Below are positions 1 to 64,000 of a stretch of DNA of 64,000 bases, in pieces. Position 1 is the first letter of the stretch; each line of letters begins with the position of its first letter. The translations under genes were made by a program, and so were the position numbers. Below the pieces are notes generated by a model, which was not told the origin of the DNA, ran no database searches, and saw only the letters and a program-made list of their open reading frames with translations. The DNA is from Lunularia cruciata (lineage: Eukaryota > Streptophyta > Marchantiopsida > Lunulariales > Lunulariaceae). The stretch lies in the NCBI GenBank assembly GCA_948567375.1, contig OX419761.1, positions 47,282,243 to 47,346,242 of the forward strand. Reading direction: 5' to 3'.

Positions 1-597
1 TCGAGGATAGTGTAAAGAATGGCTACACGGGTATATGGTTGAAGTTTTGAGAGTTCAATCAATCTGTGATTACTAGCTACTAGCTCTAAACTATAGTGTA
101 AAATCATGTAATTTAGAAAACCAGTACTTGATTTAAGATTCATTTCTAGAACGGAATTCTGTATCCAGTCAATTGAGTAGTACTCACTGTATAACTTGCG
201 CCCACTTTATAAAGCATGTTGAGCATTCTTTTCTGCCATCTGAAAGAAATCTGTAGTTAAGTTTCAGTTACACGTCAATTTACAGTTTGATTAAGGTTAA
301 AGTACAGAATCATTATACTCTGCGAGGAAGCATATTTGTGCCAAACGTAAACCAGCGTTGTCGCCATGATTAAATATGCATAAACAATGCCACCGAACGA
401 GTGTAACAGGTAGATGTTATTGCAATTCAGGATATCATGGCAGATTGTTGGTAGTCAGGTCACGTCCAAACTCAACCCAATTCAACTAAACTCACATCTC
501 TCCCACTTCTAGTGCATTACATCCCGACGAAAATACATATTTGTCGAATGATGGAGCGATGGTTGTGGAGTCCGACACATTTGGTGCGCGAGAGCTC
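1..597. other. Intergenic DNA, no gene seen
   Basis: No reading frame with recognisable similarity, no RNA gene and no element boundary could be seen. The stretch lies downstream of the carrier gene, which is on the opposite strand, and leads into the dispersed repeat at about 598. Confidence 0.5.
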
Positions 598-1335
598 ATC
601 ACATATTAGCTGGAAGGGTTACCACTCTCACTGCTCATCATATATTAGCCGGAACGGGTACCACTCTCGTACTTTGTAGTATATTTGAAACTGCAGGTGT
701 CTGTTGCTTTACAAATAACATGGGTTGGTGCAATCCATAAGAGAGCACTCAGGCTAGGTGATACTTCAGCGGATGCTCCAACCATTTGTAGGCTTTATTA
801 TTTGCATAGCACGGATATCATATCTTAGGTGCAGTAAGGCGGATTTTTCATGTCATTTGTAGACCTTACTATTTGTATAGCTCTGATATCTTAGGTTTGT
901 TAAGGCAGATTTCTCATCTCGATATATTGGGGCCTAACCCTATTTTACCTTTTTTTTTCTCTCCCTTGTAAGGTTTTATGTTGTCTTCCCATCCTTCATG
1001 GGTTCTCCGTGATCGGCTTCTTCTTATTTGATGTTTGACGGAACAGGTTTTGTGACTCGATTCACAATTTCAAACACTTACACATGTTCACCCAGTCAAA
1101 GATCCCTAGACCCTGTGGTCTTCCATCCTTCATCTTCTTATATCGATACTATTGGGGCCTAGCCCCATTTTACCTTTTCTCCTCTCCCTTGTGCGGCTTG
1201 ATGTGGTCGTCCCATCCTTCATGTTTTCTACGTGATCGCCATCTTCTTATTTGACGGAACAGGTGTTGTCACTAATTTCACAATTTCAAGCACTCACACA
1301 TGTTTACCCAGTCAAAGATCTCTAGACCCTGAACA
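598..1335 (+). repeat. Dispersed repeat R1, left copy with internal duplications
   Basis: This stretch shares blocks with 5640-6005 read on the other strand: a block ending GCACGGATATCATA, the phrase ATTGGGGCCTA followed by a T/C-rich tract, and CTCTCCCTTGT followed by a CTTCCCATC block. It is itself partly duplicated: the ATTGGGGCCTA-to-AGATCTCTAGACCC block occurs at about 925-1113 and again at about 1149-1332, and a 44-bp unit around ATATTAGC is doubled at about 597-680. No coding capacity is visible, so it is probably a non-autonomous transposon. Superfamily and exact ends cannot be given. Confidence 0.55.
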
Positions 1336-1878
1336 TGTTCAAGTCAACTTGGCATACTACATGACGCAGAGAAAAATCGATGGAACATGATACACGATTC
1401 CATCGTCTTTTCATTATTCATTTACCCGACAAAACAGACCGGCCGCAATAGTACTTGGTTTTCTCCATCGCGTTCGTGGAAAAGCCGTGAGAACACACAA
1501 TCACGATGAAGATGACTTCTCCGGCCACCACGAAACAAAGATCAGCTGTGTTGTTACAAAAGAAACTGTCACCTTGAATGGCCTTCACATTAAATTGTAA
1601 GATACATAATTACATCTGAGAAAGTTTTACTATACACCAGTGGTTGTGCTACAGATCAAGCATATAACGCTTCCATCACCGGTTGGAGCGACGAAACCAC
1701 ACCGCCCATTTACCCACTTGAAACTTGGAAGAGAGCTTCATATGTAGCCAGTCGTGATTCAGGAATCACGAAAAATTGATCTACTTGCCGATACAAATTA
1801 CTTGTCCTCATTGTCCTTGATATGTGCAATCCGTTCTGGATGTGTTCGTGCACTTGGTCTCTGGTCCCTTTACTCGTG
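1336..1878. other. 3' flank of the carrier gene
   Basis: Non-coding DNA between the repeat and the stop codon of the carrier gene. It should hold the 3' UTR and polyadenylation region of that minus-strand gene, but no single polyadenylation signal can be called with confidence. No other gene is seen. Confidence 0.4.
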
Positions 1879-4550
1879 TTACGGAATCTTGAAAGATATC
1901 TTCATTGTCTCGTAAACGAAGTAACTGAAGGCAGCTGATGGAAGAACCTACACAAGAAATCGACATGACGGAACATTTCACTTAGGATAAATGTAGAAAC
2001 CCGCACGTATAAGCAAACAGGAATCATGTCACGATTCTAAGGCTGTAAGCTCGTCTTGCCTGCACCAGCTTACTAGGTATGTTCGGAAGCTAGTAAATGC
2101 GGATAGCTTTTGAAGAGCTTCACCGAAAGGGCTTCACTTACTTGTAATGTGCTCGGGAAGAGTCCAGCGTATAGAGCTTTGATTCCACCTTTCTGGAGAA
2201 GGCCGTGAACTGTTCCAGAAATTCCTAATTTGACAGCGGTATGCTGCAACTGTTGAGCTCTCCTTACCACCTCGAAAGGATAGGTGACGGACTCGGCACA
2301 TGCACCTGCTATTGCCCCGAAAAGTAACGTCCTCACAGGCCCGAGCTCAGGCTGCACCCAAGTTTCTTCTCCTCTTTCCTTCATTTCTTTCATTCTCTTA
2401 CGTCTGGCTCTACACATGGCTTTACCCTCGGGAGAATTCAAGTAGGACATCTTCAACATATCATAAACTCCATAAAATACGGCACCAGAGGGCGCCATAC
2501 TTACTACTGCCGGAAGCAGCCCTTTGTATAAAGATAGAAATCCCTCGGTTCGAAGCATATGCTGGAAGCAGCCAACCATACCACCCAGAGCTTCACCTCC
2601 CGGAGCAACCATTGTAGTTCTGATCTGCAGTAACTCGGGCCATTCGTATGTGAGTTGAAGACACTTCTGTGCTTTCCATGACCAAAATGAAAAACAATAC
2701 AGCAACCCTCGCTGACCATTATCCAATCTTCTTTCACGACTCGGTAGGCTTGGTCTGCAAGATGCAGGACTAAGGCCCTGCTATTATCTCTCTTAAAGTT
2801 ATCACGCATCACTGTTCTTAGATGTACTGTCCCACGTTGGCAAACACCACAAACTTCACACATCAGCTATATGTTTAGTCCTTGGGCCTATATGAGCCAG
2901 GAGAATCCAAGGACAATATTGAAACTCCACTGACTGCTTTAATTGAGACCAAAAACCGTGATATCAATTCAAGGATCGTACTTGAGAGAACAAGATGCGG
3001 TCCGATGGTGAGGACTTACGGTTTCAGGTTGACCGACTTTGTACCATGAGGAAATTTGGCTATGATGACATAGGGATTGCAGACAATCAAGATGAGACTG
3101 AGTTCACTGTCACACGTCAGACAGGGCGACATCCAACGTTTCTGATGTTTGAGCTCTCTGGCACTTGAGAAGCACTTACAGTGTCCAGTGGGAAACACAA
3201 TATGGTGGCGGTCACTCCCGCTGCCGCACCAGCTGCTAAGCGTTCGAGATTTGTAATCTCTTTCCTTTTACCATATTTTAGAAGGTAACTCCTGTAGGTG
3301 TCAAAGCAGAAGAAATTCACTGACTTGAAAGGGGCTGTTCTGAGGAGGTTGACTCCGTTCCCTTTCCAAAAGCCCTTGATTCCTTCTGTAGCAAGAATGT
3401 TTCGAACAGTACTTGGGACACTTCCTTGGGCTCCTCTCACCAAGTACTCCAACTTAAGTCTCTCCAATGGGGCAACGATAGTTCTGAAAAGCCAGAGAGG
3501 AGATAAGATGAAAATAAGAAAATTTGATATCGTACCCAGCCTATCAAATGCTGCTCATTTCTACACCGAATCAGAAATTTTTGAACCCAATGCAAACAAA
3601 AACAAGAAAAGCTTCCACACGAGCACAGAGGTACAAGAATCGATACGGAAAAGACAAAAAGAACACCTTGACACCATAGCCGCAATAGCTCCTGCAAGAA
3701 GATGCTGAGTAGTCTGGAGCGTCTTCGATTTCCCAACTTTTACAGTCTCATCTTTCTCAGAACTGTTGACATTGCCTCCAGAATCTCCACTCTTGAACGA
3801 ATCGATCCCTCTCCTCTTAGCTGCTAGTCCAAATTTATGTCTACGAGTTCCTTGGGACTCAAGAGGCAGATGTTGAAACAAAGTGGTTACATCCCTACTA
3901 CACTCAGAATTGGCAGCAAGAATACGAGGTGCAACCAAAGTTCCATCTTCATCATGATGTACACTTTCTCCGATTACGTTACATCGCTCCTCCTTGTCCC
4001 TATCTCGAGGCCTTGCAACAAATACTTTTCCGGTATGCGAAAATCGCTGCACCGACGAAGCCAAAGAAGCGAATGAGGATAGTCTGACCACACCAGGAGA
4101 CAATGAAGCTCCCGTCTTTACATCTGATTCCAACTTCCGGGGCCTCGACCAAATGAAAGGCGAAGTAGAAACGGGAGAAGGAGAAGACGATCCACAGGGT
4201 GATACCCCAGCTGAGCACTGTTGAGCAACGTGAGCTGGGAAATAGGCAGACAATGATGACGACGAAAATGGTGAAGGGAATAGGGAATTCAAAGATGGAG
4301 GAGGAGAAGAACACGTGCAATTGACACCCAAGCACGAAACAGCAGGGGGTGATGATCTTCCAATCGAAGCTAGTGATGGAAGGGCTGCAAAGGAAACACA
4401 CGCTAATTGTGATGTCGACAAATTTTGATTCCTCAACTCATGCGAGGGGAAAATCTCGGGGATCAACAAGTTGGTCATCATCCCAGCCTCCCCAGAAGAG
4501 CTGCTGCTGCTGGCCTCTACCAGCAAACTACTAAACTCCTGACGCTCCAT
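1879..4550 (-). CDS. BTL3: Mitochondrial carrier family protein, BTL3-like adenine nucleotide transporter
   Basis: Four exons on the minus strand: 4550-3667, 3483-3180, 2624-2142 and 1947-1879. Introns have GT...AG ends and phases fit, giving 579 aa. The protein has the three repeats of the mitochondrial carrier (SLC25) family, with signatures PLERLK (residues 300-305), PLDTIR (393-398) and PFEVVR (512-517), each in an odd-numbered transmembrane helix. Stretches such as MVAPGGEALGG and MAPSGAVFYGVYD are what I know from plant Brittle-1-like carriers, closest to Arabidopsis BTL3, a probable adenine nucleotide transporter of an organelle inner membrane. The start is the ATG at 4548-4550, giving an unusually long Ser/Pro-rich N-terminus (about 280 aa before the carrier domain), which may include an organelle-targeting sequence. 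A second pair of Met codons lies at residues 24-25. The gene appears intact, the only intact host gene in the window. Transport substrate is inferred from family only. Confidence 0.88.
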
Positions 4551-5639
4551 GATAATTCATCCGGTACCACTGATTTCTTTTTGTACTTTACATCCCAAGC
4601 CTTCCTGCCAATCTCTCGAAGTCCAATTTGACCACTATCGCAATCATGGAAGTTCGATTCTATCCGCATTGGCATGCGAATAGTTCTCACTATAAGCCCC
4701 TCCTTCACCGTTTCGGCTACTCGCGCGAGCCTAAAAGCCATTCGGCAACGCCTGAATTGCGACTCCGCGAGACTCGGTGTCAAAGAATATCTGCAGCCAT
4801 TCTCCCTATGATCCAACGAACGAGTGAACAAGTACACGCATTCCTTCACTTCCCTTCCTTTCACTTTAGTCAGTCGAAGAGATGGTTCCATGAAGGAGAG
4901 AGCGATTGAATTGCAGCCATAGCTCGGCAGCCCACGAGACCAACCACGCCTCTCTACTACATCCATCACCTCCAGCTGCGACTCTTGCTTCGTACCCGAC
5001 CGAGAAAACTCATGACTGTGAGGAAACTGAACGCTGCGTCCGAGCCTAGTTAGTTCTCTGCGGTCCAGAACCCAAGCGAGATTCAAAACAGACCATACAG
5101 AATCTTAACCGAACCACCTCCGAACCATTGAGCACGCAGTAGGTCGGTCCATCTATCATCACAGGCGTAAGTGAACTCACCTACTACAGTTACTCCATTT
5201 CTTGCTACATTCCCAGGTGGCACGCCAGGTCGTGCAGTCTGGCTGGTGATGGCGTGGATTCCGCCTTCTCGTGTAATCATTTCGCTTTTCTGACGTTGCA
5301 TCTATCCATTCAGTAAACGCCTCGCATCCCGGATTCGGTCTACGGTCCTGCGGTCTGTGGTCTACTTCCACCCTAGTTCGAACCAGCGCTGGCTTTGTGA
5401 GACGGGTTCCGAGACGACAAAAATTAGACGTGTCGGAATGAAAATTGGAATCCCCATCGATTCCTCAAGATTCTCCAACTATACGACTCTCGTGCATGTC
5501 GTGTCGGTCCCATACATATATAGTTTGACTCTTCTACAGTTATATGTTGTTGACCTGTTCCAAGTCCTCCTGCATCATCATCAGCACCATTTCCAGCATA
5601 TCGTGTTTTCTACGCGGTCGCCCTTTCCCTTTCCCAGCA
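4551..5639 (-). promoter_or_regulatory. Upstream region of the carrier gene (5' UTR and promoter, not resolved)
   Basis: This is the DNA upstream of the carrier start codon. Open frames here show no similarity to known proteins and none continues the carrier. A TATATAT-like stretch at about 5513-5523 is the only TATA-like site noticed, but it lies almost 1 kb from the ATG and may be chance. The GC-richer composition compared with DNA further right fits a promoter and leader. Confidence 0.3.
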
Positions 5640-6005
5640 CCATTTAGGGAGAGAGAAAGGCGACCATATGTAACACATGAAAGATGGGAAGATCCCATCA
5701 ATCAAGCAATACAAGGGAGAGACAAAAGAGGTAAAATAGGACTAGGTCCCAATAGTATTGAAAGGAAAAATCTGTCCTATAGTATCTATGATATCCGAGC
5801 TATGCAAATTTTAATGTCTACAAACTACTAGTGCAATTTAAGAAGCATCACCTAATGTCTACAAACTACTAGTGCAATTTAAGAAGCATCACCTAGTGAT
5901 TGCTCTACTATGGATTGCACTAGTCAATACTCTATATAGAGCAATGGACTCACTGTTATAAAATATGAGAGTGAAAGAGATACCCCTGGCGTCTAATATG
6001 ATAAG
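5640..6005 (-). repeat. Dispersed repeat R1, right copy, inverted
   Basis: Read on the minus strand this matches the left copy at 598-1335, including GCTCGGATATCATAG, an ATTGGGACCTAG phrase and CTCTCCCTTGT followed by a CTTCCCATC block. The GGTCGCCTTTCTCT motif at its edge recurs near 5617 and near 6804, so related ends are scattered locally. It contains a perfect 41-bp tandem duplication at 5813-5894. No coding capacity. Together with the left copy it brackets the carrier gene in inverted orientation. Confidence 0.55.
5813..5894. repeat. 41-bp perfect tandem duplication
   Basis: The unit 5813-5853, beginning AATGTCTACAAACTAC, is repeated without change at 5854-5894. It lies inside the right R1 copy and is absent in the left copy, so it is a recent local duplication. 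Confidence 0.9.
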
Positions 6006-8790
6006 TTTTGGCACAAATGTGTGAAACATTATGTCCATAGTTCCATATAACTCCAAGGCTGGAGGAACAAAGATGTGACTTTACCGCATACCTCTATCCT
6101 TGGAAACCTTGTGTATTGTTGCTCCATTTGCCGCACATCACAGGATGAATAATCATTGCTTCCAAAATTACATCATGCGTAGGGTTTGTAACCGTAACAT
6201 CCACCATTATCACCTAATCATCTCAATCCAAGTAGAAGTATATTCTGACACATGTAGTTTGCAAATGAAGTAATAAACTTATTGCTAATTTATGCTAATT
6301 TATGGTACCATTTTGGGACACGATTATCCTTTACTTTACATGGTTTCCTTTTTAAATCAGAAAAAAGCTTGAGATGTTTCACTTTCATTTTAGAATAAAT
6401 ATAAGAACAGCTCTTTGTTTTACATGCCTCGTTTGACTCGTTTTCAAGTGATTCAGCTTTTGATGTATATTTGATAGGGAGAGAAGGAATAGCACATTTG
6501 TTTTCTCTTACAAACTTCACTGCGAAGCATGACTCTCATTTAAACACCAACCAAAGAGCTCTCGTTCCCAAACTGATGCTTTCCTGATTGAATGTCAGAA
6601 CCCCCAAAGCACTACTATACAACATTTTCAGGTATTTGTTGAGATCCTTGGTTTGGGCTCACACCTCGTGCTGGTAGGGGATAATGGGAAAATAAGCACA
6701 ATAGGGTGTTTTAGGTTCTGAACTTTGGAAACCGACCACCGACTACATATTTGATTGCTTACTTTAAAACCGTATTACTTTATCACCATTACTTTTTCCT
6801 ACGCGGTCGCCTTTCTCTAAATAACCAAATGCAGAAAGTAGGTTCTTGCAGAAAAGAGGTTCATCATTTATTTCTAAAAAAGTAAATTCTTTGTCAGTTT
6901 AATCCTCTAACTATCCGACCCACGGTTGTGTACTGGAAACCGTGTTAACGGCATATTTACGGTTAACTAGTACCGTCCAACATGCTAGGCGCAGTCCTTT
7001 ACTGTTAACCGCCTTTCTAATGGTCACCGCCAAATAATGGATGGCGGTGTGAGCTGGAAACATAACTGGGGACTGGTGAATCTTTCGACCACGTAGACAA
7101 GATGTTTGTTGCGCTGTTGTGGCCGGTGCCTTCACTTTTCTGTCTTGTAGTGTACTGTACTCCTTGATTGCCCCAAGTTTACGGGATACGGACTCGTTTT
7201 CCTCACTATTACTATATGTGTTCTACCATGGTTTGTATGATCACACGAGTTGGTCAATGATCTGTTCCAATGATCCAATTCCCATAAGAAATGAGAGAAT
7301 AAATATGATATATTGGTAAAGGTAAAGTAAAATATTTATAAATATCACATAAAAATGAAATAAATTATAAAATATAATTTCAATTCAATTAAATTATATT
7401 TTTAAAATTATTATCAATTGAGTGTTTTACTTTCAAACTTTATGATAAATCTCTTTTAACATGTCAATGTCTTTTCATAAATACTGTATAGAAATTAGAT
7501 TGAAATTTTATTCTTCTTATTTATCTCAAATATTCCAAAAAAAGAATGATTTTTCTCCTCTACATTCTTTTAGGTAAGTTTTCTTGGGGTTTATTTGAAA
7601 TCCTTTTTCCAATGTTATCTCTTTCCAAATTGTTTAATATTTTGTTTTCTTTGTAATTCATCTAGATACTGAAATCTAACCTCTTTTATTTTCTTGTCTA
7701 ATGACATTACATTTATAAAGGTTCTTTTAAATCTTCTTTCCTTAGAAGATAACAAAAGAACTTTGTAGTACACTAGAAATATTAATGCCCAAGCTAGACC
7801 ACAAATTTGTAGTCCTTCTCATTCAACCAAATTATGTAATTTTCAATTCAATCATCACCATGTGTCAAGGCAGCATCACGTTGGAATCTGACCAAAAGGT
7901 GCTCTTGCTCATTCACTTTCTGAGCATCTGCTCCAATTTGCACATGCGGTCCACTAGCTTCTCTCCTTTTGGTCATTGAGCATCAATCCAATCCAGTGAA
8001 TTAGATAATACTCTTCCATTCTACAATTTAAGTCAGTGAATTAGATAATACTCTTCCATTCTACAATTTAAGTCACAGCGGTACGAGAGAGTGCTCAGCT
8101 TAGTAATTGATTGCCCAAGAGGCTGCAATCATTCATGGCAAGGAAAATGGAGTTTTTCTTTCCTCAAGTGAGCAAAAACAATTGTATATTACAACTATGA
8201 TATTTAGAATAGCATCCAAGCACAAGATCAGAAATATAGCTGCTTATTTAGGAATACGCATTGTTTTTGCCTCCACTCCCTCATAGTCCTCTATCTTTGT
8301 ACTTGTCACACTGCCGATGACTAATCTTCACAGATTTTGGGGTCTATTTGTATCTCAATTTCCTTCTTGCAAACAAGCAGCCTTTCATTTTGAAGCTCCA
8401 TATCTATGGCAATCACACAATGTCAAGATACAAGTTTGTTTAGAACCTTCTGAGTACATTCCAAAGTCAAAGAAGTATAAGAATAAGTAGTAGAAGATTT
8501 TACATTAGTTGAATACTAGTTCTTTTGTGTAATCACACACAAATATACCACAAAGGAGAGCAAATAAGAGTACCTAACATCAAGGAGTGATAGAAAAGAA
8601 CCAAGCACTAAGCCCAAGGAGCACAAACCACCAACCAAAGTCAAACCAAGACCTCCAAACCTCACACAAGGGGCAGGCACAAAGCATACAATTGGAAAGA
8701 AAATAGAAAACTATTGTTGAGTTGTGTGATAGAGGTCCTCTAATTGTATATTAAGTAAGTTAGGAGTAGAGCCCTAGATGTGATGTGCAC
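6006..8790. other. AT-rich intergenic DNA
   Basis: No gene is supported. The DNA becomes strongly AT-rich from about 7310 to 7780. It holds one perfect 40-bp tandem duplication at 7995-8074. Short open frames show no family resemblance. Confidence 0.5.
7995..8074. repeat. 40-bp perfect tandem duplication
   Basis: The unit 7995-8034, containing GAATTAGATAATACTC, is repeated exactly at 8035-8074. It is unrelated in sequence to the 41-bp duplication near 5813. Confidence 0.9.
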
Positions 8791-11750
8791 ATCTACTACT
8801 ATAGCCAATCTATGCAAACCCCATGCCTAGGATCACTATAGGGTGATTGAGACTCTTTGTCAAAAGTAAGAAGTGAGCATGGCTTGGGAGATAAGCATAG
8901 CCCCTCTACTTTGTGTGAAACCTTGAGTTGCTTCCTTAAGCAATCCATCAAAATGGTGATGAAGATACATAAAAATCTCCACACCTAGAGGAACAAAGGT
9001 ATTGAAGTTGAACCATGGTGCATAATGATCCTCCTTTCCGTAAGTTGCAATAGTCGCCATTGCACTAACACTAGTATCTTTGCTCATAGGGGGTTCACCA
9101 CCACCACATCATACAAGGTACGCCAACCATTCTATGAATGTGATGATATTTGCTCTTACTCACAAGGAAGTGGTCATGGTAAGTCCAACCACCGCTCAAT
9201 TTGTACTTGAGATCGTGTAGATTGGAGAAGCTGAGCCATTGTATCTTAGATAGCATCATGAACTCTAGTGTGCTCTCCTTCCACAACACACCGCAATAGA
9301 TATATGCCATTTGTCTCACATGTAGAGCCACATGTGCACCGGTCTAGTAGCTCTAGTAAGGCCAAATAAGGGAGATCTAAATGTAGGCAAAGTGCTATAA
9401 AGAACTCCTCATACATGAAAAAAATCCTTTATCAAAGGAGAAGCATGGAGCCAAGCTCTGGAGCCTTTTTGTCCATAAGCAAGAATCCTAGCTTTGTCAA
9501 ATAAATATGCATTAGTGAGGACATTGATGAGGATGTGGGTGTGAATATGATCACTAATGTCTACTTGAATCTTTTGAGAGTCTAGTGAAACAAATTCAGA
9601 AAATGTCAAGAGTGTTGTACATGCAAGGCCTGGTAGAAGATCCCAAGTCAGCCATAGATAAATCTAAAAATCATGGGTACTTAAATCCACTATTGTGATA
9701 GGTGCCAACAAAAAAAGGTATCCATGGTGTAAGAACATGTGGGCTGATCGGGAGGAGCACTAAGGTCCAAGCATCTATAAAGGCTACTAGTGCAATAATC
9801 TCTTGTAGTATGGTCACATCCTCCCATGGTGTAATACTCTGAGGACAAGAGAAGAGAGAAAACACAGATTTCACACTCAGTCATCCAATGCCCCAAAAGA
9901 GCACATTCTCTTTATTATATAGACAAAGGGATCTCCTCCAAGGGAGCTCCACCCTAGGATTAGGCACATAGATAGGTGACATGTCAACAAACTCTACCCT
10001 TGGATTATGTACTTGGATGGGTGACATGTTGGTCCTGGTCCTATCTGGTTGGTCAAACAAAATTTGATCGGAGTGAATCTTCCTCTAGGAATCACACTCG
10101 GAATCACATGGGTGAGGTACCATTGGAAAGCTCTCAATGAGACAAACCAAGGGGAAGGGAAGGCAAATCTCTATTGGAGGGGCATCTGCAAATTTTCAAG
10201 GTCTAATTCATCCGTTTAGGCCTCCAAAATTGCCTTCAAAGATTTCAAGCATATTTTGGTTCCTACTCTATTAGTGGAAGTCCCCTTTTGGTGACACCTC
10301 TTTTTGATCTATTTAGTCCATCATGTGTAAAATCCTTCCAGATGTTACCAAACCAATTCTCACCTTTAAATCATATGTCTAGCTATTGGTTCTAAGGTTT
10401 TCAAGTCTATTTCGGTTTTTGCCCTATTAGTAGAAGTACCCTTTTGATGATACTTCTATCTGATCTATTTTTTCCATCATGTATAACATCATTCTAGATG
10501 TTACCAAACCGAATTTCAGATTGAGATCATATGGCTAGCTCTTGGTATTAAACATGGCTACGGGTAGTGCTATATGTAGTGTGCACCACTCCTCTAATAG
10601 TTGAGGGAGCATACATGGCCATAACAAAGTGGAAAATATATGCCACATAGTGCTATTAAAATTATGTAAGTGTGGTAGAAGTGCCTCTATAGGAGGGTAT
10701 ATGTGGGCTAGGTAGGAGGTTCAAGAAAAATGTGCATTCCCCAATCTCAAGAGTAAGTGAGCATGGATTATGACATGTATCAAAGTGTCTAAGATGAAGG
10801 TGCTGCAATAATCCTCCGCCCCTAATGACAATGCCAAAACTCTCATACCTCCTATTGGGAACTAGAATGTTGTTAGAAAGACTAAGGAAGTGAGAACTAT
10901 CCATGAGCTCCATACCTTGCATTTACAAATCTGGACTTGTAAACCCAAGGTCTTTAAGTTGCACATGAAAGTTGCTATGGCATGGACCAAATCGTCTTGA
11001 GGACCTAAGGTATAGGTATCATCTGAGATGGATGGAAAGAAACATGATGGAAAAGTAGTGGCAATCTCTCATAAAGTTGCATAGTGAGCAATAGAAAAAG
11101 AGGAGCTCCAAGGAGATCTCTCTACCGTATACCCTCAATAGATGCTAGTTGTAGGAAGTCTCTTGTGGTGTATGGTGATTGTATAACAAAGGCAACACTA
11201 TGCATAGAATGTGCAAAAAAATGGAATGAGTGAGGGGATATGATCCCCTACAAAGCAAAGAGCTCAAAACAAAGCTAAGCAAGATATGGTATAGAAGGCA
11301 TTTGAGACATCTTCTAGAAAACAACCCAATCCAAGTGGAGATCCAAGGATGCTTTGATGCTTGCAATAACTATCTTGTAGCCACCTAGAGTGGCAACAAA
11401 AAACTAATGTGGAGACAAAAAAGAAGAAAAAGAGTCTTGTAGCTACAAGCAGATGGTATGTGAGACTACATAGAGAGATCCGTCCCCAATAGCAATAGGG
11501 AAAACACCAAATATCTCCTTTGATAGAGCAAGGAGACAAGATGTACCAAATAAAAAAGCTATTCTAGGAAGTACTAGACTCAGAATAATATGCTAATAGA
11601 AAAAAGAAGAAACCCAATTTGGGGTGTCCAGAGAAAGATAATCATGTAGGTGCTCAAAGACTAGTCTAGATGGCCCATCCGCCAAGAAATGTAATGAATG
11701 CAAGAGAGCATGAGCAAAGACAAACTCTATAAGATGAAGCTCCTCATTTG
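8790..11750 (-). mobile_element. Decayed non-LTR retrotransposon (LINE), reverse transcriptase and C-terminal zinc motif
   Basis: Minus-strand fragments in several frames line up in LINE order. Near 11500 is a stretch resembling the RPIAIG(E/D) motif of the fingers. Near 11300 is DVSNAFYTIS. At 11018-11023 lies the acid pair in SISDDTYTLGP, equivalent to the (Y/F)ADD catalytic motif. Near 10950 is GLQVQICKCKVWS, a thumb-side motif. Near 9290-9330 there is a Cys/His cluster DRCTCGSTCE followed by EGEHTRVHDAI, as in the zinc motif after the RT of many LINEs, and near 9480 GSRAWLHASP. Many stops and frameshifts separate these pieces, so it is a dead copy. A 2 x 155-bp duplication lies between the RT and the zinc motif. 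Exact ends are unclear. Confidence 0.65.
10243..10552. repeat. Diverged tandem duplication, two units of about 155 bp
   Basis: The block from TTTCAAGCATATTTTGG at 10243 recurs from TTTCAAGTCTATTTCGG at 10398, with the same order of GATCTATTT, CCATCATGT, AGATGTTACCAAACC and ATATG(T/G)CTAGCT motifs. The units differ at many bases, so the duplication is older than the perfect ones further left. It sits inside the LINE remnant. Confidence 0.75.
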
Positions 11751-12242
11751 GTGAAGCTTTTTATATTGAAGATAATCATGAAGGAAAGAGTAGAGCTCCT
11801 CCTTGGCTGGAGGATAGAGCATCTATATGTAGATAGAGTATTTGAAGAGAAGAGTGTTAGACAAGAGGAGGCTAGTGCTAGTGCTATACATCTATACTCC
11901 CCTACTTGGCTTAACATCAAGGAGAAATAGAGGCAACAATGGTATATGGGAGGGGCAAAGGACTATGTGGACTTTGCAATCCTCCTAGCTATTTTATGTG
12001 CTTGTATGGTTTACTCATCTTGAAGTGTGACCATCTCATCTCAAGAACCTATAAATCCTAGAAGCAATCTTTTGATGTCCTAATGTACCTCCATATGATG
12101 GTTGGAGCAGAGTCCATTGTGAGAAAAGAGCTAGTAAGGTCCATGTAGATACATTTCTTCCTTGATCATATGCTAAAATGGCTTGCAATAAGATGGAGAG
12201 TGTGGAGCCTACAAGATGTTGTAGTGGTACTATAACACACGT
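11751..12242. other. No feature recognised
   Basis: This may be the upstream part of the LINE or unrelated filler DNA. No reading frame with recognisable similarity could be seen on either strand. Confidence 0.35.
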
Positions 12243-12927
12243 TGATGCATGTATGATCTATAGTGATATTAAGTTTGGTATTGCAAGTAGTGGAGAAATA
12301 TATCTAGATGGATTTTAGCTAAGCTTCTACATTAGTTATGATTAGTTAGAGTTAGTCTTAGCTAAAATAACAGGGACACTAGAGGAAGGGAAAAGAGTGA
12401 GATTCACTATTTTGTCTTCTGGTGTATTGAATTGGTATTATTCCTAGGTATTTGACTTTGAGGAAAGAGTTAAGAACTCTTGGACCCACAAGCCTTGTTG
12501 GTGTGGATTTTTCTATAATCCAAGGATAGCCCATCTAAAGGAATCCTTGAATTAGTTGGTAGGTGAGGATAAGACCACCTACCCATGGGATTATTATCAT
12601 GTACTTGGATATTCCTTTATACTTTTTGACTTTATTTGAATTTTAGTCTAGTAACTTGAGTTACTCCGGTAATTAGTAACTTTGGTGTGTAAATTTTTCA
12701 CTAGTATATGAGCTAGGAGTGAAGAGGTACTCATGATCCTTTCATTTGCAAGTATCTCTCTCTCATTGAGTTCTCTAGTGAGCAATGTCTTGAGTCTTGG
12801 AGTTGAGCCTTGGAGTTGCCTTGGAGTTCTAGCCTTGGAGGAATGTGATGGAGTTGGGTTTCTTGCCTTCTTAGTCCATGGTGCACTACCTTAATAGCCA
12901 TTAGAAGTTCATCTTGAGTGAGAGACA
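12243..12927 (+). mobile_element. Solo-LTR-like repeat F, copy 1
   Basis: This 685-bp stretch recurs in the opposite orientation at 57158-57822. Both copies start TGATGCATGTATG and end GAGTGAGAGACA, that is TG...CA, as LTRs do. In the orientation given here a TATA-like AGTATATGAGC lies at about 12700; the other copy has AGTATATAAGC at the same place, fitting an LTR promoter. No internal retrotransposon sequence and no matching target duplication could be found at either copy. Solo LTR is therefore the best guess, not proven. Confidence 0.55.
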
Positions 12928-14840
12928 AGTCAAGTCATACCACCCTTGAGTATTAATTTTTCTATATCCATTGGGGTGAGCTCATGAATGCTTGCTCCTT
13001 CCAATAAAATGTTTACCTTAGGAGCTCGATTAAGAAAAATGAATTCAATTTGTTGAATAGGTTGTGGTTGTCCAAGGCAATTTACCAAAGTTTTGTTGAA
13101 AAGGAAGGATAATTGTAGCTAGGTTGCTGCTTTGGAAGCATGGAAAGATGCATAAAGTGCACCCCCACAATGACCCATTTGACCCATTAGTATCAAAGAA
13201 TAGAGAGCGGCATGTTGATCTGCAATTACTACCAATCCAACTCCATAAGATCCTAGTATAGACATGTATACAAAGGGAGTTTGGTGGAGGAGGTGGAGTG
13301 GCAGCTTCTGCTTTCATATGTAATCATCTGGCTTGCCATTGGTGCCGGGCTAGACCAATACCAACCCATGGGCAATCCAGACAAGATTGTATAGGTATCT
13401 AGTCAGGTAGTATATAAGAGCATTCTAAGGGAAATATGGGAGAGATTTGGCTCTATAGTATATGTGGGTCTAAAAAATTAGGAGGAGGATGTGGCCCTAG
13501 GATGGTGGAGGATTTGTAGCACTAAGGAAAGAGATTTGACCTTGTAATGACTATGGGTCTATAGAGGTGGGAGGAAAGATTGTGGTAGTGAGAGGAGATT
13601 CTAGTGTGAGGTCATCCATAAGAGAATAAACCAAGGTAGGTGTTTCTTCCAAGTAGGGAAGGAGATATAGCAAACAACAAGACATGAAACCATGGAGCAC
13701 TTGGGCTATATTAGGAGTATGTTGAAAGAGTCTATCCCCAAATCTACTCCCTAAATGCATATAAGAGGTGGTGGGTGCTAAATAACAAGCCTTGTCTATG
13801 GTTGTCCCTCTAGCTGCCCATGCCCAAGAGCATAGCTGCCCATGCCCAAGAGCAACGTCAAGGCATTAGAGTGGTCTATTGAAGAAAAACCTAAAGGAAA
13901 AAAGGCAAAAAGTACCAAATAGCTAAGGCATGAGACATCTAGCACAACTAATAAATAGCATGACCTACCAACACTAAAGAAATAGATAGAAAGAAATAGA
14001 AATCAAAATAAGGAGAAAATGATAGGAAAGACACAAGAGAGATGTGAGACGAGCGTATCTTAGGTCCTCCTCACCTTCCAAGTCCACTTCCTTTGACAAG
14101 TCCAACCTCTTGTATGATCAATGCATGGCTCTTGATCCCAATTGCTAAAGTAATAATATCAACCAATGTGGATCCTCCACTTGAATTTAGATTTGCTCAA
14201 AGACCTACCTCATTCCATTGGAAAATTATATCATTTTTATTGTATCAATGAGGTCACCTACCTTAATTTCTACTCCATTGCACCTCAATCTCAATTTCAA
14301 GTCCAATTCCTTCTTCAATTGTACCTACCACTTTATAAAACCTTCAAACAAACAACTCACTCATGCTCTCATTATCTCAACTCAAACTCACTCAATCAAT
14401 GTCTCAACTCACTCTCATTCACTCATTTTTCAACTCAAAGTGGGTGCTCATATTGCTAGAGCAATTGATGAAAGCTTCTAAAAGGTGTATGATGTTCACA
14501 ATCATTAGCAAAGTGGTTATTAAGAGGCTATGTTTGCATTTGCTATTATCTAGTTCTAGAAGTGTGGTGCCAATTGATCCCGTATCTAACCCTAGCTTTT
14601 CTAGTACCAATTGATACACATCACCTCCTAAAGTTCCACAAGCAGGATCTATTCTTGCAACTTCTTGATGGGAATATTCTTGTAGGAGCCATTCTTGTAG
14701 TGGAATCTCACAATATATTCCTAAAATCCCATAATAGAATCCTATTTGTGCAAGCATTCCCGTAGCTCCTATAGCCAATCTTGTAGGAGCCATTCTCGCA
14801 AGCAATCCTACAGCCAATTCCATAGCTCACAAAAGATACA
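12928..14840. other. Unrecognised DNA with weak traces of coding on the minus strand
   Basis: Between about 13000 and 13780 a minus-strand reading with several stops gives stretches such as GQMGHCGGALYASFH, but I recognise no family. Around 14681 and 14780 the phrase CTTGTAGGAGCCATTC is repeated. The right edge probably grades into the LTR of the Copia element that follows. No intact gene. Confidence 0.35.
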
Positions 14841-15157
14841 TTTGTCCCAAATTTTAGGTAGACATAAAAAAATTTCTAGAACTATGTTTTCCATGATCTA
14901 GTGCCTATGAAATCCCTTGAGAAGACACTTCCAACAAGATAAGGCAGACCCCATTTTCACATGTATTCACAAACAAATCAGTCCAAATATGAACTACCTT
15001 TCATGCATTCTCATAAATGAAATCTTGTAATTTGAAGATTTATCCAGTACTTACACTTCTACATTCTTGGATGTGTCCCATATTGACTCTACAATGTTCC
15101 CATATAATATTTATTCCATATAGCATTCTTGTAATTAGTCAGATTCCACATTTAACA

Positions 15158-15168
15158 ATCTCCCACTT
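15158..15168 (-). promoter_or_regulatory. Polypurine tract of Copia-1
   Basis: On the minus strand AAGTGGGAGAT directly precedes TGTTAAATG. AAGTGGGAGATTGTT is the usual Copia arrangement of polypurine tract followed by the LTR start. It primes plus-strand DNA synthesis in an active element. Confidence 0.75.
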
Positions 15169-15399
15169 AGAATATAATACTACTTGTCACTCTAATGTAC
15201 AAGACTTTTCTTATAAATTAACTTTGAAATCCAATTGCAAATATGCATTGATTGAGCTTTGCAATTGGTTACTATAAAAATCTTTACCAGAATCAACTTC
15301 CTTTAAAATTTACAATTGGTTGCAATTTGCTACCTTGGTAAACATATTTGTGGGATTGGGTAATTTAAAACTCTTTACTAGAATCAATACTTTACCATC

Positions 15400-17071
15400 T
15401 ACCAATGATATGATATCTCAATTGAATATGCTTTGTTGTAGCATGAACAAAAGATTCTTTGTAAGGCAGATAGCATTCTAGCCATCACTATATAGAATAT
15501 TGTCATCCTATTTCTTGTCTAACTCTACCATAAATTTTTTCAACCAGATCATGTCCTTACTAGCCTCTAAGATGGTCATGTACTCAACTCTATGGTAGAA
15601 AGAGAAACACTGTTTTGCAATTGAAACATCATATTCATGGTAGTACCACCCAAGGTAAACACATAACATGTAGTGCTCTTTCTATTATGTAAGTCTCCTC
15701 CTAAATCTACATCACTAAAGCCCTCTAAAATAACATTTGTTTCTTGAAGCAAAATGCCTTATCAAGGTACCTTTCAAGTAGCATAACAACTATTTTATAA
15801 TTTCTAAATGCTCTCTTCATGGGTTTTACATGAATCTACTTACAAATCCCACTACATGAGCAAGTTGTAGCCTAGTGCATACCATTGCATGCATAAATTG
15901 CCAACTGCCAATGCATAAGGCACTCTACTAATATCCTCTCTATTTGCATTAGTTCTTGATAATTGTTCCTTGAAGAGTTTGAACTGACTTCCTAAAGGAA
16001 TGGTTCAAATTTAGCAATTTCTAGATCAAATTTTTCCATCAACTTCTTGATGTGCTTCTCTTTAGACAACTTCAAAGTACCTAAAACTCTATCTTTGCTA
16101 ATTCTTATTCCAAGTATCTACTATGAAGGACCTAGATCAAATACATCAAACAATTGGTGCTTTAGATTGTTGATTTCTCTCATATTGGATTCAAAAACCA
16201 ATATATCATCAACATAAAGCAACAAGATGATGTATAAATCCACAAATGACTTAATGAAGCAATAATGATCCCTTTTTCATTTGGTGTAACCATTATTGAC
16301 CATATAACCATCAAATTTCAAGTACCATTATCAAGGAGCACGTTTCAAACCATAGAGACTCTTCTTCAACTTGTATAACATTTCCACTTTGATAGTGATT
16401 TGAAATACCTCAAGATGTATCATATGGACATCCTCCTCAAGATCTCCAAGTAGAAATGTTGTTTTTACATCTAGCTACTTTACAATCACAAGACGCAAGA
16501 CTAATATGATGGTAATCATCTTAACTACAAGAGAGAAAATAACATTTTATTCTATACCTTTGGTCTATTAACAACCTTTTGTCACAAGTCTTGACTTGTA
16601 CTATTTGCTTCCATCATGTTTTTCTGACTTTATACACCCATTTGTTCTACAATGCCTTCTTTCCCTTTTGCAAATTGGTCAATGAACAAGTCTCATTCTT
16701 CTCTAAGGATGACATCTCTTCCTTCATGCAAGCTCCTATTGCAATAAGTCCTCCTTTTGTACTGCCTTTGAGTAGCACACATGTTCACCATTTTTTGTCA
16801 AGAATAAGTGATACATAGATGGAGAAAAGCTCTCTATTGGTTCCCGCAATCTAGTAGATCTCATTAAATCAGTTGTAGATGTGATTGGATCTACTATGAT
16901 CTCTCTAGTTTCTACCAAAATTGTCTTTCTTAGGACAACATTTTTTGAAATGTCTTTCAACACTACTCCTTCTCGATGTTTTGCTTGTTCTTTTGTAACC
17001 TCAAAATCTGATCCAAACTTATCTGTGTACATATCATTCTCATAGAAAATGGCATCTCTACTTTTGAACAC
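15400..17071 (-). pseudogene. Copia-1 reverse transcriptase and RNase H remnant
   Basis: Several minus-strand frames together carry the Copia RT and RNase H. The YVDD catalytic motif is readable at 16205-16216. RNase H phrases such as RKSTTCYVFTLGG appear at about 15640-15690. The longest open piece, 16736-17071, is the poorly conserved linker between integrase and RT. Frames change repeatedly and stops are frequent, so no functional enzyme is possible. In a live element this part copies RNA into DNA and removes the RNA strand. Confidence 0.7.
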
Positions 17072-17083
17072 TTTTCCATCATT

Positions 17084-17883
17084 TTAATTCCAAAGATAAT
17101 AACCAATGTCATTTAATTTGTATCCAATGAAGAAACACTTCTTTGATTTTGAATCAAGCTTTTCCCTATTACTATCTTGAATCTTTTCAAATGAGACACA
17201 ACCAAAGGTTCTCAAGTGCAAGAAATTCACCTTCTTTCTTGACCATTCTTCCTCAAGATCTTGAATCTCAAAGGGTTTGTATGCAATTGTGTTGATTGCA
17301 TTTGCCCAAAATGTTTTGGATCTCTTATTGAGAGTTTTATTCAACCTTTTAGTCACACAATTTTTTTTTGGTGTCTCAAGGATATTTTTGATCATATTGA
17401 TCTCATTCTCTACACAATACTCTCTCAAATCATTGCTATTATACTCTCCACTATTATCAAATTTCAAGCACTTGATTGTCAAACTTGACTAGTTTTCAAT
17501 CTCAAATTTTTGTCACCTGAAAACACTAAACACATCTGATTTATTTTTCAAAAATAAGCCCATACCTTTTGGGTAGCATCAACTATAAATGTGACCTAGT
17601 AGTGAGATCCTCCAAGTGACTCAATTGAAGATGGGCTATACACATTTGTATGTATTTACTCTAGATTTTGGTGCTCTTGTAGTTGTTGTGAAGGTAACTT
17701 GCTTTTGCTTCCCAAAATACATGGTTCACAAAAGCCAAGTTGAACAATTTTCAACTCTAGGATCTTGCCATTGGCAACTAATTGATCCACACACTTCTCA
17801 CTCATGTGACCAAGTCTTTGGTGCCATAGGATTGAAGGACAAATTGCATCAATAACTTTCATTATATGGTTTGATGTTCCCAT
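17084..17883 (-). pseudogene. Copia-1 integrase remnant with GAG-pre-integrase domain
   Basis: The piece 17656-17883 shows the GAG-pre-integrase signature LWHQRLGHMSEK followed by CEPCILG, the zinc-binding N-terminal part of Copia integrases. The piece 17084-17482 shows the C-terminal half of the catalytic core (FDNSGEY, ETPKKN, TFWANA) and the LDSKSKKCFFIGY motif typical of Copia after the core. About 170 bp between the two holds the rest of the core with stops. The normal NG(V/I)AER stretch appears changed to NCVTKR, so catalytic residues may be lost. Confidence 0.75.
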
Positions 17884-18257
17884 AAGACAAAGAGTTCTAA
17901 CCTTTTAACATGCCAAAATCAGATTTCCCTAGGTAGCCTTCTTGTAACAATATGGAGTTTAGCAACAAAGTTAGTTAGGGCTAACAAAGTAGCAAATAGG
18001 CCAAATTAACCTAGAATATTGTAGAAGTATCTAGGAAGCTTCTTGGGAAGCTTCCCAATTAGTTTAGTTTGCATCTCAAGTAAGTAGCTTCTAGAAGGAA
18101 GTTTCTAGAAACTTCCAACTAGTTTAGCTTGCAAGCCAAGTAAATGGCTTCTCTTGAGAAGCTTCTTGAGAAGCTTCTTTGTTAACTTGGCTTGCACTCC
18201 AAGAAAGTGACTCAAGGAAGCTTCTTGAGAAACTTCTCAGGAGCCTTGTATGATCCC

Positions 18258-18265
18258 TATAAATA
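18258..18265 (+). promoter_or_regulatory. TATA box in LTR of element C
   Basis: CTATAAATAC is a strong plant TATA match in the right place for an LTR promoter. It would place transcription start near 18290. Confidence 0.55.
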
Positions 18266-18456
18266 CAAGAGCCTTAGCTCATGCTAGGCATCTAGATTTT
18301 CTCTCATTCAAGTGTCCCAATGTGAGCTTATATTCTCCTATTTCTCTCCTTGGTCTTGATCTTTTACTTTGGTACATAGCAGGAATGGGATGGATTGAAT
18401 TTATAGACCATCAAATCCATTTTCACCAAACCATTGGGATTTTTGTGTCCAAGTAC

Positions 18457-18600
18457 TACCCAAGCATTGTTTCATAACAATGCTTGGGTAAGATTTTTTA
18501 GACAAGGTGATTGTATTGAAAAAATCTTGCCCAAAGCATGAGATTGTTTCATAACAATTACTTTGGGCAAGATTTTTTCAATACAATCACCTTGTCTAAA
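18457..18600. repeat. Two adjacent perfect hairpins in the LTR region of element C
   Basis: The first has 15-bp arms (18457-18471 and 18476-18490, TACCCAAGCATTGTT and its complement) with a 4-nt loop. The second has perfect 40-bp arms (18497-18536 and 18561-18600) with a 24-nt loop. The loop of the second repeats TTTCATAACAA from the first, so the two appear related by inverted duplication. This is a foldback or MITE-like structure; no protein is encoded. Confidence 0.9.
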
Positions 18601-19199
18601 GATCCCTTGGTACTTTTGGTTGTAACTTATAGAGAATGATAGACGTGTTGCATCTATGTGTTAATAAATTAGATAAATTGGAGATGGTGTGATAAAATAG
18701 TAACCACGGCGGCAATGCCTAAGGTTACCATTGCTATGCAGTAACAAATTAAGCACCTTACTCAATTGTTGGATGAACTAGATTATCAACAACAAGATTG
18801 CATAGAGAAAGAACCAATTTGTAGAGAGAGTACCAGTTTGAGAAGGAGAAGACCAAATCTGATTTCCAAAACCTAAGGTTTTTGAAGGCAAAAATCTTTG
18901 GAGTGCAATGGAGAATTTTGTGTTTGACTGCAAATATCATTTTGAGGCTACCAATCTTCAAGACGAATGGAAACAAATTCTCTTGGCTTCCAGCCAATTG
19001 GATGGAGTAGCAAAGCTATGGTAGCAATTCTGAGTAGAGTGAGATGCACGGCAAATTGTTGCACCAATCTTGACATTGGTAGAATTCAAGAGTGCAATAA
19101 TTGGTCAATTCCAAGCTATAAATGCCACAATGGCTGCACAAGATAGGTTGGCAGAGTTGAAATAGATTAGCTTAGTAAGAAGTTATATCATGTAATTCC

Positions 19200-20003
19200 A
19201 AAACACCATCATGCAAATTCTAGATATATTGGAAGGTGAAACTTTGGATCAATTTGTGAGGGGATTGAAGTCATAAACCAAATTAGAGGTAATTATATGA
19301 GAGCCACAACACTTGGAAGAAGCAATGCGGTTGGCCAAACACTTTGATTCCTTGGTGGCAACAACTTGGTCTCAGCCTTGGCCTCCACAAAACCTACCAA
19401 TACACTGCACAAGGATAGAGGAACCAGCACCAATGGAGATTGATGCCATTCAACAAAGACCAATTGGCACTATAGATAGAGAAAAATGTGACAAAATGGT
19501 GGTTATTTCTATTGTTGCCAACTTGGACATCACATTGCTAAATGTCTACTCAAGAATGAGCGACCTCAATAAGTTGCCCAGATGGAGTTTGTGGAGTAGA
19601 ATGATCAAGGAAATGAGGAATCCATGTAGGAGAATTTGAGCCACTTGCTGGGAACTTGATTAGTTCTAATGGAATTGAATGCTCAACTTATGTAAGTTTG
19701 TTTCACTTGCAAGGTATGATATTTGATCGTGGTTGTATAATTTTGGTTGATTTGGGACGTTCAAGAAATTGCTTGTCCTTAAAATTAGCAAAGGAATTAC
19801 ATATTCCTATCAAGCCAATAATTGGAAGTAGATTGATGATGGGAGATGGTAGAAAGGGTTTTGCATTCTGTATCTTGCATCCTATTATCTTCAAGTTTCA
19901 GAAAGAGTATTTAGAGAGTATGAGGTTTGTAGTGGCACCTTTACACTATGATGTGATTCTAGGTATACATTGGCATGAATGTCATAGTGTTCAATTTGAT
20001 TAG
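19200..20003 (+). pseudogene. Element C gag and protease remnants
   Basis: The 19313-19639 piece resembles the end of a Ty3/gypsy gag (LEEAMRLAKHFDSL), followed by a decayed zinc knuckle at about 19505-19550 that is only readable in a shifted frame (CCQLGHHIAKC). The 19656-20003 piece resembles the pepsin-like retroviral protease: the active site DTGA appears as DLGRS in IILVDLGRSRN, and the later conserved phrase is DVILGIHWH. Active-site Gly/Thr changes mean it could not work. Confidence 0.6.
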
Positions 20004-20297
20004 AATCAACAACAAATTCAAGTAAGAACACCAAGGTGCAACACCAAGGTAGGAATTTTTGATAAGTTTTCTGGCACCTCTGAGTAAGACACCTCAAAAT
20101 AGTCAGTCCTAAAATAGGAAGTTTGTTGGGAAGGTAGCCATAGAGAAAGCTTTGAAGAGAGATGAGTGCCAAGATGGGAAGTTTATCAAGAAAGCAACCA
20201 TGGAGCAAGCTTTGAAGAGAGATGAGTCCCTAGATGGGAAGTTTGTAAGTGAAGCAGCCACAAAGCAAGCTTTGGAGGAAATGAGTCTATTTTTGCA

Positions 20298-21660
20298 GTG
20301 TGGATCAAGCCAATTGCACAAGGAGAATCTGAGGGGAGTCAAGAGCCTCATCAAGCAATGGTTGATCAAATAGTTCAAGAGTTTACAGATGTGTTTCCAG
20401 ATGATCTACCAAAGGGATTACTCTCCAATTGTGGTATGCCCTTCAAGATTGAATTATTGCTTGGGAGTACTCCAGTGAATAGACCAATCTATTGGCTCTC
20501 ACCAAAGGAGTTGGAGGAGTTGCAAATAACACTTATGCAGTGGTTGGAGAAGTATTTCATACAAAATAATACATCTCCTTGGGGAGCACCAATAATATTT
20601 GTTCCAAAGAAGAACAGAGGACTTCATTTTTGTATTGATTATTGAGGCTCAATCTACAAATAGTTAAGAATGCATATCCCTTGCCTCAAATTGATGACTT
20701 GCTTGATTAACTAAGTGGATCACATTACTTCTCCAAGTTGGATCTTTGTAGTGGCTATTGGCAAATCCCTATTGATATAGAGGATATGCAAAAGACCGCC
20801 TTTTGTACAAGGTATGAGCATTTTGAGTGAAGAATTCTACCTTTTTGCTCACTAATGCTCCAGTAGTCTTCATGGATCAGATGCATCGAGTGTTGGATGG
20901 ACTATTGGATTGGTACATGGTGGTGTTCTTGGATCATATCTTAATATAGCAAGATAGAGGCAGAACATGTGAATCATATGCAAGAAGTCCTTTTTGATTA
21001 TAATAGTGGAAGGTTTGCTGCAAGAAGTTCAAATAGTCACCTTTTGGTAGAAGGAAGTCACCTTTTTGGGTCACAAGATCTCAATAGAGAGAATCAAGAT
21101 GGAAGAGTAGAAAATCAAGACCATTACTGATTAGCCTACTCCAAAAGGATGTTATAGAAGTATGTGTATTTAATGGATTAGCCAATTTTAATTGATGGTT
21201 CATCCACTGCTATGCTCATACGGCCATATCATCATCCGACCTCTTGGGTAAGAACTTGAGCTTTCAATGCACCACCAGGCACAAAGAAGCATTCCAAAAG
21301 CTGAAACATATGGTGTCTTCAAAACCTATTCTTCAACCATATGACACTCAACTACCTTGTGTGGTTGATTTTGATGCTTCTAATTTTGCCATTGGAGTTG
21401 TGTTGGAGTAAGAATTATCCAATGGGTTACATCCTCTTGCCTGTGTCTCACTAATTAAACATTGCAAAATGGAATTACTCAGTAAAGATTAGAAACAACT
21501 AGCAATGGTATATGCTACCAAGGTATGGTGGCATTATCTCTTGGGGAAATAGGTGATCATGCAAAATGATCACAAGCCCTTGTTGTAGACATTACACTTG
21601 GAACACATGAAGAGTTGACATCATCGATGGGAGGAACAAATACAATTGTTTGACATCAAA
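20298..21660 (+). pseudogene. Element C reverse transcriptase and RNase H remnant
   Basis: The piece 20298-20645 gives the N-terminal RT motifs (ELEELQITLMQWLEK, SPWGAPIIFVPKK, then FCIDY). The catalytic YxDD is present as FLDH at 20926-20937, so the second aspartate is lost. RNase H follows with PCVVDFDASNFAIGVVLE at about 21357-21410. Stops (mostly TAG and TAA) and frameshifts interrupt all of it. Confidence 0.7.
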
Positions 21661-21671
21661 TTGGAGTACAA

Positions 21672-23222
21672 ATGAAATTTTTGGTTCCATTCATCCCTAA
21701 TGCCCTATCACAACAACCTGATTTGAAGTCTCTTCCTCTCATCCCGACAGCAATTACAATGGTGTCAGTCAACTTCAAAGTCAAATTTGAGTTTAAGATA
21801 AATCTACAACAAGATCCCTTCTTTGATATGTTACAAGGTCATCTTGCAGCATGTGACAAAGAGTACAACACTTTCTCCTTAAAGGAAAGCCTTCTATTCC
21901 ATAAGGATTGGATCTTTGTTCTAGCCAAAGGTGATCTCAGACTTGTGTGCCTTCAAGAAGCCCATAATTTACCAATTTTTGGTCATATGGGTGTGGACAA
22001 GACCTTAGGTACCCTCCAATGCCAATGGTGGTGGCCCAACATGGCACAAGATGTTTGGGAGTTTGTCTGATCATGTGAGAGTTGCCAACACAACAAGACC
22101 AATAACCAAAAACCAAATGGACTCATTCAACCACTCCTCATTCCATGTACTTATTGGGAACATAAGAGCTTAGATCTCATCAGATCCTTGCCCAAGACAA
22201 AGCAAGGTCACACAACAATTTTGGTGTTTGTGGATAAGCTTGGTAAGCAAATCCATTTGGAACCAACAATTGATACTATGGATGCTTTAACATTGGTGCA
22301 GATCTACGTTGACAATGTATTCAAGCATCATGGGATGCCACATGTACTCATCTTTGACCGTGATCCTTGCTTCATTGGAAAGTTTTGGCAAGCACTCTTC
22401 CAGATACTTGGCACCAAGCTTACTTTGTCCACAGCCTATCATCCTCAAAATGATGGACAAATTGAATGTGCAAATCACACCTTGGAAGATATGCTTCATA
22501 CCCTTTTCAACATTCACCATACCAATTCGGATGAATGTCTTACAACTCCAAAGTTTGCATACAATAATTCCAAATATGCAAGCATCAAATTCTCTCCTTT
22601 CTTCCTCAATTTTGGCCAAGATCCACTTGTTCTAGATTCCCTTCTTGCTCCTCCTCCATCTCATGTCCCTCATACTTCAACCTTCTTGACCACCTTATCC
22701 CAATCCCTCTAACAAGCCAAATCTCACCTCCTTGTTGCCCAAAATTGTCAAAAAAAATATGCAGACCACCATCACCATGATCTCACTTTTCAAGTTGGTG
22801 ATAAAGTCATGCTCTCATCTAGTAACCTACCCCTCCCACATGATACCTTAGTCTGTAAACTTGATCCTTATTGGATAAGACCCTTTGAGGTCACATAAAT
22901 CATTTCTCATGTTGCTTCTTAACTTGCCTTGCCTTGTCATATGTGTATCCACCTTATCTTTCATATTTCTTAATTGAAACCCTTTATCCCTAATCCATCT
23001 TCTTTTCCTCTCATGTACAACCTCCTCCTCCTCCCATCCCTATCAATGATCATGAGGAATATGAAGTTGATCGTATCCTTGCATGTTGCCACATTCAACA
23101 AGGTTGTCAACAACATATGGAGTACAAGGTCCTTTGGAAAAGGTATCTCCTTCATGATGCCTCATAGAAACCTCTTTCTCATCTCCAAATTGCACAAATG
23201 GCCATCTAGGAGTTTGAAGCTT
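21672..23222 (+). pseudogene. Element C integrase with C-terminal chromodomain, truncated
   Basis: Two long open pieces (21672-22070 and 22188-22712) cover the integrase zinc-binding region (HNLPIFGHMGVDKT, ending CESCQHNK after one stop) and the catalytic core; the later acid residues lie in IFDRDPCF and GQIECAN. From about 23046 a chromodomain can be read: HEEYEVDRIL, EYKVLWKRY and a C-terminal EFEAL at 23208-23222, with tryptophan codons replaced by TAG. Chromodomains of such elements bind methylated histone tails and steer integration. B-host begins at the next base, 23223. Confidence 0.75.
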
Positions 23223-24283
23223 TGTCACGCCATTTGTAGTTCCACATCTAGATGCTCGGAAACTGGAGTTCCAGTAATAGTAGTCAGAGTTGTTCTAGCA
23301 GTTTCTCAGAGACTACTTTCCGACGGTTAGATTTCATGTTCAGGGTACTGACTTCATGGTGGGGCCCACCGTCACTTTGCACCATTTGCACCGTCGAGTG
23401 TGCCGTCAGTGGGACCGTTAGGGTTTCAGTGCTAGCTCGAGTCCAGGGGGTATAGTTTTGAAGTGAGCTCCACAGAGCTCACTTCTTTGATGTTGAGCCT
23501 TCGAGTTCCTGGCTATGGTGTACAGAGGCCGGCAAGCGTCACTTGGATTCTCTATGCTTGAGTGGGTGTGGCTTGATTGTAATCAATGCCCAATTGTTGG
23601 CAGTTTATAGAGTGACAGATCAAGTACTGATCTGAGTTGAGTTGAGTTGAGAGTGGTAAGCAATCTGATTACATCAGAGAAGTGAAGTAAGGGGGAATTC
23701 GGGTGCAGGAACTATGAGTGTTGGTAGTATCTCCAAGCTCGGTGGATCGTTGGTAGCTCGATTCAAGTTCTGTGTTTCCCTAGTGTACAGAAGCTCGTTC
23801 AGTTGATGCAGATTTGGTAGTTAGGCGGATGGTGTGCGGAAGCGCTGGCCAAATTTTGAGCAAAGAAGGAGCAATTTTTGAGTAGTGGTTGTGAATTTGA
23901 GCTCAAGAGGTGAAGGCAGGACCAATTTGCTGCAAGTTGGGCTCAGAAAGTCAAATTGAAGGTGGAGTTAGGAAGCTCTTCTCATGAAATTGTGATTTGG
24001 AAAAACCCGTTTTGTCAACTTGGCTTGAGTGGAAAGTTAGCGGGGGATTTGGCAGACAACCATTTTTAGGGTTTACGTCAGATTTTACATCAGATTTTGG
24101 TTGGGATTTATGTCAGATTTTGGCCAGAATTGGAGGAGTTTTTGCTGTTTAGCCAGATTTGGAGGAGTTTCGCTAGTTTGGAGGACTTTTGCAGATTTGG
24201 AGAAGTTTTGCCAATGTTGGAGGAGGTTCAAAGTGGCAACAAGAAAGGCCTCATTTGGCTGAATTTTGGTGTTTCAAAAAATA
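23223..24283 (+). repeat. B-host 5' LTR, first part
   Basis: It begins TGTCACGCCATTTGTAG inside the chromodomain region of element C. The first ~440 bp match the 3' LTRs at 54510-54967 and 38716-39153 and the B1 5' LTR at 47979 downward. The later part matches the B1 5' LTR up to about 24195 (GGAGGACTTTTGCAG). The last ~88 bp before element A (24196-24283) do not match B1 and are unexplained. Confidence 0.75.
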
Positions 24284-24667
24284 TGATGCCCACATTTTTT
24301 GTTTTTTTCAAAATAAAGGAGAAGAAGTGTATAGAGAAGTCGGATTGCACCTGTATGGCCGAAGAAGGCGAAGAAAATTGTCTTTGGGATGAAATCCAAA
24401 GTAAAGTGACTTCGGGTCATAAGGCAAAGTACTCAGAAATGCCGTGTCAGCATACAATACAAAGTAAATTGTCTTTGGATCGGGGGGAGCTCAACCCGAG
24501 GCGAAGACAATCTAACAACCTTTCATCGGGGCGAGAAATTCAAGAAGGGGCCGTTTCAAAACTGGCGGCTCATACGCACGAAGGTTGATTGACAGTGATA
24601 GATGCATGCAAGAGGTGTGATTTCTCGGTAGAAACTCGAAGCGACGGAAGACAAAGAAGTGCAACTC

Positions 24668-24675
24668 TATAAAAA
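24668..24675 (+). promoter_or_regulatory. Upstream TATA box in element A 5' LTR
   Basis: CTCTATAAAAATC, repeated in the 3' LTR as CTCTATAAAAAATC at 34601-34609. It stands 20-27 nt before the first ATG of the LTR reading frame (24695 and 34629), so a start site about 30 nt downstream would fall at or just past that ATG. Confidence 0.5.
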
Positions 24676-24694
24676 TCAAAACTGCAACGACAAA

Positions 24695-27256
24695 ATGTCG
24701 AGCAATTTTCCTTCGCTGTTGAGAAGTCGTCTTGCAGGTGATCGGGGAAAGGGAAATAGAGTTGTACTTGGGTAAGTGCGCAAGGGAGAAGTTGCGAGAG
24801 AGAAATCAAGAGACAGTAAGAAAGCAGAAGAGATGGGAAGAGGGAAGAAAAACTCTGAATTTGCAGTGAGAAATCATGCAATTTGGAGAATAGATGTAGT
24901 AGCGAGGATCAAAGTCTTGAGCCAACTTTGGATCACTTTTCTGGCATGGAACTGGAATGTAAGTTTTCCAGGATTCATGACAGAAATCATCGAGAGTAAA
25001 TGTCTTGATGGTCCCGAGGAAGAAGGGAAGAGAGGAAATCCGGCTCGTTGGATAGAGTCGGATTGGAGACTCGTACTCGGGAAGGAGGCGGGTTCGGAGC
25101 AGGGAGCCACGTTCTTGGGGAAAGGAGAGATAGCCCAAGAAACGCAAGAGGTGAGAGATGCCTTCTCGTCAAAGAGAACGAAGAATGGGTACAAAGTTGA
25201 GAGCTACAAAGACCCTGTGAGGAGAGGAATTGTGAGTGCACTAATGGCCATCTTGAAGCCGGAGAGAACCACTTATGTGATGAAGCACCAAGTGGTGTTC
25301 TTTAACAAGTTATTTGCAGGAGAACCGATCAATTGGGCAAGGTGCTTTCACGGGAGAACAAGGTAGATGGTGTGGAATCTGCGGGATAAGTCACCTCCAC
25401 ACTACATCGTACCATTTGCAGCACATTTCTACCTTGGGTTGAATTTGCTCAATTTGGCGGAGCGCAATAGAATGGTGTCTCATTTCCATCTTGACTTGAG
25501 AAGAGAAGTCGACGCGGAGGAGCAGCAATACATTCTCCAAATCCGGAGCACGAACGACTACTATGCGAAGACAGGGAAAAACGTGGAGGTCGTGGTAAGT
25601 ACCCCGACGAAGAAGAGAACTCGGCAAGCAAAAGCCAAAGAAAACAAGAAACCTCGGAAGATGCAGAAAAATAACCTGAGGCAAGGGATGGTGGTGATTG
25701 AGTCAGAAGATGAAGACTCAAAAGGAGAAGCCGAGCTCAAAATGGAGGACTCAGAACATGAGGAGGAACCTAAGCTGACACTGCAGAGTGGAAATACTAG
25801 CAGTGACAGTGAAGACGGTGGAGAAATGACCTCAGCACCAGCGGCTGAAGAATACGAAGAAGAAGTAGAAGCCGAAGACAATGCGGCGCTGGAAGACAAA
25901 GTACTGGTGCTAGAGGAGAAGAAGATCGCAATATAGTGCGGAGTTCACTTGAGACGTAAGGCAACGTGTGAAGCGGGGCTAAGTAGAGTGCAAGAAGAGG
26001 TAGAAGAAAGCTCGGGTAGTGAGGCGTTGATTCCGATACGAAGACTCCAGAGAAGAAGGCGAGTATCGGGAGAACACGAAAAGAGAAGAGAGACTACTCC
26101 GCGGGAGGAAGAAGTTGCCAATAATGGAGTAGATTACCTGCAAGAAGTAGTGTGCCCGTTGTTGGTGAAGTTGGAACAGAAGAAGAAGGAGATGTAGTCT
26201 ACTTGTCCAGAGGTAAAGACTGTTTTGCAGGTCTTATCAAGATTAGAAGAAGAGAACTTGGAGTTGAAGAAGAGTGTAACCCGAGGTGAGGAAGAGAGAG
26301 AAGTACTGCGAGCGGAATCAGTAGAGAGAAGTCAGGTAATCAAAGACCTGAAGAGAGAAGTGAGTTATCGAGAGGATCTTGCGAGGAAGAGTGACATCGC
26401 AAGGGAGAGACAGGTAGCAGAGCACAAAATCTTGAAGCAACAGTTTGCTGAGTCAAGAGTAGAGCTTATCCATGCTATGGCGAGGGTAGCATCAAAGGAC
26501 CAAGAGCTCGATCGAGTGATGTAGAGTATGGAGGAGAAGAAGCAACTCTAGCAAAGAGAGTTGTCTGTGCGGTATAGAGAAGAAGAGAGATTACGAGAGT
26601 TACTTCGTAATCAGGAAGAGAAAGTTGTACAGAAGGAGAAAGAGAAGGAAGCGGTGAAGGCCGAGTTCAAAGAAGAGTTGGCGATGTATAGAGAGGAATG
26701 GCTTGCAGATCGGGAATGAGAACGAAAGACAAGATTGGAGCCATTGAAGGAGATAATCCTCAGAGTGAACGCAATGTTAAGTACGGAAGCCAACATTCGA
26801 ATTGAAGAAGCGCGACTGCACGAGTTGAAGTTGTTGGTGCAGGAGACAAGGCAAAGACAAGCAAAGGACACTGATTTGAATGCCTTGTTAATTAGTCTCA
26901 GAACTCGTGTAGACAGAAAGATTTTAGAGGTAGAGGATAACATCTCAATTAGATTAGACTTAGTGAAAAAAGAGTTAGAAAAGCTTCGGCAAGATGTTAA
27001 GGCAAAACCCGAAGTAGATAACATAGGAGTCCAAATGTCTTCGGAGTTGCCATCAGAGACATTAGAGAAGAGTGGGTCAGGAGATAAGGAGTTAGATAGA
27101 TTACCCACTAGTGCAATTTCAGATCAGGAAAGAGAATTGCTGGATCTGGTAGAAGATGTAGGAGATGTGAAACCCGAGGAAAGAATAGTAGGAAGTAGAG
27201 TTACTTTGGGGTCGGGTTTGAAAGCCGAGGAAGAAGTAGACATCGGATTGGATTAG
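24695..27256 (+). pseudogene. LTR-encoded protein of element A, 5' copy (broken)
   Basis: A single frame runs from ATG 24695 to the stop at 27254-27256, interrupted by stops at 24773, 25364, 25934, 26195, 26522, about 26549 and 26717. All but the last are sense codons in the 3' LTR copy (CAG, CAA, TGG, GAG or TTA there). The first third has a globular look (VMKHQVVFF, AGEPINWARCFHGRT, YIVPFAAHFYLGLNLL). The rest is very rich in Glu, Lys and Arg with heptad-like spacing, suggesting long coiled coils. I do not recognise a family with certainty; the globular part is faintly like the putative plant transposon protein domain of Athila-type elements. The last 173 codons (26735-27256) are open in both LTRs. 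Confidence 0.6.
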
Positions 27257-27368
27257 TAACCAATTTGAGATAAGGGGCAGATATGAAGAGGTGCATTGTC
27301 ATTTCGGATCTGCAGGTTAGAACAGTTGTGGTAGAACGGTATAGTTGTTAGAATTGTCGATTGCTCAC

Positions 27369-27376
27369 TATTTAAG
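27369..27376 (+). promoter_or_regulatory. Downstream TATA-like box in element A 5' LTR
   Basis: CACTATTTAAGAGTGGC is conserved in the 5' LTR, the 3' LTR (37305-37312) and the distant solo LTR (about 61143-61152, minus strand). If this is the promoter of genomic RNA, the LTR coding region belongs to U3; if the upstream box is used, it belongs to the leader. Confidence 0.45.
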
Positions 27377-28053
27377 AGTGGCATTTGCATGAAATTGTTG
27401 TTCAGTGCTCATTATTTCTAAGAATAGATAAAGCAAAGTGCTATGAAGCAGTGCTCGTCGCTTGAGCTTGATTCCGAGTATCAATTTTGCAATTGTGTTT
27501 GTGAGTGTTTGGAGAAATTCAAAGTGCAAGTCAGTGTGTTTGTTGGATGTTGGATTCCATAGCCTTGATCTTCATTCTGTGTGTTTGATCCTAAGTGAAG
27601 TGCAATCAAAGCAATGCCTTGACAGATCTGAGAGGAATTGTAGTGTTGGTAGTATTCTACAATTGTGAGTACAGTGTGAAGTTGATGTGAAGCAATTTTG
27701 ATCGAGGAAGTTGTGCCTTTAGTGGAGGGGTGGAACACAATTCTAAGGCGAAGTCGTTTTGCAATGAAGTGCCGTTTTTGGGAGAGCCTGAATCATCACA
27801 ATCAAGATTGTTTGGAAAGAATTGAAGGAGTTGTGATTATGGAGTGTTAATTTGTGACAAGATTGCGAGTAAGTGCTTGTTACTCTCTTTTGGGTGTGGT
27901 TTCTACCTGAGAGATTAAAGATGCAACCAAGAAGAACTATATTGTTACTGTTTGCTTTGTATTTGACCAATTCTGACTCGTATCTCTGCGGGAACAAACT
28001 TTACTTACCCGATTACCGCAAAAGTGATATTTGCCGGGTTGTCACATGATTTT

Positions 28054-28071
28054 TGGCGCCGCTGCCGGGGA
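28054..28071 (+). promoter_or_regulatory. Primer-binding site of element A (tRNA-Asp)
   Basis: TGGCGCCGCTGCCGGGGA lies 7 bp after the LTR end. It is complementary to the 3' end of plant tRNA-Asp with a single difference (C instead of T at position 9). This primer is characteristic of Athila/Tat elements. Confidence 0.85.
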
Positions 28072-28135
28072 TACAAATCTCGGAAGTGGAAAAATACAAA
28101 GCCAAATTGGGAAATTGGGTATCAACGCAATATGA

Positions 28136-30436
28136 ATGTCTGCATTGAAAGAACAACGGGAAGAGAGAGCTCAAAGACAAGCACATCAGCGTGAAGAAGA
28201 CGAACGTCTGAACGTCCCATCCATCATTGACAAAACTGAACGAGAGGTGTTGGAGTTTCAACTCCTTCACGAAGTGCAAGAAGCCCTGCGAGTACTTGAC
28301 CACAAGAAATGCGAAGGCGGTTGGCAAGGCTACTTCACATCTCCTTCTTCTTCCAAGAAGAAGAAAGAATCGAGTGGGCAAACATATGCATTGTGGCCCA
28401 GTACACCAACTTCCCCTAGAGCTGTAAAGGAAGTTGTTTCCTTGAAGATCTTTGTTTGAGAAAAGACAGCACGAACACTTACTGAAGACGAGTGTCAATA
28501 TCTTCTACGAACGATTCCTCGGTTGTCCCGAAGGAATTTTGAAGAACCCATCGAAGGTGTTGATCTTGAATCTTCCACTTGGGTTGAAGTCAATACCCTC
28601 ACAGCAGAAATTGTTGAAGAAGACCGTACTTTGAATTTGACAAATTGGAATCCCTGGGCTGACAATACGGCGTCAATTCTAGCCAATCCTTCCGTTCCGT
28701 CAAGTTTCACATTACCTCAGCCGATCCCAGTGCATCAAACGATGACTTTGCTCCCTGTCACCCGACACGCCTATCAGAAGTATAAGGGGACAAAACAAGA
28801 CGAAGACCCCAATGAATTCATTGAAGAATTCGAAGTCATCTCCTTTGCTAACAAGGAGCATGACTCGGTGGATCGACTGAGAATTTTCCCAAGTCTGCTC
28901 CGCAAGAAAGCTCGGAGCTGGTACACCCATGTGACTCAGAAGGGGTTTGTACCATTGGACTGGGCGGACTTGAGAAACAACTTCCTGGAACGATTCCGGG
29001 AGGTTGACTACGATACGAGTGTCTTCGCGGCACTCAACGATTTGGACCGGGGCAAGAAGGAGAAGTTGCGGGACTACTCTGAGCGGTTCATGGCACTACT
29101 GAACCGAGTTCCCAAGCAATCGGGGGTGGTGGGATACTCCGATGCCCAAGCCATTACCTGGTTCCTCGGGGGCCTTTCACCAGAGATACGAATCTTTGCC
29201 AGGGAGAGGAACGTAACTTCCCTGGACAAAGTACTCAAACATGTCGCTCGTTATGAAGCGGCTCACTCTCACTCTGCCGGTAACTGGAGAAATCGGGAGA
29301 AGAAGTGCAAGAAGCCCAAAAGGAGAGCTTTGCGCAGCACCTCCCCTTCTTCGGACGAATCCTCTACGTCTTCGAGCTCTTCTTCGGAATCTGAAGAAGA
29401 ATCAAAGCCAAGACGAGTCAGAAGACGTGGAGGCAAGAAACCAGTGACTCCTCCAACCAAGAGTGTACATAAGGCAGATACAAAGCTGGATGCCCTCATC
29501 AAGGAGTTTTCGGATTTCAAGATCTAGATGATTGGGGCTAAGGACCGAAGAAAGGCCCCAGCATTTGGACGATCTAATGGGTGGTGCACCGCATGTGGCA
29601 AATCCGGCCACGCCAACACAGAATGCAATACTCATAATGCATTCCTGGTGTAGCAAATTGATTGGGTTCCGGGATGGAACCAAGACGAGGATGAAGAGGC
29701 GGTGTACCAAACTCAGGAGGTACAGCCTCAACCGAGCACATCATATCAAGGTCCGAGGTTTGGACCCAAGGAGTATAACCCCAATGCTCCTCCGCAAAGA
29801 CCACCGATGAGCAACCAAAATCACCCTCAGAATGTTGCGCCCAGAGCCTGTTATAATTGTGGCTCGATGGGACATTGGTCTCCAAATTGTCCCAAGCCAA
29901 GAAGGCAAATTGGGTACGTTCCCCTATGTGGAAATTGTAAAGGATCGGGGCATACGGGCAACCAATGCCCTCACCCACCAAACCTGAAGCCGCCTGTAAA
30001 ATATGTACAGACCCACGTTGAGCGTGCAGCACTTCAGCCAAAGGGGGATACAAATGTAAATTGTATCACGCTTGAGGAAGAAAGACCTCAAGAAGGGAGT
30101 CCGGCCTCAGAAGGAGAATGGCCAGACCTTGAAGTTTTGAAAGTTGAGACACGCTCCAGCAAGAAGAAGCATGATCCCAAAGAACTGAGTACGACCTCAT
30201 TGTCTTCCCAAAAGGCGAAGAGACAGCGCCCAAAAGCCATTCTTTCGGCCAAGGAGGAAAAGATCCTTGCAAAAGCTAAAGCTAAAGCCTTGCAGAAAGA
30301 ATTAACGGAGGCATTACTCAGGACTTGGGAACTGAGTTTGGAAGAAGAGACGAAGACAAAGTCTCCAATTTTTCCGGCGGACATCCGATCCGAAGTAAAG
30401 GGTCTGATCCGAGCCGAGGTGGGCCAACCCAAGTAA
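28136..30436 (+). pseudogene. Element A gag with three zinc knuckles
   Basis: One frame starts at ATG 28136 and runs through stops at 28457 (TGA), 29525 (TAG), 29651 (TAG) and 30434 (TAA), then on into pol without a frame change. The central part (28523-29260) is a retrotransposon gag domain: FSLLRKK-type region read as FPSLLRKKARSWY, WADLRNNFLERF, and FLGGLSPEI. A Ser/Arg-rich stretch follows. Three CX2CX4HX4C zinc knuckles are visible: CTACGKSGHANTEC (about 29585), CYNCGSMGHWSPNC (about 29850) and CGNCKGSGHTGNQC (about 29929). Gag forms the virus-like particle and packs the RNA. Three knuckles are more than the usual one or two. Confidence 0.8.
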
Positions 30437-33400
30437 GCTTGGGTTAAGGCCATCAGCAAGCCCGTCACCATTTTGAAGCATCCCGAAGTCAAGAGGGAAC
30501 ATGGAGAGTCCTCGGACCCAAAGCCGAAGACAAAGACGGTCAAATTGGGAGGAGTTCGCGAATATGATATTGTAGCCGATTTGGCCACCACAAATGCCAA
30601 TGTTACATTTAAGCAATTGTGGGAAGATAACAAGCTGTACAAGAGACAGCTTAATTTGGCCCTCAAGAAGGTGAGGTCGATGTCAAAGAAGGACCTGCCT
30701 GCTATTTATCGTATTGAACAAGAAGATTTGGGATCTCCTGAGGTAGATGCGGAGATTGCAGGGTGCATGATCACATCGATACCCATTGACTCTGGGTCCG
30801 GGGTGAATGTCATGACCAAAGATACGGTGAATCGACTTGGGTATCATACATTTGAACCAACACCCCAAGTTTTGAAGTTTGCCGACCAAACCAAGAGATG
30901 GCCCTTGGGCATGCTGTCGAACATTACCTCGATCATTGGAGGGGTACCCTTCAAGTTGAATTACATCGTGTTGTGGCCAGTGACAAAAACTGGTTACCCT
31001 CTGTTGATCGGCAGACCCTGGTTGTATAGTGCCCGAGTTGTAGTGGATTGGCATCGGCAGAAGTTAAGATTCAAGGACATTTCGTCCGAAGATCAGAAGC
31101 TGGTGACTGTGAGTTGGATGAAGGTTCCCCATCTCGGGGAAACAAGTTTGTCAGAAGAGGAAGACAAATCTGAAGACTCATCGTCTTTGTCTTTAGACGA
31201 ATCCAAAGAAGAAGTCCAAGTTAATTACTTGGAATGCTACGAGGTAGAGGTTGACAAAAAAGATCCATATGACCTCACCACGGGTGAACCTGACTTGGAG
31301 GAAGGAGGTTTGATGGCCGCTTGCATCAAGATAAGCCGAGTAAGCCACGTTGAAGGAGTCATCAACCCCGATGACTGTCAAGAGGTGTTACTAACTGAAG
31401 GAAAAATTTTTAAAATCTCGAAGATAGTTACTTCGGAGGAGTTGGCAGGATACACTGCCTTGTTTATAGAGTTCCAGGATGTATTTGCCTGGTCGATTGA
31501 TCAAATGCCGGGTATTCCACGAGAATTTGGAGAACACCGGATTGATTTGGTTGAAGGTGCAGTTCCGGTTTGGCAGCGACAATACCGCCTGAACCCGAAG
31601 TACTCGCTTTTGGTGAAAGATGAAATCGATAAGTACTTAGGGGCCGGAATCATCTTCCCTGTCCTAAGCAGTGAATGGGTCTCCCCCATTGTCATTGTCC
31701 CGAAGAAGAAAACATGGAAGATCCAAGTGTGCCAAGACTTCCAAAAATTGAACGTAGTTACAAGGAAAGATCATCATCCCTTGCCTTTTACTGATACAAT
31801 TTTAGATCAGGTAGCTGGGCATCCTTGTTATAGTTTTCTCGATGGATTTTCAGGGTACAATCAAGTATCCATTCGAGAAGAAGACAAGGATAAAACTACA
31901 TTCACGACTGACTGGGGCACTTTTGCTTACAATCAAATGCCCTTTGGGTTGTGTAATGCTCCCGCTACTTTCCAACGGATGATGAATTTGATCTTCAAGG
32001 ATTTCCTGCACAAATTTGTCGAAGTTTTTATTGGTGACTTTTGTGTGTTTGGGCAAAGAGATGTACATATAGATTACCTTCACCAAACGTTTGAAAGGTG
32101 TCATTTTTCCGGCTTGTCATTACATCCGGAGAAATGCTTCTTCGCCATGAAGGAGGGAATTCTTCTGGGGCATCGGATGTCAAGCCGAGGTATTGAAGTC
32201 AATGTTGAGAAGGTTAAGATAATCGTAGCTTTGGAATCCCCAAAGAACATCCGGGAGCTGAGAGCCTTCATGGGACATGTCGGATATTACAGACGCTTCG
32301 TGTCAAACTATGCAGTGCTTGCTGCACCACTTACAAAGCTTCTGAAGAAATCCAAAGACTATCTGTAGGAAGCACATCAAGAAGAAGCTTTCCAGGTGTT
32401 GAAGAAGAAACTGGTTGAAGCACCAGTCATGAGGGCCCTGAATTGGGACGTCCCATTTTCATGTGTATGTGGACACTTCGTCCATGGCCATCGGGGTTGT
32501 CTTAAGTCAGAAGGACGAGAAGAAGAAGGACTACTTGGTGTATTATGCCAGCCGACAACTTTCAATTTCTAAAAAGAACTATTTGATGACTGAAAGAGAA
32601 GCACTCGGAATGGTGTATGCCTGCAAGAAATTTCGTCATTATTTGTTGGGGTATGAGTTTGTCTTCTATGTTGACCATTATGCATTGCAACATCTGGTCA
32701 AGAAGGCAGATTTATCGGGACGAATTGCAAGATGGATCTTGTTATTACAAGAGTTCACGTATACTGTACAAGTGAGGAAGGGAGCTTCGCATTCGAATGC
32801 GGACTTCCTGTCCAGGTTAGAAACTCAAGAGAGTGGGAAATTGACGATCGGTTCCCTGACGAAGAGTTGTATCACTTATCAGCAATGAGAAGTACGAGGT
32901 ATGCAGATGAATATAATTATCTGAATACTCTCCATTGTCTTGAGGGGATGGATCCGGAACAGCGGGCAGTCTTTCTCAGGAAAATGGGGCCGTACCAGCT
33001 TAAACACAACATTTTATTTAAGATGGGCAAAGACGAAGTACTTCGGCGATGCTTGGAGTCATACGAAGTAGGAGGAGTAATTGAATCTTTACACTCCGAG
33101 GCATCGGGAGGGCATTATGCTCTAAGAATACTGTAAAGAAAATTCTTTCGGCAGGGTATTGGTGGCCTACAATGTACAAAGATGTACATGCTCATATCCG
33201 AAGCTGTGATGCGTGTCAGAGAATGGGGAAGCCGACGGCTACTTCTCAATGGCCTTTGAGACCAATTTTGCCTTTGGCCCCATTTGAGAAATGGGGGATT
33301 GATTTTGTGGGTCCCATTCAACCAGTGACCCGAGTCACAAGAAAGCGCTACATTTTGGTTTGCACTGACTATGCTACCAAGATGGTGGAAGCGGAAGCAA

Positions 33401-34203
33401 CTCGCAGAGATGATGCTGAAATTGTGGCGGAATTTTTCTTTCGAATCATCATCTCCCAATATGGGTGTCCTCTGGAATTGGTCAGTGACCGAGGAACACA
33501 TTTTTTGAACTCGGTAATGGAGGCGTTAACCAAGTATTTTCAGATTAAACATCGGAAGATGACTCCTTATAACCCAAAAGCAAATGGCTTAACGGAAAAA
33601 GCGAATGGGTTACTTTGTAAAATTTTGAATAAGGTGACTGTCAATTATGCCTATGACTGGGATACAAAATTACCAGCCGTGTTGTGGGCATATCAAACGA
33701 CAGAGAAGATTACAACCAAACAAACCCCATACTTCTTGACATATGGCTTGCATCCCATACTGCCAGTTGAATTTGAAGTTCCGACATATCGGGTTCTGTG
33801 CGAAGAACAAATGTCGGAAGAGGAAAGTCAGGATCTTCGGATTCATCAACTGATGTGGTTAGAAGAGAAAAGAGACGATGCAATGCAAACCATGAAAGAC
33901 GTACAAGCACAGAGGAAAGTCAGGCACGATCAGAGAATCAAGCCTGTGACTATACGAGAAGGGGATTTGGTTTTGTTATATGACAATCGCCGAATATTTT
34001 TTCCAGGCAAGTTGCATTTGAGATGGATGGGTCCCTATTGAGTTCTTCATCTTTACAAAAATAGGTCCATGCAACTCGTTGATTTGGAAGGTAATCCTTT
34101 TGCCACTCGAGTAAACGGGTGGAGAGTTTGAAGATATTGGACCATAGACTCGGAAGTTTCTAAGACACCCGAGGTCTATGTTCGCGGGGACGCTCACATT
34201 TGA
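30437..34203 (+). pseudogene. Element A pol: protease, reverse transcriptase, RNase H, integrase
   Basis: It continues the gag frame. Protease: active site PIDSGSG at about 30785-30799, later LLIGRPWL. RT: VSPIVIVPKKK, FLDGFSGYNQ, YNQMPFGLCNAPATFQR; the catalytic YxDD reads FIGD at 32027-32038, so one metal-binding aspartate is lost. TAG at 32366. RNase H (YVDTSSMAIGVVL, ASRQLS, TEREAL) is in a shifted frame after an extra T near 32457. Further single-base losses occur near 32837 and 33124. Integrase: C-X2-C in SCDACQ, core acids in GIDFVGP, VSDRGTHF and LTEKANG, then LRWMGPY with a TGA at 34039 in place of Trp. The final stop at 34201-34203 overlaps the polypurine tract. Dead for RT; the integrase core looks intact. 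Confidence 0.85.
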
Positions 34204-34212
34204 GGGAGGGGG
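34202..34212 (+). promoter_or_regulatory. Polypurine tract of element A
   Basis: GAGGGAGGGGG directly before TATGTAGTGCC, the start of the 3' LTR. It primes plus-strand synthesis. Confidence 0.85.
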
Positions 34213-34214
34213 TA

Positions 34215-37200
34215 TGTAGTGCCTACATTTTTTGTTTTTTTCAAAATAAAGGAGAAGAAGTGTATAGAGAAGTCGGATTGCGCCTGTATGGCCGAAGAAG
34301 GTAAAGAAAATTGTCTTCAAGATGAAACCCGAAGTAAAGTGACTTCGGGTCATAAGTCGAAGTACTCAAAAATGCCGTGTCAGTATACAATACGAAGTAA
34401 ATTGTCTTTGGATCGGGGGGAGCTCAACCCGAGGCAAAGACAGTCTAACAACCTTTCGTCGGGGCGAGAAATTCAAGAAGGGGCCGTTTCAAAACTGGTG
34501 GCTCATACGCGCAAAGGTTGATTGACAGTGATAGGTGCATGCAGGAGGTGTGATTTCTTGGTAGAAACTCAAAGCGACGGAAGACAAAGAAGTGCAACTC
34601 TATAAAAAATCGAAACTGCAATGACAAAATGTCAAGCAATTTTCCTTCACCGTTGAGAAGTCGTCTTGTAGGTGATCGGGGAAAGGGAAATAGACTTGTA
34701 CTCGGGTTAGTGCGCAAGGGAGAAGTCGCGAGAGAGAAATCGAGAGACAGTAAGAAAGCAAAAGAGATGGAAGGAGGGAAGAAAAACTCTGAATTTGCAA
34801 TGAGAAATCATGCGATTTGGAGAATAGATGTAGTAGCGAGGATCAAAGTCTTGAGCCGACTTCGGATCACTTTTCTGGCATGGAATTGGAACGTAAGTTT
34901 TCCAGGATTCATGACAAAACTCATCGAGAGTAAATGTCTTGATGGTCCCGAGAAAGAAGGGAAGAGAGGAAATCCGGCTCACTGGACAGAGTCGGATTGG
35001 AGACTCATACTCGGGAAGGAGGCGGGTTCGGAGCAGGGAGCCACATTCTTGGGGAAAGGAGAGATAGCCCAAGAAACATAGGAGGTGAGAGATGCCTTCT
35101 TGTCGAAGAGAACGAAGAATGGGTACAAAGTTGAGAGCTACAAAGACCCTGTGAGGAGAGGAATTGTGAGTGCACTAATGGCCATCTTGAAGCCGGAGAG
35201 AACCACTTATGTGATGAAGCACCAAGTGGTGTTCTTTCACAAGTTATTTGCAGGAGAACCGATCAATTGGGCAAGGTGCTTTCACGGGAGAACAAGGCAG
35301 ATGGTGTGGAATCTGCGGGATAAGTCATCTCCACATTACATCGTACCATTTGCAGCACATTTCTACCTCGGGTTGAATTTGCTCAATTTGGCGGAGCGCA
35401 ATAGAATGGTGTCTCATTTCCATCTTGACTTGAGAAGAGAAGTTGACGCGGAGGAGCAGCAATACATTCTCCAAATCCAGAGCACGGATGACTACTATGC
35501 AAAGACAGGGAAAAACGTGGAGGTCATGGTAAGTACCCCAACAAAGAAGAGAACTCGGCAAGCAGAAGCCAAAGAAAACAAGAAACCTTGGAAGATGCAG
35601 AAAAATAACCCGAGGCGAGGGATGGTGGTGATTGAGTCAGAAGATAAAGACTCAGAGGGAGAAGCCGAGCTCAAAACGGAGGACTCGAAACGTGAGGAGG
35701 AACTTGAGCTGACACTGCAAAGTGGAGATACTAGCAATGACAGTGAAGACGGTGGAGAAATGACCTCGGCACCAGCAGCTGAAGAATACGAGAAGAAGTA
35801 GAAGCCAAAGACAATGCGGCGCTGGAAGACGAAGTACCGGTGCTAGAGGAGAAGAAGATCGCAGTACAACGCAGAGTTTGCTCGAGACGTAAGGCAAAGT
35901 GTGAAGCGGGGCCGAGTAGAGTGCAGGAAGAGGTAGAAGAAAGCTCGGGTAGTGAGGCGTTGATTCCGATACGAAGACTCCAGAGAAGAAGGCGAGTATC
36001 GGGAGAACATGAAAAGAGAAGAGAGACTACTCCACGGGAGGAAGAAGTTGCCAATAATGGAGTAGATTACCTGCAAGAAGTAGTGTGCCCGCTGTTGGTG
36101 AAGTTGGAACAGAAGAAGAAAGAGATGCAGTCTACTTGTCCAGAGGTAAAGACTATTTTGCAGGTCTTATCAAGATTAGAAGAAGAGAACTCGGAGTTGA
36201 AGAAGAGTGTAACCCAAGGTGAGGAAGAGAGAGAAGTACTGCGAGCAGAAGCAGTAGAGAGAAGTCTGGTAATTGAAGACCTGAAGAGAGAAGTGAGTTA
36301 TCAAGAGGATCTTGCGAGGAAGAGTGACATCGCAAGGGAGAGACATGTAGCGGAGCATGAAATCTTGAAGCAACAGTTTGCTGATTCAAGAGTAGAGCTT
36401 ATCCATGCTATGGCGAGGGTAGCATCAAAGGACCAAGAGCTCGATCGAGTGATGGAGAGTATGGAGGAGAAGAAGCAACTCTGGCAAAGAGAGTTGTCTG
36501 TGCGGTATAGAGAAGAAGAGAGATTACGAGAGTTACTTCGTAATCAGGAAGAGAAAGTTGTACAGAAGGAGAAAGAGAAGGAAGCGGTGAAGGCTGAGTT
36601 CGAAGAAGAGTTGGCGATGTACAGAGAGGAATGGCTTGCAGGTCAGGAATGAGAACGAAAGACAAGATTGGAGCCATTGAAGGAGATAATCCTCAGAGTG
36701 AACGCAATGTTAAGTACGAAAGCCAACATTCGAATTGAAGAAGCGCGACTGCACGAGTTGAAGTTGTTGGTCCAGGAGACGAGGCAAAGACAAGCAAATG
36801 ACACTGATTTGAATGCCTTGTTAATTAGTCTCAGAACTCGTGTAGACAGAAAGATTTTAGAGGTAGAGGATAACATCTCAATTAGATTAGACTTAGTGAA
36901 AATAGAGTTAGAAAAGCTTCGGCAGGATGTTAAGGCAAAACCCGAAGTAGATAACATAGGAGTCCAAATGTCTTCGGAGTTGCCATCAGAGACATTAGAG
37001 AAGAGTGGGTCAGGAGATAAGGAGTTAGATAGATTACCCACTAGTGTAATTTCAGATCAGGAAAGAGAATTGCTGGATCTGGTAGAAGATGTAGGAGATG
37101 TGAAACCCGAGGAAAGAATAGTAGGAAGTAGAGTTACTTTGAGGTCGGGTTTGAAAGCCGAGGAAGAAGTAGACATCGGATTGGATTAGTAACCGATTTG

Positions 37201-37981
37201 AGATTTGAAGGGGCAGATATGAAGAGGTGCATTGTCATTTTGGATCTGCAGGTTAGAACAGTTGTGGTAGAACGGTATACTTGCTAGAATTGTCAATTGC
37301 TCACTATTTAAGAGTGGCATTTGCAGGAAATTGTTGTTCAGTGCTCATTATTTCTAAGAATAGATAAAGCAAAGTGTTGTGAAGCAGTGCTCGTCGCTTG
37401 AGCTTGATTTTGAGTATCAATTTCGCAATTGTGTTTGTGAGTGTTTGGAGAATTTGAAGTGCAAGTCAGTGTGTTTGTTGGATGTTGGATTCCACAGCCT
37501 TGATCTTCATTCTGTGTGTTTGATCCTAAGTGAAGTGCAATCGAAGCAATGCCTTGACAGATCTGAGAGGAATTGTAGTGTTGGTAGTATTCTACAATTG
37601 TGAGTACAATGTGAAGTTGATGTGAAGCAATTTCGATCAAGGAAGTTGTGCCTTCAGTGGAGGGGTGGAACACAATTCTGAGGTGAAGTCGTTTTGCAGT
37701 GAAGTGCCATTTTCGGGAGAGCTTGAATCATCACAATCAAGATTGTTTGGAAAGAATTGAAGGAGTTGTGATTATGGAGTGTTAATTTGTGACAAGACTG
37801 AGAGTAAGTGCTTGTTACTCTCTTTTGGGTGTGGTTTCTACCTGAGAGATTAAAGACGCAACCAAGAAGAACTATATTGTTACTGTTTGCTTTGTATTTG
37901 ACCAATTCTGACTTGTATCTCTACGGGAACGAACTTTACTTACTCGATTACCGCAAAAGTGATCTTTGCCAGGTTGTCACA
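34215..37981 (+). repeat. Element A 3' LTR (3767 bp)
   Basis: It begins TGTAGTGCCTACA and ends GGTTGTCACA. It matches the 5' LTR throughout with few differences; the 5' LTR start is 3-4 bp shorter. Immediately to the right, at 37982, the interrupted B-host LTR resumes (GAGGCATAGGG). Confidence 0.9.
34629..37189 (+). pseudogene. LTR-encoded protein of element A, 3' copy (nearly open)
   Basis: The same protein as in the 5' LTR, with different damage: a TAG at 35079, a one-base loss near 35790, and the TGA at 36650 that both copies share. Otherwise it is open over about 2.56 kb, with long pieces 34629-35081, 35085-35801, 35840-36652 and 36668-37189. Because the two copies carry independent breaks, the reading frame was probably open when the element inserted. 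Length about 850 residues if the shared TGA is read through, otherwise about 675 plus a separate 173-residue frame. Sequence is acidic and coiled-coil-like in its second half (for example RLEEENSELKKS, QRELSVRYREEERL). Function unknown. No signal peptide or membrane segment is obvious, so it does not look like an envelope protein. Confidence 0.65.
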
Positions 37982-38607
37982 GAGGCATAGGGCTATGAGA
38001 GGCTACAAAGGCCTAGAAGGGCCAGCAAGCCAGCTTGATGGCGTGAGGCTAGCTAGTTTAGAGTAGATCTTGGTCATTGGTTGGCAAAATCTGCCTTTCT
38101 TGCTAGATTGTGCGCAACAGGGTTTGACCCCTAGATCTCTTGTTCCTTGATTGGTGCCCTAGCCAACTGGTCCACCCTCACTTGTTGTCTTAGTGACTGT
38201 GCCAGTGTTATCTATACATATGTAGCTTTGGCTAGGAGAGGCAGTTTGATCTCATTCTTGGTGATCCTAGTAGCTTAGGACTTAGATACGAACTGCTCTT
38301 ATATCAAATGCCAAATGGTGGCAGAGTCAATCCCGTGTTGTGTTGTGAGATGGAGGGTTTTCGTTTAGATTTCTTGTGATTGGATCCCCTCCATTCTTTA
38401 CTTCTTGTTTGTGCACCACGTTTGTGTGAGGTGCCTTGACTTTTGAGTGTTGGTGCTCTGGTGTGCTCTCGGTGGTGAGGCAAAAGTGATGACCAGTCAG
38501 ACTACCTTTGTTTCTTTTTGGTGAGGCAGGAAGTGATGACCTGCAGACCGTGAGAGTGCGTGTTATGATGGCAGATTACAGGTTGCCCTTTCTCCTAGTG
38601 TAGTTAT
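37982..38607 (+). repeat. B-host 5' LTR remainder, primer-binding region and leader
   Basis: It matches the B1 copy at about 46385-47015 read on the minus strand. The 5' LTR seems to end at about 38313 (AAATGCCA), followed by TGGTGGCAGAGTC at 38316-38328, a weak match to the initiator-tRNA-Met primer site used by most plant Ty3/gypsy elements. The leader is interrupted at 38607 by B1, leaving TTAT at 38604-38607. Confidence 0.65.
38118..38176 (-). repeat. tRNA-like segment inside B-host 5' LTR
   Basis: Read on the minus strand: GGTGGACCAGTTGGCT resembles an RNA polymerase III A box and, about 35 nt on, GGGGTCAAACCC resembles a B box, with A/B spacing as in a tRNA. The same segment is present in B1 at 46809-46866. 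It is probably a tRNA-derived SINE head taken up by the LTR; it lacks a credible full cloverleaf. Confidence 0.5.
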
Positions 38608-39153
38608 TGTCATGCGTATATACATTGCTACACAACATACATTGCTGTCAATATCATACACTATAGAAGCACAACTCACACATAAGTCATACATAGACTC
38701 TAAAGTGCCACAATAATCAGATTGCTTACCACTCTCAACTCAACTCAACTCAGATCAGTACTTGATCTGTCACTCTATAAACTGCCAACAACTGGGCACT
38801 GATTACAGTCAAGCCACACCCACTCAAGCATAGAGAATCCAGGTGATGCTTGCCGGCCTCTGTCCACCATAGCCAGGAACTCAAAGGCTCAACATCAGAG
38901 AAGTGAGCTCTCTGGAGCTCACTTTGAAACTATACCCCCTGGACTTGAGCTAGCTCTAAAACCCTAATGGTCCCGCTGACGGCACACTCAAGGATGCAAA
39001 GTGACGGTGGGCCCCACCGTGAAGTCAGTACCCTGAACACAAAATCTAACCGTCGGAAAGTAGTCTCTGAGAAATTGCTAAAATAACTCTAACTACCATC
39101 ACTAAAACTCCAGTGTCCGAGCATCTAGATGCAGAACTACATATGGTGTGACA
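38608..39153 (-). repeat. B1 3' LTR (546 bp) with duplicated end segment
   Basis: On the minus strand it starts TGTCACACCATATGTAG at 39153. Its first ~438 bp (to 38716) match the 5' LTR. It then switches, at CTGATTA, into segment S (38715-38608), which ends GCATGACA. A second S copy (39262-39156) lies just before the LTR. The 5' LTR has no S and continues quite differently for almost 900 bp. Confidence 0.75.
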
Positions 39154-39429
39154 GCTGTCGTGCGTATATACATTGCTACACAACATACATCGCTGTCAAC
39201 ATCATACACTATAGAAGCACAACTCACACATAAGTCATACATAGACTCTAAAGTGCCACAATCGCCTCCCTAGCTGGCGGTTAGGTCCCTCTAACTCCAG
39301 ATAGCCATCTTCTCTAAGTATATGGTATACCCTCTAATGGGCAAAGATCAGGAGGCTGGGTGCTATGGAGCCCCATTGTCAGTCGCCTATCTGCAATTTA
39401 TACCATATAAAGAATGAACTAGCTATAGG

Positions 39430-40985
39430 TCAAGTACATCTAGGACATAACCACTGTCCCAGAGGAACCACCATGAGGGGAGGAGTCATACATGCCATAT
39501 GCCATCCTCTCAAACAGCTATCACACACTAACATAGTAGCAGCTCTACTAGAAGAGCCACATAACATACACCTCAAGCCTGCACGTACGAGTGCCAAGCT
39601 TGGGTCCATAGTACCATCAATGTTTGGGAGGTGGCATGGCACACAATTGCGCACATGATCCTTCCAAACAACACCATCCCGTCCTTCTAACACAAGGACT
39701 CTAGATGGCAAAACCTCGCACACTCTCAAGATAGTGCGGCCTATAGAAACATCAAGTGTCGTTGGTGCTATCTGCTGTAGATATGCATAATCACCTGGAT
39801 GAAATCAACGGATCAAGGGTTTATAACCTCCTCCTTGAATGGTAGCATAGCGTAAAGTATCTCTATGCTAAGCAATCGCTAAGTTCTTAATGGCCATCGG
39901 CATCACTCTTCAAAAGATCTCTGCCCGTTGAGAACATGCGCTCATCCATACATTGGGGTCATCCAAGTCAAAAACTACAGTAGCATCTAGACAAATGGCT
40001 GTAGGTAAATCTGGATCTCGTCCATAGAGTAGAAAGTATGGAGAGAAGGATGCTAAGAAGGCTTGTCGGCTGAACCGATAGCCCATGGCCAACCAAGGTA
40101 ATTGGAGATCCTAATCTCCCAAGTGGCCTCTCTGCAAACCATACTTTTGCAATCCTCTCTTCACCGTCTGATCCACTCTCTCTGCTAAGCCATCTGCCTC
40201 AGGGTGATCTTGGGATGTAGTATGATGATCAATCAAAGCCTTGTCACACAAGACCTGAAACTCCCCCAAGAACTCTGTACCCTGATCAGTCAAAACCTTA
40301 GCTGGTGCACCAAAATGACTAAGAACTTGATCCAGGAACGAGTAAGCTGTCCCTTCACTAGACTTGTCAAGAAGTGCCACCAACTCAATCCACTTGGAGA
40401 AGTGCTCCACCATCACCAAAACATACCGATGATGTCTCACAGTCAACGGTAAAGGTCTGGCAAAGTCCAAACTCCAATGGTAACCCAATCCCATGATAGG
40501 TAATGGGTGTAACTGTGGCGTAGGAGCATTTAATGATGCTCTAACTCGGTCACAAACCACACATCTGGCAACAAACTGCTGTACCTCTGTCTGCATACCG
40601 CGCCACCAATAATGACTCTGAAGCAAACTATACGTACACTTTACTCCAAAATGTCCTAGCTCCTCATGAGCATGACGGACCAACTGTGATCTCTAAGATG
40701 GAAGTGGTACTACTCGCACTCTACCATCCTCCCATACATGCAAAAAGTGTCTACCCTCCAATCTGAACCGTCTGGCTTGCTAAAGAACACGGTCTCTCTC
40801 CTTGGCCCTAACTGTGCCACCCACAACACCAGTGTGAAGATAGTCCATCACTAAGACATCATCATGAATGTCTTGCTGAACTGTACCAATATCTTCACTC
40901 TCTGGATCTGTGACCTCAATAACTCCTCTTGTATGCGCTGAGAGAGATACCACCAAAGCCTCTACAAATATACACAGAAAGGCAG
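39430..40985 (-). pseudogene. B1 integrase with C-terminal PHD finger
   Basis: One frame with a few TAG stops (for example at about 40108). The zinc-binding region HAHEELGHFG...CVVCDR is at about 40675-40545. The core is at 40683-40111, with acids in SLDFA, LTDQGTEF and DGLAERV. The C-terminal part (39729-39430) has RVLVLEG(R/D)DGVVWKDH and then a C4HC3 zinc finger: CMLC, 11 residues, CDSC, LRGW, H, two residues, C, 14 residues, CPRC, and the stop at 39430-39432. This spacing and the WH(M)AC phrase are those of a PHD finger, which in known proteins reads histone H3 tails. It occupies the place of the chromodomain. The linker at 40690-40985 is poorly conserved. All eight PHD ligands are present. 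Confidence 0.85.
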
Positions 40986-41059
40986 ATGCATGTTAACCTG
41001 GCACCATCTCCTCATTTGTCTCACCATGCCAACTTGCTCCGGTTTGATCCTGCTGGCTA

Positions 41060-42858
41060 GGACATGGGTTTCTACTCAACCCATCTGCATCACGGTTCAC
41101 CACTCCAGGTCTATGAACAATCGTGAAATCATACTCCTATAAAATCAGAGCCCATCGTGCAAGCTTCCCCGAAAGCTTGTCGGACTCCATCAACCACTTC
41201 AGCGGCTAATGATCAGTGATGAGAGTGAAGGGGTTACCAAATAGGTAACATCGGAAATGTGCTACTGCCCAAACTGCTGCCAAGCACTCTCCCTCATATG
41301 AACTATACTTCGCCTCCGCTGAATTGTTGGAGCGACTAGCATAGGCCACCACAAACTCCTTCTCCTCATCATCATGCTGGGTGAGCACCGTTCCAAGCCC
41401 CAACATACTCCAATCAGTGTGAACCTGGAATGGTCGTCCCCTGATCGGTCTCCTCAAAATAGGAGCAGATGTCAACCTCTCCTTGAGCTCTACAAAAGCT
41501 CTCTCCTCCTCATCTCCCCAACACCACTCATGTGTAAGCTTGGTCAGCTTCATCAAGGCCTTGGCAATGGCACTAAATCCTCTAACATAGCGGCGATAGA
41601 AGTTTGCCAACCCAAGGAATGCTCACACTCTGCTCACATCCGTAGGCCGAGGAATATGTGCAATAGCCTCCACCTTGGTCTGCTGGACACCAAGTCCTCC
41701 GGGGTAGATAGTGTGACCCAAATACTCAACCTACTCGTGGAAGAACCTACACTTCCCAGGATGTAATTTGAGGCCATGAGATCTCAACCTCTCAAACACC
41801 TCCAACAACTGTCTTTCATGCTCTTCCACAATAGTGCTATAAACCAAAATGTCATCAATATAGCACCGAGTAAAATCCAATCCAGCTAGGATCCTATCCA
41901 TGACCCTCTGGAACTCAACAGGAGCGTTCTTTAACCCAAATGGTAAGAACCTCCACTGATATAACACATCCTTGCCGTGAGGATCAATAGCCCAAAATGT
42001 TGTCTTGGACTTATCCTCCTCCTTGATCGGCAACTGATGATATCCCGCTCAAAGATCCAAAGTACTGAAGACCTTTGCATGCCTAATTGCATCAAAAATC
42101 TCCTCTGGTATAGGCAAGGCATACCGATCAGCCCTAATCTGTCGGTTGGTAGGACGGTAATCTCCACACATCCGCCTATTTGTATAGTTGCCATGCGTAT
42201 CCTTCTTGGCTGGCATCACTATCGCTGATGCGTACTCTCCATGTGAAATCTCTACCAAACCAACCTCAAAAAGGTCACTACTCTGGCTCTAAATCAATGT
42301 CCTCTCCATATCACTATATTGATAAGGACGTCTGAAAACTGGTGTGTTGCTAGTCAGCTCAATCCATATATCAAGTCCCTTCAAAGCACCCAAATCCTTC
42401 ATACTGAAGGCAAAACAACTCGTGTGACTTCTCAAGAACCTCCAAACCCTCAGTCTTTCCTCTCCAGTAAGCTTGGGTCCAAGATCTGGTTCCCAAGTAT
42501 CCTCTGTAACTGCAGTAGGAGTGGAAGACGTACTAACTGACTGCTACATTGGGCCCTTGGGAGCAATAGTATCATGCTCCCGACCACTAGAGGTCCCAAC
42601 CTCTGTGTGAAAAATTCCCTCCACTCTGGCTGCAAGCTCCACACGTCCTCTGGCTGCATCCCATGTGGACCAAGGGTGTAATCCAAGTAGCCCACGCTCA
42701 CCTGGATGGACTCCAAGTAGACCACTCTCCCTAGTAGCTACAGGATGTGTCCCAAGAATACCATGTTCACTTGGTCCATCGCCCCCAGCATGTGCCTGAA
42801 TCGTCTCAATAGGCACAGGGCTCACAAGTGTCAAAGTGGTGATGCCTATCAAGCGCAT
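41060..42858 (-). pseudogene. B1 linker, reverse transcriptase and RNase H
   Basis: Same frame as the integrase. The linker (42858-42545) follows the methyltransferase and contains three near-repeats GILGTHP, GLLGVHP, GLLGLHP (about 42765-42668). RT: ISHGEYASAIVMPAKKD, CGDYRPTNRQ, FLPFGLKNAP and the intact catalytic YIDDILVYS at about 41870. RNase H: VHTDWSMLGLGTVL (DWS where DAS is usual), ASRSNNSAEAKYSSYEGECLA, ITDHQPLKWL, and HRPGVVNRDADGLSR. In-frame stops at 42052 (TGA, within LDL-AGYHQ), 41623 (TGA) and 41137 (TAG) are shared with B-host, the last also with B4. Confidence 0.85.
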
Positions 42859-42899
42859 CCTACGCTGCTAAGCCAAGGCAAGGCTAGTAATCCAGGTCA

Positions 42900-44220
42900 A
42901 ACAGTTCATGTCCATAGCCTGACCTAACACCTAACGCTTGGATGCCTCTGACACTGCTGGAACAGTGGTAATACCGGTGCGAAAACCCATTGCCCGCTCT
43001 CTCTCATCAGCGTTGGGCTCCACCAACTGCTGTAACTGTGAGTCCCAAACAAGTCCAAGTCCTCCCTCTCGAAAAGCATGAGAGCCTATGAAACTCATGA
43101 GTGTAGGAAATGCAGCTCTAGGCTGTCCAACTAGGTTCACCACTGCCATAGGTGACCTATCAGCCACTACCACTATCTCAGACTGACGCCCAACATCCAA
43201 GATATCATCAACAAGAATGTGGTCTAGTCGTTGAATCCCATCATAACTATGCTGTAGAACCTCTCTGGGTAAGAGGTTCGTCCACCAAAGACAAAGACAA
43301 TGAGCCCGTGATCCCACTCTGGCTGCATCTAACAATACGGTAGGTCCCATCCAAGAATGGACCTGATGTGTACTCGCCACCACTCTAGTGCGAGAATCAC
43401 CCATCAAAGGAACGTTCTCCAAAAGGTAAGTTGGAGAAATAAACTGATGAACCTGGAGATGTTGTAGTATCCGTAACATCTCCCAAAACACACCAGAACA
43501 AGGATCTTGAAGACCCAAACCACGGCCCACACGTGTATGTCCCTAACATGGCCATCCAGAAATCACCAAGTGAATAGGCCTATGTCTCTCTAGGTCATGC
43601 GCCCCCAGTAAGGAAATATCTCCTGGTAAGGCCTTTTGGTAACCTCTGACTGCTGACATTGGTAATAACTCCGGATACCGATAGGCCAAGTGTGCCACAT
43701 GATGTAGAGAGACTCGCTTAGTAGTCTCATCTCTCTCTACATATAAGTACCTCTATACTCGGATACCCGCTTGTAACACCGCAGCTAGTCCAGTGCTGAT
43801 CCCACCAAACAACTCCAATAGGCATATCCCCTCTACTGGATACTGCCAAGCAATGAGTGTGGTATCCAAAGGTGTCAAAGCAATTGCCTCTAGAGGCTCA
43901 TCCTCACACTCATCTCTTGATGGTACAAAGGCTCCACTCCAAGCATGCTGCACCAACTGATCTGCATGCTGCTGCAATGCCTCCTCTGAACTCCACAATG
44001 GAACATCCAAGGTGGATGGAACAATCCCACTCGTACTCCAAAGCCGAGTGATCTCCACTGGTACAGGAGTATCCTCTGCATGTGCATTCCTCTCCAACAA
44101 GTCACCAGGCCAAGTAACTGCACCACTGAAAGCTAAAACTGATGCGGCCATGGTCCTGGACTGTAGTGAGCCAAGACTGCCACTACTGAAGCATACTGGT
44201 AGGCAACATACCCGTCCCTC
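42900..44220 (-). pseudogene. B1 C5-cytosine DNA methyltransferase domain inside pol
   Basis: In frame between protease and RT, two open pieces (44151-43753, 43530-42931) plus the part between read as a C5-DNA methyltransferase. Motif I, ELFGGISTGL (43815-43786), binds S-adenosylmethionine. Motif II, RYLYVERDE, is near 43740. Motif IV, VISGWPC, has the catalytic Cys codon at 43546-43548. GRGLGLQDPCSGVFWEM follows. Motif VI, LLENVPLMG, has ENV at 43419-43411. Motif VIII, SRAHCLCLWWTNL (43311-43270), normally has AHRxR. Motifs IX/X appear as EPNADERERAMGF and RQVLGQAMDL (43030-42910). The order is canonical, as in DNMT3 and DNMT1, not permuted as in plant DRM. DNMT3-like features (RYxxxE, SRAHR.R.WW) suggest a DNMT3-type origin. 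Stops follow position V of GIRV (43753) and the catalytic Cys (43543), and two Arg codons became Cys, so this copy is inactive. The segment at 44150-43820 before motif I is unrecognised. Confidence 0.87.
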
Positions 44221-44249
44221 ACCAGACTACCAACCAGGTCTATAAGAGG

Positions 44250-45109
44250 TTGTCTCCTCCCAATAGTCAATGCTGAAACACATGGGGTATAACACTGCTC
44301 CCCCAACTAGCACATCATATGACTCAGCTATCATCGCAATAATCTGAGCTCTCACCACCGAGCTATCAGTTGGATGACTAGGCTGAACCTGGACAACAAG
44401 CTCTCCACGTGTGATGTACTATGTTGAACCACCACCAAGAGATGTCTGGATCTGAAATGGACATCTCTCCACATCGGTCTTCCGTAACTCCAGACCGACA
44501 ACTACAGCCCTCCCCAACATAAGGGGCTGCGTGCCAGAGTCTAACAAGACTCTTTGTGGTGTATAGACCTTCCCTGAAGGTCCCACCAAACAAAAAATCC
44601 CCCTCTAGTTATCCAATAGGACAACACCAGGTGTAAACCGCGCTCTCTCAAAGGCTGGTCTAGCTTGGCAACTCCTCCAGTCTAGCCGTTGCTGCCTGCC
44701 ATAAACCACTGGTCGCTGAACGGAACCCATGCTCCTCAACCAAGTCAGCTCCACTACCAACCACCTCTGCTCTAGTAGTAGGAACCGCACCATCCCTACT
44801 CTCACACAACGTGGCAGCCAACCAAAACACTGGGGCTAGGTCAACTCCCAATGTAAACATGTCATTGGCTGAAAACAAAGGATACCGCATAATCAGCTGA
44901 GCCGCCCCCAACATCATGCTAGACTCAGTTTGTGTAGTAGTAGGTGGCTGACTAGCAGGTAGTCCATCATGTACTCCATCACCACCTACCACACCTGCAC
45001 TGGGACATCTAGGAACCATGGATGTCGTCTGCAATGCCTCAGATAGCGTGAAAGATTGGGGAAGTCTGACTTGTCTCCCAACCTCTCTTCTCTGTGGGTC
45101 CAACTCCAC
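44250..45109 (-). pseudogene. B1 aspartic protease region
   Basis: The protease active site is RVLLDSGTQPLMLG, with DSG at 44541-44533, followed by LVVQVQPSHP and the C-terminal phrase ESYDVLVGGAVLYPM. DSGT is a valid retroviral-type active site. The region before it (45109-44660) is the gag-protease connector; a frameshift near 44660 moves from that frame to the pol frame. Immediately after LYPM a conserved SIDYWEETTSYRPGW leads into the methyltransferase segment without leaving the frame. Confidence 0.75.
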
Positions 45110-46332
45110 TTATGCTCCTCTAGGCTCTAGAGCACGTACTGCACTCCTAGTCATTGCTGCAGATGCATCCACTTGTGCTGCTCCGCACATGAAGTCCAAA
45201 GCATCTCTATCACCAGCATATGAGGTGGAAGCCTCAGCATCCAAATCTGATCTCCTCTGAGCAATAGCCATACTAGCCAATCTCTGCTCCAACTGCTCAA
45301 TCCGAGTAGCCATAGCTGTGTTAGAAGTAAGGGCATGTACTGCACCCCTACTAGGTGTAGATCCTCTACCACCACCTCTACTACCTTGTCCTCCATGAAT
45401 TGGAGCTCCTCTACTACCTGCCATAGCAGCTCTACCACTCCGTAACTCCGGGTGTAGGTCAAAACACCGGTCACTAGTGTAACCAAATCTGTGGCAGTGC
45501 TCACACTACCTCTGTGCTGGTTGTGATGCACCAAAGGTATCAAGTCCACTGCCTTGAGTACACTCTCTCCGATGGTGAGGTCCACCACAAGTCCAACAAG
45601 CAACACCACCACTCACAGGCTGCTGCGCACCCAAAAATGAGGGTAAGGGTCTAACTCCACTAGGCCCTCTACTCGCTCCATAGGATCTGGGCTATCCACC
45701 CTGTCCTCAAAAACCAACTGGGTGTGGTGCACTCTACTGCACTCTAGAAGAAGTCACAGCCGTGGATGAGGTCTCCCTACCAAATCCAGATGTCACCACT
45801 CTCTCCTCCACCATGTTGAGCTCAATACACTCAACCAAACCAAAGACTAATGCCAAAGTGGGCGAAGTAGCCTGCAACAACATAGCATCACAAACTCTAC
45901 GTTGCAACTCCTTGTCTAGTATCCCATACCAAAATCGGACTGCCTGGGCCTCAATAACTCCTTGAGTGAAACTGATCAGCCACCTCATGCGAGTATATGC
46001 CTCGCATAGGCTCTCTTCCCATAAATCTCATCCATGTCCTACAACAACGGTGCGGACACACCAAGTGCACTCTCAACTGAATCAGCTCCTGTGTCAAACT
46101 CCAACTCAGAGTCAATCTCCTCTCTCACTAGGACGTGAGATACATGCTGATACCGAGCACCACTCCGAGTAAACCCACTGCGTACTGCAGGGCTTACTCC
46201 TCTGGAATCTCCAAAAAACTCCGTCGTGACAAAGTAACCACACCAACAAACCCAAACCACCAACTGCAACCGCAAGTTGTAACCGCAAGTACCCCACCAA
46301 CTGCCAACACCACCACGTGCCAACACCACCAA
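45110..46332 (-). pseudogene. B1 gag with internal deletion
   Basis: It matches B-host gag (48031-49785) but lacks about 0.5 kb, corresponding to roughly 48345-48857 there, joined near 46016. Remaining pieces: 46332-46039 (N-terminal part), 45988-45734 (capsid-like, VFGLVECIELNMVEERV), the zinc-knuckle region near 45600-45480 with stops, and 45424-45110. The deletion changes the frame. Not functional. Confidence 0.7.
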
Positions 46333-46673
46333 GTGCCAATACTAACTAAGCACCACCCACTAATGTAACTCTAACCGAGATAACTACACTAGGGGAAAGG
46401 GCAACCTGTAACCTGCCATCATAACATGCACTCTCACGATTTGCAGGTCATCACTTCCTGCCTCTCCGGAGAGAAACAAAGGTAGTCTGATCGGTCATCA
46501 CTCCAGCCTCACCACTGAGAGCACACTAGAGCACCAACGCTCAAAAGTTAGGGCACCTCACACAAATGTGGTGCACAAACAGGAAGCAGAGAATGGAGGG
46601 AGTCCAATCACAAGAAATCTAAATGAAAACCCTCCATCTCATAACACAACACGGGACTGACTCTGCCATCATT

Positions 46674-47979
46674 TGGCATTGACATAAGAGGAGTTCGTAT
46701 CTAAGTCCTAAGCTACCAAGATCACCAAGAATGGGATCAAACTGCCTCTCCTAGCCAAAGCTACATGTGTATAGATAACAGTGGCACAGTCACTATGACA
46801 ACAAGTGAGGGTGGACCAATTGGCTAGAGCACCAGTCTAGGAACAAGAGATCTAGGGATCAAACCCTATTGCGCACAATCTAGCAGGAAAGGCAGATTTT
46901 GCCAACCAATGACCAAGATTTACTCTAAACTAGCTAGCCTCACGCCAGCAAGTTGGCTTGCTGGCCCTTCTAGGCCTTTGTAGCCTCTCATAGCCCACCG
47001 CCCTATGCCTCAAAGCCTCCTGCAAAAATCCTCCAAACTAGCGAAACTCCTCCAAATCTGGCCAAATAGCAAAAATTCCTCCAATTCTGGCCAAAATCTG
47101 ACGTAAAATCTAACGTAAAATCTGACCTAAACCCTAAAGATGGTTGTCCGCCAAATCCCTCGCTAACTTTCCACTCGAGTCAAATTGACAAAACGAGTTT
47201 TTCCAAATCACAATTTCATGAGAAGAGCTTCCCAACTCCACCTTCAATTTGACTTTCTGAGCTCAACTCGTAGCAAATTGGTACTGCCTTCACCTCTTGA
47301 GCTCAAAATCACAACATTGCTCAAGAATTGCTCCTTCTTTGCTCAAAATTTGGCCAGTGCTTCCGCACACCATCCGCCTAACTGCCAAATCTACATCAAC
47401 TGAACAAGCTTCTATACACTAGGGAAACACTGAACTTGAATTGAGCTACCAACGATCCACTGAGCTTGGAGATACTACCAACACTCATAGGTCTTGCACC
47501 CGATTTCCCCCTGACCTCACTTCTCTGATGAAATCAGATTGCTTACCACTCTCAACTCAACTCAACTCAGATCAATACTTGATTTGTCACTCTATAAACT
47601 GCCAACAACTGGGCACTTATTATAGTCAAACCACACCCACTCAAGCATAGAGAATCCAGGTGACGCTCACCGGCCTCTGTCCACCATAGCCAGGAACTCG
47701 AAGGCTCAACATCAAAGAAGTGAGCTCTCTGGAGCTCACTTCAAAACTATACCCCCTGGACTTGAGCTAGCTCTAAAACCCTAACGGTCCTGCTGACGGC
47801 ACACTCTACAGTGCAAATGGTGCAAAGTGATGGTGGGCTCCACCGTGAAGTCAGTACCCTAAACACGAAATCTAACCGTCAAAAAGTAGTCTTTGAGAAA
47901 TTGCTAGAATAACTCTAACTACCATCACTGGAACTCCAGTGTCCGAGCATCTAGATGCGGAACTACAAATGGCGTGACA
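46674..47979 (-). repeat. B1 5' LTR (about 1306 bp)
   Basis: On the minus strand it starts TGTCACGCCATTTGTAG at 47979 and seems to end at about 46674 (AATGCCA). A weak initiator-Met-like primer site, TGATGGCAGAGTC, follows at 46671-46659. It is far longer than the 546-bp 3' LTR of the same element, sharing only the first ~440 bp. The leader 46673-46380 follows. Confidence 0.65.
46809..46866 (+). repeat. tRNA-like segment inside B1 5' LTR
   Basis: TGGACCAATTGGCTAGAGC (46812-46830) fits an A box (TRGCNNAGYNGG-like), and GGATCAAACCC (46856-46866) fits a B box, at tRNA-like spacing. It is the counterpart of 38118-38176 in B-host, on the strand opposite to the element. It is probably a SINE-derived piece rather than a working tRNA gene. 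Confidence 0.5.
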
Positions 47980-48030
47980 TTATCTCGGTTAGAGTTACAT
48001 TAGTGGGTGGTGCTTAGTTAGTATTGGCAC

Positions 48031-49785
48031 TTGGTGGTGTTGGCACGTGGTGGTGTTGGCACGTGGTGGGGTACTTGCGGTTGCGACTTGCGGTTGCAGT
48101 TGGTGGTTCGGGTTTGCTGTTGTGGTTACTTTGTCACGACGGAGTTCTTTGGAGATTCCAAAGGAGTTAGCCTTGCAGTACGCAGTGGGTTTACTCAGAG
48201 TGGTGCTCGGTATCAGCATGTATCTCACGTCCCAATGAGGGAGGAGATTGACTCTAAGTTGGAGTTTGACACAGGAGCTGATTCAGTTGAGAGTGCACTT
48301 GGTGTGTCTGCACCGTTGTTGTGGGAGATGGACGAGATTTATGGGGCCTCCAAAGGCCCTAGGCATTACTCTGGTATAGTGGGTACCATTGAGTTGGATG
48401 ACTTCATCCAAGAGTTAGACAGTTGGTATGATTTGCAACAGATGCGAAACCCGACTTTGTTCACACCCTTCATGGCATGGAAGGGGTTGTTTCAGCACTT
48501 GGAGGGTCCGCCAATGGATGACTACCATGAGTTCAGGAGAGCTCATTTGGAGGAGATTGAGTTATGGAGATAGTATTGGTCTCCACATTATGTCTCCATC
48601 ACTTCAGGCTCGGTGGCCAGGAGTAGATCGGCTGTACCCACGAGTTCTAGCTCGAGTAGTGTTGGTGGAGCTAGTGGAGGTGCACTAGCTGGAGATAGTG
48701 CTAGTACAAGTGGAGGTACCGCTGCAGGAGGTGGTGTGGTACCGGGGTTTAACCCCATGGTGGAGTTCTTTCTATGTTTGAGGCAGAACTACCAGGGAGT
48801 GCGGACTGACAAGCTGAGGAGCTTGCAGGAGTTCCAGCGAAAGGCTGCAAAGATCCTACATGAGGCATACACTTGCATGAGGCGGCTGATCAGTTTCACT
48901 CATGGAGTTAATGAGGCCCAGGCAGTCCAATTTTGGTATGGGATACTCGATAGGGAGTTGCAACGTAGAGTTCGTGATGCTACGTTGTTGCAGGCTACTT
49001 CGCCCACTTTGGCAATAGTCTTTGGTTTGGTTGAGCGTATTGAGCTCAATATGGTGGAGGAGAGAGTGGTGACATCTGGATTTGGTAGGGAGACCTCATC
49101 CACAGCTGTGACTTCTTCTAGAGTGCAGCAAAGTGCACCACGCCCAATTGGTTTTTGAGGACAAGGTGGACAGCCCAGATCCTATGGAGCGAGTGGAAGG
49201 CCTAGTGGAGTTAGACGCTTACCCTCATTTTTGAGTCAGCAGCAGCCAGTGAGTGGTGGTGTTGCTTGTTGGACTTGTGGTGGACCTCACCATCGGAGAG
49301 AGTGTACTCAGGGCAGTGGACTTGATACCTCTGGTGCATCACAGCCAGCACAGAGGCAGTGTGAGCATTGCCACAAATTTCGTCACACTAGTGACCGGTG
49401 TTTTGACCTACACCCGGAGTTACAAAGTGGTAGGGCTGCTATGGCAGGTAGTAGAGGAGCTCCAGTTCATGGAGGACGAGGTGGTAGTAGAGGATCTACA
49501 CCTAGTAGGAGTGCAATACCTGCCCTTACTTTTGACACAACTATGGCTACTCGGATTGAGCAGTTGGAGCAGAGATTGGCTAGTATGGCTATTGCTCAAA
49601 GGAGATCAGATTTGGGTGCTGAGGCTTCCACCTCATATGCTGGTGATAGAGATGCTTTGGACTTCATGTGCGGAGCAGCACAGGTGGATGCATCTGCAGT
49701 AGTGACTAGGAGTGCAGTACGTGCTCCAGAGCCTAGAGGAGCATCAATGGAGTTGGACCCACAAAGAGGAGAGGTTGGAAGATAG
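48031..49785 (+). pseudogene. B-host gag
   Basis: A single frame with stops at 48571 (TAG) and 49156 (TGA), and TAG at 49783. The N-terminal region leads into MDEIYGASKGPRHYSG and LEGPPMDDYHEFRRAH, a Ser/Gly linker, then a capsid-like helix region (LRSLQEFQRKA, AQAVQFWYGILD, VFGLVERIELNMVEERV). Two Cys/His knuckles follow: CWTCGGPHHRREC (about 49267, one residue short) and CEHCHKFRHTSDRC (about 49363, canonical CX2CX4HX4C). It is complete in length where B1 has a deletion. Confidence 0.75.
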
Positions 49786-50607
49786 GTCAGACTTCACCAG
49801 TCTTTCACGCTATCTGAGGCATTGCAGACGACAACTATGGTTCCTAGACATCCCAATGTAGGTGTGGTAGGTGGTGATGGAGTACATGATGGACTACCTA
49901 CTAGTCAGCCACCTGCTACTATAGAGACTAAGTCTAGCATGATGTTGGGGGCGGCTCAGCTGATTATGCAGCGTCCTTTGTTTTTGGCCAGTGATATGTT
50001 TACATTGGGAGTTGACCCCGCCCCAGTATTCCGGTTGGCTGCCATGTTGTGTGAGAGTAGGGATGGTGTAGTTCCTACTACTAGAGCAAAGGTGGTTGGT
50101 AGTGGAGCTGACTTGGTTGAGGAGCATGGGATCCGTTCAGCGACCAGTGGTTTATGGCAGGCAGCAATGGCTAGACTGGGGGAGTTGCCAGCTAGACCGG
50201 CTTTTGAGAGAGCGCGGTTTACACCTGGTGTTGTCCTATTGGATAACCAGAGGGGGATTTTTTGTTTGGTGGGACCTTTAGGGAAGATCTATACACCACA
50301 AAGAGTCTTGTTAGAATCTAGTGCGCAGCCTTTTATGTTGGGGAAGGCTGCAGTTGTCGGTCTGGAGTTACGGAAGACCAATGTGGAGAGGTGTACATTT
50401 CAGATCCAGATATCTCTTGGTGGTGGTTTGACACAGTACATCACACGTGGAGAGCTTGTTGTCCAGGTTCAGCCTGGTCATCCAATTGATAGCTCGGTGG
50501 TGAGAGCTCAAGCTATTGCGACGATAGCTGAGTCATATGATGTGCTAGTTGGGGGAGCAATGTTATACCCCATGACTATTGGGAGGAGACAGCCTCTTAT
50601 AGACCTG
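49786..50607 (+). pseudogene. B-host protease region
   Basis: It continues the gag frame from 49822. The active-site triad is lost: LLESSAQPFMLG, with the codons at 50314-50322, where B1 has DSGT. The C-terminal phrase ESYDVLVGGAMLYPM is conserved. The reading ends at the deletion that removed most of the methyltransferase (about 50607). Confidence 0.75.
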
Positions 50608-50810
50608 GACTTGTTTGGGACTCATAGTTACAGCAGTTGGTGGAGCCCAACGCTGATGAGAGAGAGCGGGCAATGGGTTTTCACATCAATATTACCGTTG
50701 TTCCAACAGTGTCAGAGGCATCCAGGCATCAGGTGTTAGGTCAGGCTATGGACTTGAACTATTTGACTTGGATTGTGAGACTTGGCTTGGCAGAGCAGCG
50801 TAGAATGCGC
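50608..50810 (+). pseudogene. B-host methyltransferase remnant (motifs IX-X only)
   Basis: At AGACCTG/GACTTG the sequence jumps, relative to B1, from about 44235 to about 43056. Roughly 1.18 kb with motifs I to VIII is missing. What remains is LVEPNADERERAMGF and HQVLGQAMDL, the target-recognition end and motif X. In the pol frame the tail still runs into the linker and RT. Confidence 0.8.
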
Positions 50811-52600
50811 TTGATAGGCATCACCACTCTGACACTTGTGAGCCCTGTGCCTATCGAGACAATTCAGGCACATGCTGGGGGCGGTGGACCGAGTGGACAT
50901 GGTATTCTTGGGACACATCCTGTAGCTACTAGGGAGAGTGGTCTACTTGGAGTCCATCCAAGTGAGCGTGGACTACTTGGATTACACCCTTGGTCCACAT
51001 GGGATGCAGCCAGAGGACGTGTGGAGCTTGTAGCCAGAGTGGAGAGAGTTTTTCACACAGAGGTTGGGACCTCTAGTGGTTGGGAGCATGACACTATTGC
51101 TCCCAAGGGCCCAGTGTAGCAGTCAGTTAGTATGTCTTCCACTCCTACTACAGTTACAGAGGATACTTGGGAGCCAGATCTTGGACCCAAGCTTATTGGA
51201 GAGGAAAGACGGAGGGTTTGGAGGTTCTTGAGGAGTCGCACGAGTTGTTTTGCCTTCAGTATGAAGGATTTGGGTGCTCTGAAGGGACCTAGTATACGGA
51301 TTGAGCTGACTAGCGACACACCAGTTTTCCGACGTCCTTATTGATATAGTGATATGGAGAGGACATTGATTCAGAGCCGGAGTAGTGACCTTTTTGAGGT
51401 TGGTTTGGTGGAGATTTCACATGGAGAGTATGCATCAGCGACAGTGATGCCAGCCAAGAAGGATATGCATGGCAACTATACAGATAGGTGGATGTGTGGA
51501 GATTTCCATCCTATCAACCAACAGACCAGGGCTGATCGGTATGCTATGCCTACACCGGAGGAGATTTTTGATGCAATTGGGCATGCAAAGGTCTTCAGTA
51601 CTTTGGATCTTTGAGCGGGATATCATCAGTTGCCGATTAAGGAGGAGGATAAGTCCAAGACAGCATTTTGGGCTATTGATCCTCATGGCAAGGATGTGTT
51701 ATATCAGTGGAGGTTCTTACCATTTGGGTTAAAGAACGCTCTTGTTGAGTTCCAGAGGGTCATGGATAGGATCCTAGCTGGATTGGATTTTGCTCGGTGC
51801 TATATTGATGACATTTTGGTTTATAGCACTATTGTGGAGGAGCATGAGAGACAGTTGTTGGAGGTGTTTGAGAGGTTGAGATCTCATGGCCTCAAATTAC
51901 ATCCTGGGAAGTGTAGGTTCTTCCACGAGCAGGTTGAGTATTTGGGTCACACTATCTACCCCGGAGAACTTGGTGTTCAGTAGACCAAGGTGGAGGCTAT
52001 TGCACGTATTCCTTGGCCTACGGATGTGAGCAGAGTGTGAGCATTCCTTGGGTTGGCGAACTTCTATCGCCGCTATGTTAGAGGATTTAGTGCCATTGCC
52101 AAGGCCTTGACGAAGCTAACCAAGCTTACACAAGAGTGGTGTTGGGGAGATGAGCAGGAGAGAGCTTTTGTAGAGCTCAAGGAGAGGTTGACATCTGCTC
52201 TTATTTTGAGGAGACCAATCAAGGGACGACCATTTCAGGTTCACACTGATTGGAGTATGTTGGGGCTTGGAACGGTGCTCACCCAGCATGATGATGAGGA
52301 GAAGGAGTTTGTGGTGGCCTATGCTAGTCGCTCCAACAATTCAGCGGAGGCAAAGTATAGTTCATATGAGGGAGAGTGCTTGGCAGCAGTTTGGGCAGTA
52401 GCACATTTCCAATGTTACCTATTTGGTAACCCCTTCACTCTCATCACTGGTCATCAGCCGCTGAAGTGGTTGATAGAGTCCGACAAGCTTTCGGGGAAGC
52501 TTGCACAATGGGCTCTGATTTTATAGGAGTATGATTTCACGGTTGTTCACAGACCTGGAGTGGTGAACCGTGATGCAGATGGGTTGAGTAGAAACCCATG
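50811..52600 (+). pseudogene. B-host linker, reverse transcriptase and RNase H
   Basis: The same frame as B1 pol, with more stops (for example 51117, 51343, 51612, 51981, 52038 and 52524). The linker shows GILGTHP, GLLGVHP and GLLGLHP. RT motifs GEYASATVMPAKKD, FLPFGLKNA and YIDDILVYS are intact; RNase H has VHTDWSMLGLGTVL and HRPGVVNRDADGLSR. It is about 95 percent identical to B1 by eye. Confidence 0.85.
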
Positions 52601-54233
52601 TCCCAGCCAGCAAGATCAAACCGGAGCACGTTGGCATGGTGAGACAAATGAGGAGATGGTACCAAGTTGGCATGCATCGGCCTTTTTGTGTATATTTGTA
52701 GAGGCTTTGGTGGTATCTCTCTCAGCGCATACAGGAGGAGTTATTGAGGTCACAGATCCAAAGAGTGAAGATATTGGTACAGTTCAGCGAGACATTCATG
52801 ATGATGTCTTAGTGATAGACTATCTTTGCATAGGTGTTCTGGATGGCACAGTTGGGGCCAAGGAGAGAGACCGTGTTCTTCAGCGAGCCAGACGGTTCAG
52901 ATTGGAGGGTAGACATCTTTTGCGTGTATGGGAGGATGGTAGAGTGCAAGTAGTACCACTTCCATCACAGAGACCACAATTGGTTTGTCATGCTCATGAG
53001 GAGCTAGGACATTTTGGAGTAAAGCGTACGTATAGCTTACTCCAGAGTCATTATTGGTAGGGCGGTATGTAGACCAAGGTACAGCAGTTTGTTGCAAGAT
53101 GTGTGGTTTGTGACCGAGTTAGAGCATCATTCAATGCTCCTACGCCACAATTACTCCCATTACCTATCATGGGATTGGGTTACCGTTGGAGTTTGGACTT
53201 TGCCGGACCTTTACCACTGACTGTGAGACATCATTGGTATGTTTTGGTGATGGTGGAGCACTTCTCCAAGTGGATTGAGTTGGTGGCACTTCCTGACAAG
53301 TCTAGTGAAGGGACAACTTAATCGTTCGTGGATCGAGTTCTTAGTCATTTTGGTGCACCAGCTAAGGTTTTGACTGATCAGGGTACAGAGTTCTTGGGGG
53401 AATTTCAGGTCTTGTGTGACAAGGCTTTGATTGATCATTGTACTACATCCCGAGATCACCCTAAGGTAGATGGCTTAGCAGAGAGAGTGGTTCAGACGGT
53501 GAAGAGAGGATTGCAAAAGTATGGTTTGCAGAGAGGCCACTTGGGAGATTGGGATCTCCAATTACCTTGGTTGGCCATGGGCTATCGGTTCAGCCGGCAA
53601 GCCTCCTTAGCATCCTTCTCTCCATACTTTCTACTCTATGGACAAGATCCAGATTTACCTGCAGCCATTCATCAAGATGCTACCGTAGTTTTGGACTTAG
53701 ATGACCCTGATGTATGAATGAGCGCATGTTCTCAACGGGCAGAGATCTTTCAGAGAGTGATGCCAATGGCCTTTGAGAACTTGGCAATTGCTCAGCATAG
53801 AGATACTTTACGCTATGCTACCATTCAAGGAGGAGGTTATAGACCTTCAATCCGTCGATTTCATCCAAGCAACTTTGTATATCTACAGCAAACAGCATCA
53901 ATGACACTTGATGTTTCTACAAGCCGCACTATCTTGAGAGTGCGTGAGGTTTTTCCATCTAGAGTCCTTGTGTTAGAAGGACGTGATGGTGTTGTTTGGA
54001 AGGATCATGTGTGCAATTGTGCGCCATGCCACCTTCCAAACGTTGATGGTACTATGGACCCAAGCTTGGCACTTGTACGTGCAGGCTTGAGGTGTATGTT
54101 ATGTGGCTCTTTTGGTGGAGTTGCTACTATGTTGGTGTGTGATAGCTATTTGAGAGGATGGCATATGGCATGTATGACTCCTCCCCTCACGGCGGTTGCT
54201 CAGGGACAGTGGTTATGTCCTAGATGTACTTGA
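52601..54233 (+). pseudogene. B-host integrase with damaged PHD finger
   Basis: Integrase zinc motif HAHEELGHFG...CVVCDR, core acids in SLDFAGPLP, LTDQGTEF and DGLAERV, then RVLVLEGRDGVVWKDH. The PHD finger reads CMLC, CDSY, WHMAC, CPRC: the fourth zinc ligand is Tyr instead of Cys, so the finger is probably broken in this copy. Stop codon 54231-54233. Other stops (near 53058, 53070, 53319 and 53715) show decay. Confidence 0.8.
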
Positions 54234-54509
54234 CCTATAGCTAGTTCATTCTTTATATGGTATAGATTGCAGACAAGCGATTAACGATAGGGCTCCATAG
54301 CACCCGGCCTCCTGATCTTTGCCCATTAGAGGGTATACCATATACTTAGAGTAGATGGCTATCTGGAGTTAGAGGGACCTAACCGCCAACTAGGGAGGTG
54401 ATTATGGCACTTTAGAGTCTATGTATGACTTATGTGTGAGTTGTGCTTCTATAGTGTATGATGTTGACAATGATGTATGTTGTGTAGCAATGTAAATACG
54501 CACGACAAT

Positions 54510-55059
54510 TGTCACGCCATTTGTAGTTCCGCATCTAGATGCTCAGACATTGGAGTTCCAATGATAGTAGTTAGAGTTATTCTAGCAGTTTCTCAAAGAC
54601 TACTTTCTGATGGTTAGATTTCATGTTTAGGGTACTGACTGACTTCACGGTGAGGCCCACCATCACTTTGCACCATTCACACCGTTGAGTGTACCGTCAG
54701 CGGGACCGTTAGGGTTTTAGTGCTAGCTCAAGTCCAGGGGGTATAGTTTTGAAGTGAGCTCCAGAGAGCTCACTTCTCTGATGTTGAGCCTTTGAGTTCC
54801 TGACTATGGTGGACAGAGGCCGGCGAGCGTCACCTGGATTCTCTATGCTTGAGTGGGTGTGGCTTGACTGTAATCAATGCCCAATTGTTGGCAATTTATA
54901 GAGTGACAGATCAAGTACTGATCTGAGTTGAGTTGAGTTGAGTTGAGAGTGGTAAGTAATCTGATTATTGTGGCACTTTAGAGTCTATGTATGACTTATG
55001 TGTGAGTTGTGCTTCTATAGTGTATGATGTTGACAGCGATGTATGTTGTGTAGCAATGT
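54510..55059 (+). repeat. B-host 3' LTR, truncated by about 13 bp
   Basis: It starts TGTCACGCCATTTGTAG at 54510. The shared part runs to 54967 (CTGATTA), then segment S follows (54968-55059). An S copy precedes the LTR at about 54400-54507. The end matches B1 up to TAGCAATGT and then passes directly into Copia-2 sequence, so the terminal ~13 bp (GCATGACA end) are lost. Confidence 0.75.
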
Positions 55060-55064
55060 GGAAT

Positions 55065-57014
55065 AAGCAATAGGAGAAGTAGCAATCACCATAGATGGTA
55101 ACCTTGATGACTTTAGGAGCAGAAAAGCATAGTTCTATCAACACATGACAAAGCCACAAAGCCTCTTTTACAGGCAAAGATTATGAAATATACTTGCTTT
55201 TAGTTGAAGAGGTGGCATTGACTGATTGTTTCCTCAACTTCCATGATATAGGAGTACTTGCCAGTTTGAACAAGTATCCACTAGTACTTTTTCAATCGTG
55301 TTGATGATCAACATAAGAAGCATCCAAGTATCCCATGAAACCAAGTGAATGGACCTCAAGGCCAACAAATGGTGGATAATGGACCAAAGACCCATGTAGA
55401 CAATCCACACCAAGTACTTGTAGACCCTCTTGATGCCATTGTCATGCTCAACAGATGGGTTCTTTGCAGACCATCAAAGTTTACCAGAAGGCTCAAAAAT
55501 TCCATGTCTGGACCAAGTTCCAATGTACATTGTAGAGCCAAAAATTGCCTGAAAGAGTTGGTACTCATCTTCAATCGCAATAGCAAGATTTGGTACTAGT
55601 GTTGTAATATCAACAATAGGAGAAGTAGTAGCTCTACCATCCTCCATATGGTACTTCTTCAAAATCTTTTTGATATACCTATGTTGGATGATGTAGAGCT
55701 TCCTCTCAGAACAAATGCAAGAAATAGCCATACCAAGGTAGTCTGTTAGCTCTCCCATGTCATGGATCTGAAATTTTGCTACAAAAGCCCTTCACATCTT
55801 GGATTCAAGCAAGACTAGATGAGACAATAATAATGTCATCAACATAGATCACCAAAAGGTTACCTTGATTAACTTGGAGAACACATGGATCAAAGGCAAT
55901 GAGAAGAAGCCATGCTTTTAAAGATAAGTCACCAAGGTGGTGTACCATAGAAGATTTGTATGTTTCAGCCCATACAATGCTTGTTGAAGTTCCCATACAC
56001 AAAGCATCCCATCCATATCACGGGTCTCATATCCTATAGGAGGACAAATATAGATAGGGATGTTGGTCTCATCAATGAGGCTATTGTCATTATATCTATA
56101 TCATGTGCTTCTAAATCATAAATTGATATGAATGCCATAATAATCCTCCATGTCTATGGCTTCACCACTTGAGCAAACATCAATTAGCAATCAGTTCCAA
56201 TGTGTTGCTTATCTCCTCTTGTCACAAATCTAGCTTTGTATAAGCCTATCTTTTTGATATCATAACCCATTTAGAAGGTATGAGATGTGCCTCAAGATGC
56301 AATTTCACCAACTTTGCAACTTCTAGCTTCTATAGTTAGGCAAGCTCAATAGCTTCTGCCTCTTTCACTTATTAGCATCAGTTTGTTGCATTAGTTCCTT
56401 ATGTATACATTCACATTCATCATTCTTTTGTGAACATGTAACTAAGTTGTATATTAATGTTGGTGGGATACTTGCAAGGAGATTGATATTTGGATCAAGT
56501 TGTGAAGGAGAACCCCATTGTTAGCATGATTTGAACCTCAAGGAAGAGCTTGGGCTATTTCAACATCTATAGCAATCTCTTCAATAGAGAGGCAACCAAG
56601 ATGTGGAAGCAATAAAGGCAAACCCACATTGAGGTTATCATCATTGAATGAGGTGGAAGGAAGTTCAAAAGGAGCAATTATATTTGACTCAAGAATAGGA
56701 TTAGAGACTACAAGGAGCTGCTGTGTGAGTAGAGGTAAGGACGGTAGGCAAAGCTCAACATTATCTTCCAGACAAGGAGGTATGGTATTTATAATATTCA
56801 AGTAAGGAATATCAAAGGCATTTGGATGCTCATCAAATTGCACATAAGCTGTCCTAACAACTTCATTGGTAGTAGGGAACCAGATACGGTAGTTCTTTCC
56901 CTCATCATATACCCAACAATGCAACCTTTTTTGCCCTTTGGTGACAAATCTATCACCCTTGAGGCATCTCTCTGTAAGAATGTGGATGTAAGCAACAACA
57001 CCATATGCACTCAA
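55065..57014 (-). pseudogene. Copia-2 integrase end, reverse transcriptase and RNase H remnant
   Basis: The piece 57014-56538 holds the Copia post-core phrase KGQKRLHCWVYDEGKNYRIW. The RT catalytic YVDD is at 55846-55835 within LLVIYVDDIIIVS. The 55758-55474 piece contains GELTDYLGMAI and ILKKYHMEDGRATTSPI, the usual RT C-terminal region. RNase H begins with KEALWLCHVLIEL (about 55175). Several frames and stops. Confidence 0.75.
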
Positions 57015-57157
57015 ATGCCCAATGGCATATAATTTTGTCTAAGCTACATGTTGATGAAGACATATGTAAGGAGAGCAGCTATTTGGATTGGCTATTGTGG
57101 ATGATTGATTGGCAATGTAGACTATTCCTCAAATTTTTTAATGCCTATAAGCTAGCA

Positions 57158-57822
57158 TGTCTCTCACTCAAGATGAACCTCTAATGGCTATTAAGGTATC
57201 GTACCATGGACTAAGAAGGCAAGGAACCCCAACTCCATCACACTCCTTCAAGGCTAGAACTCTAAGGCACCTTCAAGAATCAAGACATTGCTTACTAGTG
57301 AACTCAATGAGAGAGAGATAGTTGCAAATGAAAGGATGATGAGTACTTCTTCACCCCTAGCTTATATACTTGTGAAAAAGTTACACACCAAAGTTATTAA
57401 TTACTAGAGTAACTCAAGTTACTAGGTCAAGAGTAAAAAATCTAAAGGAATATCCAAACACATGGAAATAATCCCATGAGTAGGTAGTCTTATCATCACC
57501 TACCAACTAAGTCAAAGATTCCTTCACATGGGCTATCCTTAAACTATAGAAAAAGTCTGCACCAACAAGGCTTATGGGCCCAAGAGTTCTTACTCTTTCT
57601 TCAAAGTCATATAACTAGGAATAATACCGAGTCAAAACACTAGACAAAATAGTGATGCTCACTCTTTTCACTTCCTTTAGAATAGTGCCACATTTATCTT
57701 AGCTAGGACTAACTCTAGCTAATCATGACTAATGTAGAAGCTTACCTAAACTTCATATGGATACTATTTCTCCACTACTTGCAATACCAAACTTAATATC
57801 CCTATAGAGCATACATGCATCA
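57158..57822 (-). mobile_element. Solo-LTR-like repeat F, copy 2 (inside Copia-2)
   Basis: The inverted counterpart of 12243-12927, with the same TGATGCATGTATG and GAGTGAGAGACA ends and a TATATAAG box at about 57365 on the minus strand. It separates the Copia-2 integrase core start from its end, so it was inserted after Copia-2. No target duplication is visible (TAGCA left, ATGGG right). Confidence 0.6.
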
Positions 57823-60470
57823 ATGGGTATTATAGGCCATATGTGTTTGGGAAGGCAAGGACCAATTATCATTGATTGAGGCTTCTCAAAATAATCACTG
57901 TGATATTTTTGCAATATTCTTTTGTCTGTAATGGTAGGGAGCTAAGAACTCATGCTAACAGCCACAAGCCCGTAAGAATTCCATTAGATGTTGTCCACCA
58001 AATTTATTGCCATTATCAATATGAAGTTCAAATATAGATGATTGATATTATATCTCTATAAACTTCAAAGAGTTGAATAGTTGAAAGGGCTTGAGTCTTG
58101 TTGGAAATAAACACTATCCACCTATAGTGAGAAAAATCTTCAATAAATAAAAGATAATAGTGCTTATTTCCAATTCCAATTGTGGATATTTTCCCATATT
58201 TAACATGGAGAATCATTTAGAAGGGATGAGGAACTCTTGTATGGTGGGCTTGACATATTATGTGGCTTGATTTTGCCAATTGGCATGCTTTGAATGGCAA
58301 AAATGGTATAGAATGATTGACTAAGATGTCTTCTTGTAGGAGTAGTGCACATAAGCCATTAATGTGAAAATGTGAAAAGCATAAATGTAAGATATCAATG
58401 TCATTAGACAACCTTGGAAGCTAAAGTGCTTGATGCGTAGCCAATGAAGGTCCATATGATACAAAAGATCAATCAAAGAAGGAGCTTGAACCAGGAAATA
58501 TTTCAAACCATATTTCTTATGGATAATAGCAAACTCTATTTCTAATGGAAGGTGAAAAATTGGTCTGATTCACCATGCCGTTGTTCCTTTCAAGGATATC
58601 TTGAAAGAAAGTGTTGAGAAAACTAGAAGATGTGTATATTACATTAACAACTATAATGAGTTGAAAGTTCCCCTTAGGAGCATTAGATTGATGGGGATAT
58701 AGTGCTCTTACCAAATGAGATGACTTCACCACTACCCATAGGGATAGGAAAGGGATCAGCGAGATACTCACCAAACATTGTTTGGTCATTGCAAAAATGA
58801 TGGCTAGCTCTTAAATAATTTATCCACACATTAGAGTGAGCTTGATTCTATAGGTGAGTAATTGCATAGCCAAATTGGACATAAAAGGAAGGAAAAATAT
58901 AAGAGTCAGAGGTAGGTGGAGGAACTAATGATGAATAACAAGACATTGGCGGATCAGGCTGAGTATCTCTAGAACACGTTCCCATCCTTCATGACAAAGC
59001 TTAAGGTAAGCATAAAGGCACTAGGCTGCAGAATGGTTAGGGAGATGGCAGTCCACACAAATCTCAACCTTCCTATGGTGTGGATGCTAGACCCAAGAGC
59101 TTGAAGCAATCTGTTGCAATTGAGGTGTAGCATGTAATGGAAAACTTTGTGTTTCTTGCATTTGTAGAGTAGCTCAATCATAATGTTACTTAGATCTATC
59201 AATGACCTCATCGATCAAAGAAGCCAAGGATGGATAATGGTTTGTATCCCTTTGCAATTGATCGCATTTATTAATTGTCCAATGCTCAAAATGTGGGTCT
59301 AAAATTATTAGAAAATGTAAGACCTAGACATTCTTAGGATTGACAATTCCTAAATTGTTTGATACTTAACACATAACTCCTCTATTACCTCTCCTTCATC
59401 TTAACACTTAGCAAAGTTGTTGTGCACATATACATCACTACACAATAAACATTATTTTCAACATCATACACTATAAAAGCACAAGTCACACATAAAATAC
59501 ATGAACTCTAAAGTGCCACAATAACCAATTTATTCCACAATAACCAATTTATTCTTCAACTTGAATCACACTCAAATCGTATCTTTATTCAATTCTTTGC
59601 TCAACAATCTACCAACAATTGGACAGTTATTATAGTCAAACCACACTCACTCTAGCTAAGAGACTCCATGTGATATTCATGTGTCCTCTATCTACCATAG
59701 CCAAGAACTTGAGGCTTAACATCAAAGAAGTGAGCTCTTTGGAGTTGCACTTCAAAGATATATCCCTTTGCTCAACTTAGGTTTCCAGCCCTCATGGCAT
59801 CACTAATGGCAGATTTGATAGAGTGAACAATGCAAGTGACAAGGGGTCCTACCATGTGATTAGTAATCCTATCATGAAACTAGACCACCAACAAGTAGTC
59901 CATGAGTAACTACCAAATACATATGACTACCAACACTTCCACACCAACATCAAGCAAACTAGCTTTGATGCTACAGATGTCATGATAGTTTTCATGCATA
60001 TATAGATTGCTACATAACATATATCAGTGTCAACATCATAGATTATAGAACACAACTCACACATAAGTCATACATGAACTCTTAAGTGCTACAAATGCCC
60101 TTAGCTCACGGTTAGGTCCCTCTAAATCTGGATAGCCATCTACTCCAATTATGTGATATGCCCAATAGTGGGTAAGAAGCCGAGTGCTATCAAACCCCAT
60201 CGTTGGTTGCATGTCTACAATCTATATCACATAAAGAGCGAACTAACTATAGGTCAAGTAATTCTAGGACTTAACCATTGTCCTTGAGGAACACACCATG
60301 AGAGAAGGAGTCAAACATACTATATGCCATCCTCTCAATTAGCTATCATACACCAACATAATAGTAGCTCTACTAGAAGAGCAACATAATATACACAACA
60401 AGGCTTCACTTACAAGTGCCAAGCTTGGGTATATAGTACCATCAATGTTTGGGAGGTGGTATGGTGTATA

Positions 60471-60475
60471 ATTGT
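60471..60475. repeat. Target-site duplication ATTGT (left)
   Basis: Matches ATTGT at 62369-62373 on the other side of the solo LTR. Joining the flanks restores the B-family phrase around ACAATTG(T/C)GCACATG that B1 shows at about 39649. Confidence 0.85.
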
Positions 60476-62368
60476 TGTGACAACCCGGCAAATATCACTT
60501 TTGCGGTAATCGGGTAAGTAAGGTTTGTTCCCGCAGAGATACGAGTCAGAAATGTCCAAATACGAAGCAAAGTAACAATTTCAGTTTTTCTTGAGTTCTT
60601 CTTTAGTCTCTCAGGTAGAAACCACACCCTGAAGAGAGTAACAAGCACTGACTCGCAGTCTTGTCACAAATTAACACTCCATAATCACAATTTCATCAAA
60701 TCTTTCCAAACAATCTTGATTGTGATGATTTAGGCTCTCCCAAAAACGGCACTTCACTGCAAAACGACTTCGCCTCAGAATTGTGTTCTACCCCTCCACT
60801 GAAGGCACAACTTCCTCGATCAAAATTGCTTCACATCAACTTCGCACTACACTCACAAATGCAAAATACTACCAACACTACAATTCCTCTCAGATCTGTC
60901 AAGGCATTGCTTCGATTGCACTTCACTCAGGATCAAACACACAGAATGAAGATCAAGGTTGTGGAATCCAACATCCAACAAGCACTCTGACTTGCACTTT
61001 GAATTTCTCCAAACATTCACAAACACAATTACAAAGTTGATACTCGAAATCAAGCTCAAGCGACGAGCACTGCTTCACAGCACTTCGCTTTATCTATTCT
61101 CAAAAATAATGAACACTGAACAACAATTTCCTGCGAATGCCACTCTTAAATAGTGATCAAATCAACAGTTCTAACAACTATATCGTTCTACAACAACTGT
61201 TCTAACTTGCAGATCCAAAATGACAATGCACCTCTTCATATCTGCCCCTTCAAATCTCAAATCGGTTACTAATCCGATCCGATGTCTACTTCTTCCTCGG
61301 CTTTCAAACCCGAACCCGAAGTAATCTTACTTCCTACTATTCTGTCCTTGGGTTTCACAACTCCTAATTCCTCCACTAATTCTAACATTTCTCCTTCCTA
61401 ATATGAAATTCCTATCATAGTTAAGCCTTCTAAATCTTTATCTCCCAACCCACTCTTCTCTAAAGTGTCAAATGTCAAATCCGAAGACACATGCACTTCT
61501 ATCTCTCTTACCTCGGGTCTAACTACTATCAATTCCTTTACTAATTCTATTATGTCATCATCAAGAATTGTAATTGAAAGCATGGATACACTATCTACAC
61601 CTTCAATTTGTAACACACTTTCCCATAATCACTCATGTTACTAACCCAAAGACACTTACAGTATGATCTTGCACTTCGGGTTTATTCACTACTGCTACTT
61701 CTCCTTCAATTCAGGTTCCATCTTCAATTAGAACTGAAATCGAAGTCATGTGTATCCTAACTATCTTCTTTCTCTACTCTAACTTCCTCTGATCCCTCTG
61801 GCAAAACTCCCAAAAACATCTTCATTGCACTCCGAGGTCCGGCTACCTCTAATTTAGTCATTTTCATCTTGAGGCGAAGTCTTATGACCCGAAGTCATGT
61901 AAACCCGAAGTACAAAGTACGAAATCCGAAGTCACATTGACCCGAAGACACTTTGACCCGAAGTACACTTACTCCAGAAACTTCAAATGCTTATAACTTC
62001 TTCTACAAACCTCCAAAATTTGCGATTTTGGTGGCAATGGAAAGCCCTGAGCAAGACGCTTCCAACGAGATATAACACGCTTGATTTGGAATTGTGGTCA
62101 CTGAGATATGGTCCCCGAAAGAATCTTGACCTGCCATTTCTATTTCTCTTTCGAAGTCTGATCCGAGTTTTTCCCTCCTCTGACACAAAGTAAGATTCTT
62201 CAAGTTTGATCCAGTCTGAGTCATTCTTCCTCTTATATAAAATTGACTTCCTAAAGTGTGATCAAAACACAAGTTTCCACTCATTTCTTCTCCATTTGGT
62301 TTCAATTTGGTTTCAGCAAGGCACTTCTTCTTCAAAACTCGTCCAAAATGAAAAATGTGGGTACCACA
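60476..62368 (-). mobile_element. Solo LTR related to element A, with 5-bp target duplication
   Basis: 1893 bp, plus-strand ends TGTGACAACC...GGGTACCACA, flanked by ATTGT at 60471-60475 and 62369-62373. Read on the minus strand the start (TGTGGTACCCACATTTTTC) and end (GGTTGTCACA) match the LTRs of element A, including TATTTAAG near 61150 and the end of the LTR coding region near 61300-61600. About half of the LTR, mainly the coding centre, is absent, so it is a shorter relative or a deletion form. It disrupts the PHD-proximal part of B4. Confidence 0.88.
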
Positions 62369-62373
62369 ATTGT

Positions 62374-64000
62374 GCACATGATTCTTCCAAAAAACACCAT
62401 CACATTCTTCCAACATAAGGATTCTAGAAGGCTAAACCTCATGCACTCTCAAGATAGTGTGGTTTGTAGTAACATCAAGTGTCATTGGTGTAGTATGTTG
62501 TAGATATAGATAATCACTTGGATGAAATTGATAAATCAAGGATTTATAACCTCCTCCTTGAATAGTAACATAGCTCTTCATGCTACTCTACATACATACA
62601 TACATCACTCTCCAAAAGATCTTTATCTATTAAGAACATGCGCTCATCCATACATCTGGATCATCCAAGTCAAAAACTACAATAGCATCATGACAAATGA
62701 TTGCAGGTAAGTTCAGATCTCATCCATAGAGTAGAAAGTAAGGAGAGAAAAATGCTAAGGAGGCTTGCCGGCTGAACCAATATCCCATGGCTAACCAAGG
62801 TAACAGGAGATTCCAATCTCCTTGGTGGACTCTTTGCAAACTATACTTATGCAATCCTCTCTTTACCATCTAAGCCACTCTTTCTACTAAGCCATTTGCC
62901 TCAAGGTGATCTTGTGGGGTAGTATGATGATCAATCAAGGCCTTGTCACATAAGACTTAAAAATCTCCTAAGCACTCTATACACTAATCAGTCAAAACCT
63001 TGGTTGGTGCACCAAAATGACTAAGAACCGATCCAAGAATGAGTAGTCATCCCTTCATAGAGTTTTCAAGAAGTGTCACCAACTCAATCCACCTAGAGAA
63101 GTGCTCCACCATAACCAAACATATTGATGATGCCTCACAATCAATGATAAAGGTCCAATAAAGCTCAAACCCCAATGGTAACCCAATCACATGATAGATA
63201 ATGGGTATAATTGTGGCATAAGAGCATTAAATGATACTTTAACTCAATCATAAACCACACATCTAGAAACAAACTTCTGTACATTGATTAGCATACGGCA
63301 CCACCAGTAATAACTCTAGAATAAAATATATACATATGTTTTATTCCAAAATGTCTTAGCTTGTCATGAGCATGATGTACCAACTATGGTCTTCTAAGAT
63401 AGAGATGGTACTACTCACACTCTACCATCCTTTCATACATGAAGAAGGTGTCTACCCTCCAATCTAAAATGCTTGGCTCACTAAAGAACATGGTCTCTCT
63501 CTTGTTAGCACTAATTGTGCTACCCACAACACCAATGCAAAGATATTCCATCACTAAGACATCATAATAAATGTCTCACAGAATTGTACTAATATGTACA
63601 TCCTTTAGATATGTGACCTCAACAACTCCTCTTGTATGTGCTAAGAGAGATACCACCAAGGCCTCAAAAAATACACATAGAAAGGTAGATGCATGCCAAC
63701 TTGGCACCATCTCCTTATTTTTCTCACCATGCCAAAGTGCTCCGGTCTGATTGTGCTAGCTAGGACATGGGTTTCTTCTCAACCCATTTGTATCATGGTT
63801 CACCACTCCAAGTCTATGAATAGCCGTGAAATCATACTCCTATAAAATCAGAGCCCATCATGAAAGCTTCCTTGAACGCTTGTTGGACTTCATCAAACAC
63901 TTCAATGGTTGATGATCAATGATAAAGTGAAGGGGTTACCAAATAGGTAACATTAGAAATGTTCTACTGCCCATATTGTTGCCAATCATTCTCCCTTATA
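62374..64000 (-). pseudogene. B4 integrase to RNase H remnant
   Basis: Decayed coding DNA colinear with B1 39660-41290. Integrase-like blocks are near 62700-63400 and the RNase H end is near 63760-64000. The TAG (63842-63840) that breaks RNase H between WALIL and EYDFT in B1 and B-host is also present here. No open frame longer than about 80 codons; not functional. Confidence 0.65.

What the first reader, a model, noticed from the sequence alone, without database searches (positions are those of the whole stretch)
42900..44220. DNA methyltransferase domain captured inside the pol polyprotein of a Ty3/gypsy retrotransposon
Seen: on the minus strand, in the same reading frame as the upstream protease and the downstream RT, B1 encodes ELFGGISTGL, RYLYVERDE, VISGWPC, LLENVPLMG, SRAHCLCLWWTNL and motifs IX/X in canonical order. 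Known: these are the C5-cytosine methyltransferase motifs I, II, IV, VI, VIII and IX/X; retrotransposon-borne methyltransferases have been reported, as far as I recall, in charophyte algae and dinoflagellates. Inferred: the element could methylate its own new DNA copies or influence host silencing; a DNMT3-like origin fits best. The combination with a PHD finger (see next finding) would make it an element that both writes and reads chromatin marks.
Basis: partly seen in the sequence, partly recalled or inferred. Interest (0 to 1): 0.95.

Follow-up and report, generated by a model that had tools for sequence, protein, structure and literature searches.

The report
Decayed retrotransposon carrying DNA methyltransferase
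This stretch is a broken copy of a jumping gene, related to ones in liverworts, mosses and green algae, whose better-kept relatives carry a DNA-methylating enzyme and a histone-reading finger; it is a known but rare kind of element, and the enzyme seems here to be made together with the coat protein.

Summary
B1 is a complete but dead element (38608-47979, minus; TG...CA ends; 4-bp TTAT duplication) nested in copy B2. Its methyltransferase frame has four stops and lacks both motif VIII arginines; B2 lost the domain by a 1.2-kb deletion. Relatives come from liverworts, Sphagnum, Closterium and metagenomes; 106 of 113 near-full-length domains keep the catalytic cysteine. Sequence and predicted fold are nearest DNMT3A/B.

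The kind is known: KnitGypsy-Dnmt3 of Klebsormidium (PMC5890265), whose DIRS-like A-coding-B-A-B repeats recur here. Beyond the text I read: the domain ends the gag-protease ORF, before a UAG-CAR-YYA (TMV-type leaky stop) in B1, B2 and distant relative L056, so the enzyme should be made at Gag level; a PHD finger ends the integrase and diverges in step with the methyltransferase; the repeats go with a DDE integrase and target duplication.

Best reading: packaged enzyme methylates the new DNA copy and the PHD steers integration. Neither activity nor readthrough was tested; KnitGypsy-Dnmt3 showed none in yeast (inconclusive). New variant of a known kind.

The parts
38608..47979 (-). Whole element B1, 9372 bp, ends TGTCACGCC...GCATGACA
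   Evidence: Junction sequences and nested insertion in B2
38604..38607 (.). Target site duplication TTAT, left copy
   Evidence: the single site is readable in B1's own leader at 46380-46383
47980..47983 (.). Target site duplication TTAT, right copy
47532..47979 (-). Repeat A, 5' copy
   Evidence: 410 of 439 aligned bases identical to the 3' copy
39156..39262 (-). Repeat B, inner copy; purine tract AGGGAGGCG just upstream
   Evidence: 104 of 107 identical to the outer copy; purine tract
38715..39153 (-). Repeat A, 3' copy, joined to inner B by two extra bases
38608..38714 (-). Repeat B, outer copy, right end of the element
44594..46015 (-). Gag region (frame -1)
   Evidence: tblastn with Marchantia P0153, residues 169-620
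44230..44676 (-). Protease region (frame -2) with LLDSG, interrupted by stops
   Evidence: Alignment to P0153 and motif; no Pfam protease match in B1
42868..43836 (-). DNMT3-like C5-cytosine methyltransferase domain (approximate bounds), four in-frame stops; its frame runs 44226-42544
   Evidence: PF00145 on read-through; relatives; motif places
42544..42546 (-). UAG ending the gag-protease-methyltransferase ORF
   Evidence: Same place in B2 and L056
42538..42543 (-). CAGTCA after the UAG: CAR-YYA readthrough consensus
   Evidence: 1 of 207 TAG triplets of B1 has it; consensus in PMC2754532
40972..42495 (-). Reverse transcriptase and RNase H
   Evidence: PF00078, PF17919, PF17917; tblastn
40111..40692 (-). 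Integrase, H2C2 finger and DDE core
   Evidence: PF17921 E 1.7e-16, PF00665 E 9.4e-13
39436..39570 (-). PHD finger at the end of the integrase
   Evidence: PF00628 E 2.3e-10
47980..55059 (+). Element B2, coding part and 3' repeats; methyltransferase core deleted
23223..24194 (+). Element B2, repeat A and start of the leader, cut off from the rest by a giant-LTR insertion
   Evidence: 91.3% to 47020-47979
37990..38607 (+). Element B2, rest of the leader, up to the B1 insertion
   Evidence: 570 of 617 identical to B1's leader
51117..51125 (+). UAG-CAG-UCA of B2
59417..64000 (-). Third copy B3, cut by the window end before the methyltransferase region

Best explanation
B1 is a dead, nested copy of a Ty3/gypsy retrotransposon family laid out A - leader - gag-protease-DNMT - UAG(CAR-YYA) - RT-RNase H-integrase-PHD - B-A-B. 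The methyltransferase is DNMT3-like and travels with the element. Shown: layout, domains, repeats, target duplication, conservation in relatives. Inferred: most ribosomes stop at the UAG, so the enzyme is made and packaged with Gag, while a few percent read through to make RT, integrase and PHD; in the particle or on nuclear entry the enzyme methylates the finished double-stranded copy, which enters the genome already marked; the PHD, most like fingers that (from memory) bind the unmodified H3 tail, holds the integrase on chromatin lacking H3K4 methylation, as chromodomains do for chromoviruses.
Confidence: 0.6

Rival explanations
1. The enzyme acts mainly on the host genome or on other copies: expressed with Gag, it silences the family and limits its own spread, which keeps the host alive.
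For: B1 and B2 bear the mark of past cytosine methylation: 362 transitions to 66 transversions, C to T at 14-17% of CG sites against 5% of CH sites. The authors of PMC5890265 raise such a braking role.
Against: Host enzymes silence elements without help, so decay does not say who methylated; the CpG ratio of B1 and B2 (0.38, 0.40) is no lower than in window bases 1-23000 (0.36), and the higher ratio of the giant-LTR element (0.73) may only mean youth.
Confidence: 0.2
2. The domain methylates RNA, or serves as a nucleic-acid or SAM-binding packaging factor rather than as a DNA methylase.
For: Inactivity of KnitGypsy-Dnmt3 in yeast; the motif IV context of the family is WPCQGHT/S rather than the SPCNDLS of DNMT3A.
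Against: Catalytic set largely conserved and fold nearest DNMT3; DNMT2 scores far lower by profile.
Confidence: 0.12
3. A host or bacterial methyltransferase gene landed by chance in one retrotransposon copy.
For: Copy B2 lacks the domain.
Against: B2 keeps both flanks of the domain with short microhomology at the break, so it is a deletion; relatives from several plant lineages carry the domain at the same place; divergence tracks the integrase.
Confidence: 0.02

Closest known systems
KnitGypsy-Dnmt3 of Klebsormidium nitens (PMC5890265; abstract, sections 9, 10, 11 and passages read)
   Same: Gypsy domain set, DNMT3-like unrearranged catalytic domain within the polyprotein, repeat structure described as that of a DIRS element (A-coding-B-A-B)
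   Different: Its main text names no PHD and no bryophyte copies, and places the domain in the Pol ORF; here it is on the gag-protease side of a UAG. Its sequence could not be compared (no row so named).
SymbioDIRS-Dnmt3 of Symbiodinium (same paper)
   Same: DNMT3-type domain in a retrotransposon with split direct repeats; CG methylation shown in yeast
   Different: Tyrosine recombinase instead of a DDE integrase
Chromoviruses, and chromodomain- or Tudor-bearing gypsy elements of Ectocarpus (PMC6317226, PMC12477816; passages read)
   Same: Histone-reader module at the end of the integrase or polyprotein
   Different: Chromodomain or Tudor, not PHD; no methyltransferase in the gypsy passages (an N-type methyltransferase accessory gene is described there for a Sola1 DNA transposon)
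Ginger1 DNA transposons (PMC2836005; passages read)
   Same: Gypsy-like integrase with a PHD in one family
   Different: DNA transposon; the PHD comes with a Ulp1 protease domain
TMV-type stop codon readthrough (PMC2754532; passages read)
   Same: UAG followed by CAR-YYA
   Different: Here between gag-protease-methyltransferase and RT; readthrough not measured

Membership tests
C5-cytosine DNA methyltransferase (PF00145) | Profile match above the curated cut-off | tested here: met
   B1 read through 22.3 bits against 22; P0001 42.7, L056 45.9, P0183 30.5
C5-cytosine DNA methyltransferase (PF00145) | Catalytic motifs IV, VI and VIII intact in this copy | tested here: not met
   B1 keeps PC and EN but has a stop right after PC and neither motif VIII arginine; most of 113 relatives' domains keep them
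DNMT3 family | Closest to DNMT3 among solved C5 enzymes, motifs in unrearranged order (unlike DRM) | tested here: met
DNMT3 family | Groups with eukaryotic host DNMT3 in a tree | tested here: inconclusive
   Only human DNMT3A, with a gap, could be included; it falls among the element rows (89/78 with P0047 and P0179) on a very long branch, away from 7 viral-contig enzymes
Ty3/gypsy retrotransposon | Order protease-RT-RNase H-integrase with DDE core and H2C2 finger | tested here: met
   protease of B1 by alignment and LLDSG only
KnitGypsy-Dnmt3 kind | DNMT3-like domain in a gypsy polyprotein with A-coding-B-A-B repeats | tested here: met
   definition and the legend passages
KnitGypsy-Dnmt3 kind | Methyltransferase in the Pol ORF | tested here: not met
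   In B1, B2 and L056 it precedes the UAG that separates it from RT; met only if readthrough is counted as one ORF
KnitGypsy-Dnmt3 kind | Sequence kinship with the Klebsormidium element | not testable with these tools
   No row named K. nitens (120 of 286 listed); paper supplements not readable
DIRS order | Tyrosine recombinase (recalled: no target duplication) | tested here: not met
   DDE integrase and 4-bp duplication
Chromovirus | Chromodomain at the integrase end | tested here: not met
   PHD PF00628 there instead
TMV-type readthrough signal | UAG-CAR-YYA | tested here: met
TMV-type readthrough signal | Measured readthrough | not testable with these tools
   Needs a reporter assay

The most novel reading that the evidence does not exclude
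A retrotransposon lineage of streptophytes that, if inherited vertically, has kept since before liverworts, mosses and conjugating algae parted a matched pair of chromatin tools: a DNMT3-like writer made at coat-protein level through a TMV-type leaky stop and loaded into the particle, and an integrase-borne PHD reader of unmethylated H3K4. Together they would rebuild in one parasite the ADD-DNMT3 logic of animal de novo methylation (recalled), so that new copies arrive methylated and in the chromatin that keeps them so.
Probability: 0.3. Interest if true: 0.85.

Novelty: new variant of a known kind. Interest (0 to 1): 0.66.

Why it matters
Retrotransposons with cytosine methyltransferases have been described from one charophyte and from dinoflagellates, and why they carry the enzyme is open. 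The family here reaches well-studied land plants (Marchantia, Sphagnum); one Marchantia protein (P0153) has an open gag-protease-methyltransferase frame that could be tested. Gag-side placement before a leaky stop predicts when and where the enzyme acts (in the particle, at high dose), and the linked PHD makes this a rare element that could both write and read chromatin marks.

Tried and rejected
Search of the window's own genome (genome search) did not complete, so copy number, intact copies and host identity stay unknown. A tree with plant DNMT3, CMT, MET1, DRM was not possible: the 3 allowed protein searches returned, as far as names and domains show, element-type proteins; chains labelled DNMT1 or CMT do not appear in the lists (50 rows shown), which excludes nothing. 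dN/dS among B1, B2, B3 is that of decaying copies and was not used as support. Viral contigs gave 55 loci with best-segment identity 24-53%, the higher values over short stretches, and none for the RT-PHD ORF; of 7 genome loci one (L056, 51% over 318 residues) belongs to the family. L056 is filed under a cyanobacterial MAG and P0027 under another bacterial MAG; I take both for misbinned eukaryotic DNA (inference). Rejected: chance insertion (B2 is a deletion); DIRS membership (DDE integrase). The C-terminal stretch of P0196 looked like a second methyltransferase by eye (DPWAGSG...SPW); Pfam and PDB gave no support. Paper searches on which 'not found in print' rests: (open-licence PMC only); one search was on stop-codon readthrough.

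Full report
1. Observation. Protease (LLDSG motif), methyltransferase, RT/RNase H and integrase/PHD share frame -2; gag is in frame -1, so this copy has a shift near the gag/protease border. The stop-free pieces match nothing in Pfam, but the frame read with X at stops passes PF00145 just above its cut-off, and relatives match at E down to 1.9e-152. Four stops interrupt the domain frame, and both motif VIII arginines are replaced: this copy is dead.

2. The element and its neighbours. A self-comparison of the window and junction reading show that B1 is a complete element, 38608-47979, with ends TGTCACGCC...GCATGACA, inserted into a second copy, B2, on the plus strand. The target TTAT is duplicated on both sides, and B1's own leader shows the single site. 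B2 starts at 23223, is interrupted in its leader by a giant-LTR gypsy-type element (LTRs 24287-28046 and 34220-37981, 3587 of 3758 aligned bases identical; gag, RT and integrase matches), resumes at about 37982-37990, is interrupted by B1, and continues to about 55059, where its last repeat is cut short. A third copy, B3, runs out of the window at 64000. B2 lacks the methyltransferase core but keeps both flanks, with short microhomology at the break (judged by eye): a deletion, not an ancestral lack.

3. Repeats. The order is A - leader - coding - B - nn - A - B. In B1 the A copies are 410/439 identical and the B copies 104/107. The inner B-nn-A junction reads ACGACA-GC-TGTCAC in B1 and ACGACA-AT-TGTCAC in B2. 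A purine tract AGGGAGGYG lies just before the inner B in B1 and B2 (weaker in B3), and ATCAGAG just after the 5' A of B1 and B2. de Mendoza et al. describe A-coding-B-A-B as typical of DIRS and say the Klebsormidium gypsy element has the same repeat structure. Here it goes with a DDE integrase and a 4-bp duplication. I infer that reverse transcription starts its plus strand before B and that the integrase cuts at the B-nn-A junction, as if a circle with abutted ends were linearised there; this is a guess.

4. Relatives. Searches returned 71 (E <= 0.01), 286 (E <= 0.001, 120 listed) and 67 (E <= 1) matching proteins. Named sources include Marchantia polymorpha and paleacea, Calypogeia fissa, Riccia sorocarpa, Sphagnum species, Closterium sp. 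NIES-54, a short match (16% of the query) in Monoraphidium, and one bacterial MAG; most rows are metagenomic or unnamed. Of 199 sequences compared (197 proteins, L056, B1), 114 covered at least 80% of the domain; among the 113 other than B1, motif I Phe is kept in 86 (20 gaps), motif IV Pro in 98 and Cys in 106, motif VI Glu in 108 and Asn in 107, the motif VIII Arg pair in 102 and 101. In a tree of 64 rows (56 domains left after dropping pieces under 270 residues and rows 80% or more alike, plus human DNMT3A and 7 of 27 outgroup ORFs extracted, all 7 from viral contigs), B1 groups with Marchantia, Calypogeia and four other rows at 97/86, within a 10-row clade at 100/100; element rows and DNMT3A are split from the viral-contig enzymes at 100/100. 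DNMT3A sits on a branch of 2.7 changes per column, so its exact place means little.

6. Where in the polyprotein. L056 (7188 bases held of a 9285-base contig filed under a cyanobacterial MAG) carries a relative with long open frames: gag-protease-methyltransferase (5' open, 1162 residues), one TAG, then in the same frame RT-RNase H-integrase-PHD (1047 residues). The TAG is followed by CAATCA; in B1 and B2 the same site reads TAG CAGTCA. Both fit UAG-CAR-YYA, reported as essential for TMV readthrough (PMC2754532, passages). It is the only such site among 207, 139 and 67 TAG triplets of B1, B2 and L056; in the whole window 3 of 1047 and 2 of 1038 TAGs on the two strands have it. Of 29 relatives of 1000 residues or more with the domain starting after residue 500, 20 end 63-143 residues after the domain with no RT in their Pfam column, three of them marked partial; the other nine run on, end early or are joined gene models. 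So in this lineage the enzyme should be made at Gag level. This differs from 'in the Pol polyprotein ORF'. In other members the place varies: RT-RNase H-DNMT-integrase-PHD in P0183, DNMT-integrase-PHD in P0191 and P0193, DNMT-RT-RNase H-integrase-PHD in P0196, protease-DNMT-RT without a stop in the Closterium protein P0184.

7. PHD. PF00628 follows the integrase in B1 and in L056, P0182, P0183, P0191, P0192, P0193, P0196, P0197; P0054 of Marchantia has it after a stretch that aligns with B1's integrase. The highest-ranked solved fingers include PHF12, CHD4, DPF3, KDM5B, KMT2D, PHF21A and KDM5A; several of these are, from memory, readers of the unmodified H3 tail. In eight elements the pairwise divergence of methyltransferase, integrase and integrase-end/PHD region is correlated (r 0.72, 0.83, 0.91; none of 5000 permutations as high), with two close pairs weighing most, so the parts have travelled together.

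8. Decay. B1 and B2 differ at 428 of 6570 aligned bases, 362 transitions and 66 transversions; C to T at 20 of 145 CG against 55 of 1076 CH sites one way, 23 of 136 against 57 of 1093 the other. That is the print of methylated cytosine, laid by host or element; CpG is just as scarce in window bases 1-23000 (0.36 of expected, against 0.38 and 0.40). dN/dS ranged 0.45-1.29 outside the PHD-only comparisons and 1.3-6.7 for the short PHD; it gives no support for selection on these copies.

9. Known or new. The kind is known (PMC5890265). In nine searches of open-licence papers, in sections 9-11 of PMC5890265, and in passages of PMC12344493, PMC6338049, PMC6317226, PMC12477816, PMC2836005 and PMC5784723 I saw no account of bryophyte copies, of a PHD on a methyltransferase-bearing retrotransposon, or of the leaky stop; figures and supplements could not be read and may hold some of this. 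PMC12344493 says in one sentence that some DNMT3 members lie in LTR Copia and DIRS elements, as reported in 2018. I therefore call it a new variant of a known kind.

Noticed in passing
24287-37981: A gypsy-type element with very long (3.76 kb, 95% alike) terminal repeats that themselves hold open frames of up to 289 residues without Pfam match, inserted in B2's leader; a piece of its LTR also lies inside B3 (60476-61551).
   Followed up: partly
39154-39155 and 54509-54510 (about): The two bases between B and A differ between copies (GC, AT), as at joined element ends; suggests a circular or abutted-end intermediate used by a DDE integrase.
   Followed up: partly
47515-47531 and 23672-23690: ATCAGAG just after the 5' A repeat, part of the plant initiator-tRNA primer site as I recall it, within CTGAT...ATCAG.
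   Followed up: no
P0196 residues after about 1420 and the P0193 C-terminal end: Beyond the PHD, some metagenomic relatives have a tail with strings such as DPWAGSG and SPW resembling an N-type methyltransferase; no profile or PDB support for P0196.
   Followed up: partly
L056: A DNMT-PHD element with long open frames in a contig filed as a cyanobacterial MAG (CADCWO010000201.1): probably misbinned eukaryotic DNA.
   Followed up: no
2073-2780 minus: Mitochondrial carrier protein frame (PF00153), a likely host gene that could name the species.
   Followed up: no
20648-22808: Another decayed gypsy-type RT and integrase, distant from B1.
   Followed up: no
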